64,000 nucleotides of DNA, from NCBI GenBank assembly GCA_033065855.1, contig JAVXUO010000408.1, forward strand, positions 186,001 to 250,000. The letters run 5' to 3'. The translations under genes and the position numbers were made by a program. This DNA comes from Escallonia rubra (Eukaryota > Streptophyta > Magnoliopsida > Escalloniales > Escalloniaceae). The notes under the pieces were generated by a model. It did not search any database, was not told the DNA's origin, and saw only the letters and a list, made by a program, of their open reading frames with translations. The first letter of the stretch is position 1. Each line of letters starts with the position of its first letter. Positions 1 to 64,000 of this stretch are shown piece by piece.

Positions 1-881
1 CAAGTTAAGGAGTTGTGGTCCTTGATTGTTACGGGAGTGGTGAGCATGAGATGACTAACTAGGTCAAAAATATAGCATCACACAAAATCACATGCATCCA
101 CCCACTCAGTATCCTCTGTTACTGCTTATGGAAATTCCTTTTGGTGATTTACAACTGCAGCTAAAGTAACCAGTCACCCAAGCCCTTGAAACACATTCAT
201 CCTGTGCCATTGTTCAACAATATGCAGCTACTTCGCACTTTTAAAACTTGTACCACCCAATTGTGTTTGGTAAGATCTTCCAAAAATGTCGCTGCAAAAC
301 TCCGGTTTATGATCTTTCATCTATTAGGACAACGGTTTTGTTGATCAGAGGTAGTTTCACATAGACCTACCTTCAGTTTCAATTATTTTCATTCTGTATT
401 GTTATGTTATCTGTATCTTTTCTTATTTTGGTTTATATCTTCCGTGTATTAGAACATCCATTTTCGTGAATGTTTTAGTGCATCAGTTGAGAGGCAATCA
501 ATTTAACATAGACCCTTGTCAAATTTATACATTTGTTTAATTGTTGTTATTCTACGTTGTTATCTTAGCAGTATCTTTTCTATTTTTATTTTTTTTGGGT
601 TTTTGGTTGTTAGAAAACGAATTGTGCTCTGGGTCAAATAACATAAAAGTAGTTTGAGGGTTTGAACTACTGGTTCTATTTCTAATTTGGTAAAAAAACA
701 AGGGGTTGTTAGATTTCTTTCAAACTTGAATTAACCCATGCCACTTTTTTTTTGCATTACTTTAGCATAAATTTTATAAATAATTAATAAGGAACATTTA
801 TTTTGAGGCAACTATCATATGAACTCAATGAGTAAACCCAAGTTTACATATAACGGAATATCTATTTTTTTTTAATATATA
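1..881. other. Gene-free AT-rich stretch
   Basis: No reading frame, repeat or RNA gene could be supported here. The DNA is AT-rich with short homopolymers, typical plant intergenic sequence. Confidence 0.5.
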
Positions 882-1030
882 GGGTCGTGATCCATCGCTA
901 GCGCTGGCAACTTGACCCAAGTTTCCAGCGCGATCTGGCCGTCCACGCGCGAAAATGGACAGCCATATCGCGCGCCACAACCGCCATTTTTTTCACCGTT
1001 CGCTACATAATGTAGCGGACGGATCACGAC

Positions 1031-1032
<2 letters not shown>
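882..1032. mobile_element. Short MITE related to the 42-kb Pack-MULE family
   Basis: This 151-bp element has perfect 12-bp terminal inverted repeats, GGGTCGTGATCC at the left and GGATCACGACCC at the right. It sits between short AT runs, so a target duplication cannot be read. Inside it shares GCGCGATCTGGCCGTCCA and the palindrome CGCTACATAATGTAGCGG with the larger element at 42472-44396. It has no coding capacity and is most simply a non-autonomous relative of that element. Confidence 0.7.

Positions 1033-1084
<52 letters not shown>
1033..1084. repeat. (TA)n microsatellite
   Basis: About 26 uninterrupted AT dinucleotides directly abut the right end of the small MITE. Confidence 0.95.
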
Positions 1085-1088
<4 letters not shown>

Positions 1089-2403
1089 GCATGAGATCAA
1101 CAACCCTGATCTCCTGAGCTAACAAGTAGCACAAGACGCATATATTTACACTAGCAAATGATGACCACTATCAAGTCAGGTTACACATGACAAAAAAGGA
1201 AACACATACTACATATAGATCATTGCATACAAAAAACACACAACTTGTCTTCAACTACTTCTGGCAGACTTCGAGCTTGTATTCCACCATTCACGATGAA
1301 CAAAAAAGCGTGTGTGTCCTGGGATGCCAAGCGCTGCTGAGCCCTACTTCGTGAAATGTTTACAACATGTGCATACACTAACTTTACACAAGTCAAAAAA
1401 GATAGTGGCGATATGCGGCAGAATATAGCTATTCCCTGATATCTGTGCAAATAATAGATGATCAGGAAGATAAATATGGACATGTAACAGACAATGTGAG
1501 ATAAGCCAAATAAGTGAATGCAACACAACTAAGACATGTAAAGAGAGAGCATCTGCCACATAGAGTGATCTCATAAGCGTACCCATCGGCTTAGAATCAT
1601 CATCAAGAACAACTATGGAATATATAAATTATACACAACGAAATGCTTCATAAGAATAGTTATGGGTAGTCTTGGAGGTCTTTGCTGACAGCGACTCATT
1701 GCATGGTTAAACAAGACATCAACTCTACAGATGTAATATATTACTTAGCGTTTTCAAATGTACTTGAAAATAAAAATTTCCAATAGTTCCAAGTTTAGAG
1801 CATTTGATACTGTGCTCTTTCTACCACTTAAGATAATAACGAATAGGTTAATTAAAGGCCAATGTGTTAAGTCACCCACGGGAGACTTATCAGTTATCAC
1901 TAAGCATTTTACCCACAAGTGACTGATTTACCCTCACTGCCTCCGGAGCTAATATGACTTTTGGCTATGTCTACGCCTCAATCGAAGCAACGATCTCTTC
2001 TCATGATATTCTCGTGGAGGCATCTCTCATATGCTACCCCAATTGCAGGTGCAAATTTTTGTTCTTCTCATCTCATAGTGCTTTACTACGTGGATGTCGC
2101 TTACTATGTGAACGTAATTAGGGCTTTTTCCCCATCCGTTCTAAAATTGGATCCACCTATTTCCTTATTATATAGTAAATGGTTTTTATAATTCATTTGA
2201 TCTGGGCTTGGGCTTTGAAACATTATAATTGATTTATGATTCTAGTCACTGTGCTGCCTTTTTGACTAACTGAAGTTCAACCGTGAGGACCATTAGTAGG
2301 TTTTCATAGCTTGACTAGGTTGTCGGATGCCGACTACAAGGGTGGTTTGGCACAATCTAGTTTTCTTTGTCTTCCCTGAATGTGCTGAACAAGTAGGAAG
2401 GAA
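1085..2403. other. Gene-free stretch
   Basis: Only short open frames without recognisable domains occur. Nothing indicates splicing or a known repeat. Confidence 0.45.
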
Positions 2404-2412
2404 TGACATTAA

Positions 2413-5078
2413 GGAGAAATGACAAATGAAAACCCCCCCACCCACCCACCCCCCCCCCCCCCCGTGCACCTATCTCATATTTGTAAATTGACCCTTTGGG
2501 TATTAATTTTGACAATTGAACCCCTGCATCTATTAATAATATACCCGACTAGGAACAATAGAGTCTTCACACAACAAGCTCAATCAACAGGGGATGTTAT
2601 GCAACTGATCAAACAATGGCTACAGTGGAGAGTGACAAGCTGGAAGCAAGAACCAACCTCAAGCACAAACAGGCGACTTTGTGAAAATTGGGAAATAAAC
2701 AGAGGCATACTGTTGGACTGAAATGGGAGGGATATTGTATTTCATACTATAAAGAGTAGACACGTGAGAGATATTATAGAACAAAGTGTACATATGATCC
2801 TTTGGAATTAATAAACTGACTTTCACCCAATAATATACCCGACTAAACTTTGATATGAAACTCCAATAATACCCCTGACATTAACTAAAATGCCAAATTG
2901 AGATGGAGAAAAAGAAAACCCCTATAAAAGTCTAGAGTTAGTTACACTTTAGTACCCCGAAATCTCACCTGAGAGTCCAAATATTTATATTACACAAAAG
3001 AATCTGTAGTTTCAAATTCACAATAAGAAAGGACTTCTGTCCAAATTCCTAACGATCTAGCCAAAACCGTCAGGGGTAATTTTCTCAAGCCTGTTTTGTT
3101 TTATTAAAAACCCTTTATTAATTTATTTCCCCATATTCTTGAAAAGTATAACCACGTATTCTACAACATATTAAGATGTGCGAGGGGGAGAAGGGGGGAA
3201 GGTGAAGGAAAAACAAAGGCGCCAGTTGCCGGCAATAGGTGTGCCGATCATGGTTAATGTCGATCGATCGCCGGAGAAGGTGCCATCATAGCAGCAGATC
3301 TTGAACAACCCTTTTCTGTTTTGTCTTTTTGTGATGGTAAGCCGTGAGGGCCGCGGCGCTGTGGTGTGGATCTGGTTCCTCGCCAGCCATTGTGGGTCCT
3401 CTGTGATATAGATCAGTGGCGATGGTGCGGCTGCTCATCGCAGTGGTAACTGGGATGTTGACCCAATGGTGGTTATGCGCGCAGTGATTGTGGCTTTCGG
3501 TGGCCGATCTGCTGATGAGAGTTAGACGATGGAGTGGCATTGTCGTTGATCAGTGCTGTTGATCGTTAATGGCGATGGACGGCGAGCGGCGGTTGCGTTG
3601 ATTGGCCCTGGAGACGTCGATGTTGCTTCTGCCTCCTCGTTTCTTCATTTTTTTTGCTCGACTTTTCAATGACGGTGTCCTCGGTTAATGGCAGCAACAC
3701 CGCGGCATGGTGGTGGTTCGACAGGGGTGATGCCAATCTAGTGTAGGCCCAATCTATGGTGATGGCAGTGCTAAGATGATGTGGTAGCCAGTAGGTGAAG
3801 CCTTGGTGATTTGGTTGACTTTAATGGGGTTACAGGTTGTTGTTATTTGGTGTCTTTGTAGTTTGGGATCAGGGTTACAATCACAATTTAGAATTTTTAC
3901 AGTTCGGGATTAGGGTTACAAGATTGGAGTTTGATTTGGGGTAGGTGAAAGGTTTGGGCCGTTAAGTAGAGGATTTTAAACAAGGATTAAAAAAACAAAT
4001 ATGGCTTGCCAAATTGCCCCTGACGATCTTGGCTAGATCGTTATGAATTTAGATGGAAGTCTTTACTTATTGCGAATTTGAAACTACATACCTTTTTGTG
4101 TAAAAAATAAACATTTGAAGCCTTAGGTGAAATTTTAGGGTAGTTTTGGGATACTAATGTGTATTTAACCCAAAAATCTAATTAAACCTACCCCCCTCCC
4201 CCGCCCCCTTCTCCCCTCCCCCACTGTTGCCGTCAATAGACCGAAGGCCCTTCCTTCCCTGTCCCCCACCCCTACACACCACGCCTGCGACGCCCCACCC
4301 TCTGTCCCCGCCGTGGATGCCATCATCGACCGACGTTGATCTGTGCTTAGCGGTTGTGGTTTGAGATATATTTATTGTGTTGATTTGATACGGTGGTTGT
4401 TCACAGTAGGCGTTTGGTGCTTGTGGGCTAATTTTTTTTTTTTTGTGATTGGTTATAGTGGCGTCGTGCAATGGTGGATTTGGCATATTTTAAATATGTC
4501 GGTAATGAGTTGGTGCTATTGAGGATAGTTATGGGTACCGTGGTTTGGTTTGGCGACGGGAACTTTATGGCGGTGGTTCAATGGTTTGGGTTGGTGGGGG
4601 TGTTGATAGGTTTGTGGCAACAGTTTGAGTATGGTGGCGGTTTGGTGGTTGGGGTGGATGCTCGGTTTAGTGGTTGGGGTGGATGCTGGGTTTAGTGGTT
4701 GATGGTGATACTAATGAGGTTTGTGGTGGCAGTATGAGCACGGTGGTTTGGGTTGGCAGTGGGTTCGGTGGTTGGTGGTGGTACTAATAAGTTCGGTGGT
4801 TGTGCTTGAGTTGGCGATGGTGGCGCTTGAGGTGGGGGTGTTTGTGGGTGTGGCGACGGTGGTGGTGTTGGTGCTTGAGTTGGTAATAAAAAAATTGAGG
4901 AAGAAAGAAGGGGCACTTGTGTCTTTTTCCACGTCAATTCAAAGATTAATTTGTAAAACTTGATCAATTGTACTTAATTGCACCAAATTAATAAATAAAG
5001 GTAGCCAGCTGTCAAAATTAATATCTGAGGGGGTTGATTCGCAAATCCAAAATAGAGGGGGCCATTTGTCATTTCCCT
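2413..5078. mobile_element. Mutator-like DNA transposon, non-autonomous
   Basis: The element is 2666 bp and is flanked by a perfect 9-bp target duplication, TGACATTAA, at 2404-2412 and 5079-5087. The ends are inverted (GGAGAAATGACAAATG on the left; the reverse complement of the right end reads AGGGAAATGACAAATG), and similarity continues inward for about 100 bp, including the shared TATTAATTTTGACA. A 9-bp duplication with long TIRs is the hallmark of Mutator-like elements. No transposase is visible. The interior is GT- and GGTGG-rich low-complexity DNA plus a second inverted-repeat unit. A homopolymer C tract lies near the left end. Confidence 0.75.
2936..4168. mobile_element. Inverted-repeat unit nested in the Mutator-like element
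   Basis: About 190 bp near 2936-3115 recur in reverse complement near 3985-4168. Landmarks shared by the arms are GTAGTTTCAAATTC, AACGATCTAGCCAA and CGTCAGGGG. The arms differ at roughly one base in five, so this unit is older than the perfect target duplication of the outer element would suggest. I found no target duplication of its own, so it may be a nested element or the inner part of a compound TIR. Confidence 0.6.
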
Positions 5079-5494
5079 TGACATTAATGCTTTAGAAAAC
5101 ATGAGATGGTCAAATTTATTAAGCAAAATTTATGTAAGAAGAATAATTATCATCATGATGTCGCCACAATTTGCTGGCAAGACCAAAACTCAATCACACT
5201 AGAGCTACCATCACAACCACTATGTGTCGTTTGCTAGTTCCACCACAATTACCATGACCTAGCAGTCGCGATGGCCATCACCAACACCAACACCACCACG
5301 AAGACATCACCTTCACCACTCTACAACCACCACCATGAGCACTATGTCGCTGCCTGTCGCCACCACCAAAGTTTATAACACCACATCGTCATGAAGCACT
5401 ACCGCCACCATTATCAGCACCTTCTTGCCACCACCATTGCCGCCAACACAACATATTTTTGATAGTAAAAGATTATAACCTACTTACATAAATA

Positions 5495-5786
5495 CTCCCT
5501 CAATCTCTATTTAATTACTCTACTTTGACTTTGCACTCATATTAAGGATGTAAGTCACGTATTGTGTGTTTTCTATTTTACCTCTAGAGAGAAGGGGGAA
5601 AGAAAGTAGGTCAGGAGAGAGAAAATAAATTGGTGGATGGTTAAATGTGAAGAGAGAAATACAATAAAAAATTTTAAAAGGGTAAACATGACAAAACACA
5701 TAGATAATCTTTTCTAATATGAATGATGAGCAATTTTTTTGGGACAGCCTAAAAGTAAAATTGATGAATTAAAGTGGGATGGAAGG
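5495..5786. mobile_element. Stowaway-like MITE
   Basis: It begins TA then CTCCCTCAATCTCTATTTAA and ends near TTAAAGTGGGATGGAAGG, the inverse pattern. Interior phrases such as 'ATATTAAGGATGTAAGTCA' and 'GTCAGGAGAGAGAAAAT' recur in the copies at 18117 and, inverted, 57701. Stowaway MITEs of plants commonly start CTCCCTCCGTCCC and duplicate TA. The right boundary is approximate. Confidence 0.65.
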
Positions 5787-6066
5787 TGTATACAATTTTG
5801 GTAAAGAGTGTATACAATTTCAACGCTTTAGTTTTTAGCATGGAAATTATAATTTTATCAAATAACCCCTAACTTAGGCTTATGTACACGAGATTGCTAA
5901 ACGTGTCACTGTAATAGGAGGCTTTTTTACAAGTGCAAGCAAAACAAAGAACACAGGAATAATATTCTTACACCTCAATGGGTAATGCCACTGAGTCCAT
6001 TCACTATATATACTTGAGACATTATTATTTGACCAAAAGAAACACAAACACGGTTAAAAATTTCAA

Positions 6067-6779
<713 letters not shown>

Positions 6780-9437
6780 ACTGAATGGCACAACACGCTA
6801 CTGCGAGTAAACTTACGGGTGCCCAGTGCAATTGACCCAGCTAAATCAATGGCACTTATAAATTCTTGAGGCCGGACAAGTCTTACCTAAGAATGGCTAC
6901 CTTTTGTTAGTGTCGTTGATAGGGCTCTTTTTTTCGCAATTAGAGTCCATTACTGTTATAGTCTTCTACCTTAGGTTTTGTAATGGCCATGATGCCATGT
7001 CTTTTTGTTTTGTATGTTTTCTTCTCCTTGAAATATCTACAATTTAAACAAATAAAAGATATGTCTATGTACAGTTATAAAACATTCGCAGCTACTCGAT
7101 CTCTGCCATTGTTTGCTAACTTAGAAGCTCGTTTGAGATCGATTCATAAGATTAAGACCTAAGCTTGCATGAATTGAAAATCTCATTGAGCTCGGTCCGA
7201 AATGCAAATTCCGGTTAAAAAAAGCTTAGCCTCGGTTGAGAAGCGAAACATGGTCTAGGTTAAAGCTCTAATTAAGAAGTAAAAGTAACCGAACTTCAAC
7301 AATTGTAAGCTGGGAGCGGTTTGGGTCGCTTATTATGGTTCTCCTTATGTAATTTGTAAGCAGGTCTAACAATTTATTTTCTAAAGTCGCATTACAAGTG
7401 GTAAACTAACGGAGGTAGAGATAACTGGCACCCTTCTTTCAACTAAACTCATAGCATAGTAATATTTTTTTACTAGAATTGTGCACCAAACTTTTGGTTG
7501 CTACCTCCGTTGTAGGTAAATGTCTGTCTTCCTCTGTATAGTGAGATCTAAAAGTTGCTAAACATGTTTTTAATAGCATTTTTACTGACTCTTTACAGCA
7601 TTTTTAACATCACAAACTAAATATCATTAAAAGTATACATGGCGACCATTCAATTATCGCTATATAAAAACTATAGGCATGTCCATGTAACCCAAGTAGC
7701 GGCCAAGTATTTTCCTACCAAGAATCTCGACTAAATCTTGACTTTGACGACAGATGATGTTCGAATGGATGTGTACTTGATACAGATGCCAAGGTGTCTG
7801 TATTTAAAAAACATGCCTAGATTAACTGTTGAATCGTCTGACATACAAATCCACAAGCTTTGTCGCATTTTGTTTGGACGAAGGCACACACTACATATTC
7901 TCACTATTATTATTGTCTAACCACCGGAATTGTTAATTTGTTATGCACACAACACATTATTACAGACAATAATAGAGGAATTTGTTTTGGGGGAATCTTC
8001 CGTGGTAGCTTTACATAATTGAATGCCATTTCTTTATGTATTTACGAAAAGTTAATTTTGTTTTTGACCGTCGCATGAGACGTGCATTGGGACTGTTTGT
8101 GTGGCAGGGCTTGGGCAAAGATCAGGTTGTCATGTAGGTACATACCAAAATCCAGCCTACACTTATATATGTATAGATGTGCATTATTTACATGTATTAG
8201 TCTTAGTCTTGTGAACAGCACTGTGACCACACACGAGCTATTCAGCCCGTGACAGACTTGTCAACCCGGATAAACCAAGACCAGTTTTCTGACCTTGTAC
8301 TCTCTGCAATAACAAGAAGGTTGTTGGGACTATAATCTTTAGTGGCTAAAATAGTCTTTAGTAAATTGTTTATGTTGTCGTGACAGAAATTTGGCAAGTA
8401 AGGTAGCAGAGATAGCTATCTCTCCTTAAGAATACTATAGGATATAATTTGGTACGTAGTTGATAATAGAGGATTCAAGTTTAGTCGCACGCTATATCAG
8501 TCAATTCAAAGAACTCAGAAAAACACTTGTCAACATTGTCTTTAGTTAGATTTAAAAGGATTAAATTAATTTTCACTTACCATGCATGTGGTCAGTTTTG
8601 TTAGATTTCCTAGCAGATATCAGACGGAAGGTTTAAAAGGACGTGATTTTTTTGTTGAAGCACTAAATAAGTACCGAAAAAAGAAAAGGGACCATACGGG
8701 TTACAAATGAAAACTTAATGGGCATATAGAGAATTACTCCCATTAGTGTTGTAGTAACTTAATATGTAAGTGTCAAATCATTGTAGGAGTTTTTTTTTTT
8801 TTATTGGTGCACATTGTAGGAGTTGTAAATCGGTTTTAATAAAGAGTCCATAAGATGTCCAAAGTAACACGTGGCACCATGCCAAAGAAGAACTCGTCTT
8901 ATCACATATACTTATATAGATATATTGGAAAATTAAAATGAGTTAACGAATTGAAGTTTGAGAGATAGTCAAATGTCCATATACACCTTGTTCAATTGCG
9001 TTCCAACATTTCCTCCCGTATACTACACTTAAGACTCCCTTCTTTTTCTCTTATTTGCATAGACTGATATTCACTATATACAATAAGGAAAAATTGCATG
9101 TGTTGTTATGTCATTGACAACTTCTTTATGGTTATTAGAAGAAGACAACTACTCCTTTTACTCTTTCTTTCACAGTCGTGGCGACTATCTTTGCCCAAAA
9201 TCACATCGGCAAACTAACAAAGAGTCAGTGAAGAACTCTTTAAAATTTGGTATCAGTGGAATACACCCCCCCCCCCCCCCCGGCCCCAAAATGTCCTTGA
9301 ATCCCACCGTTTCATTAGATCTCATTGGTGGTTCGTGATTACTGTGGTGAGGATTGAGATGGTGGATGGGGTGACTACACCGGGGGCTGCCGTGGCTGCG
9401 CAGGTGAGGCTATGGCGTGGTAGTGATGGGATGCAAT
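6780..9437. other. Gene-free stretch
   Basis: No supported coding frame. A run of C bases lies near 9266-9281. The rest is ordinary AT-rich intergenic DNA with short homopolymers. Confidence 0.45.
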
Positions 9438-10071
9438 CAGGGGCGGACCTACATGGTGACAAGGGGGGCTGAAGCCCCCTCTGAACTTTTGAAAAAATTA
9501 CTTATGGAGGTGGTTTTGCTGAAATTTTGAAAAATTGCTTATGGAGGGGAGGTACAAACTTCTCATAATTTTATCTATGTTTCCCTTTCATGTTTATATT
9601 TAAAACGTGACATTAGCGTCTTACTTGAATCTTGCGCAATGTTTAATTGAGAATTTGATTTGAAGTTGCGTTATGTGCTGATTATCTAGCTTGCTAGTTG
9701 AGTTATCAATTTAAGTGGTTAATTATGCACTCTAATGTACAATAACTGATGCATAATGTACAACTTGATTGCACCGAGAGTGACAGACAAAGGATGATGA
9801 GGTTGTGGACAAGTAGTTGTTGTTAGGATCCCAGGTTTGCTGGGCGTACTTAGATGATTATATATTTTAATTTCAGTGATTATACATCTTAATTTTAGTT
9901 TAATTTCAGTGATTATATAGAGGTTTAGAATATATGTTTGGTTAATTTAATTTTAGTTTAATTTCAGTGATTATATAGAAAACTTGTTAATATTATTTTA
10001 TTTAAAAAAAAATTTGGTAAATTCGATATAATATTTGCACCCCCTGAAAAAAAAAATTGGTTCCACCCCAG
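9438..10071. mobile_element. hAT-type non-autonomous element
   Basis: The 634-bp element is bounded by a perfect 8-bp target duplication, GATGCAAT, at 9430-9437 and 10072-10079. The ends are imperfect inverted repeats: CAGGGGCGGACC on the left, and CTGGGGTGGAACC as the reverse complement of the right. An 8-bp duplication and a CAGGGGCGGA-type end are typical of plant hAT elements. The AT-rich interior holds repeated phrases around 'TTTAATTTCAGTGATTATA' and no transposase. Confidence 0.8.
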
Positions 10072-10618
10072 GATGCAATGGTAGTTGTGGGTGGAGACCA
10101 GCAGCGGAGGTAGCGGAGATGAGAAATACAAGGGTGGTAAGTGATGAGACTTTTACAAGGTGGCAGTTGTGGCGGTGAGCTAATCCAATCAGAAGTTGTG
10201 GAGGTAAGAGTGATGAAGGTGATGGGTAATGGGTAATGGTGGTGTTGGCGATGATCCAATCAAAAGTGGAGACAAGGCTAAAAAATTTTAAAACTAAGTC
10301 AAACCTCCCAAATTTTTTTCAGTATGTTAAATAGTATAAAAATATATTTAAAATTCTTACAATATATCACTATATTATAACATTAATGTATCGGTGTTTC
10401 TTTTTATTGTGTTTTTAACTCTTTATCTTTGTTTTTTTCTTGCTCTATCTTTATTTTTTCAAATTCTAAATTCCAAACTTCATATTACAAAGAAACACGT
10501 ACAGATCAAGGTTAATTTTTTTTTTTTTAATTTAAATTCTAATAGTATGTTAACTTATATATGCACTATTGTCCTTGTATAATTAATTTTCACATTAGTA
10601 GTACGTATTTACATGTAA

Positions 10619-10913
10619 GAGTGTGTTTGGACGAGGAAATTTAAAGTATCTGGCATTTCAAAATCCATTCACTTCAAAAATTCGTTGATTTACATATTTA
10701 CAAATTTATTGTTTACGCAATTTTGACAAATAACTAGTCTAGACTAGTTATTTCTAGAGGGAATTTTAGCACATCAAATTCTCTTTTTAAATCGATCCTA
10801 AAATTTGGTAAATCCATCTAATCACAATCCAACCAAGGGATTTTACACAATGTTTATTCAAATCCTCCGTAAAAGTGATATTTCATGTTCAATTATCTCA
10901 TCCAAACATACTC
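10619..10913. mobile_element. Tourist-like (PIF/Harbinger) MITE
   Basis: 295 bp flanked by TAA on both sides (10616-10618 and 10914-10916). The left end is GAGTGTGTTTGGACGAG and the reverse complement of the right end is GAGTATGTTTGGATGAG, two differences in 17. TAA/TTA duplication with this type of end is characteristic of Tourist MITEs. No coding capacity. Confidence 0.75.
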
Positions 10914-13821
10914 TAAGAGTTAAGTTTCTTTCATGCAAGATTAGTAATCTGTTGTTGACTAACTTTATCAAGTTAAGTAAATTACTTTGAATGGTAAAAT
11001 TATACAATTAAACAAATTATATTTTATGTGAACTTGAACCTTTCGAAATTTTTTTCGCTAGCCATTATTTTTTTAATCACTTTTTAATCCTTCTGATTAT
11101 ACTTCATGGGTCTGCTCCTGCATGAGATCATTCCCTTGACAAATTTTTCAAAGATTGGCCCCAGCCAAGATGCTTATCATACGTTTGGACAAAAGGATTA
11201 CCAACTTGACATGCAAAATAATAAAAGCGGGCATAATGCAACTCATTAGTGATGGTCTCTGCCTATATATTCTTCTTCTCCTTTTATATTGTAATACTTT
11301 ATAGAACTATCTATCCTTTGTCACCACGAGGTTGACGTGATAGAGATGCCTTGTTGAAGTTAATTTGCTAAATTGGGTCGGAGTAAACTCAAATCAGAAG
11401 AGAAGAGTATTATGACCTTCACTAGCTGCATGGCCAAGGTGATACAAGATTGATATAGTATCTGGTGCAAATGCAGATAAAAAAAGGCAGACCATTTGTC
11501 TTTAGGAGTAGTATATCAAAAGATTTTGGAGTAGGCAAGAGGGTTTACATAATACCCAACCACTTAAGAGAAGAAAGGCAGCAAAAGGACATGAAAATTT
11601 GGTAGGTCAAACCAATCACATTCCAAAGGATATAGTATAAGAAAATTTTTGTTTTCTTCAATTATTTGAGGGTCACTAATTTGCATTCCATTGGCTTGGC
11701 ATGTACCAACGCATTTCGGTTTTTTTTTTTTTTTCTTATCAAATGACTCGAATTAATAGCATATTATCATTTTTTACTATCAAATGACTAAGGATGTGTC
11801 ACTGCGTTAGGTCGAGTAATATTGTGATCATAGAAATGTCAAACAAGAATGTGTTGTGCATCCCAAATCACTTGCGATGCTCCATTGGACAAAAGAGAAA
11901 AGGATGCACTGCAGATTTTGTTTTTCACTATTTAGATTCATAAACCGTTTTTTACAGACATGAAAAGCGTAAACCTAGAAAATTCTACCGTTCATTCCCA
12001 GAGGTTTGGAATGCACCTCCCTTTTTTTTTTCCTTACTACCAAATGATTGAAGTTTACAATTACATTACCAAAAAATTACAACAAAATGATCAAGTAAGG
12101 TGTGACGCCAATAGCTTCATAGAATCTGCTACATTGACAACCTCGACGCAAACGATGGCCTGGCTTTATACCATGTGACAGTGTCAAACCAAAAAACATG
12201 ATCATCATGGAAAGAATAAGCAAACCACGTATAAGATTTTTATTCCTTACAAGGGTCTTGCTAACAACTGCCCTTGGGGTGCTGGTTAAGCCGGGTTAAA
12301 CCACCTCGATTAGTATGAAATTCGTCCAATATTTAGGTTAAGTAATTTTTTAGCGAAACCAACTTCCAGTGCAGCTAATCAATAATACCCATATTTATGC
12401 TAATGACAATTTTACCGTTATTTATCTTTTTTCATTTCTTCGTGTTATATCAATCGAATTTTACCCAAATTGACTTGTACTCGCCGCTGCTTAGGCCATC
12501 CAAAACCCGACATCATCAGATAATTTCCATCATCAAATTCGTCAAACATGAGAGTGATTAATGTGGCGAAAGTGAAAAACAAAGAAGAAGCAAGGAATAC
12601 ATCCTGGAGTCAAGAAACTAGAATCCACTAGGAAGAAGCACACAAATTAACTTAAAACTCAATTCATTTATGTTGAAAATACAAAAGCATGGGCCTTTAT
12701 ATAGGCAGATGGAAGGACACACTAAATGGGAATTGAAAATAAGGTTAATATGACTTCAGTGCCTCGAAGTATGGTTGCGTTGCTAAAATGGTCCATGAAC
12801 TACAAGTTCTTCCACTATTTGCATCCAAAAAGGGTCACTTGGGCACATTTAAAGGGACATTTATCTCCAATCATCACCAAAAGAACCAATTACAAAGACA
12901 TTTCTCTCTATCTCCCTCGTACCTTACCGTCATCGCCACTAATACACCACAAGTGCCCTTCCGCCCAGCCGCCGCCGTACCCTTCATTGCTGACACCAAC
13001 ATGCACCGACCAAACCACCACGGCACAACCCTCAATCGCTCTACCCATTGCCCACCCATTGTCGTACCCTCCATCACTAACACCAACACCGAACAAACCA
13101 CTATTGCACCGCCCTCTATCGCTCAAGTTGTTGGCGGCGGCATTCACCAACCGAGGATGGACAACCATCGTTGCTACCGCCAGCGTCTCATGAATTTCGC
13201 GACAGTACTCCATCGCCACCAGATTGGGCTCTTAGTCTTTTTTTTTTTTTTTTTTGCTTTTGTAGATTTGCTTGAGAAATGCGATGTTAGATTTTTTATG
13301 GATATTGAAATCAATGTTAAATATTCAAATATGTGATTGTGGATCCCCACACAGGAAGCTGTCTGTATTTGTGGATCTATACAAATGTGTTTGTGGTGAT
13401 GCAATCATGAGCATTTGAACTTTCGAATGACATGCATATGAGTGATATGGCTGCTTTTTGGATGAGAATATCAACCCCTACTGATTCACCTTCCTTCTTA
13501 TTGCAGCACTGATTTTTCATATCATTGTTGTTAGAATATGGTTGTCTGTGTATTTGCGGATCTATGCAAATGTGTTTGTGGTGAAGGGGATGAGGTGTGT
13601 GGGTGCAAAACCTGCACATGGTCATTCACTTCGGGGCGGATCGGGACAGGGGATGATTTTCTTGTATTCCACCGGATCGGAGATGGTATTTCCATCCCTT
13701 GACCCGATGACGGGGCAGGGCGGGGCGGAGTGACAGAGTTGAGTTACCAGGGCTGGTACGGGTGTTGTGAAATCAGCATCCGACCCGCCCCATTGCCATT
13801 CCTATCAATACATGGTGTTGG
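10914..13821. other. Gene-free stretch with small repeats
   Basis: No supported gene. Around 12726-13330 there are overlapping C-rich open frames in several phases, a sign of composition rather than coding. A phrase of about 42 bp, including 'GATCTATACAAATGTGTTTG', occurs at about 13360-13402 and again, slightly changed, at about 13542-13584. At 13634-13790 GGGGCGGATCGGG and CCGACCCGCCCC suggest a worn hAT-like piece. Confidence 0.4.
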
Positions 13822-16800
13822 TGTGACACCCTCAACCCAGGTGACATCACCGGACTGAGTTATCAACCATAATCACATTCAAAACCATGTGCTGAATACA
13901 GAGCAACTACATTCTCATACTCATACATTATTGATAAACGCTCCAAATTGCATCCTTACAAAAAATTTCTTATAAATATACATCATACTGCAGTAGAAAA
14001 CTTTCAGGTCTTTAAACAACATAAATGTTTACAACCTAATATACGAATGTAGTCGTAGGACTCTTAACAACCTACCTCACAACTCAATCTTTATCCCACC
14101 ATTCCTAGCTGGTCTTACCTCACACAACTGATCCCCTTGCTCATCTTTTCTAGCTTGTTTCTTTTTTCCTTTCTAGAAGGTTCTCCTTGATCAACCTTAT
14201 AGCCTGCACAATACAACATAAGGAATGAGCGCAAATCGTAAAGACAACACGAGGAGTATCGTGTACAAATGATTTAAAAGACTCGGAGGAATAATAATCA
14301 TCTCAACGATAGAAATGAATCAAGAGTTCCAATAATTTTCAACATCAACATAATTGTCAAACGATGTTTTCTGTCGTCAGACTGAGTGGCTTCAAGGCCC
14401 AACAGAACAGCATTATTGTCACCTCCTCATGGACAAGACTGACTGACCGACAGACTGACTGACCGACAGACTAACTGACTGACTATGCAAGTGAACAATA
14501 AAACCAGAAATTGAAAAGATAAACATCAACGAAATACAAGTCATTAAAATCATTAACATCAAAAGAAAATTAAATGCAATGCAACTCAGACACGACAGAC
14601 TAGACTCGACCAGACATGACAGACTCAACTCGCGCTCCCTACATCCTCTTTGCTAGTGATCATATTTCACAGGCCATCCTCCTCATATCGATGTCCCATT
14701 TTATAGGATATTCATCTCAGTCTCAAGTAAATAGAAGAGACACTGTCAACGAACAGGGAACTCATTTAGAGTGCTTTCCCTAATCACGTTATAGCCAAGC
14801 AACAAAACTTCATCAACTGGGTGGACTAAGGGAGAGTTTATTCCACCTTATGTCCTCAACAACACAGCTCAACAAGGAATACCGGATTAAAAGATCAACC
14901 GGTGTTCAGACCTAACAACAAGAGTTCAATGTAACATCATCAACAGGGCGGACTTGGAAGAAGATTACCGTAAGCCCTCAACAACGTTCTTACATAAGAG
15001 AAATGTCGATTACCAATAAGTTCCAACATTTCACAACAACACGCAACGAACTCAATAACATCATCATCAACGATAGGGCGGACTCGGGAAAAGTTTGCCA
15101 CAAGTCCTCAATGGTGTTCTCAAAGAGAAGAGATATCGTCTATCAATAATTGCCAACATCTCACAACAACCACACAACAACCCCTACACAATATCACCCA
15201 CAACGTCATGTATGCTAATCAGGTCGAATCATAGCATACTAGAACACGCATCATCCTCATTCAATTCTATCAACATGACGGACTAAGGGAATTTATTCTA
15301 CCCTAAGTCCTCAACAGCACAATTCAAATATGCGTATGCCGGTCACAATAACTACCGGTGACCAATCATAACAACAAGAATTCAACAATACGACATCAAC
15401 ATGGCATGCTAATCGAAACAATGAATTAGCATATCAGAATCGCATTGTCCTTTCCTGATTAGCTTATAGCCGAAGCAACTCGCAATCTCTGATCGCAACG
15501 ACCTGCATCACTTAGTCAAATCATATCATGCTCGTTAGTCATCATTCAACATTTACTAGAACACGCATCATCCTCATTCAATTATATCAACAGGGCGGAC
15601 TAAGAAAATTTATTCTACCCTAAGTCCTCAACAGCACAATTCAAATATGCGTATGCCGGTCACAATAACTACCGGTGACCAATCATAACAACAAGAATTC
15701 AACAATATGTCATCAACATGGCATGCTAATCGAAACAATGAATTAGCATATCAGAATCGCATTGTCCTTACCTGATTGGCTTATAACCGAAGCAACTCGC
15801 AATCTCTGATCGCAACGATCTGCATCACCTAGTCAAATCATATCATGCTCGTTAGTCATCATTCAACATATGTGCACTCCTTATTCTACCCCTTCCCATT
15901 TAATCGTTTATAGCATCTTACGACAGCTTGTTAATCTGGTCCAATAACTGGATCCTTAACCTAGCTTACCAACGCATTAGCAATGGCCACTATCTCATTG
16001 TTTCAATATATTAACACCATTCCTCACTTTTCACCACTCCGAATGCTGAATTACATACGTTCCTTAAATTTTGGCGTCAACATGACAAATTACCAAAATA
16101 TCCATTGATGGCCGCTACACCCCCAACACTTCAATATCGCTTTAAAATTACTTTTCAGGTGTTTTACAACCCTTTCCGGACTAAAAAGTCCTTTAAAAAA
16201 CTTTACCGGAAAAATTACCAAAATACCCCTCTCCGGGTGGCAAATTACCAAAATACTCCCTGAGGGTTCCCGGCATCAGAAAAATCTCAAAATTACTTTA
16301 AAACGCTATTTTAAGCCTCCTGAATTCATTCTTGAGCTAAAAAGCATTTTAAAAAATTTTCGCCCAAAAATCTCGAACCGGTATTCAGACTGAGCGCTTA
16401 AAAGCCTCTTCAGCCAAAAATAGCTAACGTCTTCCGGAATGACCCAAAATCTTGGGAAATGAAACTTCTCAAAATTCTAGGGTTCTCGTAAAATTTTTGA
16501 GCGAAACCGCGCTTGTTTGTTATTTTAAATTTTATCGTAAAGTTATAAACTTCCCGCGTCCGTTCACCCCCTTCCCGACCTCGGAAAATCTGAAAATTTT
16601 CCACAACACAGGTCTCATAAAAATAACTATGGTCTCTTTTTCGCACTTTGGCTAAATCTGATCCTAATTATTTTTAAAAAATCGGATAAGAAACTGCTTC
16701 ATGCCTTTTCATCTTTAGCGACAATTACATCTACTATTCAGATCATCACACACACTAACACACCTTGGCCACACACACATGTCTTCCTCATCATTCGATC

Positions 16801-17878
16801 AGCTGCATATCTAGGTATATTCATCCCACAATCACGCATAGATTCCTCATAATTCCCATCTTTGATCAATTAAACACCTTATAGTACATTCAATTCATGC
16901 CTAAACCCATTTTTATACATCAATCTCGCATGATTAAACACATACAATTCGGACAAATTCTTAAACCCGAAGAACACACCCTAAATCTTCCAAACACATA
17001 CTGAAACCATGCCAAAGACGAAACCCTAATTAGTTTCTCCTTCCTTGTTGTTTTAGATTCTTTTATTACACCATCCGAACAAGAATCCATTCGATTCTTT
17101 CCATCCCCGAATATATATATACACACAACTGAAATATATATACATATATACTCTAAAATTTTCAACCAAGATTCAACCAATTTCGGCAATTTTTTTCCGC
17201 TATTAGGGTTCGAGATTCATACCCTGATGGGTTTTGGTTCTTCCCCCTTTTCTTTTTTCTTCCCCTCTTTCTTCTTCCTCCTTTTTCTTCTCTCTCTGTT
17301 TGCTGTTCTTCACGGTTACTGTTCACGCCCAGCTCTTGTTCATAACTTTCTCATATTTCAACTTTTAACCCCACAAATTTTCTTTTATATTTTCATCATT
17401 CATCTTCATCCATTTTTTATTTTATTATTTTTTTAACTTAGTCAGCCTAACATCAACTAGGAGGTGGCCAACTTCAGGCTTATTTTCCCCCAGATTCGTG
17501 ACACCTCATGCAAATTTTAAAATTTTGCACTTTGGCCCCTCAAGTTTTCAAAATTACATTTTGGCCCCTCAACTTTGGAAAATTACCACTTAACCCCAAA
17601 ATCACCCTAACCTCTCATTTCACCTCATAACACCCACTAATCGTCAAAATGACGCTACTTAATAGCATATGCATCCCGTTCACCATATTTTTCAAGATTA
17701 CATTTTTGCCCCCCCTTGACTTCTCAAAATTATATTTTGACCCCCAAGGCCGCACTAACCTCTTATTTAGCTCCCTAACACTTAATTATCACCAACATAA
17801 TGCTACTTAATAAAATAATCCCCTATTAATTATCAAACTTGCGGTTAGATTAATCTCCGATATTTTCGAGGTATCACA
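13822..17878. mobile_element. Solo LTR, probable Ty3/gypsy fossil
   Basis: The unit starts TGTGACACC and ends GGTATCACA, near-perfect inverted ends of the LTR type. It is flanked by GTTGG on the left and GTTAG on the right, a 5-bp target duplication with one difference. No internal domain region is present, so this is a solo LTR of about 4.06 kb left by recombination between the two LTRs. The long LTR and TGTGACACC start resemble chromovirus (Tekay/Del-like) elements, an inference from memory. It looks moderately old and is non-functional. Confidence 0.7.
15238..15869. repeat. 317-bp tandem duplication inside the solo LTR
   Basis: The segment starting ACTAGAACACGCATCATCC at 15238 is repeated head-to-tail from 15555. 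The two copies are almost identical through to GTTAGTCATCATTCAACAT. The duplication is much younger than the general decay of the LTR. Confidence 0.9.
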
Positions 17879-17882
17879 GTTA

Positions 17883-18016
17883 GAATGATAAACTTCTTAT
17901 GTAAAGACATTAATTATTCATTAGCCTCCTTATAAACGTGGGATATATGTATGTGTGTGTGTGTGGAATGATAAACTTCTTATGTAAAGACATTAATTAT
18001 TCCTTAGCCTCCTTAT
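17883..18016. repeat. 83-bp direct duplication with GT-rich linkers
   Basis: The phrase from GAATGATAAACTTCTTATG to TTAGCCTCCTTAT occurs at 17883 and again at 17966 with one change. Each copy is followed by a short GT-rich run, so slippage or unequal exchange at the GT tract is a likely origin. It lies just outside the LTR. Confidence 0.88.
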
Positions 18017-18116
18017 GTGCGTGTGTGTGTCGTGTCGTATCGTATCGTGTGTTGTAGTAATTGTTTATTATTTAATACTAAATTATGATCTCGTATACAA
18101 ATTCTTTAAAATATTA

Positions 18117-18489
18117 CTCCCTCGTTCGCACATAATTCGATCACCTTTTTTTTTTTTTTTTTTTTTTTTCTCATATTAAGGATTTAAGCCATATATTGTG
18201 TGTTTTTCATTCTACCCTTTGGAGAGAGGGTGTGAAGACAGTGTGTCAGGAGAAAGAAAATGAGTTAGAGAAGTGTTAAATGTATAGAGACTGAGAGAGA
18301 AATAGAATAAAAATTATAAGAAGGTGAGTCAGGAGAAAGAAAATCCATTGGTGGAGAGTTAAATTTGGAGAGAAAAATAGAATAAAAAAAGATAAATATA
18401 TAAAAATACATACATAATCTTTCTTAATTTGAAAATAATCAATTTTTATGAAACGGTCTAAAAAGAAAATATGATCAATTTCCGTGCAT
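18117..18489. mobile_element. Stowaway-like MITE, second copy
   Basis: It starts TA then CTCCCTCGTTCGCACATAAT and carries the same interior phrases as the copy at 5495, such as 'GTCAGGAGAAAGAAAAT' and an AAAGTTAAAT-like block. Part of the interior is duplicated (the GTCAGGAGAAAGAAAA phrase appears twice). The right end is worn. It lies about 1 kb upstream of the receptor kinase start codon. Confidence 0.6.
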
Positions 18490-19456
18490 AAACATGGTTA
18501 GTCTTTGGTCTTGTTCAGTGGAATACGTGGGGAATGGGGACACAGTTGACTTTGCAGAACTGCTTCAAAAGTACAGCTTTAAAAGCCTCTCGGGCAAAAT
18601 TTGGGAATCCAACCGCTCACTTTCTTAATGGGTCTAGACGATTTTTGAGCTAACACACTAAAACAAGCAAACCCACAACTCCCATCTGCCTCCCTCCCCC
18701 CTCTCTCTCTCTCTCTCGTTCAAACTCCAACCACTGTATCTTCCTCCATGTAATCCAATCTCTCTGTCTCTCTCCCCCCCACCAGTCTTTTCATACCAAA
18801 AAAAATATTTGCCACGGCCAAGTTAACAATCTCATGGCCACTAAAGGTGATGGTTGTGACTACTAATTAAAGTGTTTCAAAAGATTATGTTTAGTGTTGC
18901 TAATGTTTCATCAAAATTGCCATTGATGCTATCCAACCAACATTTTACAGTTTGATGACAAGGTTGATATAATACTTTTCTTGGGTATTATTATTCTATC
19001 CATTGCTGACCTTTTTCTCCAATTCACACATCGATCCTTCATTTAACTCTCTCTCTGTCACGCCCTTCATCCTACAACTGTTCTCCGTCTCTCTCTGTGT
19101 GTGAATGGAACAGTAGTTCGGTGGCCATTAAGGGCACCTGACAAGGTAAGCTCTCCCTTATCGCTTCTTGTCACCCATTTTAAGGTACCATTAAGACCTC
19201 CCCAGATTCCCAAAAACTTGCTGTACCCAACATCATTCACTGTTCCCAAGTAGTCCTCAAGAACTCGACCATACATAGCTGCCATGCACGCCTCCCCTGG
19301 CCAAAATATTTGCCATTCTTGAACCCAAAATGGCCCAAAAATCCTTATCTTTTGCTAGTTGTGAGCCTCTTTCAATCTTGAAAACGTGTCTCTTAAACTT
19401 CATCTTCTCTTCTGATCAAACTGCTCTCTGAGAGCTCTCTTCACCTGCAGCGTATA
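18490..19456 (+). promoter_or_regulatory. Upstream region and 5' leader of the receptor kinase gene
   Basis: This is the only DNA between the MITE and the kinase start codon. It contains CT-rich tracts near 18700-18720 and 18758-18780, common in plant core promoters and leaders. I cannot fix a TATA box or transcription start by eye. Confidence 0.4.
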
Positions 19457-22400
19457 ATGGCAACACTCAGACGAGTCTTGCCACTTCTTTTACTCGTCTT
19501 GGTTGGATGCTTGTGTGGGTATGTGGTCTGCAGTGAGTCTGAAATTCTTCTGGAGGTGAAAAAATCGTTTGTGGAAGACCCAGAAAATGTATTGCAAGAC
19601 TGGTCTGAAAACAACCCACGGTTCTGTACATGGAGGGGTGTTTCCTGCGGGAGAGACCCGGGTGATGGCTCACTCCGAGTGGTGAGTCTGAACCTGTCTG
19701 ACTCGTCACTCAGTGGGTCGGTTTCACCCTCTCTTGGGAAGTTACAAAACCTGCTCCAACTTGATCTTTCTTCCAATCAACTCTCCGGTCCCATTCCACC
19801 TAATCTCTCTAACCTTTCTTCCTTGGTGTCTTTGCTCCTCTATTCTAATCAGCTCGCTGGTCCCATTCCGAGTCAGCTCGGCTCGCTAACCAGCCTCAAA
19901 GTTCTGAGAATCGGTGACAATTACCTCACTGGCCGAATTCCAGCCTCATTTGGTAATCTTGCCAACTTGGTTGCTCTTGGTTTAGCCTCATGCAATCTCA
20001 GTGGTCAAATACCTCCAGAACTTGGACGACTCGAGTCACTTCAGAATCTCATTCTGCAGCAAAATCAGCTCACTGGTCCCATTCCGGCCGAGCTGGGGAA
20101 CTGTTCAAGCCTTGCTCAGTTCACTGCTGCTGTCAACAGTTTGAACGGTTCAATCCCCGCAGAACTGGGTCGTCTTCAGAATCTGAGACTGCTAAACCTG
20201 GCAAACAATACTCTATCCGGGGTGATCCCGAGCCAACTCGGAGAACTGAGCCAAATTGGTTATCTGAATGTTCTTGGCAATCAACTTGAAGGGCAAATCC
20301 CAAAGTCATTAACTAAGTTGGGTAATCTTTATAATCTCGATTTGTCAGCAAACAAGCTCACTGGTGAAATTCCAGGAGAGTTGGGAAACATGGGTCAGCT
20401 GGTTTACTTAGTGCTGTCAAACAACAGTCTCTCTGGTGCCGTACCAAGAGGCATATGCTCTAATGCAACCAGTTTGGAACACTTGATGCTGGCGCAAAAT
20501 CAACTTTCCGGGGAAATTCCGGGGGAGTTGAGGGAATGCCGCGTGCTAAAACAGCTGGACTTGTCAAATAATACCCTCAATGGATCGATCCCGGTGGAGC
20601 TTTTCGAGTTGGTTGAATTGACCGATATCTTGCTCAACAACAACACTCTGGTTGGTTCCATTCCTCCATTGATAGCAAACCTCACAAATTTGCAGACACT
20701 GGCACTGTTTCAAAACAATTTGGAGGGGAATTTGCCAAGTGAGATTGGAATGGTTGGGAAGCTTGAGATGCTGTTTATTTATGATACTAGACTGTCAGGA
20801 GAAATCCCAATGGAGATAGGCAACTGTTCTAGCTTGCAAATGATCGACCTCTTTGGAAACCATTTCAGCGGCCATATCCCCGTTACAATTGGAAGGCTGA
20901 AGGAACTGAATTTCCTTGACCTCAGACAGAATGATCTCTCGGGCGAAATTCCTGCCACTTTGGGCAACTGTCATCAACTGAAAACACTGGACTTGGCAGA
21001 CAATCGTCTCTCGGGTGGGATTCCCGCGACTTTTGGCTATCTCGCAACGCTGGAACAGCTCATGCTGTACAACAATTCTCTTGAAGGTAATATTCCCATT
21101 GAACTAACCAATATTGCGAACTTGACGAGAGTAAACCTTTCGAACAATAGATTGAATGGTAGTATCGCTCCTTTGTGTAGTTCGCATTCTTTCCTTTCGT
21201 TCGATGTCACGAATAATGCCTTTGACCATGAGATTCCTCCTCAATTGGGTAATTCGCCTTTGCTTGAAAGACTTAGACTAGGGAACAATCAATTCACTGG
21301 AAAAATCCCTTGGACGCTGGGAGAAATCCGTGAACTATCACTCTTAGATCTTTCGGGCAATGCACTCACTGGATTGATACCTCCTCAGCTTTCACTGTGC
21401 AAGCAACTGACCCATATTGATTTAAATGATAATCTGTTTTCGGGGCAAATTCCCTTTTGGCTGGGGAGTTTACCACTCTTAGGAGAGCTCAAGCTCTCAT
21501 CGAATCTGCTTACCGGACCTCTCCCTCAAGACCTATTCAATTGCACTGATCTGTTGGTACTTTCTCTTAATGGAAATTCACTAAATGGAACACTACCTCT
21601 TGAAATTGGACATCTTGCATCCATCAATGTCCTCAATTTGGATCAAAACCAATTTTCTGGACCCATCCCTCCAACCATAGGTAAGTTGAGCAAGCTGTAT
21701 GAACTCCGGCTATCCAGAAACAGGTTTAGTGGTGAAATGCCTGTTGAGCTTGGTCAGCTCCGAAATCTCCAAAGCATTCTGGACCTTAGTTACAACAACC
21801 TGACAGGAAAAATCCCAGCTTTCCTCGGAACACTTGACAGACTCGAAGCACTGGATTTGTCCCACAATCAACTTGTTGGGGAAGTCCCTCGGCAAATTAA
21901 TGAGATGAGCAGCTTGGGCCAGCTGAATCTCTCTTACAACAGTCTCGAAGGTGAATTGGACAAGCAGTATTCACACTGGCCAGCAGATGCATTTGTTGGA
22001 AATTTGCATCTTTGTGGAAGTCCTCTTAATCATTGCAACAACTTCAAATCAGGTGATCGACAATCAAGGCTAAGTCAATCATCGCTGGTGGTAATTTCAG
22101 TGGTATCAACTATTCTTGCAATTGTCTTAATGTTACTCGGAGCTGCCCTCTTTTTCAAACACAAGCGAGAATCCATGAGAAGAGCCAGTGAGGTGAAATG
22201 TGCATACTCGTCCAGTTCTTCCCAAGCACAACAACAACGGAGATCGCTCTTTCACTATGGTGCAACCAAGCAACAGTTCCGGTGGGAAGATATCATGGAA
22301 GCCACAAACAATCTGAGTGAAGATTTCATAATCGGATCAGGAGGATCAGGAACCATCTACAAAGCCGAAATGGTCTCTGGTGAAACGGTAGCAGTCAAGA

Positions 22401-23320
22401 AGATACGGAAGAAAGATGATCTCTTGATGGATAAAAGCTTTGCAAGAGAAATCAAGACTCTGGGAAGGATAAGGCACAGACATCTAGTGAAGCTACTGGG
22501 GTACTGCAGCAACAAAGGAGCAGGGCCAAACCTATTGATATACGAATACATGGAGAATGGAAGTGTATGGGATTGGTTGCACGAGAAACCAGTGAATATG
22601 AAGAAGAAAAAGAACCTTGACTGGGAAGCAAGATTAAGGATTGCTGTCGGGGTAGCGCAGGGAGTGGAGTACCTCCATCATGACTGTATGCCAAAGATCA
22701 TTCATAGGGACATTAAATCTAGCAACGTGCTACTAGACTCTAATATGGCACCACACTTGGGAGACTTTGGGCTGGCGAAAGCACTCACTGACAATTACGA
22801 CTCTTTGACTACCGAATCCAACTCATGGTTTGCAGGGTCTTATGGGTATATCGCTCCAGGTATGTAAATTGACCTCTTTTGGATTACCACAACACACTCG
22901 GCACATTTTAGTTCTAACAAAGACTGGGTCTTTTTTCCAGAATATGCTTATTCTTTGAAGGCAACAGAGAAGAGCGATGTTTATAGCATGGGGATCGTGC
23001 TCATTGAACTAGTGAGCGGTAGGATGCCAACAGATGGGAGTTTTGGCGAAGATGTGGACATGGTGAGGTGGGCCGAGTCTCGTATTGAAATGCAAGGATC
23101 TGCACGCGATGAACTTATAGATCCTCTGCTGAAACCACTGCCGCCAAACGAAGAAAGTGCTGCATTCCAAGTGCTTGAAATAGCACTAAGATGCACAAAA
23201 ACTGCACCCGTGGAGAGGCCATCTTCCCGGCAAATGTGTGATCTCCTCCTCCATGTTTTCAATGACAGGATGCTCCATACTGAGAAGATGAGTCCAGATC
23301 ATTATGCATATATTGAATGA
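19457..23320 (+). CDS. GSO1-like: LRR receptor-like protein kinase, GSO1/GSO2 class
   Basis: Two exons, 19457-22859 and 22941-23320, encode about 1260 residues; Arabidopsis GSO1 is about 1249. A signal peptide (MATLRRVLPLLLLVLVGCL) leads into an LRR N-cap with the CTWRGVSC motif. About 30 leucine-rich repeats of the plant LxGxIPxxLGxLxxL type follow, to roughly residue 840. One membrane span lies at about 876-900. The kinase starts near 957 with the loop GSGGSGTIYKA, then VAVKK (catalytic Lys about 980), HRD (Asp1085) and DFG (Asp1103). It is an RD kinase with no key residue missing. The 81-bp intron (GTATGT...TTTTCCAG) splits the Glu codon of the APE motif, so the first frame's apparent end is intron read-through. 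In Arabidopsis this class perceives CIF/TWS peptides to control Casparian strip and embryonic cuticle integrity; the exact orthologue is inferred. Confidence 0.93.
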
Positions 23321-23363
23321 AATCAGACTAGTTTTTGAGGTCAAAGCAGAGTATCGACAGTTG

Positions 23364-23369
23364 AATAAA
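23364..23369 (+). terminator. Candidate polyadenylation signal of the kinase gene
   Basis: AATAAA lies 44 bp past the stop codon. Plant poly(A) signals are loose, so this is only a plausible near-upstream element. Confidence 0.45.
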
Positions 23370-24636
23370 GAGTGTGCCTATTCGACATAATCTTGTTTGT
23401 AGATATAGGGCCGACATCGATCTCGACATTGCAGCTCTGATTAGCAGCACAATACCCATGATGCCTTGTCTTATACTAGCAAATTTGATACCCTTCTGCT
23501 AGTGCTATAGAAATACTGTTCTATGATAACTGTATAGTAACGTTGAGAACAGTTGCCTTGGCACATATCAAATTCAATCGATTCTTAACAATCAGAAGTG
23601 CACATGAAGGGAAATGCATCAATTTGCACTAGAGTGGTCTGGTTTCACCTTATTTGTCACCCTTTCCTAAGCACTATGTCATAAGAGAAATTCGGCGCTG
23701 CCCTAACCATTTTTTTTCCTACCGAGCCATGGAAGTTCCTCAGCACGCAGCTGAAATTGCTGAAGTATCAATTTTTTTTTTTTTGGGTAAAGGATGCTAT
23801 AGAAACATCGCCAAAGAGGAGAGGAGAGGAAAGAAAAAGAACTAGTCCCCATTACTGCTAATATTTAGTGGATCCAAGATTGCCAAAATGGTAACGATAG
23901 ATACAGTAATAGCCCCTTCCCATATCCCACATGATTGCTTTGCAGAAATCTGTGTTTGATAGCTGCATTCTTTTGAAATTCACACCTAGCTGATAACCAA
24001 AATAGCAAAACCCAAGGGAAGCGTCTATACCTCAATTTCCACTTCAAGTCGACAAGAGAATTGCAACTCCTTGCAAATATTTGGTCATCCCAGTGCTAGG
24101 AGACTCATCAGTAACTGAAACGTCTTCCTCAAAGTTTATAGCCACTATTGCTGCCCCATCGGTGAAGCCACATTACAGTGCTACCAGTAGTCTTGTGCCA
24201 CTTGCTCAAGCGCTCGATATGTACTTAAGGTAATGTCTGGCTTCGCAAGAATGTAGTATAAGTTTTGTTATCGCCTGATACAATTACTTCTTGTCCGCCA
24301 TCAAAAGTTGGTCTCTCAACTATCCATAAAACAAACTTGTCAAAGCCAAGAGCCTTCCCCAGTAATAATATTACAATTAGTTTGCGGCTTAAAGAAATGA
24401 CAATTATTCCGATTATTGAAGGAAGGCTTGAAGTGGCCAAATTCACAGCTTGGGTAAATCTCAAAGCTTATATGCAGTAAAACCCAGCATACAACAGAAA
24501 GTAACAGCACTACAAACAGTGAATAACAATAACTTGAGCATTCGTCTACCACCCATAGCAAAAAGCTGGAAAGGCAGCCACTTCGTCCAGGAACTGAACA
24601 TGAAAACTAAATGCTTCAATCCACGGCACCCAAAAG
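23370..24636. other. Intergenic space between convergent genes
   Basis: The kinase gene ends from the left and the subunit e gene ends from the right, so this holds both 3' ends. No further gene was found. Confidence 0.5.
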
Positions 24637-27600
24637 CTAATCATCATCTTCATCTGCAATAGAAGGTTACGATGCATTAATTGTGGGGGGCACCAAAATC
24701 ACACTAACATACAAATTAGCAGCCCATTTGTCTGTATAACACCTAGATTGGCTGATTTATAAAAATCGGAAAAGGAAACTGCATGAGTTCTCCTTAATAA
24801 CACTAATTAGTAAAAGTGAACACTCCCACACAACGCACATGTCACAAAAGGCCAGACATGGAGATCTGCAATGAAAGCAGCCACAAGCTGAAAAGAACAA
24901 AATTATATTGACCACAGATTGAATAGCACCACGAGAACAGTTAGAATTACAACTATAGGCCCCAAAAGACTTGAAAGACACTCAAGAACCTTCTAGAATT
25001 TTACCTAATTATTTCTTCCGTCCCTAAATAAGCGAGCTCCTTTCCATTTTGGGATGGCCCAAAATAAGTGATTTCGTTCCTAATTAGACAATACTTTATC
25101 ATCAACTTCCCTTTTGTCGCATTCTCTTTCTTCTTTTCTTTCTCCTCCCTCCTCTTAATTTCGACCCACCTTTCTCCCTACTCTCCTTCACTACCAAGTA
25201 CCACCATCACCTCCCCACCATTAACATTTACCCAAAGTTCCTTACTCTTTCCCAACAAAAAAAGGAGATCGAAAATTTAAATGAGTCAAACTCCTGATAA
25301 GGACAAGGCAAAACCCATCTGAACACGTTGGAACTCGGGCAAAAACATGGCAAAAATAGATGGATAAACTCGTGGCAAAGTGACAGGGGATAAACCTTTA
25401 GAGCTAGAGCGTATTCTTGGAAGCGGAAGAAAAAGAGAAAAAAAACGTGTGCGACTGTTGAACCTTAAATCAATCAGGGGTGTTTTCGAACCCTTAATCA
25501 TGAACTCTAGAAGTTTTATCCAAGCCTTCAACGTGACGGAGTCGAGTTCTTTCAAGACCGCGAGAATTGATTGGGCAGGTTTTTGAAGCAAGGGTATTTT
25601 GGCCATACTAGCATACTTAGGGCAGATGAGATGCTTCTAAGTCCTTTTGTTATTACATTTAGTCATCAGTATTTACTCTATTCTCAAAGTCCTTTTGTTA
25701 GTAAGTTCTATTTTTAGTTTTAGTAATCAGGAAGGTTCTGGAATATACGAATCCTTTACTTGGTAGAAAAGGTCTCTTTTGATTTCTCTATATAACCAAG
25801 CATCGTAGGAACTATTAAGGAGAGTTCATTAAAAGAATTTTCAAAAGCAGCTTTTCTTTTCTTTTCAATGGTGACATTGATTGATTCCCCTCTAAGTGAG
25901 ACTCCTAGAAGGTCTTAGTGAGACTCCAAGAAGGCCTTGGTGAGATTCCAAGGTTTTCTTATCCTTTATCAGTTTCTTTTCTTATTTTGTTTCCTATTAA
26001 CTAACTACATTACAAGAAAATCAAGAAAATACTGTTCAGGGGTATTGTTCACAGCACCCTTAACAATCCCAAATTTAAACCCCCTTTGTTGTTCCTAAAC
26101 CCTAATACTAGCTTCTCAATTCAAAATCCTATTTACCTCTTTGTTATTTTCTTGATCGTAGGACAGCCCTAAATAGCCCTTGTTAAGGTCAGTCCTACAT
26201 CACAAAGACACGACAAGAACATGGCACATCATACCACCTAGGCAGTCTAGGCAACAATTAGGCAATCGGACAGCAAGGTACGCGATGGGGTGGTCAACTG
26301 GGTAGCAGGGCGGTCGACTAGGTGGCAACAAAGAGATCAATTAGGTGGATAATGCATATGGAATCTATAAGCAGCCGATCTGTAAGGGAGTTGATGTTTA
26401 GGTGGTGATCGAGGTGGTCACAACGGCGATGGTTCGGAGCTGCTAATCACAGGTCTATCACTTTTCTCCGGTGATGGTGAGCTGTTCATAATGGAACAGA
26501 TTTGAGAACTTGCACGACTAAAGTAGGAAAGATTTTTTAAGTTTTGTTACTGATTCTGCAGTTAAATTTCTACCCTAAGTGGAGCAAATACCGTGATTGG
26601 AGTTTGAAGATCAAACAGCGTCGAGTTTTTGGCATGGTTGGTTCTCCGTTTCCTGTTGGTTATTCGACTGAGAGAGAGAGAGAATCGAGAGGTCAGGACA
26701 AGGACAGAAGGTGGGGCCATGGGTAGAATAGTAAGAGTTAAATAAATTTGACCATTTCTTAAACTTGGTGCACAGTCGAAGCACTCACTTATATAGAGAC
26801 GGAGGGAATAACATAGTAACCTACTAGGACTTTGATTTGACTAAAAAGACCCTAAATTAAAACAAGGAGATAAATACTCCTAAAGCTAAAATCTGGAAAT
26901 TACCGAGAAAGTAAAAAAACCTAAGAACATAGAATCTTCCATATTTTTCTCATCCCCGTCATTCTCTCCCACTTGAAAAGAACTCCTCCGAAAGTTGATA
27001 GGCAAGATCTGGAGACTTCGATGCCATATGAAAAGATTTCTATCAGATGCCGCAAACGTCTCGAAGTTTTATCATCCACGAATTTACCATCTTGTAACTC
27101 CATGGTTTTATTCTTCAACTTAATGATGAAATCTACAATGTAGAGATTCTGAAAAGTAAAATACGTCTCAATCAAAGTCATTGTTCTCACTGCAATCCTC
27201 AATTACATTAGAGATACCTAATTGTATAACTTTGCGGGATTAACATTAGGATCTTTCAGCACAATATGAGATTCTGCATTATCAGCTTCAAAATTTTCTA
27301 CCATAGCACGTTCCATGCACCATCTCTTTGCCGCCGTATTTTTTTCAGATGCCTTCCTAATGCCTTCAAGAACCATGCAGCTTACTTACCACTTGTATTA
27401 AAGAATTTTCTACCTGCCTTAGTAACATCAATTGTTAATGCACACAATTGAAGAAAGATTGTTAACATTCCTTCGTCTTCTAATCACCTAGATTCTCACG
27501 GACATCATGAACGAACTTTTCATGTGCCTGAATTTTTACCTCACCAGAATTCTCGACTTCCACAATGCCTTCATTGTCTTCATGGCAAGTTTCTTTTTCC

Positions 27601-30600
27601 TCAGCAAAGCAACTTTTGCAACAATGTTTTTCTAGTGGAAATGTTGACTTTTCAACAAGAATCTTTGCTTCTATGTGGGATATCCTTTAGCGAATTTTTG
27701 GGTTCTTCAGGCGATTACATATGTACAAACAATTGCATCATATGAATCAATACGAAATTCACATTGCTTATCCCAGCAAGCTAGTAGTTGACACCACAAA
27801 CTCTATGCTATACCACTGATTTTAGATCATGACCAAAATATCTTTTTTCTTTTAGGCTATAATATATTCTAGACACTCATCGAGATTATATATCCAATCG
27901 AGGAATCCTCAAAATCACGAAAACATGGTGAATCAAAGTTGCCATAAGACTTGCAACATGTGAACAGTTGAATTGATCCATACTTTGCGCCTATTGCCCA
28001 TTAGATTCTGCATGCCGAGATTTAAATTTTGCAGTGTTTTTTGGTATTTAGTTTGGGATGCAGGAGGGTCACCATCGCCACAGTAAGATATTATCCAGCC
28101 AGCTTTGATGCCACCTCACGCAGGATGAAAGTGGGTACACTCAATATAGGACGAGGCTCGATGGTACCACCAGATACCATTTGAGTTGGACGGTGATACC
28201 GATCTTGAATCCAGACAATCCTTGATGAAAGCATACAAGTAACAATTTCTCCAAGTTAAAGGGATTTTATTGATCGCAGCGGCGCAATTAGGTTTACGTT
28301 TTACAGGCTCAAAAAGACTTGAAAAACAGTCCAGAATCTTCTAGAATGCCAACTTAGTAATATAGTAACCCAATAGGATAGGACGTAAACTTGACTGAAG
28401 ATCCCATAAAAACCTTTCAAAACAAGGAAATAAATACTCCTAAAGCTAAAATCCGAAAATTACCTAAAAGATGCACTGACAGAGAATATAGAATCTTCAT
28501 ATTTTTCTCATTGCCATCGAGTTTCACCTCCAAGAGGGAGCTTAAGGAACGCGTTGGACAATGTACAATTAGTTGGTCCTGAAGTCTTGGCAGTCCATGA
28601 TGCTAGATAGAGCAACTATTTCGGGAGAAGGTTGTAATGGCTCCGATCTCTTCTCAGCAACAAAGCGACAGGCACGAAGGGATGCATATGGACATTGAAA
28701 GTGCATATAATGCAAGTTTTTAACAAAGTTGTTATCAATGACGAGTTTTTGGGGAAAGTGGAGGCAATGGTTGTGGGTGTGTATATCCTCTCTCTCGCAG
28801 AATAAGGCATGGAGACGGCTCTTCCTCCTCTTAATTCCACACTCTGATGGAAGGCCTTACCAAGATGATTAAGAACGCAGTGGACGGAGGCTTCCTTGTG
28901 AGTGATGATAACTTCACTTTGGTTCATAATATACAATTCTGTTTTGTGGGGCAGAGGAAGAGCACTTACAATGTTTGAGATGTCTATTGGTTTGCTTTGA
29001 GTAGTTTTGGCTTAGTGGGCATATCAGGGCGTGGGATGGGAATACTTATACGAAGCTCTGATGCTTTCTTGGGAATACTTAAATTCTCAATTAGTCATTA
29101 ACCTCCAATAATGGGGACTGCAACTCAATTTATAGTGTTATTTAATTTAATCAACAAGAAACCCTAGTCTGCTAAAATACCGAAAATAACATAATATTAG
29201 GACTTAATATCTAAATGACCTTAATCCCCTATTGTTAATGTCACGAAAGTAAAGAAATCCCATAAATGCCCAACTGCAATTCCAAACCCCTTAGCTCTTC
29301 TTAGTAGTAGGGCTGCAAATGAACGAGTACGCGGCTCGTTTAGCAGAGCTCGAGCTTGTGTTCGTTTATTTTGCAGTGTTGAAGCTCGGCTCGTGTTCGT
29401 CATGAGCTCCAAATCCATGCTCTAACTCGTGTTCGCGAAATTAATGCAAACATTTGCTCGGCTCGTAAAAGGGAATGAAAAAAAAAAACAAGAAGCTAAT
29501 CCAATTTTACAAGCCAAAAGCCCTAATGTTTACTTCTAACTGTAAAGCTGCCTAAAACAATTAATATTTCTGTTTAGTTTTAGGTTTGATTTTGGTTTGG
29601 GCTATCTGGATAGAACTTATGAATTAGTGTGCTCAATAGTTGGGCTTATAAAATAATTGGGCTTATATGAACAAGTTGTTCACAAGCTTCTTCATGAACG
29701 ATTTTGGTTGTTCATATTCGGCACGCCTATTGAACGAGCTCAAGTTTTTGTTGAAGCTCGGTTCCCATGTTTTAATAATGATCACGAACGAGCTTTTGTT
29801 GAACGAACATGAGCTTGTTCAAGAAAGCTCGGTTCATTCGCAGCCCTACTTAGTAGCAGGAAACTCCCCCTATGGTGTTGCTTCTCCATCAAAAAACCGC
29901 TCTTGCGATCCCACGTTAGGAGCTCCATTGGATCGAGTCCCAAGCTAATGTGGGAACTCGATCCCGTCAGCTGGACAGAGATGCGTGGAACAATACCTTA
30001 AAATCAAGCTCTTTTCAACTCAATTCCTTGTTTCCCTCTTCCTTCGAGTCCTTAAAGCCTCCTTGTCCATCTCTCTCTCCCCCTCATTTTTGGCCCCATG
30101 TCTAACCCTATTAGAAGGGAGATGAGCCGCCTAGAAATGTCCTAAGCAATGAACAGCAACAACATAACTACCTTTAACTTTATTATTTTTAAAGCAAGTA
30201 GCTAGTAGCAACGAGTACAAAGTAACAAGTCACTGTCGCTTATGATATTTGCGAGAAAACTATTGTGTACACCATAATTAAGTGTAAGATATACTACAGA
30301 TGGTAATAATCTTTAGGCATTTATTTATTCAAGCCGCTCCCAACCTCAAATTCTTCCACTAGCTTACGCTTCCCCGCCCCCGCCCCTGTTTCGTGCAACT
30401 AAGGTTCTGCGCATACGCTCCTCATCACTCAACCTCCAAAATACCCTTGCCGCTCCTCCACATCCTATACTTCAGGAGTTTATTAGTCCCGTTAGCCAGA
30501 TGAAGGTAAGGGAGAATGCTTGCTTTTCTGTGGAATGATTCGATGCTATCCTTCAAGAGTCTCCTTCCATAGTATCCTTTGGAAAGGACCTGAATGATAA

Positions 30601-32960
30601 AGAAACTATTTTCTATAAGAATGAGAAGTTCAAAGCATCCTTGACTAGCAGTATTTGCGAAAGAGATTTAAGAATGTGAAGTTGAAAGCATCCTTGACCA
30701 GCATTATCTGCCCTAGTAGTAGCAACTTTGTAGTTGAGTAGCTCTCCATGTGAAAAAGAGTTGAACAATCTTCTGCTCGAGAGGGAGTTCTACCCACAGG
30801 GAAGATCACTCTTGAAGTCCATAAGTGACTGTTTTATCCGAACAGGAGGTCATTACTTAAAAACTCATATTGGATAAGCCGCGCTTAGCCTATCCCTTTC
30901 TGTTACACTACTCCTTTGCAACTGTTGGCCATTTGGCTAATATATGAGCCTCTTCTAAGCTTAAATGAAGTACATTTAAAATTTCAGCAGACCTCCCACC
31001 TTCTTTGTTAAACTTCTTGCTAGCAGGACTGAGTGATTGTTTTATCCAAAGAGGAGGTCATTACTTAAAAACTCATGTTGGATAAGCCGCACTTAGCCTA
31101 TCCCCCTCTGTTGCACTACTCCTTTGTAATTGTTGGCCATTGGCTAATATATGAGCCTCTTCTAAGCTTAAATAAAGTACATTTAAAATTTCAGCAGAAC
31201 TCACAATTTCTTTGTAAAACTACTTGCTAGCAGGACTGAGGGACTCACCAAATAAGGCAATTGCAAGCCATCACCAATCTAAATCATTTCACCGTGTGTT
31301 ACATACCGACAACTTAAATGTGTATGATAGCAGTTTCAATACCTAAAGACAACTATGCATGTTGGAAGAGCTTCCATCATATATGCCACCAGACACTTCT
31401 TAACAAGATTCCCTAACCAAAAAATAGTGCATTAACTACCTAATTCAAACTTGAACGAAATATCCTTAAGCATTGATAGTTATTAGATGGATGGAAGCAC
31501 TCGTGCTTAAGAATTACAAATGCCTTTAGTGGGCCCTGAACTAATTGTCAAGTATAGAATATTCAGGGTGATAACTTGAACATGTCTTGGAGTCCAAAAT
31601 TAGTCAGTCAAAACTTATTCCACACAGGCACACAACCATAAGATCCAACTTTATTTCCTACCTTCCAACTTTATTTCCTAGCTAACTCTACTTAGCTTAC
31701 GAAGAGCACACAAAATTTGTTAAACACTTGTCTGCAGTACTAAAAGTACGCCTGACAGTCACTGCAGAGGCAGTAGTAGTCAATTAGTCATGTCCACAAA
31801 GCTTGCAAGGCAACCAAAGACTGTGGTCGAAGCAGTCAATTGTATAAACCTCAACTTTGCAGCTTCTAGCACCCACACCATTTTATCATCTTCAATAGCA
31901 GCAGAAAGTATAACACTCTCCGAGTTGACCATTAGGTATGACGCCAACAGGTTTGAGAAGCCACAATTAGGAAACCACAGTGACTTATGTTTTGGAGAAT
32001 GCTAATAAATTTCCAATCTCCTTGATCTAACTTTTCGACTCAACCTTTCATTTTCACCAAAAAACCAAGCATAGTTTTATGTTCCTCATGTCATAAATCA
32101 TACAACCTTCAATCTGGTTTGCAACGTTAATTAGTCACAAGTGTATCCACCTCATATCCTATCTATGGTGAGACTTTCAAATGTTTCTTATTCCACAATG
32201 ATACTAAACCACAACTCCGGATGCACTTAAAAAAATCCTACATATTCAACAACTTACAATAATATTCAAGGATTGGTATCATACTAGAAATGGGAGATTT
32301 GGGACTCCTACATATAGTCGGTTCATGGAAGAAGCATCTTAGCCATATGAATTCCCACCTTTAGTCTCCAAAATAGCCTCTCAACTTGATGTGGCATACT
32401 GTGAGCCAAGTGCTTCAGCAAAGACCGCGAACCACAGTTTCAAAGCAATTGGCTTACAGTGAGCCACATCATGTTGAGAGTCAACTCTAGCAATCAAGAT
32501 TAGGAAAATTTCCTAAATCAACCATTGCGAAAGAAGTAAACCTAAAATTAGAAGAAACAACAGCAGAAATGAGAAAAAGCAAAGTTAATTAGCGGAAGAC
32601 TGACCAAAGTAACGGCGCTCGTTGGCGGCCTTGGCTTTGTCGAGCATCTTGTCGAGATCCTCCTGGAGCTGGGCGTCCCACTTCACCAGCTGGGTCACGA
32701 ATACCGCCCCCAGCCCCATCCCCAGCACGTGCTCCCACGGATCTGAATGTATTATCCATCAAACATTGTTGTTATTTAGGGCTAATTTTGTTGGAATCAA
32801 TTCATCTGCTTGCATAAATGTGTGTGCGCGCGCAATGCATCGAGTGGTGTGGGGGGAAGTGTTACTCACGGCGCATGTAAGGGAGCTTGCGAAGGGCATT
32901 GGAGTACATCTGGGTGCCCAGCCCCAGCAGGGCTCCGATCATCGTCGCACTCGCCGGCAT
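24637..32960 (-). CDS. Mitochondrial ATP synthase subunit e-like protein
   Basis: Three exons read leftward: 32960-32870, 32742-32605 and 24653-24637, giving 81 residues. Splice sites are clean: C|GTGAGT, TTCAG|AT, G|GTCAGT and TATTGCAG|AT. The protein starts MPASATMIGALLGLGTQ and contains two Gly-rich stretches of the GxxxG kind (GALLG, GMGLG), a conserved MRHPWEHV, an acidic/basic helix and NERRYF, then DEDDD. From memory this matches the short plant family annotated 'ATP synthase E chain'; subunit e of the mitochondrial F1Fo enzyme sits in the inner membrane and helps dimers form through GxxxG. Without the last exon, exon 2 would run into a GQSSAN tail and stop, which I consider intron read-through. 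The second intron is about 7.95 kb and full of transposons. The exon chain is an inference from sequence; the functional name rests on recalled similarity. Confidence 0.75.
25011..26809. mobile_element. Stowaway-like MITE split by a later insertion
   Basis: The left end reads ATTTCTTCCGTCCCTAAATA and the right end, inverted, ATTCCCTCCGTCTCTATATA. Such ends normally bound a few hundred bases, but here 1.8 kb separate them, so other DNA (roughly 25290-26600) has probably inserted. That inner part contains a TATA-like 'CTATATAACCAAGCA' and repeated 'GTGAGACTCCAAGAAGG' phrases, perhaps a worn LTR. A second copy of the flanking sequence at about 28305-28520 lacks this element, showing the site before insertion. 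Confidence 0.5.
26810..28620 (-). mobile_element. Decayed LTR-retroelement remnants
   Basis: About 165 bp around 26815-26950 recur in the same orientation around 28355-28520, sharing 'AAATACTCCTAAAGCTAAAAT' in part and 'ATATTTTTCTCAT'. Sequence near 28163-28185 resembles, inverted, a TGGTATC-type primer binding site. These suggest one or two old leftward-reading LTR elements inside the intron. Many breaks are present, no domain can be named with confidence, and the elements are fossils. Confidence 0.4.
29308..29848. mobile_element. hAT-type element, TAGGGCTG family
   Basis: 541 bp with a perfect 8-bp target duplication, CTTAGTAG, at 29300-29307 and 29849-29856. The ends are TAGGGCTGCAAATGAACGAG and, inverted, TAGGGCTGCGAATGAACCGA. 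The interior is rich in GAGCTCG/GCTCGT motifs and has no transposase. It is related to the larger element at 47529-48611. Confidence 0.88.
30825..31245. repeat. 208-bp tandem duplication in the intron
   Basis: The block beginning GTGACTGTTTTATCC at 30825 repeats from 31033 as GTGATTGTTTTATCC, with shared landmarks GGATAAGCCGC and CTAATATATGAGCCTCTTC. The copies differ at about one base in fifteen. A shorter doubling of 'AAGCATCCTTGAC' lies just upstream at about 30630-30700. Confidence 0.88.
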
Positions 32961-33110
32961 GGTTCCGAACGGCGGTTAGACTCGACAATTACTGCTTAGG
33001 CTTCTCGTAACCTTCACTGCTACACAAACTAAAGACTCGTTACCCTAAGGTAAGTGGACTGGTGGTCGGGTATTTAGGATGGAGATGAGGTAAACCAAAC
33101 CAAGGGAGCG

Positions 33111-33587
33111 CTTAGGCCCCGTGCGGTTGCCTTTTTCTTTTGGCTAAATGATGCTAAATAACCCCCCTAAGGTTTGCACTTCTGGTAATTAAAAACCTGG
33201 TCTTTCTTTTGGTGGTTTTTCATTTTGGGCAATTAGGCTATGTTTAACAATATTTTTTTTATTATTTTCAGTTTTCAAAAAAAAACTAAAGAACAGTTTA
33301 ATTTTTTTTTTTTTACAAAAACAAGTGAGTGTTTGATAACCCAATTTTTATTTTGAGTTTTTTTTGTGGTGATTTGCAGTGGTGGGGCGTGGCGGTGGCT
33401 GCCGGCAATGGGAGGGTGGTGGTAGTCTCAAAAAAAAAACCGAAACTTATTTTTAGAGTTTTTAAAAACAGTCTTGGTGTAAAAACTGATTTTTTAAACT
33501 GAAGAAAAAAAATGGTTGCCAAACACGTTTATTTTTTCCAGTTTCCAAAACTGAAGAAAAAAAAAGCCCTGTCAAAAGGGGCCTAAG
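33111..33587. mobile_element. MITE-like element with CTTAGGCCCC ends
   Basis: The ends are CTTAGGCCCC and GGGGCCTAAG, 477 bp apart, just upstream of the subunit e gene. Inside are poly-A/T runs and paired 'CAGTTTTCAAAA' and 'TTTCCAAAACTG' blocks, suggesting a further inverted-repeat unit. I found no clear target duplication, so the class is open. Confidence 0.45.
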
Positions 33588-35279
33588 ATCCTGACGTTCT
33601 AGTTTTTTAAAATTGAATTCAAAATTGGTCAACCGTCCAAAATTCGTAGACGACCAGACTATGCGTGGTATCCGTGTGACCTTCTCAAAGGGTATTAAGT
33701 GAAACAATGAAGAAAAACAACAGAAATTAAATCAATCACTACATATATGTCAAAACACGATGGAGCTACGTGTAATATCTTTACATATTTCTTCTTTTTC
33801 TTTTTCTTTTTCAGTTTCTTCTTCTTCCTTTACCAATAAAAGCACCACCATCAGTAGCACCGAATCACCTTTTCCTTTTACCGATGAAAGCACCACCAGA
33901 ACCATCGAATCAGCACCATCACAGCCGAACTAGTAAACCACCGCCACTCCCCTCCCGCCAATTAACCACCACCTCCAATGAATGACAACCATCATTTTTC
34001 CCCTTGTTGCCAACTAACAATGTTGCAAATGGATGAGTGGGTTTGCTCACTTTCTTCGCGAAAGTCCGACTCACCGTCCTAGTCTTCGCGCGCGTTCCCT
34101 TCTTCAACATCAGGGTCACCATATGGGTCTCAGTAGCAGCAGTAGCAAGGGTCACGGGCTCCGCGACGCTCTGTCGGCCACTCAATCCACCTCTCGAATG
34201 TGGCATCGAGGAATTGGGAGTGGGTACCTTCGTCATCTTGGAAGACAGCCCATATATCGGCAACAAGTCCTGATAGGTAGACACCAAGTCCTTGAGACTA
34301 TGAATCATCTTGTAGGCGTCTCATAACACTAAACATGGAACCTATATTGAAAGAGGCACAGAGTCAAAATCAAAGAAAAATGAGAAGTTAAGCTTGATTA
34401 GGGTTTAGGGTTTACCGCCTGGACTTTAGCTAGCTCCTTAAGCCCGAAAACTTAGAATTCCTTCTTTGGCAGAGGAATCGGCTCATGCTCATTGGTCTTG
34501 CCCTTCAAGAAGACTGGCACGGTCCAGGAAGGGAATAGAATATTATCTGCCAACCCAGCCTCTTTCTTGCCCTTCCTCTTTAGGTCTCGGACCGCCCTAT
34601 CTTTCAGTACCTTTTTCAGCCACTCCGAAGTCAGGGGAGGGGCCAAGTCCTCCCTCACGAACACCTCGTAAGTGCGAGGGTCGTTCGGCCACCGTAGCAA
34701 GGATATGAGAATCTCCCTAACCAGGCTCTATCTCAAACCTCTATCTAGCTCCCCCGTCTGATACATCTCCAGGGGACAGGCAACCAGGACACAGACCTCG
34801 ATGTCGATGTGGTGCTGGAAAAGCACTCGATCTCCCAAGTAGAACTTCTCTTGTGAGGGTCCCACTAACAACATCTGGTATCAAATGAGGGCCAACTCTT
34901 CGGGATAAGTCCTTGCCGTCCTCCACTTGGACAGAGACGCCTGAAACAAAAAAGACTAAAGGTAAGTATTCCTTAAGCATACAGTAAAGAAAAATTCAAC
35001 ACTGATAGAGTTACTTACCGGGGGTTTTGTCAGCCCTTTAAAAATGTCCCAGTATGCCCTCTCGGAGGCACCAACCCGCTTGTTTCTAAAATTTCATGGG
35101 TACATGATCGGCTCAGTCTTGTCAGTGTGCCCCTGACCCAGTTGAAGAGCACGTGAACCCAAGACCTCAAAGGCTCAAACCTGTGAGCATAAAGATCATG
35201 TGAGCAAGATGTCTAGGGTATGCATGAGAATAATTATAAAATAACTTAAGAAGCATAGACATACCTCCCAAATATCACA

Positions 35280-35896
35280 GTATCCCATGAAGCTCAGGGA
35301 CTGCCCCCGGGATCCTGCACCCATAGAATAATACAAATATGCTAGAGTGGGAATACCTCAGTCGTACTCCCCAATCTCCTCTATGTTCTCTAAAGCCTGA
35401 AGGCACCACAGCTGCACGGAGTCATCCCCGTTGCTGAAGAGTGTCTCCCCCAAAACATTGAGTAAAAATCCACAAACAAACTGGTCAATCACCGAGGCCC
35501 CCTCCAAATTCATGCCCTCGTAATGGCCACAGAAGGTACCCAACAAGATGGAACTGTCCTTTTTTAAGGACGATTCATAGCCAAGCAATTGAAAACAAGG
35601 TCTCGATTTTTATTGAGATCATAGGCCTAGGCTATAGGCCTTCCTTGAGCACAAATACCGGTGATATTCACAAAATCGAACGGGGTGACCGTTGCTTCCC
35701 TAAACGGCATGTGAAAAGTGTTGGTGGAATCCCACCAACGCTCGGCTAAACATAGGAGGTGCTTTTTGCTACGGGTTTTGATGTGCAACCCGTCAAGAAA
35801 GAGATCAAAACCCGTAAGCACTATCCTACCCTTAATGGGTTCGAGGTTTTTGGTCCACCACTCTCTAACTAGATTGGGGGAGCCCCTACATCGCAA
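35280..35896 (-). pseudogene. Plant mobile domain (PMD) gene remnant
   Basis: Reading leftward, the frames contain AERWWDSTNTFHMPF, VTPFDFVNITGI and LGTFCGHYEGMN, followed by a segment with SLSFMGYCDIW. The first two match the 'RWW..TNTFH.PFGE.T(V/I)TL.D' signature of the aminotransferase-like plant mobile domain, which occurs both in host MAIN/MAIL genes and in retroelements and MULEs. Further leftward frames near 34452-34700 may belong to the same unit. Given the neighbouring tandem repeats and LTR, I treat it as part of the fossil element; it is not an intact gene. Confidence 0.65.
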
Positions 35897-37119
35897 ATTC
35901 GTAGGAAGTGGCTAAAAAATCAAGAAACGAAGGAAAATTTTTAAGGAACCATCTGAGTTGTGCATGAATTGCATAAAAAATTACACATGTGGGTCTCACT
36001 TTGCATGGCATGGTGTGTGTGTGAAGAAAGATGAAATAGTGTGTGTAAGGAGAAAGAATTCATAGGAAACTTACCTCCTACATGAAAAAGTGCTTGCTTA
36101 GGTGAAATCTTTGGTCCGAAGTCAGCAAGGAGTGATCATCCGGCCGATTCATCGGCCGAAATCGCGAGATTTTACTTATTTGTAGACCTCTTTTGTGTCC
36201 TCTCTGGTACAAATATATTCGGCCATTTTCAACGAACTGAGAGAAATTTGAATAGGATCTCAAGGATTTATATGCTAGATATGTGATTAAGGTAGGTTTA
36301 CACGATTTAGAGTCCTTAGGAGAAAGAAATTTGAGAGAGATTGGAGTGTGATTGGGTTTGAAGTGTAAAAAAAAAACTCTAAAATTACGCACAAAGCCTA
36401 AACGGGTTAACCTACCATTTTTTAAATTTAAAATTTCAAAAACTCTAACACGACTGATAAACCGGCCAGTTTTTAGCCAATATTTCAAAAGTTTCAAAAA
36501 CCTGCTGACTAACCAGCTGGTTTTCGACTCAAATTTTTTAAAAAATATAGTATTCTAACTGACTAGCCAGTTTTCGAACCTGAAAAAAAATAAGGAAAAA
36601 TTTTGCATTTTTGCATAGAATACAAATGTGCCTGAATGTTTGGGTGCCTCGTGTGCTTGCGTAATTATTACTTGAATTTGTGTGTTTGTCAGCCTGTGCA
36701 TTTTGCATGATATTTAATTCATTCTGCCAGCACGTTTATTCAACATTTGTGTGCTTGCATGTGCATGTTCATTACCTTATCCCCGGATTGTTTTACGATC
36801 CAAAATTTTGAATATATTGTTCAGTTCAGTGATCTTTGTATGGTATAAGGTCAGTACAAGATCATGTGCATGTTGCTGGAAGTAACATTTTCTTCGAATC
36901 AATTATATTGATATGTTCCGCACTCAACAATAAATTGTCTTTACGACATTGTTGCCTCCGGCTTTGAGTGATAATTTCAAAATTCTAGTATCTAAGCGAC
37001 CATCGATGTGACGCGTTGTTGGCTCAGGCTCTTAGATATGAATCCGGTTTCGACTAAGCGACCAACCGCTTTCACGCGTTGGTGGCTCAGGGCTCTTAGT
37101 CGAGACTCCACTTCGCCCA

Positions 37120-37660
37120 TCGACTCTTCCAACTTGTCTCAAGGGGTCCGGCAACGGCCAAAGTCATTTATATCCTGTCTGTCAACCCTTTCCACTTGTC
37201 TTAAGGGCTCTGGCAACATGGAAGATTCTTTTGTATATCTAGACGCCCTTCTAACTTGTCTTGGGAGCTCCAGTGACTAGGTATACGACTCTACTTTTCC
37301 CGTCAACCATTCCAACTTGTCTTGGGGGCTCCGACAACGGCCAAAGTTACTTTTACCTTGTCTTTCGACCCTTTGAATTCGTCTTGAGGGCACTAACAAC
37401 AGGCAAGATTCATCTTGTATGTCTAGACAACCCTTCCAACTCGTCTTAGGGGCTCTGGCATCTAGATATACGACTTTGTCCATCAACCCTTTCAACTAGT
37501 CTTAAGGGCTTCGGCAACGACAGCGTTAATTATTTCTTTTACATGTCTAAACGACCCTTCTAACTTGTCTTGGGGGCTCTGACATCTAGATATGGATTTT
37601 GTCTGCCGACCCTTTCAACTTGTCTCATGGGCTTCGACAACATGCAAAAATTTCTGTAAT
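37120..37660. repeat. Array of about 55-60 bp degenerate monomers
   Basis: A phrase of the type CCCTTCCAACTTGTCTTGGG followed by GCTCTGGCAAC recurs roughly ten times with many substitutions. Alternate spacers hold 'CTAGATATACGACT' or 'GGCCAAAGTTA'. Two related 60-bp units with AAGCGACCA and GGCTCAGG lie just upstream (36990-37110). Confidence 0.75.
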
Positions 37661-37814
37661 ATATTGTCCGAGGACCAATTGCTGTTACAGTTGGCTCCGG
37701 CTTCATACTTGTGTGACGGTCCTTGGGTCTGTTCTGATTCTTGTGGTTTCCCTACCAAAAGTGCTATTTTCAGGTGATGTTCGCCAACTTGCGAGCTCCC
37801 TCACCGAGGGGCTT

Positions 37815-39143
37815 TGTAGATACCCCATTTTTGTAGTCATTATTAAATAAATAATTAGTAGAGTTTATTATTATTTAGAGTTTATTATTGAACCTAGGCC
37901 AAGTAATATGACTTAATTAATTAATTTCGTCCAGTTTATTCAAGTTAAATGGCTAAGTCCAATTGTCAAGTCCATTGGTCTTGTCTAGACCAACAGTCCA
38001 GTCCTGTTTAGTGCTCCAGTTATTAAATTGGTTCAGTCTAGTTCGATTGTGTCAGTCCAATCCAATGTCTACATTTTATTATTTTGTTAGTTTGTCCAGA
38101 TAATTTAGGAAAATAATCTGTGAATTATCCATGATCCAAAGATTAAATCTATAATTTATATGGTTAAAGATGAATTATATTGAATCTGGTACATCCCATA
38201 TGCAAAATCAGAGATAATTATCGAATTTAGGGTCAGATAATGCCTCAAAAATCGAAAAAAATCATTTTTAAATTATGGAATGAACTGGTCGGTTTTTGAC
38301 CAACTAGCTGGTTAATTGACATTTGTCAATTTACTATTTTATTCAATTATCTGACTTATCTCCAGCCTTACAAATTAGTATAGTCAATCATATCAAATTC
38401 TGCGACCCTGAGCTCTATAAATAGAGGCCTGGGCCTTTATTTTTAGGGGTCTGGAATTCAAGAGCTTATTCTTTTTAGAGCTTGTGTATCATTTCTCCAT
38501 GAAGTGATACAATATCACTCTCGAGAATTTTAGCCACTCATACTTACTTCAAAAGTCTTCTTAGTCTCTGCATCGTGGATCCTTCGGATAACGTCCCCGA
38601 GTCTTCGATACAAGATACTTCTAGAGGTATTTTTAATAGGTTTCTAGTGTAGAGAAATCATTTTAGAGTTGTCTCCCATCCCCGTAGTCAGATTTTCGTT
38701 ATAGAAGTAAAAAAAAAGTCTTTATATTTCTCTGTCTAAGTCTACGACCTAAATGTAGATTACTTCATGTAGGACCAGAGTCGAACTACGACGGTTTTGA
38801 ATTGAGATAGTCCGATTGGATACGTAGACAATCTGACATCTGATGTCGAGTTTAAGCCAAAAGCAAAAAAATAAACTTATAGGTGATATTTATTGCACTT
38901 TACATGTTTTTTAAGGCCAATAATTAATAGAAATGAAGTAGAGATCGAAAAGGCGCAGCGGGAGCCTAATACCTTCCCGCTGTGTAACTTAGTCCCCAAA
39001 CCCGTCTCCCAGTTTTTGATAGAATAGTTGTTCTTTTGGACACTTTAGAATCATTTCTAGATTTTTCTTGTTTTCCTTAAATTAAATAAGATGATGACTC
39101 ATAAAATCCTCTTAGAGAGATTTTCCCAAGACGGTTCGCTACA
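37815..39143 (+). mobile_element. LTR of the Tat-like fossil
   Basis: The 1.33-kb unit starts TGTAGATACCCC and ends GGTTCGCTACA, so TGTAG and CTACA are inverted ends. A TATA-like CTCTATAAATAGAGG lies at about 38412. The five flanking bases do not match, so it is not a simple solo LTR; the preceding GAGGGGCTT suits a polypurine tract of a 3' LTR. Confidence 0.65.
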
Positions 39144-40383
39144 ATTTGGTTTTCTTGTAAATTAATGGACTATTATCTCCTTCTGAAGCTTTAGTTTGGA
39201 AATGTTGTACTTCTCTGTGTATTATTTGGTGTGTGTCTCATATAAAAACATCTCTTCTAATTAATATTCTTAATACTAAGCAGAAACAAGCAAGCATATA
39301 TGTTTGCATACCACTTTCCTTTTATTTTCCATAACCACATATTAACCAAACAAGATACATAGCTCGGGTGGTGAACATCTACAAACAAATGTTGTTCGTC
39401 CATAACATACCAATAACTCATGACACTCGATATCATTAGTGACACTAAATATCATGGCCAATTCATGAACGTCGTTTCTATGCTCCAACAATGCGTATGA
39501 TGATATCTTCCATCATCAAGTATGATGCTCAATAGACCAACATATGTTGTACTTTGTCGATATGGGGCAGCAGCAGGTTTCATCTACTTTGAATGGGCTA
39601 AAATTGTGTTTGAAATATGAAATTAACATTGCATTTGAAAATAAAACATGCATATTTGAATAGCACCCTACCAAAATAAATGATTCCAGACAACATTTTT
39701 TGCACTAATACTTCTCGTCTTGATGTCAAAATAAAAGCCAAATGTATTGATCATAAGGTTAACCACATGGTAGCTTTGTCGCAAGGTACGCTCGCGTATG
39801 GCAACAATCGTAAAAGCTGAATCCACGTTCTTCGGAGAACATTCCTTGTACAGCTGACCAAGCAACCAGTGAAATATTCCATTTATTCCATACCAATTCA
39901 ATCCCATAGATACGAACATACTCATTAACTGAACATACTCATTAACTGCAAGTAAAGTTTTTTGTGACCACATCAATGCATTAACCTTGTTATTCATGTT
40001 CAAGAGAATGTAAAGTAATTGCATTATAACGTATTTCTATATGAGATTTGAGCACAACCATCATGTCTAAATCCAATAAAAAAGTTAAGAGAATAATACC
40101 ATATCAACAGCACCCTTATAAAAAATAAAAGTCATGATATAGAACTCGATGATCGAACTCTTCAAACCACTGAAATGCATAATTTTTAAAAATCCTAGGC
40201 AAAAGAGTTTTCCTATATAAGAAGAAGATGAAAAGACTATTCAATTTGTACTTACAAATTTTTACAGTGTAACTTATCCCAACCAAAATCGCCTTACATA
40301 ATTTATCTATATAATATATAATAAGCGAATCGATAACTTCTTTGCATGACACATCATCATAGAGATAACTTCTTTACTTTTCA
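39144..40383. other. AT-rich stretch with worn leftward open frames
   Basis: Leftward frames at 39668-40024 and 40116-40352 are long for such AT-rich DNA, but I recognise no domain. They could be remnants of a host gene or a repeat. No start, splice or motif evidence lets me call a gene. Confidence 0.3.
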
Positions 40384-40747
40384 CGACATCGTATTATGTA
40401 TTCAATGTGAGATATAATTGTAAATCTTATAGTATCTCTAAAGATCTCAAATATTATCTTGGATTGGGTCACTATCTCTTAATAAGTTAATTTTCATATC
40501 TGTAAGTCTTATATAATAACTAATTCTAAACATTATGAAACTCTAACTAATTAATGAACTAACTTACTAGGACTTAATTTTAATTATTATATCCTTAAAA
40601 CCACTCTCTGATATCAATATAAAAATTCATATATCGAAAAAACGAAAATAACATATTAGATTTATTAGAGAAGAAAAAAATGATGTTACATTATAGTTTT
40701 CGATGTAAAGATTTAGCAATATAATATATAGTTTTTAGAATCCTTTT

Positions 40748-42014
40748 TGAAACCAATAAAATAACCCTAGAGGGGGGGGGGGGGTGAATAGGATTTTAAG
40801 ACTACTTTAAAAATTAACAAACAACAAACCTCAATCTCAATAACTCAAATAAGCAAACAATCAATCTCAACACAAATGTAAAACGATAATGTAAAGAGAG
40901 AAGTGTTTAGAGATACTTGACAAGGAAAATTAAATGGTTCGGCTTGATATACCCACAAGCCTACGTCCACCCCTTCAAGGAAGTCCCTTGAAAGGCCCTA
41001 GAATCCACTAGTATGATCTTCCTTACGCGTCAAGATCGAACATCTTACAATCCCTTGATGCTATGCCCACATCAAGAACAAGCTTTGACAAACCCAAAGC
41101 TCCACCAAAGCTTGACAACCCCAAACTTTGATACAAGAACCTTTCAATGAAGAAATGTGTACAAGATTTCACTCTCAATAAGTAGATGAGTACAAGTTGA
41201 AGTACTAGAACAAGAGAGATGAGTGTATGATGACTTATGAAAGTGTATCTCTCTCTAATGTAAACTCACAATAAATGCTCTCTTGAAAAGGATGAGAAAT
41301 CAATGAAAACAAGAGAGATTTGAACAATTGCTTTGATCTTTGAGAATATGAAAGATATGAGAGCTTTGAATGCAATTGATGAATGAAAACTATGCCCAAG
41401 ATGAGTATTTATAGAGGTGAGAATAAATATGACCGTTTGGGGTTAGGTGGAGCATTAAATGCGCCAAACGGTAAATGCAGTCGACTGCAATGGACCATTG
41501 CAGTCGACTGTAACCCAAAAGTAGCCGTTGGAAATTCAAATTTCAAACTTGCAGTCGACTGTAATAGGCTACTGGAAGTATTGCAGTCGGCTGCATTCCA
41601 ATGCAGTCGACTGTAATACCTCACTGGCCAACTTGCAGTCGACTGCATTCCAATGCAGTCGACTGCATTCCTGAAAATGCAGTTTTCTTGTTTTTAAAGC
41701 ATGAAAAACTTTTATGCATGCAAGGGAAACCTATGGGCAAGTTCTAGGTATACAGTCATCGTAACGATCATCTCTCTAAGTCTAGTTTACAAAGACAGAA
41801 ATAAAAGCATGAAAACTTCAATCGACGAATTTCCTCTTTGATGCGTTCCGTTGAGAGTCTTTGACCGTGTTGCTCGTCTAATAATCCGTTTGCATGAGTA
41901 TGAGATTGTTCCTATTGCTTCATCAACTCAATGCATGTTAGACAGCATAATCATCAATGTTAGTTATCATCAAAATCAAATATGATCCTAGGTTAAATAA
42001 CCGTAGGGTTAACA
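40748..42014 (+). mobile_element. Solo LTR with perfect target duplication
   Basis: The unit starts TGAAACC, ends GTTAACA and is flanked by CTTTT on both sides (40743-40747, 42015-42019). Joining the flanks gives CCTTTTGATAAAATAAAAT, which matches the uninterrupted repeat copy near 49893 (CCTTTTGGTAAAATAAAAT). A TATA-like GTATTTATAGAGG lies at about 41405. No internal region is present. The LTR resembles those of Ty1/copia elements, an inference only. The perfect duplication suggests it is fairly young. Confidence 0.82.
41470..41690. repeat. Cluster of TGCAGTCGACTGCA palindromes
   Basis: Seven or eight exact or near-exact copies of the 14-bp palindrome TGCAGTCGACTGCA lie within about 210 bp, downstream of the presumed TATA box of the solo LTR. 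Each contains a SalI-like GTCGAC core. Confidence 0.93.
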
Positions 42015-42412
42015 CTTTTGATAAAATAAAATATTGACTTTATCTTTTGGGTGAGACCAGCAACCAACAAATGACTATATTATTATTATTAATTAAAATT
42101 ATGATGTTGATAAAGCTGATTCATAAATATGATAGTTGAAAAGGACTTAAAGCTATATACTAAACATGCTAGTCTATCTAAAGGTATGCATATATTATTT
42201 TGGATGTGATTCTTATTTTTAAGTTTGTTTATGTTATAGAAGCTATATGAAGGCTATATGAAAAGCATTATATAATCTGAAAAATAATCCTAAAACTCTA
42301 AATATATACAATTTTTTTAGGATTTGATTTTGACTATCATGTTCTTAAAACTAACTCTCTCTTATGAAGATAAAAAATCATGTATCTAGAAAATTAAAAT
42401 ACCATATGAGAT

Positions 42413-42473
<61 letters not shown>

Positions 42474-42695
42474 GAGCTGATCCGTTGAGAGCGTTAGCAA
42501 AATAGGAGAAGTTGCAAGCGCGATCTGACCGTCCATCCTGAAAGATGGACGGTCCAGATCGCGCCTTTTTCGAATACTGTCAGTCGTCCGCGATACAATA
42601 TAGCGGACGGACTTTTTTACCTTTTTGCCCTCTGACCCGTCCGCTATACTATATCGCGGACGGTCCAAATTTTTTTTTTACGTTTTTTTTAAGTT

Positions 42696-42990
42696 CGTCC
42701 GCTACATAATGTAGCGGACAGAGGCCCCATACTTTTTTCTGACTTTTTCTCTTTCCTTCTCTGACCACTTTTTCTGACTCTTTCTCTCTCTAAAATATCG
42801 TCCGCTACATTATGTAGCGGACCATATTTCAGAGAGAATTACTTCGTCCGCTACATTATGTAGCGGACAGAGGCCCCATACTTTTTCTGACTTTTTCTCT
42901 TTCATTCTCTGACCACTTTTTTTGACTCTTTTTCTCTCTCTCAAATATCGTCCGCTACATTATGTAGCGGACCATATTTCAGAGAGAATT
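42696..42990. repeat. Two tandem 149-bp units with palindromic ends
   Basis: The block from CGTCCGCTACATAATGTAGC to CATATTTCAGAGAGAATTAC is repeated head-to-tail at 42696 and 42845. Each unit holds two copies of the 22-bp palindrome TCCGCTACATNATGTAGCGGA around a CT-rich spacer. Confidence 0.9.
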
Positions 42991-43254
42991 GATGTTGGTA
43001 AACGTAATGGCAATGCTTGTCAGGGTTTTCGGTTACCACATGCAAACTCCAGGTGTTAGCAGGTTCTTCATAATGGAGCAAGGGAACTTGCTCCTTTTGA
43101 CTGTTTATCCATTATCCATTATTTGGTGGCAAGTTCAGTACACTGCAGTTTAACATGCCAAACTGTGAAAAGTTACATTATGTTTGCCCGCGATCTTCTC
43201 TTTCTGATGTCTGTATTATATATGAAACATAATTGTAACTTTGGAACTTTGCAG

Positions 43255-43410
43255 CGTGAGGACTCGGGTCCTGCAGATTCAAGTACTCTATCTCAGCCTC
43301 AGAAAAACAGAGCAATCGTTTTTAGCAAGAAACTTACCCCTTCTGACACAAGCACACACGGAGGATTTTCTGTTCCTAAGCGATATGCTGATGAATGCTT
43401 TCCACCTCTG
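43255..43410 (+). pseudogene. Captured auxin response factor (ARF) exon
   Basis: This 52-codon exon is bounded by a good acceptor (GGAACTTTGCAG) and a donor-like GTTGGT. It encodes [10 protein letters not shown]..., then [17 protein letters not shown] and [19 protein letters not shown] is the start of the ARF B3 DNA-binding domain, and ARF genes are known to have an intron right after the FPPL motif, as here. About 250 bp of left and some right intron-like DNA came with it, so capture was at DNA level. Only a small piece of the B3 domain is present, so no functional factor can result. The parent ARF was not identified. Confidence 0.85.
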
Positions 43411-43599
43411 GTTGGTACTTTTGTTGGGCTTCTAATGATAACCACATAATCTCCTCTTATGCTGTTAATAAGGAAAATAATTGCTAATGTTTGAAGCCTG
43501 AAGATTTCTCCCTTTTGACTATTTCTTGTGACCTTTTCCTTCAAGCACTTGCAGTAGTCCAAACCTGACAAGATCGGCCTTGCAATGAAAATAGATCAG

Positions 43600-43828
43600 G
43601 TGATTGGTCTGGTGGCGGCAGCGGCCAGATAGAAGAGAGAGAGAGCCTCGGGAACTCAAACCCATCAGATCTGGTGCGGTCTTGTGGGCGGTGGTGCTTG
43701 GTCTGGGGGCGGCGACGGCCATAGAGAAGAGAGAGAGAGAGAGAGAGAGGGCCTCGAGGACTCAAACCCATCAGATCTGGTGCGGTCTTGTGGGCGGTGG
43801 TGCTTGGTCTGGGGGCGGCGACGGCCAT

Positions 43829-43867
<39 letters not shown>

Positions 43868-43940
43868 CCTCGAGGACTCAAACCCATTCAAACCCATCAG
43901 ATTTGGTGCTTGGTCTGGTGGTGGCGGCAGCCAGAGCGTA
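43600..43940. repeat. GA-rich tandem repeat of about 95-110 bp
   Basis: Units containing CTCAAACCCATCAGATCTGG, CTTGGTCTGGGGGCGGCGAC and a GAGAGA run recur three to four times, the unit lengths differing in the GA run. The open frames across it are by-products of the repeat. Confidence 0.85.
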
Positions 43941-44393
43941 GAGAGAGAAAGCCTCGGCAAGAGAGAAAAACCCATTGAAAGTGAAATGAATGTGTTTCTC
44001 TGGTTTACTTTGAAAGTGAAATGAATGGGGGGAAAGGACAATAGGGTGGGGCCTTCAGCAAATCATGCCCACAGCAAATGTGTGCCTGCCTACTCCTCCG
44101 CTACATAATGTAGCGGATGGAACAGGAGGCTATTTTTGTAAAAAAATCGTCTGCTACATTATGTAGCGGACGAACTTAAAAAAAACGTAAAAAAAAAATT
44201 TGGACCGTCCGCGATACAGTATAGCGGACGGGTCAGAGGGCAAAAAGGTAAAAAAGTCTGTCCGCTATACTGTATCGCGGACGACTGACAGTATTCGAAA
44301 AAGGCGCGATCTGGACCGTCCATCTTTCAGGATGGACGGCCAGATCGCGCTTGCAACTTCTCCTATTTTGCTAACGCTCTCAACGGATCAGCT

Positions 44394-44432
<39 letters not shown>

Positions 44433-45126
44433 GATTAATTTAAGTTTATTATAATTCAATAAATATATATGTATTTACACATAACATGATCATTGAAAAA
44501 AAATATACTAAATAAATTCAATAATCAAATTATTGGACAATTTGTTGCTTTGATAAGACCGCACGATCAAGAAAGTGACTATATAAGCACATATAAGATT
44601 TTGAAAAGAAATCACCTATTTACTAGAAAAAAGAAAGGTGCAATTAAATTAAATAATTTTTAATTATTATATTTGACAACATTTAGAACCCTTAAGATGC
44701 AAAAATATAGTTTGTAATGGTTTTATGTTTCCAATGTGAAATAAAATTATAAACATTATAAAGGTCTTTGAAGATCTCAAATATTATCTTGAATGGGGTC
44801 CTTATTTTTTTAATAAGTTAATTTTCATATCAATAAGCTTTATATAAATGAGAAACTAATTCTAAAACTCTAAAATACACATGACTCCTACTATCTTTTT
44901 TTATTACACTAAGTTACATATTTTTATTTTTCAGTTAATGGAGTTAATAAATTAAATGAAAAGACTTTGATGCCCCTCATAAACAAATAAATTTACCTCT
45001 ATCTCTCTATCTCTCATACACACAACCACCAACACACATGTGACACACACCAGCGACCGGTAACACCCTCCGGCGATCGCCAACTCGCTCCGGTGACCAA
45101 TCACGACCACCAACAACCCCACCAAT

Positions 45127-45791
45127 CATAGTTATGAATACCGTACCGGAGTGCGTACCGTTTTCTCCACGAAACGGTACGTACCGGTACCGGTATCGTC
45201 TCAAGATTTTCATCAACAATATATATTTGTATTATTTATTCACTGGTGAACTAATAATATATACATATATTTTTTACTTACAGGTCCTCTAAAATAAACT
45301 GTTCATCAAATAAGCTAGTTTGTTAAATAATAATGTCTTTGGTTCAAGAATAAGTTATTTTTGTGTGTGTGCATGTGTGTGCGCGAGCGGGTGTGTGTAA
45401 AGTAGTACATCATATAGATGAAAGAATATGATCAAAGTTTACAGGTATGAAGTAATCAAAGATAAGTGAATATTGAAAACTTATCAGGAACGATAGCAGG
45501 AGGCTACAGAGGTTTTGATTAGTATAATAGAACTTAGAGTGTCTTTATGGTCAATTTACAAAATTTCTAATAAAATTTGTTACTTTTATATTTTTTTAAA
45601 GGAACCGGTACAAAACACAATATCTCGGCCGGTACGCATTTTTCGCCCGATATCACCTGTACCAGCCGGTACAACGGGTACAGAGCGGTATTTTAACCGG
45701 GACAAAATTTAAGAGATACCGTACCAGTAAAAGGCAAAAATGGTACGTACTGAGTGGTACGGCCGGTACTTGTACGGTATTGATAACTATG
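45127..45791. mobile_element. hAT-type MITE, CATAGTTAT ends
   Basis: 665 bp with ends CATAGTTATGAATACCGTAC and, inverted, CATAGTTATCAATACCGTAC. It is flanked by CCACCAAT and CCACCAAC, an 8-bp duplication with one change. The subterminal regions are rich in CGGTAC/GTACCG inverted motifs. No coding capacity. Confidence 0.8.
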
Positions 45792-46432
45792 CCACCAACC
45801 GCCACTCACCAACAATACTATCCCTTCACCTTACTGACAGACCACCACCGCAGCCACCACAACCCACCACCCAGCAACACGCCGGCAACCCCACCACACA
45901 GCAACACCCTACAGCCTCCGATCGCGTCCCATCGCCTCCCCCGGAGCAGCCAACCGTCACTTTCCAGATCCTTCGTTGCACTAAGGCCCCGCTCCAATCA
46001 TGGGGAACTCTGCCACCACCATGCCCGCGGAGTCCAATATGTATGTGTCTCCGGTGCCGGTGGGTCAGATTGTGGAGATTTGATCCCTCAAAACGATGGT
46101 CGACGACGGTTTTTTTTCAAAATCATAGCTAGGCCCCTCAAAACCAATGTCGGGATCTATCTTGTTCATAGATCTATGACGACCGGTCCTCAAAATCATG
46201 GTCAGCGGTGGTGATGCTTACTGATGGTGAAAAATGATGGCCTGATCTGGTCACCGGCGGTGTGGCGAAGTGCGGTGGACAGGGGCGGAGCCAGGATTTC
46301 ACCTCAGGGGGTGCTAAAAATATATCGAAATTAATAAATTATTTTATAAGTAAAATGGCAAACAAAAAAAAGGTGCGTTTTTCGATAATACACAAGAAAT
46401 ACAAAAAAGTATACAAAAGGTCTTATTAAATT

Positions 46433-46681
46433 TCATGTCCAGAATAACACATAATCCCAAATATTCGGACGTAACCCAGGATCGGCAATAAGCTCGTCAG
46501 AGTTGAACTCATCACTAATTCTGCTTGAATGCCCGGAATAAACATCACGATGAACAATGGGAGCCTTGTCCCTTACTGTTGGGTTTGGCGACTGTTGAAT
46601 ATTATCTTGATTTCTATACTCATTCTTATTAGGCTGCAAGAGTTCTTCCAACTTTGCTTTCTTTTTAAAGAACTTTTCCAT
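46433..46681 (-). pseudogene. N-terminal piece of a hAT (TTF-type) transposase
   Basis: The frame starts MEKFFKKKAKLEELLQP and ends near ELIADPGLRPNIWDY. This matches the start of the plant TTF zinc-finger/hAT-dimerisation proteins, which usually read 'ME(R/K)FFKRK...' and '...LP.DPG.R..I.DYHPN.RD'. The family is about 700-800 residues; only about 80 remain before a stop close to the element's end. The zinc finger and catalytic core are lost. Confidence 0.65.
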
Positions 46682-47528
46682 TCTGGGAAAAAAAAATTTA
46701 TTTTCAATATCAATCCATCAATTATCAATCAAATAACCTAATTAATCAAATAATTTTATTCTTTTACTTTTCCAGTCATGTTTCATTATCACGTTAACCT
46801 AATTAACTAAATTTCAACCTATCATTCAACTAAATCACACATTCAATCCAATTGGGTCCCATCCTCTGTCAACAATCTCAATAATCACACATTCAATCCA
46901 ATTGGGTCCCATCCTCCGTCAACAATCACAATAATCTCAATCAATAATCAATAATCACAATTAATAATCAATAATCTCAATAATCATCAATCAATAATCA
47001 CCCATGCAGCCATACTGGAATATCAAACTAGATAACTAACCTAGAATGCTTTTGCTTCTACAAAATTGAATATTGAGGAGTTACTGTATGCTGAACATCT
47101 TTGTTGTTCATCCATTGATATGATCAGACCACAAATCTACTAACATCGAACAACATTGATCTTTATAGCATTTCAGAAAAGAAAAAAAAAAGTCATCTAT
47201 GTTTGGGTGGCAATGATGTTTGATGCAATTATAGCAGAAGACGAGGATATAAATGGTGGTTTGAGGTTGGCAGATTAGGTTTTGATTCAGCATTTTTGGT
47301 CAGATTGCAAGGCAAACTTAGTTCAACCCTAGAGTTGATGCACCCACTAGCCTATCAAAGGGTGTAGTTTCCTGAATGCTTGCCTCACAACTCACAAGTC
47401 TCCTCTTGGGTTGAAATTTCAATAAAGCATGAAGTTTGTTGTTTCTTATATCTACTTGTAGCACAGAAATACATAGTACGTCTTGCATATATTTTATGGT
47501 TCCTATTCTTTAACCAGATGCCAGCAGG

Positions 47529-48611
47529 TAGGGCTGTAAATGAACCAAGCCGTTCGCGAACGACTCGTGGTTCGTTCTCCACAAAACTCGTTCGTTCGTA
47601 TAATATATGAACCGAACATGAACAAGTTTGTAGGGCTCGTTTATTAAACGAGCCGAACATGAACACACTAAAATATTCATAAACACCTTCGCGAACAGCT
47701 CGTCTAAATATTAAATTAATTATAATATATTTACATAATTAACATTTACATAAAAGTTCAAAAATTAAATTTTATAGTTGAAGGCCAGGCCTTGAAGTCA
47801 ACCCAAAATCCCAAGCCCACTTATTAACATAAAGCCCAACCCTTAAATAGTCCAATCTATAAAGAGCCCAACAAAAACCCTACTATATAAACTAAAACTA
47901 ACTAAAACCTAAACCTAAACAACCTAAACATTACAACTCAGCCGCACTCTGCATTCACACAACCGTACTCTCCATCCCTTACCTCGTCACACACACACAC
48001 ACACACACACACATAGACCCCTCCCTCTCTCCCTCTCGCTCTCACCTCTTCAGTCTTCGCAAATGGACATCATGGATATCACGCCGCCGTCATCTCCCAA
48101 TCGCCGAATCAACCTTTGTCACCGGATTCAACCTTTAAAGCTGCAAAGTCGCAAAGCCAAGTTTTTGATCTGCAAATCTATCGCCTGCAAAGCCAAGGGC
48201 TCAACCTCGAATGCATCAAGTCATTGTCTATGTCTTCATCGATGATGTATCAGATTTATTTTTCAGTGTTTTTGAGTCTGCATCGCTCCTTGTATCTTCT
48301 ATGTCTCATTTTTTTTTTATTAATTATAGCTTGATTGGGTGAATGATTTGAGGATTTTGAGTAATTTTAAAACTTTGATTGGAACTTGAACATGAATGCG
48401 AAACGAGCTTCCGAACTCGAGTTCGGCTCGTTTTGTTAAACGAGTTAAGCGAACCGAGCCCGAGTCTCACCGTCACGAACACGAGCCGAGTTCAAACGTT
48501 AATATTTTGGCTCTTGACGAACACAAGCCGAGCTCGAACATGCTAAAACTTAAACGAACCGAGTTCGAACACACCCATGTTCGGCTCGAACTCAGTTCGT
48601 ATACAGCCCTA
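47529..48611. mobile_element. hAT-type element, TAGGGCTG family, nested
   Basis: 1083 bp with a perfect 8-bp duplication, CCAGCAGG, at 47521-47528 and 48612-48619. Ends are TAGGGCTGTAAATGAACC and, inverted, TAGGGCTGTATACGAACTGA. The subterminal DNA is dense in CGAACTCG/GTTCGG motifs like the 541-bp relative at 29308. A small frame from 48063 (MDIMDITPPSSPN...) follows a CT-rich leader and could be the remnant of a transposase first exon. It lies inside the larger hAT element. Confidence 0.88.
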
Positions 48612-49202
48612 CCAGCAGGCAACAAACTAGTCAAACCCACACTTCCAAATTTGAGCATTCATGGCAAGATTAAGGTGAATCGGAAAAATTGAGCTAAGAA
48701 ATACTAAAAATAAAGTAAATAAATCTTGTAGAGTTGTAGAGATGGAATCATGGCAAGATTAAGGTGAATCAGAACATAACTTTGTCGCCGATTACTCTGC
48801 AGGTGGTGAAGATCGAAGAAGATTGGGATTTGGGAGCTCAGAGATGTAGCCTGTTAGCGCCGGTCGACTGGTGGAGTGACCGGAGGACAGAGGTCTTCAG
48901 AACTCAAATCGGTGCTGCCGGTGTAGAGGTCCCCGTGAGGCCGTCTGTCGGCACGTAGCGGTGTAGATCTAGAACCAGATCTAGATCCAACAGAGGTCGC
49001 CGTCCGTCGTGGCTTCGTGTCAACTGTCGTGGGCTCTTGGCCGTCGTCGTCGGTTTGTGCTTCGCCGGAGTGAGGCGTCGTGGCCGTGACTGAGATTGTA
49101 AGGAGGTCCGATCTCCGAGGTCGTGTCGTTGCTCATGGAAATTGGAAGGAGAGAGAGTCGACGAAAGAGAAAAAAGAGAGAGAAAGGCCAAAATTCTAAA
49201 TA

Positions 49203-49238
<36 letters not shown>

Positions 49239-49859
49239 AATCTGAGGGGGTACATTAGCCCTCCCTGGTGCAAGTGTGGCTCCGCCACTGGCAGTGGATG
49301 ACTGTGGTGATGCCACATGTTACATGATGATGATGTAGTGCGACACAAGTGTGTGTTTGGAGGTGTGGGTGCTGTGTTTGGAGGTTAGTGGTGCTAGATC
49401 TGGTGTTGTGGTAGTGCTAGATCTGTTTTGGTGGTGGTATCTTGTGGGCAGTGTGTTTGTGTTAGTGCTTTTATGTGTGTGTGTATGTGTGTGAGAGAGA
49501 GAGAGAGAAACAGTGGGCAATGGTGTTTGGGGGGGACAACGGTGGCGCCGGTGGCAATACCGTGGAGCCGGCGACGGTGGCTAAAGAAGAAGACATGTTA
49601 AAGGGCAATTTTGGTAGTTTATAAAATATTATGTGGTGACCTCACTTTTATTCACGTAAACTTAACGATGTGGAGTTTTGTGTAAACATATTATAAACCT
49701 CAGGGAGCAGAGTGTAATAAAAAAAAGATGGTAGGAGCTGTGTGTACTTTAGGACAAATCTCAGTAGTACCGTGTGTAATTTACCCTAATAAAATAATGT
49801 AAAAATTGACTCATATTTATATTATGTTAGTATACGTTTACCGTAATCGTTGTAAATAT

Positions 49860-50620
49860 TTATCAATATATTATATAGCTTTTAGCATCCTTTTGGTAAA
49901 ATAAAATAAAAACTTGACGGTATTTTTTGGGTGGGAGCACACGGCATACAAAAAACTGTATAATTGTTGTTAATTAAAATTGCAATAATCATAAAAGCTT
50001 ATTCGTTATCCTAATACTTAAAAGTGATTAAATGTTATATACTAAACATGTTTGTGTATCTAAAGGTATGCAAATACTATTTTAGAGATGTGATCCTTGC
50101 TTCTAAGTTTATTTAATTTTGCAGGAACTATATGAGGGCTATATTAGGGAGCCTTATACAATTTGAAAACTAATTCTAAAACTCTAAACATAGTAATTGA
50201 TATTGCTTTAATTTTGACTATTTTGTCCTTTAAACTAACTCTCTTATACGAAGATAAAAATTCATGTATCCAGAACACAAAAATAACATATGAGATTTAG
50301 AAGAAAAAAATTATCTTATAGTTCATTTAGGTTTATTATAATTTAATTAAATTATATATTTTTATGCATAACAAAGTCATTGCAAAATTATGTATGTAAA
50401 ATATAAGATAAATAACAAATTATAGGATTTTTTTTGCTTTGGTGACCGCACGATCAACAAAGTAGTTATATCACACGTATGAGATTTTCAAAGAAAAAAA
50501 TCACATATGTATTGGGAAAAAATATATACATTTAAATCAATAATTCTTAGTTACTATATATAAGAATATTTAAAATCTTTAAGATGCAAAAAAATATCCA
50601 TGTAATTCTACAAAACTAAC
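49860..50620. repeat. AT-rich dispersed repeat, least interrupted copy
   Basis: This copy carries in one piece the phrases that are split elsewhere by the solo LTR and the Pack-MULE-like element: CATCCTTTTGGTAAAATAAA, ATCTAAAGGTATGCAAATA, ACATATGAGATTTAGAAG and GACCGCACGATCAACAAAG. It therefore serves as the empty-site reference for both insertions. Confidence 0.7.
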
Positions 50621-51754
50621 AATTAGCCAGTTCATTTTTACATAGGGCCCTTATGATCAGTAAAAATACTTTTTTCATTTACACTTAATTAAATTTTCGT
50701 GAAAAATAAGACTAATCGGTAAATCTTAGACAACTTATAAGCATTAAAATTTAATTATGATTATAGTGGTATTGATAACAACTCTGAGTGCTGATTATTG
50801 TGCGGATTCAGTAGCAAATAGTTTATTAACGCTTGCCTGATAAAATTAGCCTAATATAATCCTTTGTAACCTCATTATAGTTATATGTATATAACCTGAC
50901 ATATATTGGCATATAAATGTTATTTTATATTTTAATTAAACAAGTGTAATTCATGAGAAAATATCATTAAATGCATATAGTAGATATAGAAACTATAACT
51001 TGGCGACAAATAATAGTCATATAAGATGTTGATGCCAAGGAAAGTGGGTTCGTACCTACGTGGAGGTGCCACAAAGGCTACAGTCCGAGTCAGATGCCAA
51101 GTATGTTGATGTGAGACACAACAAAGGTGGAACAAGGACAGAGACCAAGGGCTTCCCAGACAGAGTTTGAGGGTGGTAGTGCTGTGAGGGCGATAGCGCA
51201 TGATGAATACACGACGACAGTCACTGTCCGATGCTTAGGTCTAGAGTTAGGGTCATGTATGTTTCTCTCTCTAGGATTCTAAAGTGAGAAAGTGAAAATA
51301 TGTTCTGAAAATGTCCAACCTTAATGTTATGTCCCAAATGAATTCTCAAGACCTCTATTTATAGAGATTGAGATGATGATGTCATTAACTAACACGTGGC
51401 GCCCCCGGGAGTGACACGTTATCGGGGGGTCCACGGGTGCCGGTGCTCAACAGACTGTGAGATCGCATATTCACCCGGCCTGCCCCGCACAGCGTCGCTC
51501 TGTCTGTCTTGAAAGACTGGCTCCCACAACGGTGTGGCCAGAGAACCCCCTTGATCTAGCCTCTAATCCAAGCCCTTGCGGAGTCCCACAGGCCTGGCAG
51601 TGGTGGGGAAGACCCGACGCCCAACTGCCAGGTGAACTAGGCGCGATGCCCTCCGAAGACCTGCTCCCGTCTCGGAGTGACCCGGGGGTCATAGTCCCTA
51701 GGGGTGCCGACGCAAGCCCCCAGTGCCGGAGCACGTAGGCCAGTCACACAGACA

Positions 51755-52085
51755 CCCTTGCAGAGATAGTGTCCCGGAGGAGTCGCCTATTCCGCAGGCC
51801 GAGGTAGCATTCCCGAGGAGCCGTCTACCTGGCCGGCCAAGGTAGCATCCCGGAGGAGCCGTCTACCTAGCAGAAGGGGAGTCTTCGTGCCGGAGCACTT
51901 AGAGCTCCCTGGCAAAGATAGTGTCCCGGAGGAGTCGCCTATCCCCGCGGGTGAGTCCTTATGCCGGAGCACTTGGAACGAGTCAAGGTAGCATCCCGGA
52001 GGAGCCGTCTACCTGGCGGAAGGGGAGTTGAAGAGCTCACTGGCGGAGATAGTGTCCCGGAGGAGTCGCCTATCCCCGCGGGATG
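51755..52085. repeat. Imperfect repeats with CCCGGAGGAG cores
   Basis: Two alternating units, GATAGTGTCCCGGAGGAGTC with GCCTAT and GGTAGCATCCCGGAGGAGCC with GTCTACC, recur about six times in all. Confidence 0.88.
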
Positions 52086-52375
52086 ATGTACACTCTGGAG
52101 AGTGGGTTGAAGCATGTTCCACGACCAAGGCAAGGTGTGCATGGTGTGGTGAATGAGTGTGGTGCCCGGGGGGGCATGTAACATGATTGTGGCGCATGGG
52201 CGCGATGAAGTGAGTAAGGTGCCGGGGGCACGTCTGTGTTAGTGGCGCGGCGCATGGGCGCGACAGAATGCGTATGGTGCCGGGGGCATGGTAGTGTGAC
52301 AGAGAGCCTGGGGGCACGGCTGTATCAGCAGCACGGCGCACGGGCGCGGCGGAGTGTTCAAGTGCGGCGCCCGGA

Positions 52376-52545
52376 CGCCAGAGACGCGGGTCGCGGAGTT
52401 GTGTCCGGGCGACGGGGTCGCGGAGTTGTGTCTGAGCGACGGGGGTCGCGGAGTTGTGTGCGGGCGACAGGGGTCGCGGAGTTGTGTCCGGGCGACGGGG
52501 GTCGCGGAGTTGTCTCCGGGCGACGTGGTCGCGGAGTTGTGTACG
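52376..52545. repeat. Array of about 28-bp GC-rich repeats
   Basis: GGTCGCGGAGTTGTGTCCGG followed by GCGACGGG recurs six times with few changes. It is followed at 52584-52735 by GGCCAAGGCCAACCC-type units. Confidence 0.92.
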
Positions 52546-52999
52546 GTCCCTTGAAGAGAAGCGAAGGTGTTAAGTATGGAGACCAAAGGCCAACCCATAG
52601 GGGAAGTCCAAGGCCAACCCTTAGGGGGAGGCCAAGGCCAACGCCAAGGGAAGGCTGAGGCCAACCCCCAAGGGGAGGAAAGGGGAAGGCCAAGGCCGAG
52701 GCCGACCCCAAGGGGAAGGCCAAAGCCAACTTCCTTGGGCAAGTGCCATGGTGCGCCGATGGGCGAAGTGCGACGGTCGAAGCGTGATGCGGCGTCGCAC
52801 AAGGATAAGTTTCTTAGTGACGAAGTCACGTCACGAAAGTGAGAAGTGCACGTGACTTGAGCGTGCATGCTTTGACCGGTTGTGAGCGTTGAAAATGTCT
52901 GTTGCTTGTGCGGACGTGTCATGCAAAATGGGATCACAGTGGGCCTTTGGGTGCGACCAGGATAGGTTGGGAACAGATGTGAAAAATAATTTCAACACA

Positions 53000-54430
53000 C
53001 CAAAACAAGGACACATTATCTTCATCAATTGAATTTTCTCATTACTAGCATCTTCGAAGACTTTAAAAAAACACATATGTATGAAAATATCGGATACTAT
53101 GTGATCGTTCTGCTAAAATTTATTTATTTATTTTGCGAAAAGTGATAATTTATTTGAAAGATATAAGGTATACATAAGTCCTGTTAAATTTAAAATGTAA
53201 GTTTATTCATTTTAAATTTCTACTTAATCGTTATAATAGCCTCAAGAACATATGTAACAGCTTAAAATCCTTCTAATGTTAAATTCATATATTACATGTA
53301 CAATTCAAATGAGATACGTGATAGCGTTACCATTTTTAATTACAACTATGATTGTATTCACTTTTTAGCTCCATATGAGATCGGCACAACTATTCTACTA
53401 CTTTAGGTGCTAAGCCAATATTCATTTGAAGTTTTTAGCAGCTCCACTATATTTGCCTTTCAACTTACAACATAAAAAAAATTATAGGTAAACACACATG
53501 TATATGCAAATATCTCATAATAATTGCATGCATCATGATCAAAGAAATAATACTATTTAATAATTGAAAGTTAGAAGTAATGCATGTGAATTCATTTTTT
53601 GATACTTTACTTAATAAGATAGTCGTGATTAATTTAGGTACTAAGATTATTCTTTATAACCAAAAAATATATTTTTTCACGATGGGTGGTACACATTAAT
53701 ATACTTTTTGAAACTTCATGATATATTGTATTTTAAAAACCGGGTCAAAACCGGGTCCGAGTCTGGCTTGGGTTACTGGACTAGTATTTTTCTAATTAAA
53801 ATTATTATGCTTTGCGTGGTTTTATCTTTGCCTCGATATTTTTTCCTCTCTCTTGTAATATCCTCCCCCACCATCAAACTAAAAATCATTGCACTGCTAT
53901 TCAAAAATTGGGTTACTACAAAAAATAATAAATAAATAATTTTGGGTTACTCCTACACTGGTAACAACTTTCAAGCAAGCAACCACTCTCCGCACACGAG
54001 AGCAATAATGATGGTGATGCCGTGTACTTACACCACTCTCCATTCATCTCTTCTTGAGATTTTGGACTCATTTTCACCAATGAAAAGTTCAGCAAGATAT
54101 ATCCAAGAGGTTTAAGATTGGGTTGGTTATTGCACAAGTGAAATAACTTTGAGAAACATTTAATTTCTTTACTGGCGTATATAAGTCATAACGATAATTT
54201 CTCAAATAGTTGAGTTGCTCCTGCTTGTGAGCGGAATCAGATTTAGTTCAAGCTCTTGAGAGTTTCTCAAGTTCGCACTTTAGACAAAGACCACAAAATA
54301 AGTTCAGCGGGTCAATCGAAACGCTCAATGCATCTCATCCTAGTTAAGCACAATATCAACGCAATACTTCCATAGATTAGGTGTTGAAGTATAAATTAAC
54401 CATTATCAGAGGGTAGGAAGTTTGATTATG
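53000..54430. other. Gene-free AT-rich stretch
   Basis: No supported gene or bounded repeat was found. A small frame at 53708-53935 has no recognisable motif. Confidence 0.45.
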
Positions 54431-54435
54431 GCAAA

Positions 54436-54789
54436 ATGCTTGATATTTTAAAGCTTTTGTCTTTTTCGTTGCGAAGGAAGGCAAATACAAGATTATTTAG
54501 AGTGCCTTTCAAAATACATTCCACACGTCAAGAGTGGCCTCTTCGTCAATGTGGGCGAGTTCTTCAATCTCCTCTTGCTTGCATTTCGACCCCTATGTTT
54601 TCGATTCTAATTAATGGGGAGCTTCAAGGAGCCAAATTGTGGATGTTCATCTTATGTAATCACCACGTTTTGTCCACCTCAAATATTGGCGAGATAATCC
54701 GAGCATATTTTAAGCTTTTGGAAATTAACAAAAAAATGTTTTATACACAATCTCATGCTCTTGCAAACGATAAAGCTTTTGAAATGTAA
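54436..54789 (+). pseudogene. Possible LINE reverse transcriptase fragment
   Basis: The frame contains SPLACISTPMFSILINGELQ, which resembles the 'CIST..FS(I/V)L(V/L)NG.P' stretch of plant L1-type reverse transcriptases, normally a little before RQGDPLSPYLF. The rest of that motif is absent and later residues match poorly, so the piece is truncated and internally deleted. It ends just before a Helitron begins. Confidence 0.35.
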
Positions 54790-54832
54790 AAAACAAAAAT
54801 TGTGAATAGGCCCAATAATGATTTCGTGTTTA

Positions 54833-56041
54833 TCTATACTACCTATAAAATTACGAATCTTGTAAATCTTTTTATTCCATTTTTGTCCTTCGTTAATCAC
54901 TCTAATAACAATCTTATCATTTAATAATTACTACTCCATTATTACCCTACCTTTTCATAAATACTATTGTTAATTACTAATTGTGTAATCATTTTGGATT
55001 TTACCCTGCGTCAGTTATTTCAATAACAACTTTACCTTCCCTAATTAGTTTTTTTGTATTGTGTTTAAGAAACATTATGTTATAAATTTAATCTAAATCA
55101 ATATTTACATATTGGAAAACAAAAGTATGTAGTTGTTAAAAATATATTTATATATATGTATGCGTGTGTGTGGGTGTATGCGCGCGCGCACTACCTCTAA
55201 AAGTATAAATTTTATAAATTATTTTTTGACGATTATATCTTCCATTAATTACGTTAATTACATTCTTACCCTTCTTTTATTACTCCTTTTTAAATTTTGA
55301 TGAAATTAAAATAATATTGGGTAATGAATCTATTTTATACATTGATTGAAAAATGAAAAGTGTGATGAGAAAGAAAAACATAACAAAAAAGTTCCTTTAT
55401 TATATTCTTTTAATTTAGTTAAATAAAATACATATTAGATATTGACCTGGTTAATGAGAATTGTAATTTTCTTTCTTCATTTTAGGTGAGTAAACAATTA
55501 ACCAATTGAAAAACTGAAAAACGAAAACAACATAAAGAAACTAAAATACATGAAAAATCAATTAAGAAACAGAAAATTGTTAGGAAAACAAAAAAAAGGG
55601 TTAAATAAAAAAACAAGGCTCAAATATGGTGCAAATTTGAATTGAAAATATGTTCGGTTATTGCAGTTGAAGATTGAGTGTTTTGTGTTTCTTACTGATG
55701 AAACATAAAGGACCTGGTCTTAAAAATTACAAAATCTTAACCATTAACCAATTTAATAATTTACAAAAATAAAGACGTAGATTCATTCTTTTAAGTTCTC
55801 TATTTGCTTTTATTTTTAACAGTACCATCAAACATTTCTTCAATCCAAAGCTTACAAAGAATATTTTCAAACATTGAATTGATTACAATTGCGATCATCA
55901 AATAACATTTCTTCTAAAAATTTCACAAAAAGTTAAGAACATAATTGAATTACATTATTTTTTATCCCAAGTAAGATAATAATATCACCTCAAATATTTC
56001 TCTCAACTATATTCTCGTGCAATGCACGTGCTCTGTACTGG
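54833..56041 (+). mobile_element. Non-autonomous Helitron
   Basis: The left end is A|TCTATACTACCTATAAAA, with the 5' TC of Helitrons following an A. The right end has a hairpin, CGTGC-AAT-GCACG at 56016-56028, then nine bases and CTGG|T, fitting the CTRR terminus inserted between A and T. There are no inverted ends and no target duplication. The 1209-bp interior is AT-rich with no Rep/helicase. Confidence 0.7.
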
Positions 56042-57390
56042 TCAATAAAAAAGAAAAAAGGAGAACGAAGAAAGCAAGAATAGAAATCCACAAGACATCG
56101 CATTTATTAACACTATATGTGTCTGAATAAAACTATGTGAATTTGATAGGACTTGAATTTAGCACTCAAGTCATGATCAAGTACATTTTGGTGATATGAG
56201 ACAAGATAAATGAGACACCTCTCTAGCAAGAATATGAAAAGTTCAACCGGCTACATAATGGCTCTACATGTGACCGCGGAACAACATCGCTACATTGTCT
56301 ATCAAAATTTTAATGTTTCTCATGGATTTCCCTGCGAGTTGCGCGAGATTAATGGTAGCGACGAGCCCGGAGATTAATGGTAGCGGCGAGAACGACCAGT
56401 AATTCTCCACTTCTTCTATTAGCTTTGGATGTGACCTTCATATTTAGGAGATCACCGAAGTTCCCCTTCTCACCCTTGGTGGTACTGTTGTTGCCTCTTC
56501 TTCCACTGCTAAATTCCTCATTATCTTTTGTCACTGCTCCCATTCAAGGCCCTAGTTCTCCTTGTATTCCTCTTCTTCTTTGCATTGTATCTTCGTTTTG
56601 ATTTGAAAATGGGGGAGAATTTAGTCAATATTGTATTGCTTTGGACCAATTATATGGATTCACTACTTTCTACACGCAAACATGTTGTTGTACTCAATTG
56701 TTATCCATCTAATCTTGTTTAATTAGAACCCATCTAATTCGGTTAGCTCAAATTATGGAGGAGCCTTTCTATAATTGCTTACAATAAATCTTAACTACAT
56801 ACTCTTAACACTGTATTGACCTCTTGATCCATATTTATGGTGTTGATGATTTCAATCATTGATTCTTGTGAATCTGAGTTTGTCTTGAGTATGTTCAAGC
56901 GATAATTGTAAAATCTCGAATGTGTCAAACTCAATACTGCAAAGGAACCCTGAAGATTATGGAAGATTAATTTTTTTTTTTGCCAAAATATTCCTTTATT
57001 TTGTAAAAATGAGTTGAGTCCACTTTAAGAGTTTCTAGTGAATCACCAATGGAACTATGAGAATATCTAGCCTAAATCTATGCCATCAAAGTGTTTTAAT
57101 TGGGAAAACCTTTTAAAAGTACAAACAATGTGAGTCTTTTAGCTTTTCTACTCTAACATTGCTGATTGAATCAGTTGAACTGTCAAACAAATTAATTCGA
57201 CAAATTTCTTAAATAGTTTAACTGTATGAATAAAAATTCAACTTTGGTTAGTGATCCTGTCCTAGACAAACTGGAAAAAACAGGTGAACCATTTTGAAAA
57301 ATAGTTAACGATTTAAGATCAGTTTAATTACTTGTTTGCAATTCAACTATTTCTTGTGTGGAACCGGTTCAATTTTTTCTTTTGAAGGTT
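56042..57390. other. Gene-free stretch
   Basis: No supported gene. A 21-bp phrase, GAGATTAATGGTAGCG with ACGAG or GCGAG, is doubled at about 56346-56390. Confidence 0.4.
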
Positions 57391-57434
57391 AGATTTGGTC
57401 TGTCCATTCGTGATAGATGGACGACCAAATCGCG
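57391..57434. mobile_element. Hairpin relic of the Pack-MULE/MITE family
   Basis: GATTTGGTCTGTCCAT and ATGGACGACCAAATCGCG are inverted around a seven-base loop, matching the 'CGATCTGG(A)CCGTCCATC' hairpin in the TIRs at 42.5 and 44.3 kb. It directly adjoins a TA array, as the other two family members do. Confidence 0.5.

Positions 57435-57435
<1 letters not shown>

Positions 57436-57519
<84 letters not shown>
57436..57519. repeat. Compound (TA)n-(TG)n microsatellite
   Basis: About 24 TA units pass directly into about 18 TG units, followed by GCGCACAC. Confidence 0.95.
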
Positions 57520-57522
<3 letters not shown>

Positions 57523-57700
57523 ACACATCACTAACGCAATCCGTAGTACAACTTATGAGTTGCTTGAGCCAATAAAGGGTTATGGTCGCTCCACATCAAA
57601 ATCGCCTCTATAATCCATCAAAATCGCCTCGATAGTCCCTCCGTCGTTTCACTTATTACAAGAGACACGTTTAACAACATATCTATAACATTGAATAATA

Positions 57701-57871
57701 CTACCTCCATCACACTTTAATTGACCCTATAAAAAAAATTGCTCACTTTTCAGATTAATGAAGATTTTGTTTTTACATGTTTATCCTTTTACATATTTTA
57801 ATAAATTTCAATCTCTATATTTAACCATCTACCAATCCATTTTCTCTCTCTTAACTCACTTCTTTCCTCCC

Positions 57872-57907
<36 letters not shown>

Positions 57908-58040
57908 GAATGAAGAATGACTCATATCTTTAATATTCGCGTCAAGTTAAAATAAAATAATTAAACTAAAAAATGACTCGCATCTTTAATATTTGTGTCA
58001 AGTTAAAATAAAGTAATTAAATTAAGATGGAAGAAGTAGA
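57701..58040. mobile_element. Stowaway-like MITE, third copy, inverted
   Basis: Flanked by TA on both sides, it starts CTACCTCCATCACACTTTAA and ends AATTAAGATGGAAGAAGTAG. The interior is the reverse complement of the copies at 5495 and 18117, with 'CCATTTTCTCTCT' and a long CT run at 57869-57904. Near the right end a 57-bp unit containing CATCTTTAATATT and GTGTCAAGTTAAAATAAA is tandemly doubled. Confidence 0.65.
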
Positions 58041-58259
58041 TAGGAAGGAGTGTAGCGTGGAAAAAAAAGTGTGAAGAAAGTGTAAAAGCTTGAAAGCTCT
58101 CAAACAAAAAACATTGGGTTGGCTTTACCGCTAAACTTGAGCACATGATGATAAACCTTGTTGGGCCTACTCACATTCGCAAACGGCTCCTATTTCCTAC
58201 CTTTTTCCCACACCAAACCAAACGCTGAAATCACTCAACTGTTCCATCACCTCTGTTTT

Positions 58260-58822
58260 CGTCCTCTCTAAGACTGACCCTGTAGGCTTTGTCCTTTTGG
58301 TTCCTGTTCCAGCTTCCAGTCCCTCCCTATTCCGCTTTTACCCACATTGTTTCCCCATTCTCGGAGCCTTTCAACACCTCTCTCTCTCTCTCTAGAGAAG
58401 TGCTAAAATAAAGCGTTGTAAATATAGGCAAGCGCGTAATTCAGCTAATTGAGCGGTTGACGCTTTAATTCCCCCCAATAAAACAGCTCTTCCTTTTGCC
58501 TTCCCCTCCCTCTGTTTTTGTACCACCAAGTAAGTTGTTGGTCGTCCTTGTTCCTGCAGTTTAGGCATTTCCATTGCACACAGAGAGAGAAAATTACAGA
58601 AACCTGTTGAGAAATTGGAGACATGGGTTTTCCTTCTTGTTGATGAATATTGTGACCCTTTTTGGCATTTTCTCTGTTCTGATCACATTGCCTTCCGATG
58701 ACTCCTTCTGTCATGTCCATTCCCTTCCCCTGCTTTCACCAAATGGGCCATGTTCATTTCCCATTCGGGTTGTTTTTCTCGGTGGAAGCACGTTGAATTG
58801 CCTCCAATTTCAATTTCAACAA
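58260..58822 (+). promoter_or_regulatory. 5' leader region of the RING gene
   Basis: CT-rich runs (58379-58395) and no stop in the coding frame for 83 codons before the chosen start mark this as probable leader. An upstream in-frame ATG lies at 58574. I cannot fix the transcription start. Confidence 0.4.
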
Positions 58823-61800
58823 ATGGCGTCTTCCCAAGTCGAAATCGCGTCGTCTTCGCCTTACGGTTGTGTCCTGACGGATCACAACCGACGAGAACGG
58901 TACAACTCCCGAGCATCCTTTCAGAAGAACCTCAAAGATTTGGTTAGGGACCATCTCCAATCCTGCATTTCGGCACCTTCAAGAAGCTCTGTTTCGGAAT
59001 CCAGTGAAGATTCCAACCGCCAAACTGACAATGCAGAGTCCTCTGTTTTCAAGGAACAGAGCAATGCTGACAATGGCAATAGCAACAAAAGGTCGAAAAT
59101 CCACGACCGATGGGCACGAGCGCGTGAAATTGTGTTTTCGAATTCACCGTCTTCGAATTCATTCACGTTTCAGAGAGAAAACTCTCCTGCATATTCGGAT
59201 GGTTCTGTGGAGATACCGAATTTGGGTGGCGTTTCTTCATTGGTTCAGAAATGGAGGGATTTTGAAGCGGAGGCCAAGAATTTGAACTCCCCAGTTTCCA
59301 GCAGGAGCAATTCCGGGTCTACATTCACCGAAAATGCGTCGTTTGTCGAAATGCCTCATAGAGGGAATGACGTTATTGAATATGTTGGCGAAGAGAGGAA
59401 TGAAACGCCAACGATGATCGAGGAGTACGCGTTTGGGGATTGGGATTCCGATAGGACGGTCCCTAGTGGCACGCCTTCTTCGAGGGGAAGAGATTCGGAT
59501 GCTGCAGAGAGCGAGCGGCTCAGGGTGACTGACATAATTAAGAAACTGTCATCGGCCAATGCTGGTGGTGGTAATGACAATAATGATTGCGAGCAGCAGC
59601 AGGCTGTGGGGAACGATGCAGTGTTGCCTCGAGTGAGGACACCAATGGATCAGCCAGAAAAGAGAGGTTTGCAGGCTGTTGCGAGTTCACCGAGGATTAG
59701 GGGGCGACAAGCGTTCAGCGATTTGCTTATGCAAATGGAGCGCGATAGAATACGGGAGCTTGAAGGGCTGGTTGAGCGGAAGGCCGTTTCAGGATTCTCA
59801 CACAAAGGCCGCATTCAGGTAGTAATATGTTTACAAGTAAGAATTTGGCTTGCTCATTGTATGTGATGTGTTCTTACAGAAGTTGTATGCACATATGTAC
59901 ACAGGCTTTGCTTCGGCTTAGATTCTTACGCCGTGGAACAGAAGTCAGGGATCGTGGGCATTGCCTAACAAAGTCTGATCAGTCGAGTAGACTAAAGCAA
60001 TCTACCATCATGCATCTCAGGTAAAGCTCTTTCTCATTTTTCATATACATGGTCGATCGAGAAGTGAACATGCCTTCCTTTTGTGTGATTGTGTCATCTT
60101 ACCAAAATGTTTTAAACTTGACTAATTTCACGTACAACATGATTGCTCATGCACCAGATATTGCAACGCAGTACAATCAGGACATGCATATATCTAATCT
60201 AATTGCGAGTGTGCACTACATGTGTAATAATTTAGAACTGTTGAACTCTAATTCATGCTGGACCACTGTCTAGTCTTCAATGAGTTTAGTGGTAAACGTA
60301 CTCGTTCAAGCTATATTATTACCTATTTTTGGCATTGCATTACAGGGATAAAAGGGGCAGGCTCTAGAAAATTTGAAGTCCTGTTATAGGAAACCTCTTT
60401 TTCTTTTTTCTTTTTTGGGAGGAAATTCTGTTATTGTAAAGCACTTGGTCTTCTACTGGATTACTTAAACCTTAGTCTAACATTTTGTCATATGAAATCA
60501 ATTCAATTCAGGGAAAAATTTGGCCGGGGGGTTGAGCATGGTGCAGCTGACTCAAGAACCCCAAACGTAGACAAGTCTTCTTCCTCCAGTCAACTTAGAG
60601 AGGTCACAGATAACACCACAGATACTGAAACTTCTTCTCTCTGCATCCGAGTTGGAGATGGGGTTCATCACAAGGAAGTCACTAACTCGAAATGTCCAAT
60701 TAGAGAGGTCACAAATAACAATGCCTTTGAAGTTGCAGGTCGTTGTACTGCCAATCAACTCGATGAGGATATACATCAAGATGCTAATAGCACTGTGCAG
60801 CAGAATGTTTTCGAGGTACAGCACTCAGAAAATCCCCGTGCAAAAGCTAATCCAACATCATGTGTTTTATGGCCAGTGACAAGTTCTGCAATCAGCAATT
60901 TTGGGTCACAAGAATCTGCCGATGAATCGGCGTCCCTGACTCATAGGAAGAAGAAAACAAAGGCGGAAGAGCAGGTGACAAATAACCAGCCACTGATAAC
61001 ATCGAGTCATGACTGGTATAATGATGGTTCACACTTGCAGATAGATTTGGAAGAGCAAAAGGTGAATAACAGGCATCTAAAAGAAGTTGACTGGGACTAC
61101 AAAAGTGATGCTTCTCACCCAGAAAGCGAATTCGAAGAACACGAGTTCAGCGACCAACAGCTATTTGATACCAGTCATGACTGGATAAATGATGTTTCTC
61201 GCCCACGGAGAGATTGGGAAGGTCTCAGGCAAGCGAGGTATCAGGAGATGCTTGATCCTTACATGGACAATGGAGACATAAGACAACTCCTTGAAAGGTA
61301 TACAAGCTATTGTTCAGTATGCGTTTGAAGTAGGTAGGGCAATAGATCTTAGGATCTTAAATTGGATTTCACGGAGGCATGACCAATTGTGGATGTACTT
61401 ACATATTACTGACTAAAACCAAAAATGCGTAATCATGTGGATTATGCTAGCTCAAAATGTTTCTTTTGACAATATTGAAGCACTTGTAGCACTCTCTTGT
61501 ATCAATATGACTTGGTAACTTATGTATGCAGACGTAGCGTCTCAACCTTTCTGTCCAGTGGTATGCGAGAAAGAATAGACCAATTAATGGTGTATCGCAC
61601 ACAAAGACATCCAGATCATATTGGTAGTAAGGTAGAAGAAGATGTGGAACAAGAGAGGAAGCAACGCGAAGACGTGGTGGAAGACGATGGAGAGGAGGAA
61701 GAGGAAGAAGACGAGGGAGAAGATGAAGAAGATGAGAGGCTTCTTGGGAATCATTATGAGGAAACGGGAGAGTATTATGACCAAACCACGTCCTCATTGC

Positions 61801-63160
61801 ACCCGGCTTCACCATCTGTATTGATGGCATGGAGCCGCAATCAAGATTATGAAGACAGTGATGGTTCTGATCAATTTTCATCTCCATCCATACAAAAATC
61901 TCAATTATCTAAATCTTCCTCACAGGACAACAGGCATTCTTTCATCAATCATCCTTCAATTGTGAGTTTTTCCTTCTCTCTCAGTTAATAAGTGATAAGT
62001 TTCAGTTACTTAAGGTCACTAACCAAAGTTTGTCCCCTAACAGGAGATGGATCTCATTTATGATTTGAGAGGGCACATGGAGCAACTGCACCAAGAGATT
62101 TCTGAACTACAAAAATCTGTTAATTGCTGTAGGAGCATGCAGGTGAAGTTGCAACGTTCCATTAAGCATGAGGTTGCAGCTGCTGTAAATTATTCAGGTG
62201 AGATGGGAGTTAATGTTAGCTCTTCTCTAAACTGCAACATGGTTAAGATGCATTATTTCTTCCAACAAAAGAAAAACATTGAAGAGAGACCATGACACAT
62301 ATGATATGATTGACCTAGTTACATCTCCTTATATGTTGGTCAAGTGTTTATCAACGGCTTAAAAATCTAAGACTCACACAATATGCTGAAATTATAACTC
62401 GATGATGCTACCTGGAATTGGAATGTTGCATTTCAATTTTTATAGCTTTGCATAACATGAGACGGTAACAGTTCGCACATGGAAGATTGTTTATGCCACT
62501 AAAAGGTTTGGCATCACCAAAAAGAAAATACTAGAACAGAAAAAGAAACTTACAATATCATGTCACAGAATTAGATGGTCTAGGATTATCCTGATCACTT
62601 ACAATGTGGATCTTGACTTAATGGAACTTCATTGAAGCAAGTTTTATTTTCAAAGATTAGTGAAAAAAATGTACAGTCTTTACCAATGCAGTAAACTATG
62701 CTCTTCGCTTCTCTCCTGCTCTCTACCCTCGGTTTCATGATTGTTCTAGAACCAACACCTATGAAAATGATTGGATCCATTCTGCTCTGCATATTTATGA
62801 TGTTGTTTTCCTTTCCCTTTACCTTAAAGAAAAGAAACTTACACTTTGGTACATTGCAGCTCAAAGGGGAGGAAAGGAGTCATCTAGGAGGGGTACAAGG
62901 AAAGGAAGGTGTTGTGTTTGCAGAGAAATGCAAGTAGATTCTCTTCTGTACAGGTACTTGCCTTTGAAGTTGAGCTTTCTTGACAAAAAAATTTCCTTTA
63001 GAAGTATGCCCCTCAGATATCTTTGGCCGTGTATTTCAGGTGCGGGCACATGTGCACCTGTTTCCAATGCGCCCATGCGTTGCAATGGAGCAGCGGAAAA
63101 TGTCCGATTTGTCAAGCCCCAATCCTCGATGTCGTCAGAGCATATTCTGAAGACAGGTGA
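58823..63160 (+). CDS. Large RING-finger protein, probable E3 ubiquitin ligase
   Basis: Seven exons (58823-59818, 59905-60020, 60512-61297, 61532-61961, 62044-62197, 62860-62953, 63040-63160) join in frame to 898 residues. All introns are GT-AG. The start MASSQVEIASSSPYGCVL fits, from memory, the opening of plant homologues such as Arabidopsis At5g04460. A conserved RASFQKNLKDLVRDHL follows, then a long Ser-rich, disordered region with an ERDRIREL-like helix near 310 and LLERRSVSTFLSSGMRERID near 630. There is an acidic run at about 668-703 and a short coiled coil at about 777-820. The C-terminal RING has ligands C845, C848, C860, H862, C866, C869, C880, C883, spaced as in IAP-type RINGs (CGHMCTCFQC). 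RINGs of this kind recruit E2 enzymes; substrate and pathway are unknown. No key residue is missing. Confidence 0.9.
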
Positions 63161-64000
63161 ACGAGTTCTTGCTCCAGAGGACCGTCTTTAATTTACCTTT
63201 GATTTTACTGCAAGATGGTTGAAGGACGGACATTTTCTTTCTTCTCAATGTTACTTTGCTTCTTGGAATTGATTTTTAATTGATCGACGTGTGACACCAG
63301 GCCAGATTAACCGATGAATACTTGTTCTTCAGCAGCCTAACAGATTAGTTTTTGGTATATCGATAACAATTTTTGCCTTTCAGCTACTTTCTACCTGTGT
63401 TGCTTGGCAAAGTGAAAATCACAGCAGCTCTTTTCCATTTTTGAGTTTCATGTTCTCTTTTATTTCCTGTAATGACTTACCTGGTACTGGGCTTTCCCCA
63501 TTGCCATGCACAACTAACTTTGTAGCTAGATTTGTTCCCTCTCCCTCTCTCATAAAGTAGAAGATGGGAAGAGATTTAAGAGGAATACAGCAGCCACATG
63601 AATAAGCAGATATACATGCAGGAAGGATGTCATCAAGTTTTCTACTGGTCATCACATGTAGACATCAAAACGAGGAACCCCATATAGGGTCATAGGGATG
63701 AATACTCGTGTTACTGTTGATTTAGCTTACTATACATGTAAGACCCTTTTAAAGAGTATTAACAGCTAAAAATAAATCTTGACTACTTTTAACCTACTTT
63801 TCTACACCAGAAATGAAGTACATCCAATGTGTAACATAGATGACAAGCATATTTTCTCGGTTTCATCGGCCTATAACGTACTCTATACGAAAAAAATCAA
63901 GGAAAACCAAAATTCTTATACTAGTCCCACTAACATCCAATCGCCTCGAAATCAGTTGGGAACCTTAGGCCCCGTTCGTTTAGAGTATTTGTTTTCCGTT
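63161..64000. other. 3' region of the RING gene and flank
   Basis: Contains the 3' untranslated region; no obvious AATAAA lies near the stop. The last 30 bases (TAGGCCCCGTTCGTTTAG...) look like the start of another TIR transposon cut by the window edge. Confidence 0.4.

Follow-up and report, generated by a model that had tools for sequence, protein, structure and literature searches.

TA-microsatellite-associated Mutator-like transposons of plants include the MuTAnT, Micron, SaTar and Ac-mMITE elements. In Medicago truncatula, MuTAnT elements are described as having foldback terminal inverted repeats (TIRs) built from modules, GGGG/CCCC ends and mostly (TA)n flanks; the TIRs of the founding example span 144 bp and the average is 47 bp, and 9-nt target site duplications (TSDs) are reported for the 14 of 218 copies that are not embedded in perfect (TA)n (PMC4486113). 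A set of 1435 Ac-mMITEs is reported from pineapple, with 9/10-bp TSDs in the copies that have no flanking microsatellites (PMC8449440). The paper on SaTar elements links rice Micron with a Mu-like transposon that is autonomous, recounts that at maize TAFTA insertions the TA stretches expand after insertion, and weighs competing models in which the TA arrays are either the target or the product of insertion (PMC5907723). Capture of host gene fragments is documented for Pack-MULEs, among them maize Mu18, which holds a fragment of the auxin response factor gene ARF15 together with a calmodulin fragment (PMC3276141). Pack-type capture extends beyond MULEs to the CACTA, Mariner, PIF and hAT superfamilies (PMC8903248).

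Here we describe an element that brings features of these systems together in a window of Escallonia rubra DNA, the window being the whole 64-kb stretch that was analyzed. The locus combines inverted repeats, an auxin response factor (ARF) exon, TA flanks, a paralogous empty site and one clear relative in the same window. We interpret the element as probably a non-autonomous transposon of the MuTAnT/Micron/SaTar/Ac-mMITE kind, i.e., a TA-microsatellite-associated Mutator-like element, with at least one copied ARF exon and adjoining non-coding DNA. The boundaries of this microsatellite-associated, exon-carrying element are clean, and a paralog that lacks it lies at a distance of about 6 kb.

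The element occupies positions 42472..44396 (no strand assigned), which is exactly where an initial annotation had placed it; it is 1925 bp long, begins with GGGAGCTGATCC... (42472), ends with ...GGATCAGCTCCC (44396), and is delimited by 248-nt inverted arms at both ends as well as by the paralogous empty site. The left arm (42472..42719, plus strand) is hairpin-rich and 98% complementary to the right arm (44149..44396, minus strand): 243 of 248 positions are identical, and the 5/248 mismatches are transitions only (K2P 0.0206). The minus-strand self-match of the element reaches 425 bits (word size 11), whereas random sequences generated from the element's own dinucleotide frequencies never exceeded 41.0 bits in such a self-match (n = 50 sequences, word size 7), and the long, near-identical TIRs named in the initial annotation are thereby confirmed. 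With 248 nt and 98% identity, they are the long terminal inverted repeats by which MULEs are recognized.

Folding the left arm as DNA gave -63.3 kcal/mol (z -10.5), a value equaled by 0 of 200 shuffles. The arm contains a terminal hairpin module, GCGCGATCTGACCGTCCATC...GATGGACGGTCCAGATCGCGC (42516..42567, plus strand), which is paired in the DNA fold and has related modules at 927-973 and 57391-57434. It is followed at 42586..42719 (plus strand) by three 23-nt motifs of the form GTCCGC...GCGGAC, with copies at 42586-42608, 42639-42661 and 42697-42719; in the left-arm fold the first and second motifs pair with each other, and the third forms a hairpin of its own. For a transcript across the element, RNA folding predicts pairing of 245 of the 248 left-arm bases with the right-arm region. 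Self-comparison also revealed a subterminal tandem duplication on the element's left side (42694..42990, plus strand), with a unit of about 149 bp.

Pattern searches placed TA microsatellites on both sides of the insertion, a configuration typical of the TA-microsatellite Mutator-like families: a (TA)23 array (42425..42470, unstranded) lies at the left end of the element with one T between them, and a (TA)16 array (44397..44428, unstranded) starts directly at its right end. The 9-nt flanks both read TATATATAT and lie inside the (TA)n arrays, so that no target site duplication can be scored.

Sequence comparison and folding identified a 151-bp relative at 882..1032 (unstranded) with similar termini and hairpin modules and with (TA)25 on its right. 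Its termini, GGGTCGTGATCC...GGATCACGACCC, agree with those of the element at 9 of 12 positions; it contains a similar terminal hairpin (927-973) and an ATGTAGCGGACGG module, and its fold has a z of -8.1. The TA array is present on the right only, the left side being TAATATATA. A degenerate hairpin module at 57391..57434 (plus strand) lies one base from a (TA)24 array and is probably what is left of a third relative. The match is modest: it scores 32, whereas the next unrelated position in the window scores 27 and the best scores in 20 shuffles range over 20-28; these shuffles were simple ones that do not preserve hairpin structure. The (TA)24 array near this hairpin then runs into (TG)n. Copies of the family in the 64 kb thus amount to one 151-bp relative with a one-sided (TA)25 and one possible hairpin remnant. 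The window contains five arrays of (TA)7 or longer, and four of them touch the element's hairpin family. As the element itself accounts for two of the four, one on each side, the four arrays represent three independent loci. At the array at 49206, no member of the hairpin family was found among the top scores. The pattern GTCCGCTACATWATGTAGCGGAC had 0 matches in viral contigs and 0 in prokaryotic genome contigs, a result that is little informative for plant-like sequence.

These TA associations bear on two other classifications. The first, implied by the initial annotation, is a canonical Pack-MULE that has no preference for TA and reached a TA-rich site by chance. TIRs of more than 200 nt around a captured exon fit such an element, Mu18 with its ARF15 fragment being an example of the cargo (PMC3276141), and the TA preference rests on three loci in 64 kb, one of them weak. 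We consider a chance landing unlikely, however, because the 151-bp relative, and probably also the hairpin remnant at 57391, adjoin long TA arrays. The second is a Tc1/mariner-type element, characterized by a TA target duplication, that captured the exon and would thus be a Pack-Mariner. TA does stand on both sides of the element (within the arrays), Pack-Mariner elements are known in rice, and virtually all detected rice and maize Mariner elements have TA TSDs (PMC8903248). Against this, the arms are long and built of hairpins, the GGG...CCC ends resemble MuTAnT, and the flanks are long TA arrays, not a single TA, which is a trait of the TA-microsatellite Mutator-like families. The termini are presumably also unlike the plant Stowaway consensus, and altogether we rate a Pack-Mariner as quite improbable.

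Window self-BLAST revealed a related empty site, i.e., paralogous host DNA without the element, at 49890..50596 (plus strand) with the join at 50298-50311. The left flank (42015-42413) aligns to 49890-50297 with 75.9% identity (E 1.8e-73) and the right flank (44425-44709) to 50312-50596 with 74.7% identity (E 6.7e-41); both matches are in order and on the same strand, and 14 A-rich nucleotides stand in place of the 2011 nt of the element locus. Since the flanks are contiguous in the paralog, the element is an insertion into an older repeat. The empty site, about 6 kb away, is a paralog of about 75% identity, not an allele. A third, partial copy of the host DNA (40574..40688, plus strand; 79.3% identity to 50208-50318) runs across the insertion point and likewise contains no (TA)n.

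In both paralogous host copies, one full and one partial, the insertion point is an A-rich stretch without (TA)n; the occupied copy has (TA)23 and (TA)16. The host copies are paralogs of only about 75-79% identity, too diverged to establish whether the arrays were there before the insertion. The element bears on the question of whether insertions are directed to existing TA arrays or create them. We tentatively suggest, as a possibility that we would not yet favor, that TA-microsatellite Mutator-like elements include a gene-capturing lineage whose TA arrays arise at or after insertion and are not its target. If the arrays were indeed a product of insertion, elements of this type would give rise to microsatellites at the very sites where they shuffle exons.

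Between the arms lies the ARF exon (43255..43410, plus strand), which was delineated by translation, phmmer and Pfam; it is 156 nt long, a multiple of three, and its 52 open codons cover the N-terminal quarter of a B3 domain. A phmmer search against the PDB matched it to 6sdg 'Auxin response factor', 4ldv 'Auxin response factor 1' and two near-identical sequences with E 2.3e-10 to 2.4e-10, and to 4ldu 'Auxin response factor 5' with E 1.1e-8; the remaining three of the 8 PDB sequences listed at E up to 1 are non-ARF B3 proteins (E 0.063-0.57). The ARF exon recognized in the initial annotation is thus upheld by 52 stop-free residues with a best ARF match at E 2.3e-10, and the element holds a host gene fragment between its TIRs, as Pack-MULEs and other Pack-TYPE elements do. 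Its description as a B3-domain exon has to be narrowed: B3 sequence is present, but the Pfam match spans the first quarter of the domain only (profile positions 1-27/101; E 0.007), and its 16.7 bits fall short of the gathering score, which is 30.1. No whole B3 domain is therefore encoded, and the encoded part is too little for a DNA-binding domain.

The edges of the exon coincide with splice-type signals. The ARF match starts 7-14 residues past a TTTGCAG acceptor and stops at residue 52, exactly before GT; the sequence 5' of the exon reads ...AACTTTGCAG, and that on its 3' side begins GTTGGT. When sites were scored against splice-site consensus strings, the acceptor was among the 3 best of 94 AG sites in the element interior, in line with the intact acceptor claimed at the outset, and the donor was ordinary, 9 of 61 GT sites (itself counted) scoring equal or higher. 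This coincidence makes a genomic-DNA source of the exon likely, and to that extent the initial proposal of capture from genomic DNA holds, with the identity of the adjoining introns putative. Judged from its sequence, the DNA beside the exon would likely be intron of the same ARF: a putative non-coding intron on the 5' side (42991..43254, plus strand; 5' limit assumed) ends in TTTGCAG, and another on the 3' side (43411..43555, plus strand; 3' limit approximate) begins with GTTGGT. An ATG-started reading frame of 89 codons, recognized as an open frame only, runs from the putative intron through the exon (43180..43449, plus strand).

Inspection of the six reading frames by eye showed no ARF continuation downstream of the exon. 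A small exon-like stretch lies at about 43555-43602. The remaining cargo includes a GC-rich block (43593..43975, plus strand) of repeated units with GA runs, which comprises direct repeats D4-D6 and has a G+C of 0.577 over 43593-43980; this block is possibly a second captured fragment.

The neighborhood was covered by a six-frame Pfam scan of 36001-50999, in which stops were read as X. This interval yielded no whole ARF gene and no Mutator transposase domain (0 families at E up to 0.1). The scan is insensitive to short or weak matches, as it reported neither the captured exon (E 0.007 when queried as 52 residues) nor a Myb/SANT-like match, so it speaks against whole domains only. As far as Pfam sees whole domains in 36001-50999, then, the exon is not part of a full local ARF gene; the opposite finding had been named in the initial annotation as fatal to its reading. 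The absence of a transposase from the same interval is as expected for a non-autonomous copy.

The exon might otherwise be the remnant of a local ARF gene, or a processed pseudogene, lying by coincidence amid unrelated inverted repeats. Apart from the presence of the ARF exon itself, nothing speaks for this origin. The acceptor and GT are kept beside the exon, the paralog lacks everything between the flanks, and the six-frame scan of 36001-50999, although insensitive to fragments, returned no Pfam family; we regard a local remnant as scarcely credible.

Other features of the window were recorded alongside. The Myb/SANT-like match to PF12776 is partial and, at E 0.00083, too weak to reach the cut-off of the family; it falls in a 122-residue ORF at 39671-40036 on the minus strand. 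Pfam identified an LRR receptor kinase gene at 19397-23317, which may be GSO1-like; it has a stop at 22865-22867 in a stretch that looks like an intron, and the remainder of the kinase continues in the same frame. Tandem duplications are found at 15237-15869 (316 bp, 96% identical) and 30824-31243 (about 210 bp, 91% identical), and overlapping direct repeats of about 72% identity at 37104-37641. Long ORFs at 58565-59863 and 60390-61325 had no Pfam match at E up to 0.01.

Under plant substitution rates of 6.5e-9 to 1.5e-8 per site per year, the arm divergence of 0.0206 translates into an age of about 0.7-1.6 My. That all five arm differences are transitions would fit an elevated rate due to cytosine methylation, and the element could thus be younger than this estimate. 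The recent movement proposed in the initial annotation is consistent with arms that have diverged by about 2%, but this figure dates the last likeness of the arms, not the capture. We do not read the near-identity of the arms as dating the capture, since the two units of the subterminal duplication of about 149 bp (95% identical) are more diverged than the two arms are from each other.

Most likely the exon is mere cargo and has no function as protein. A functional role would be compatible with any of the origins considered above: the exon could act as a small chimeric peptide, or as an antisense or small RNA, that modulates the parent ARF. It is open and is crossed by the 89-codon ATG frame, but only 27/101 B3 positions are present and open frames of such length say little; such a role appears very unlikely to us. 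Transcription across the element, should it occur, could let the two arms pair into double-stranded RNA and supply small RNAs, possibly with consequences for a related ARF; any effect on ARF regulation or auxin signaling is speculation.

Returning to the TA-microsatellite Mutator-like interpretation, the following course of events would account for the locus. An ARF genomic segment may have been acquired earlier between the arms, presumably in the manner of Pack-MULEs. A transposase supplied in trans would then have acted on the terminal repeats and mobilized the element, which would have inserted into the AT-rich DNA of an older repeat that is present, whole or in part, at least twice more in the window. 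From the features of the locus we infer that the element is affiliated with Mutator, that its transposase acts in trans, and that the exon came from genomic DNA, as well as the route of capture; the assignment to the Mutator superfamily is indirect because no transposase was found in 36001-50999 and the TSD is unreadable within the arrays. The label Pack-MULE-like, given in the initial annotation, is retained for this non-autonomous element with its inverted repeats and ARF exon, and the (TA)n flanks and hairpin-built arms refine that label toward the TA-microsatellite Mutator-like families.

The published termini available for comparison were the MuTAnT TIR mask (PMC4486113) and the end bases of Ac-mMITE (PMC8449440) only, and both differ from those of the element. 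With MuTAnT it shares TIRs made of foldback modules, G-run/C-run ends and (TA)n flanks, whereas MuTAnT has a mean TIR of 47 bp and 90% of its copies measure 200-300 bp, against 248 nt and 1925 bp here; the MuTAnT TIR mask is GGGGTTTGCTAGAACA, in contrast to GGGAGCTGATCC, and host-gene capture, present in this element, is not described for MuTAnT in the parts of the report drawn on here (PMC4486113). Compared by description, rice Micron and rSaTar and guayule gSaTar are likewise non-autonomous, Mutator-related and delimited by microsatellites; unlike this exon-carrying element, rSaTar1, 3 and 5 are classed as non-Pack-MULEs (PMC5907723). Ac-mMITE resembles the element in its preference for TA microsatellites, and its family 1 has TIRs 140-180 long, but Ac-mMITEs measure 510-570 and 210-270 bp and their end bases are mostly GA / TC (PMC8449440). 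The combination of traits was not found described in the literature searched, whose coverage excluded most subscription journals. By its cargo as described, Mu18 is a comparable Mutator element with an ARF fragment, differing in that it has a calmodulin fragment too (PMC3276141). Each trait of the element has a precedent, and for the capture of an ARF sequence that precedent is maize Mu18.
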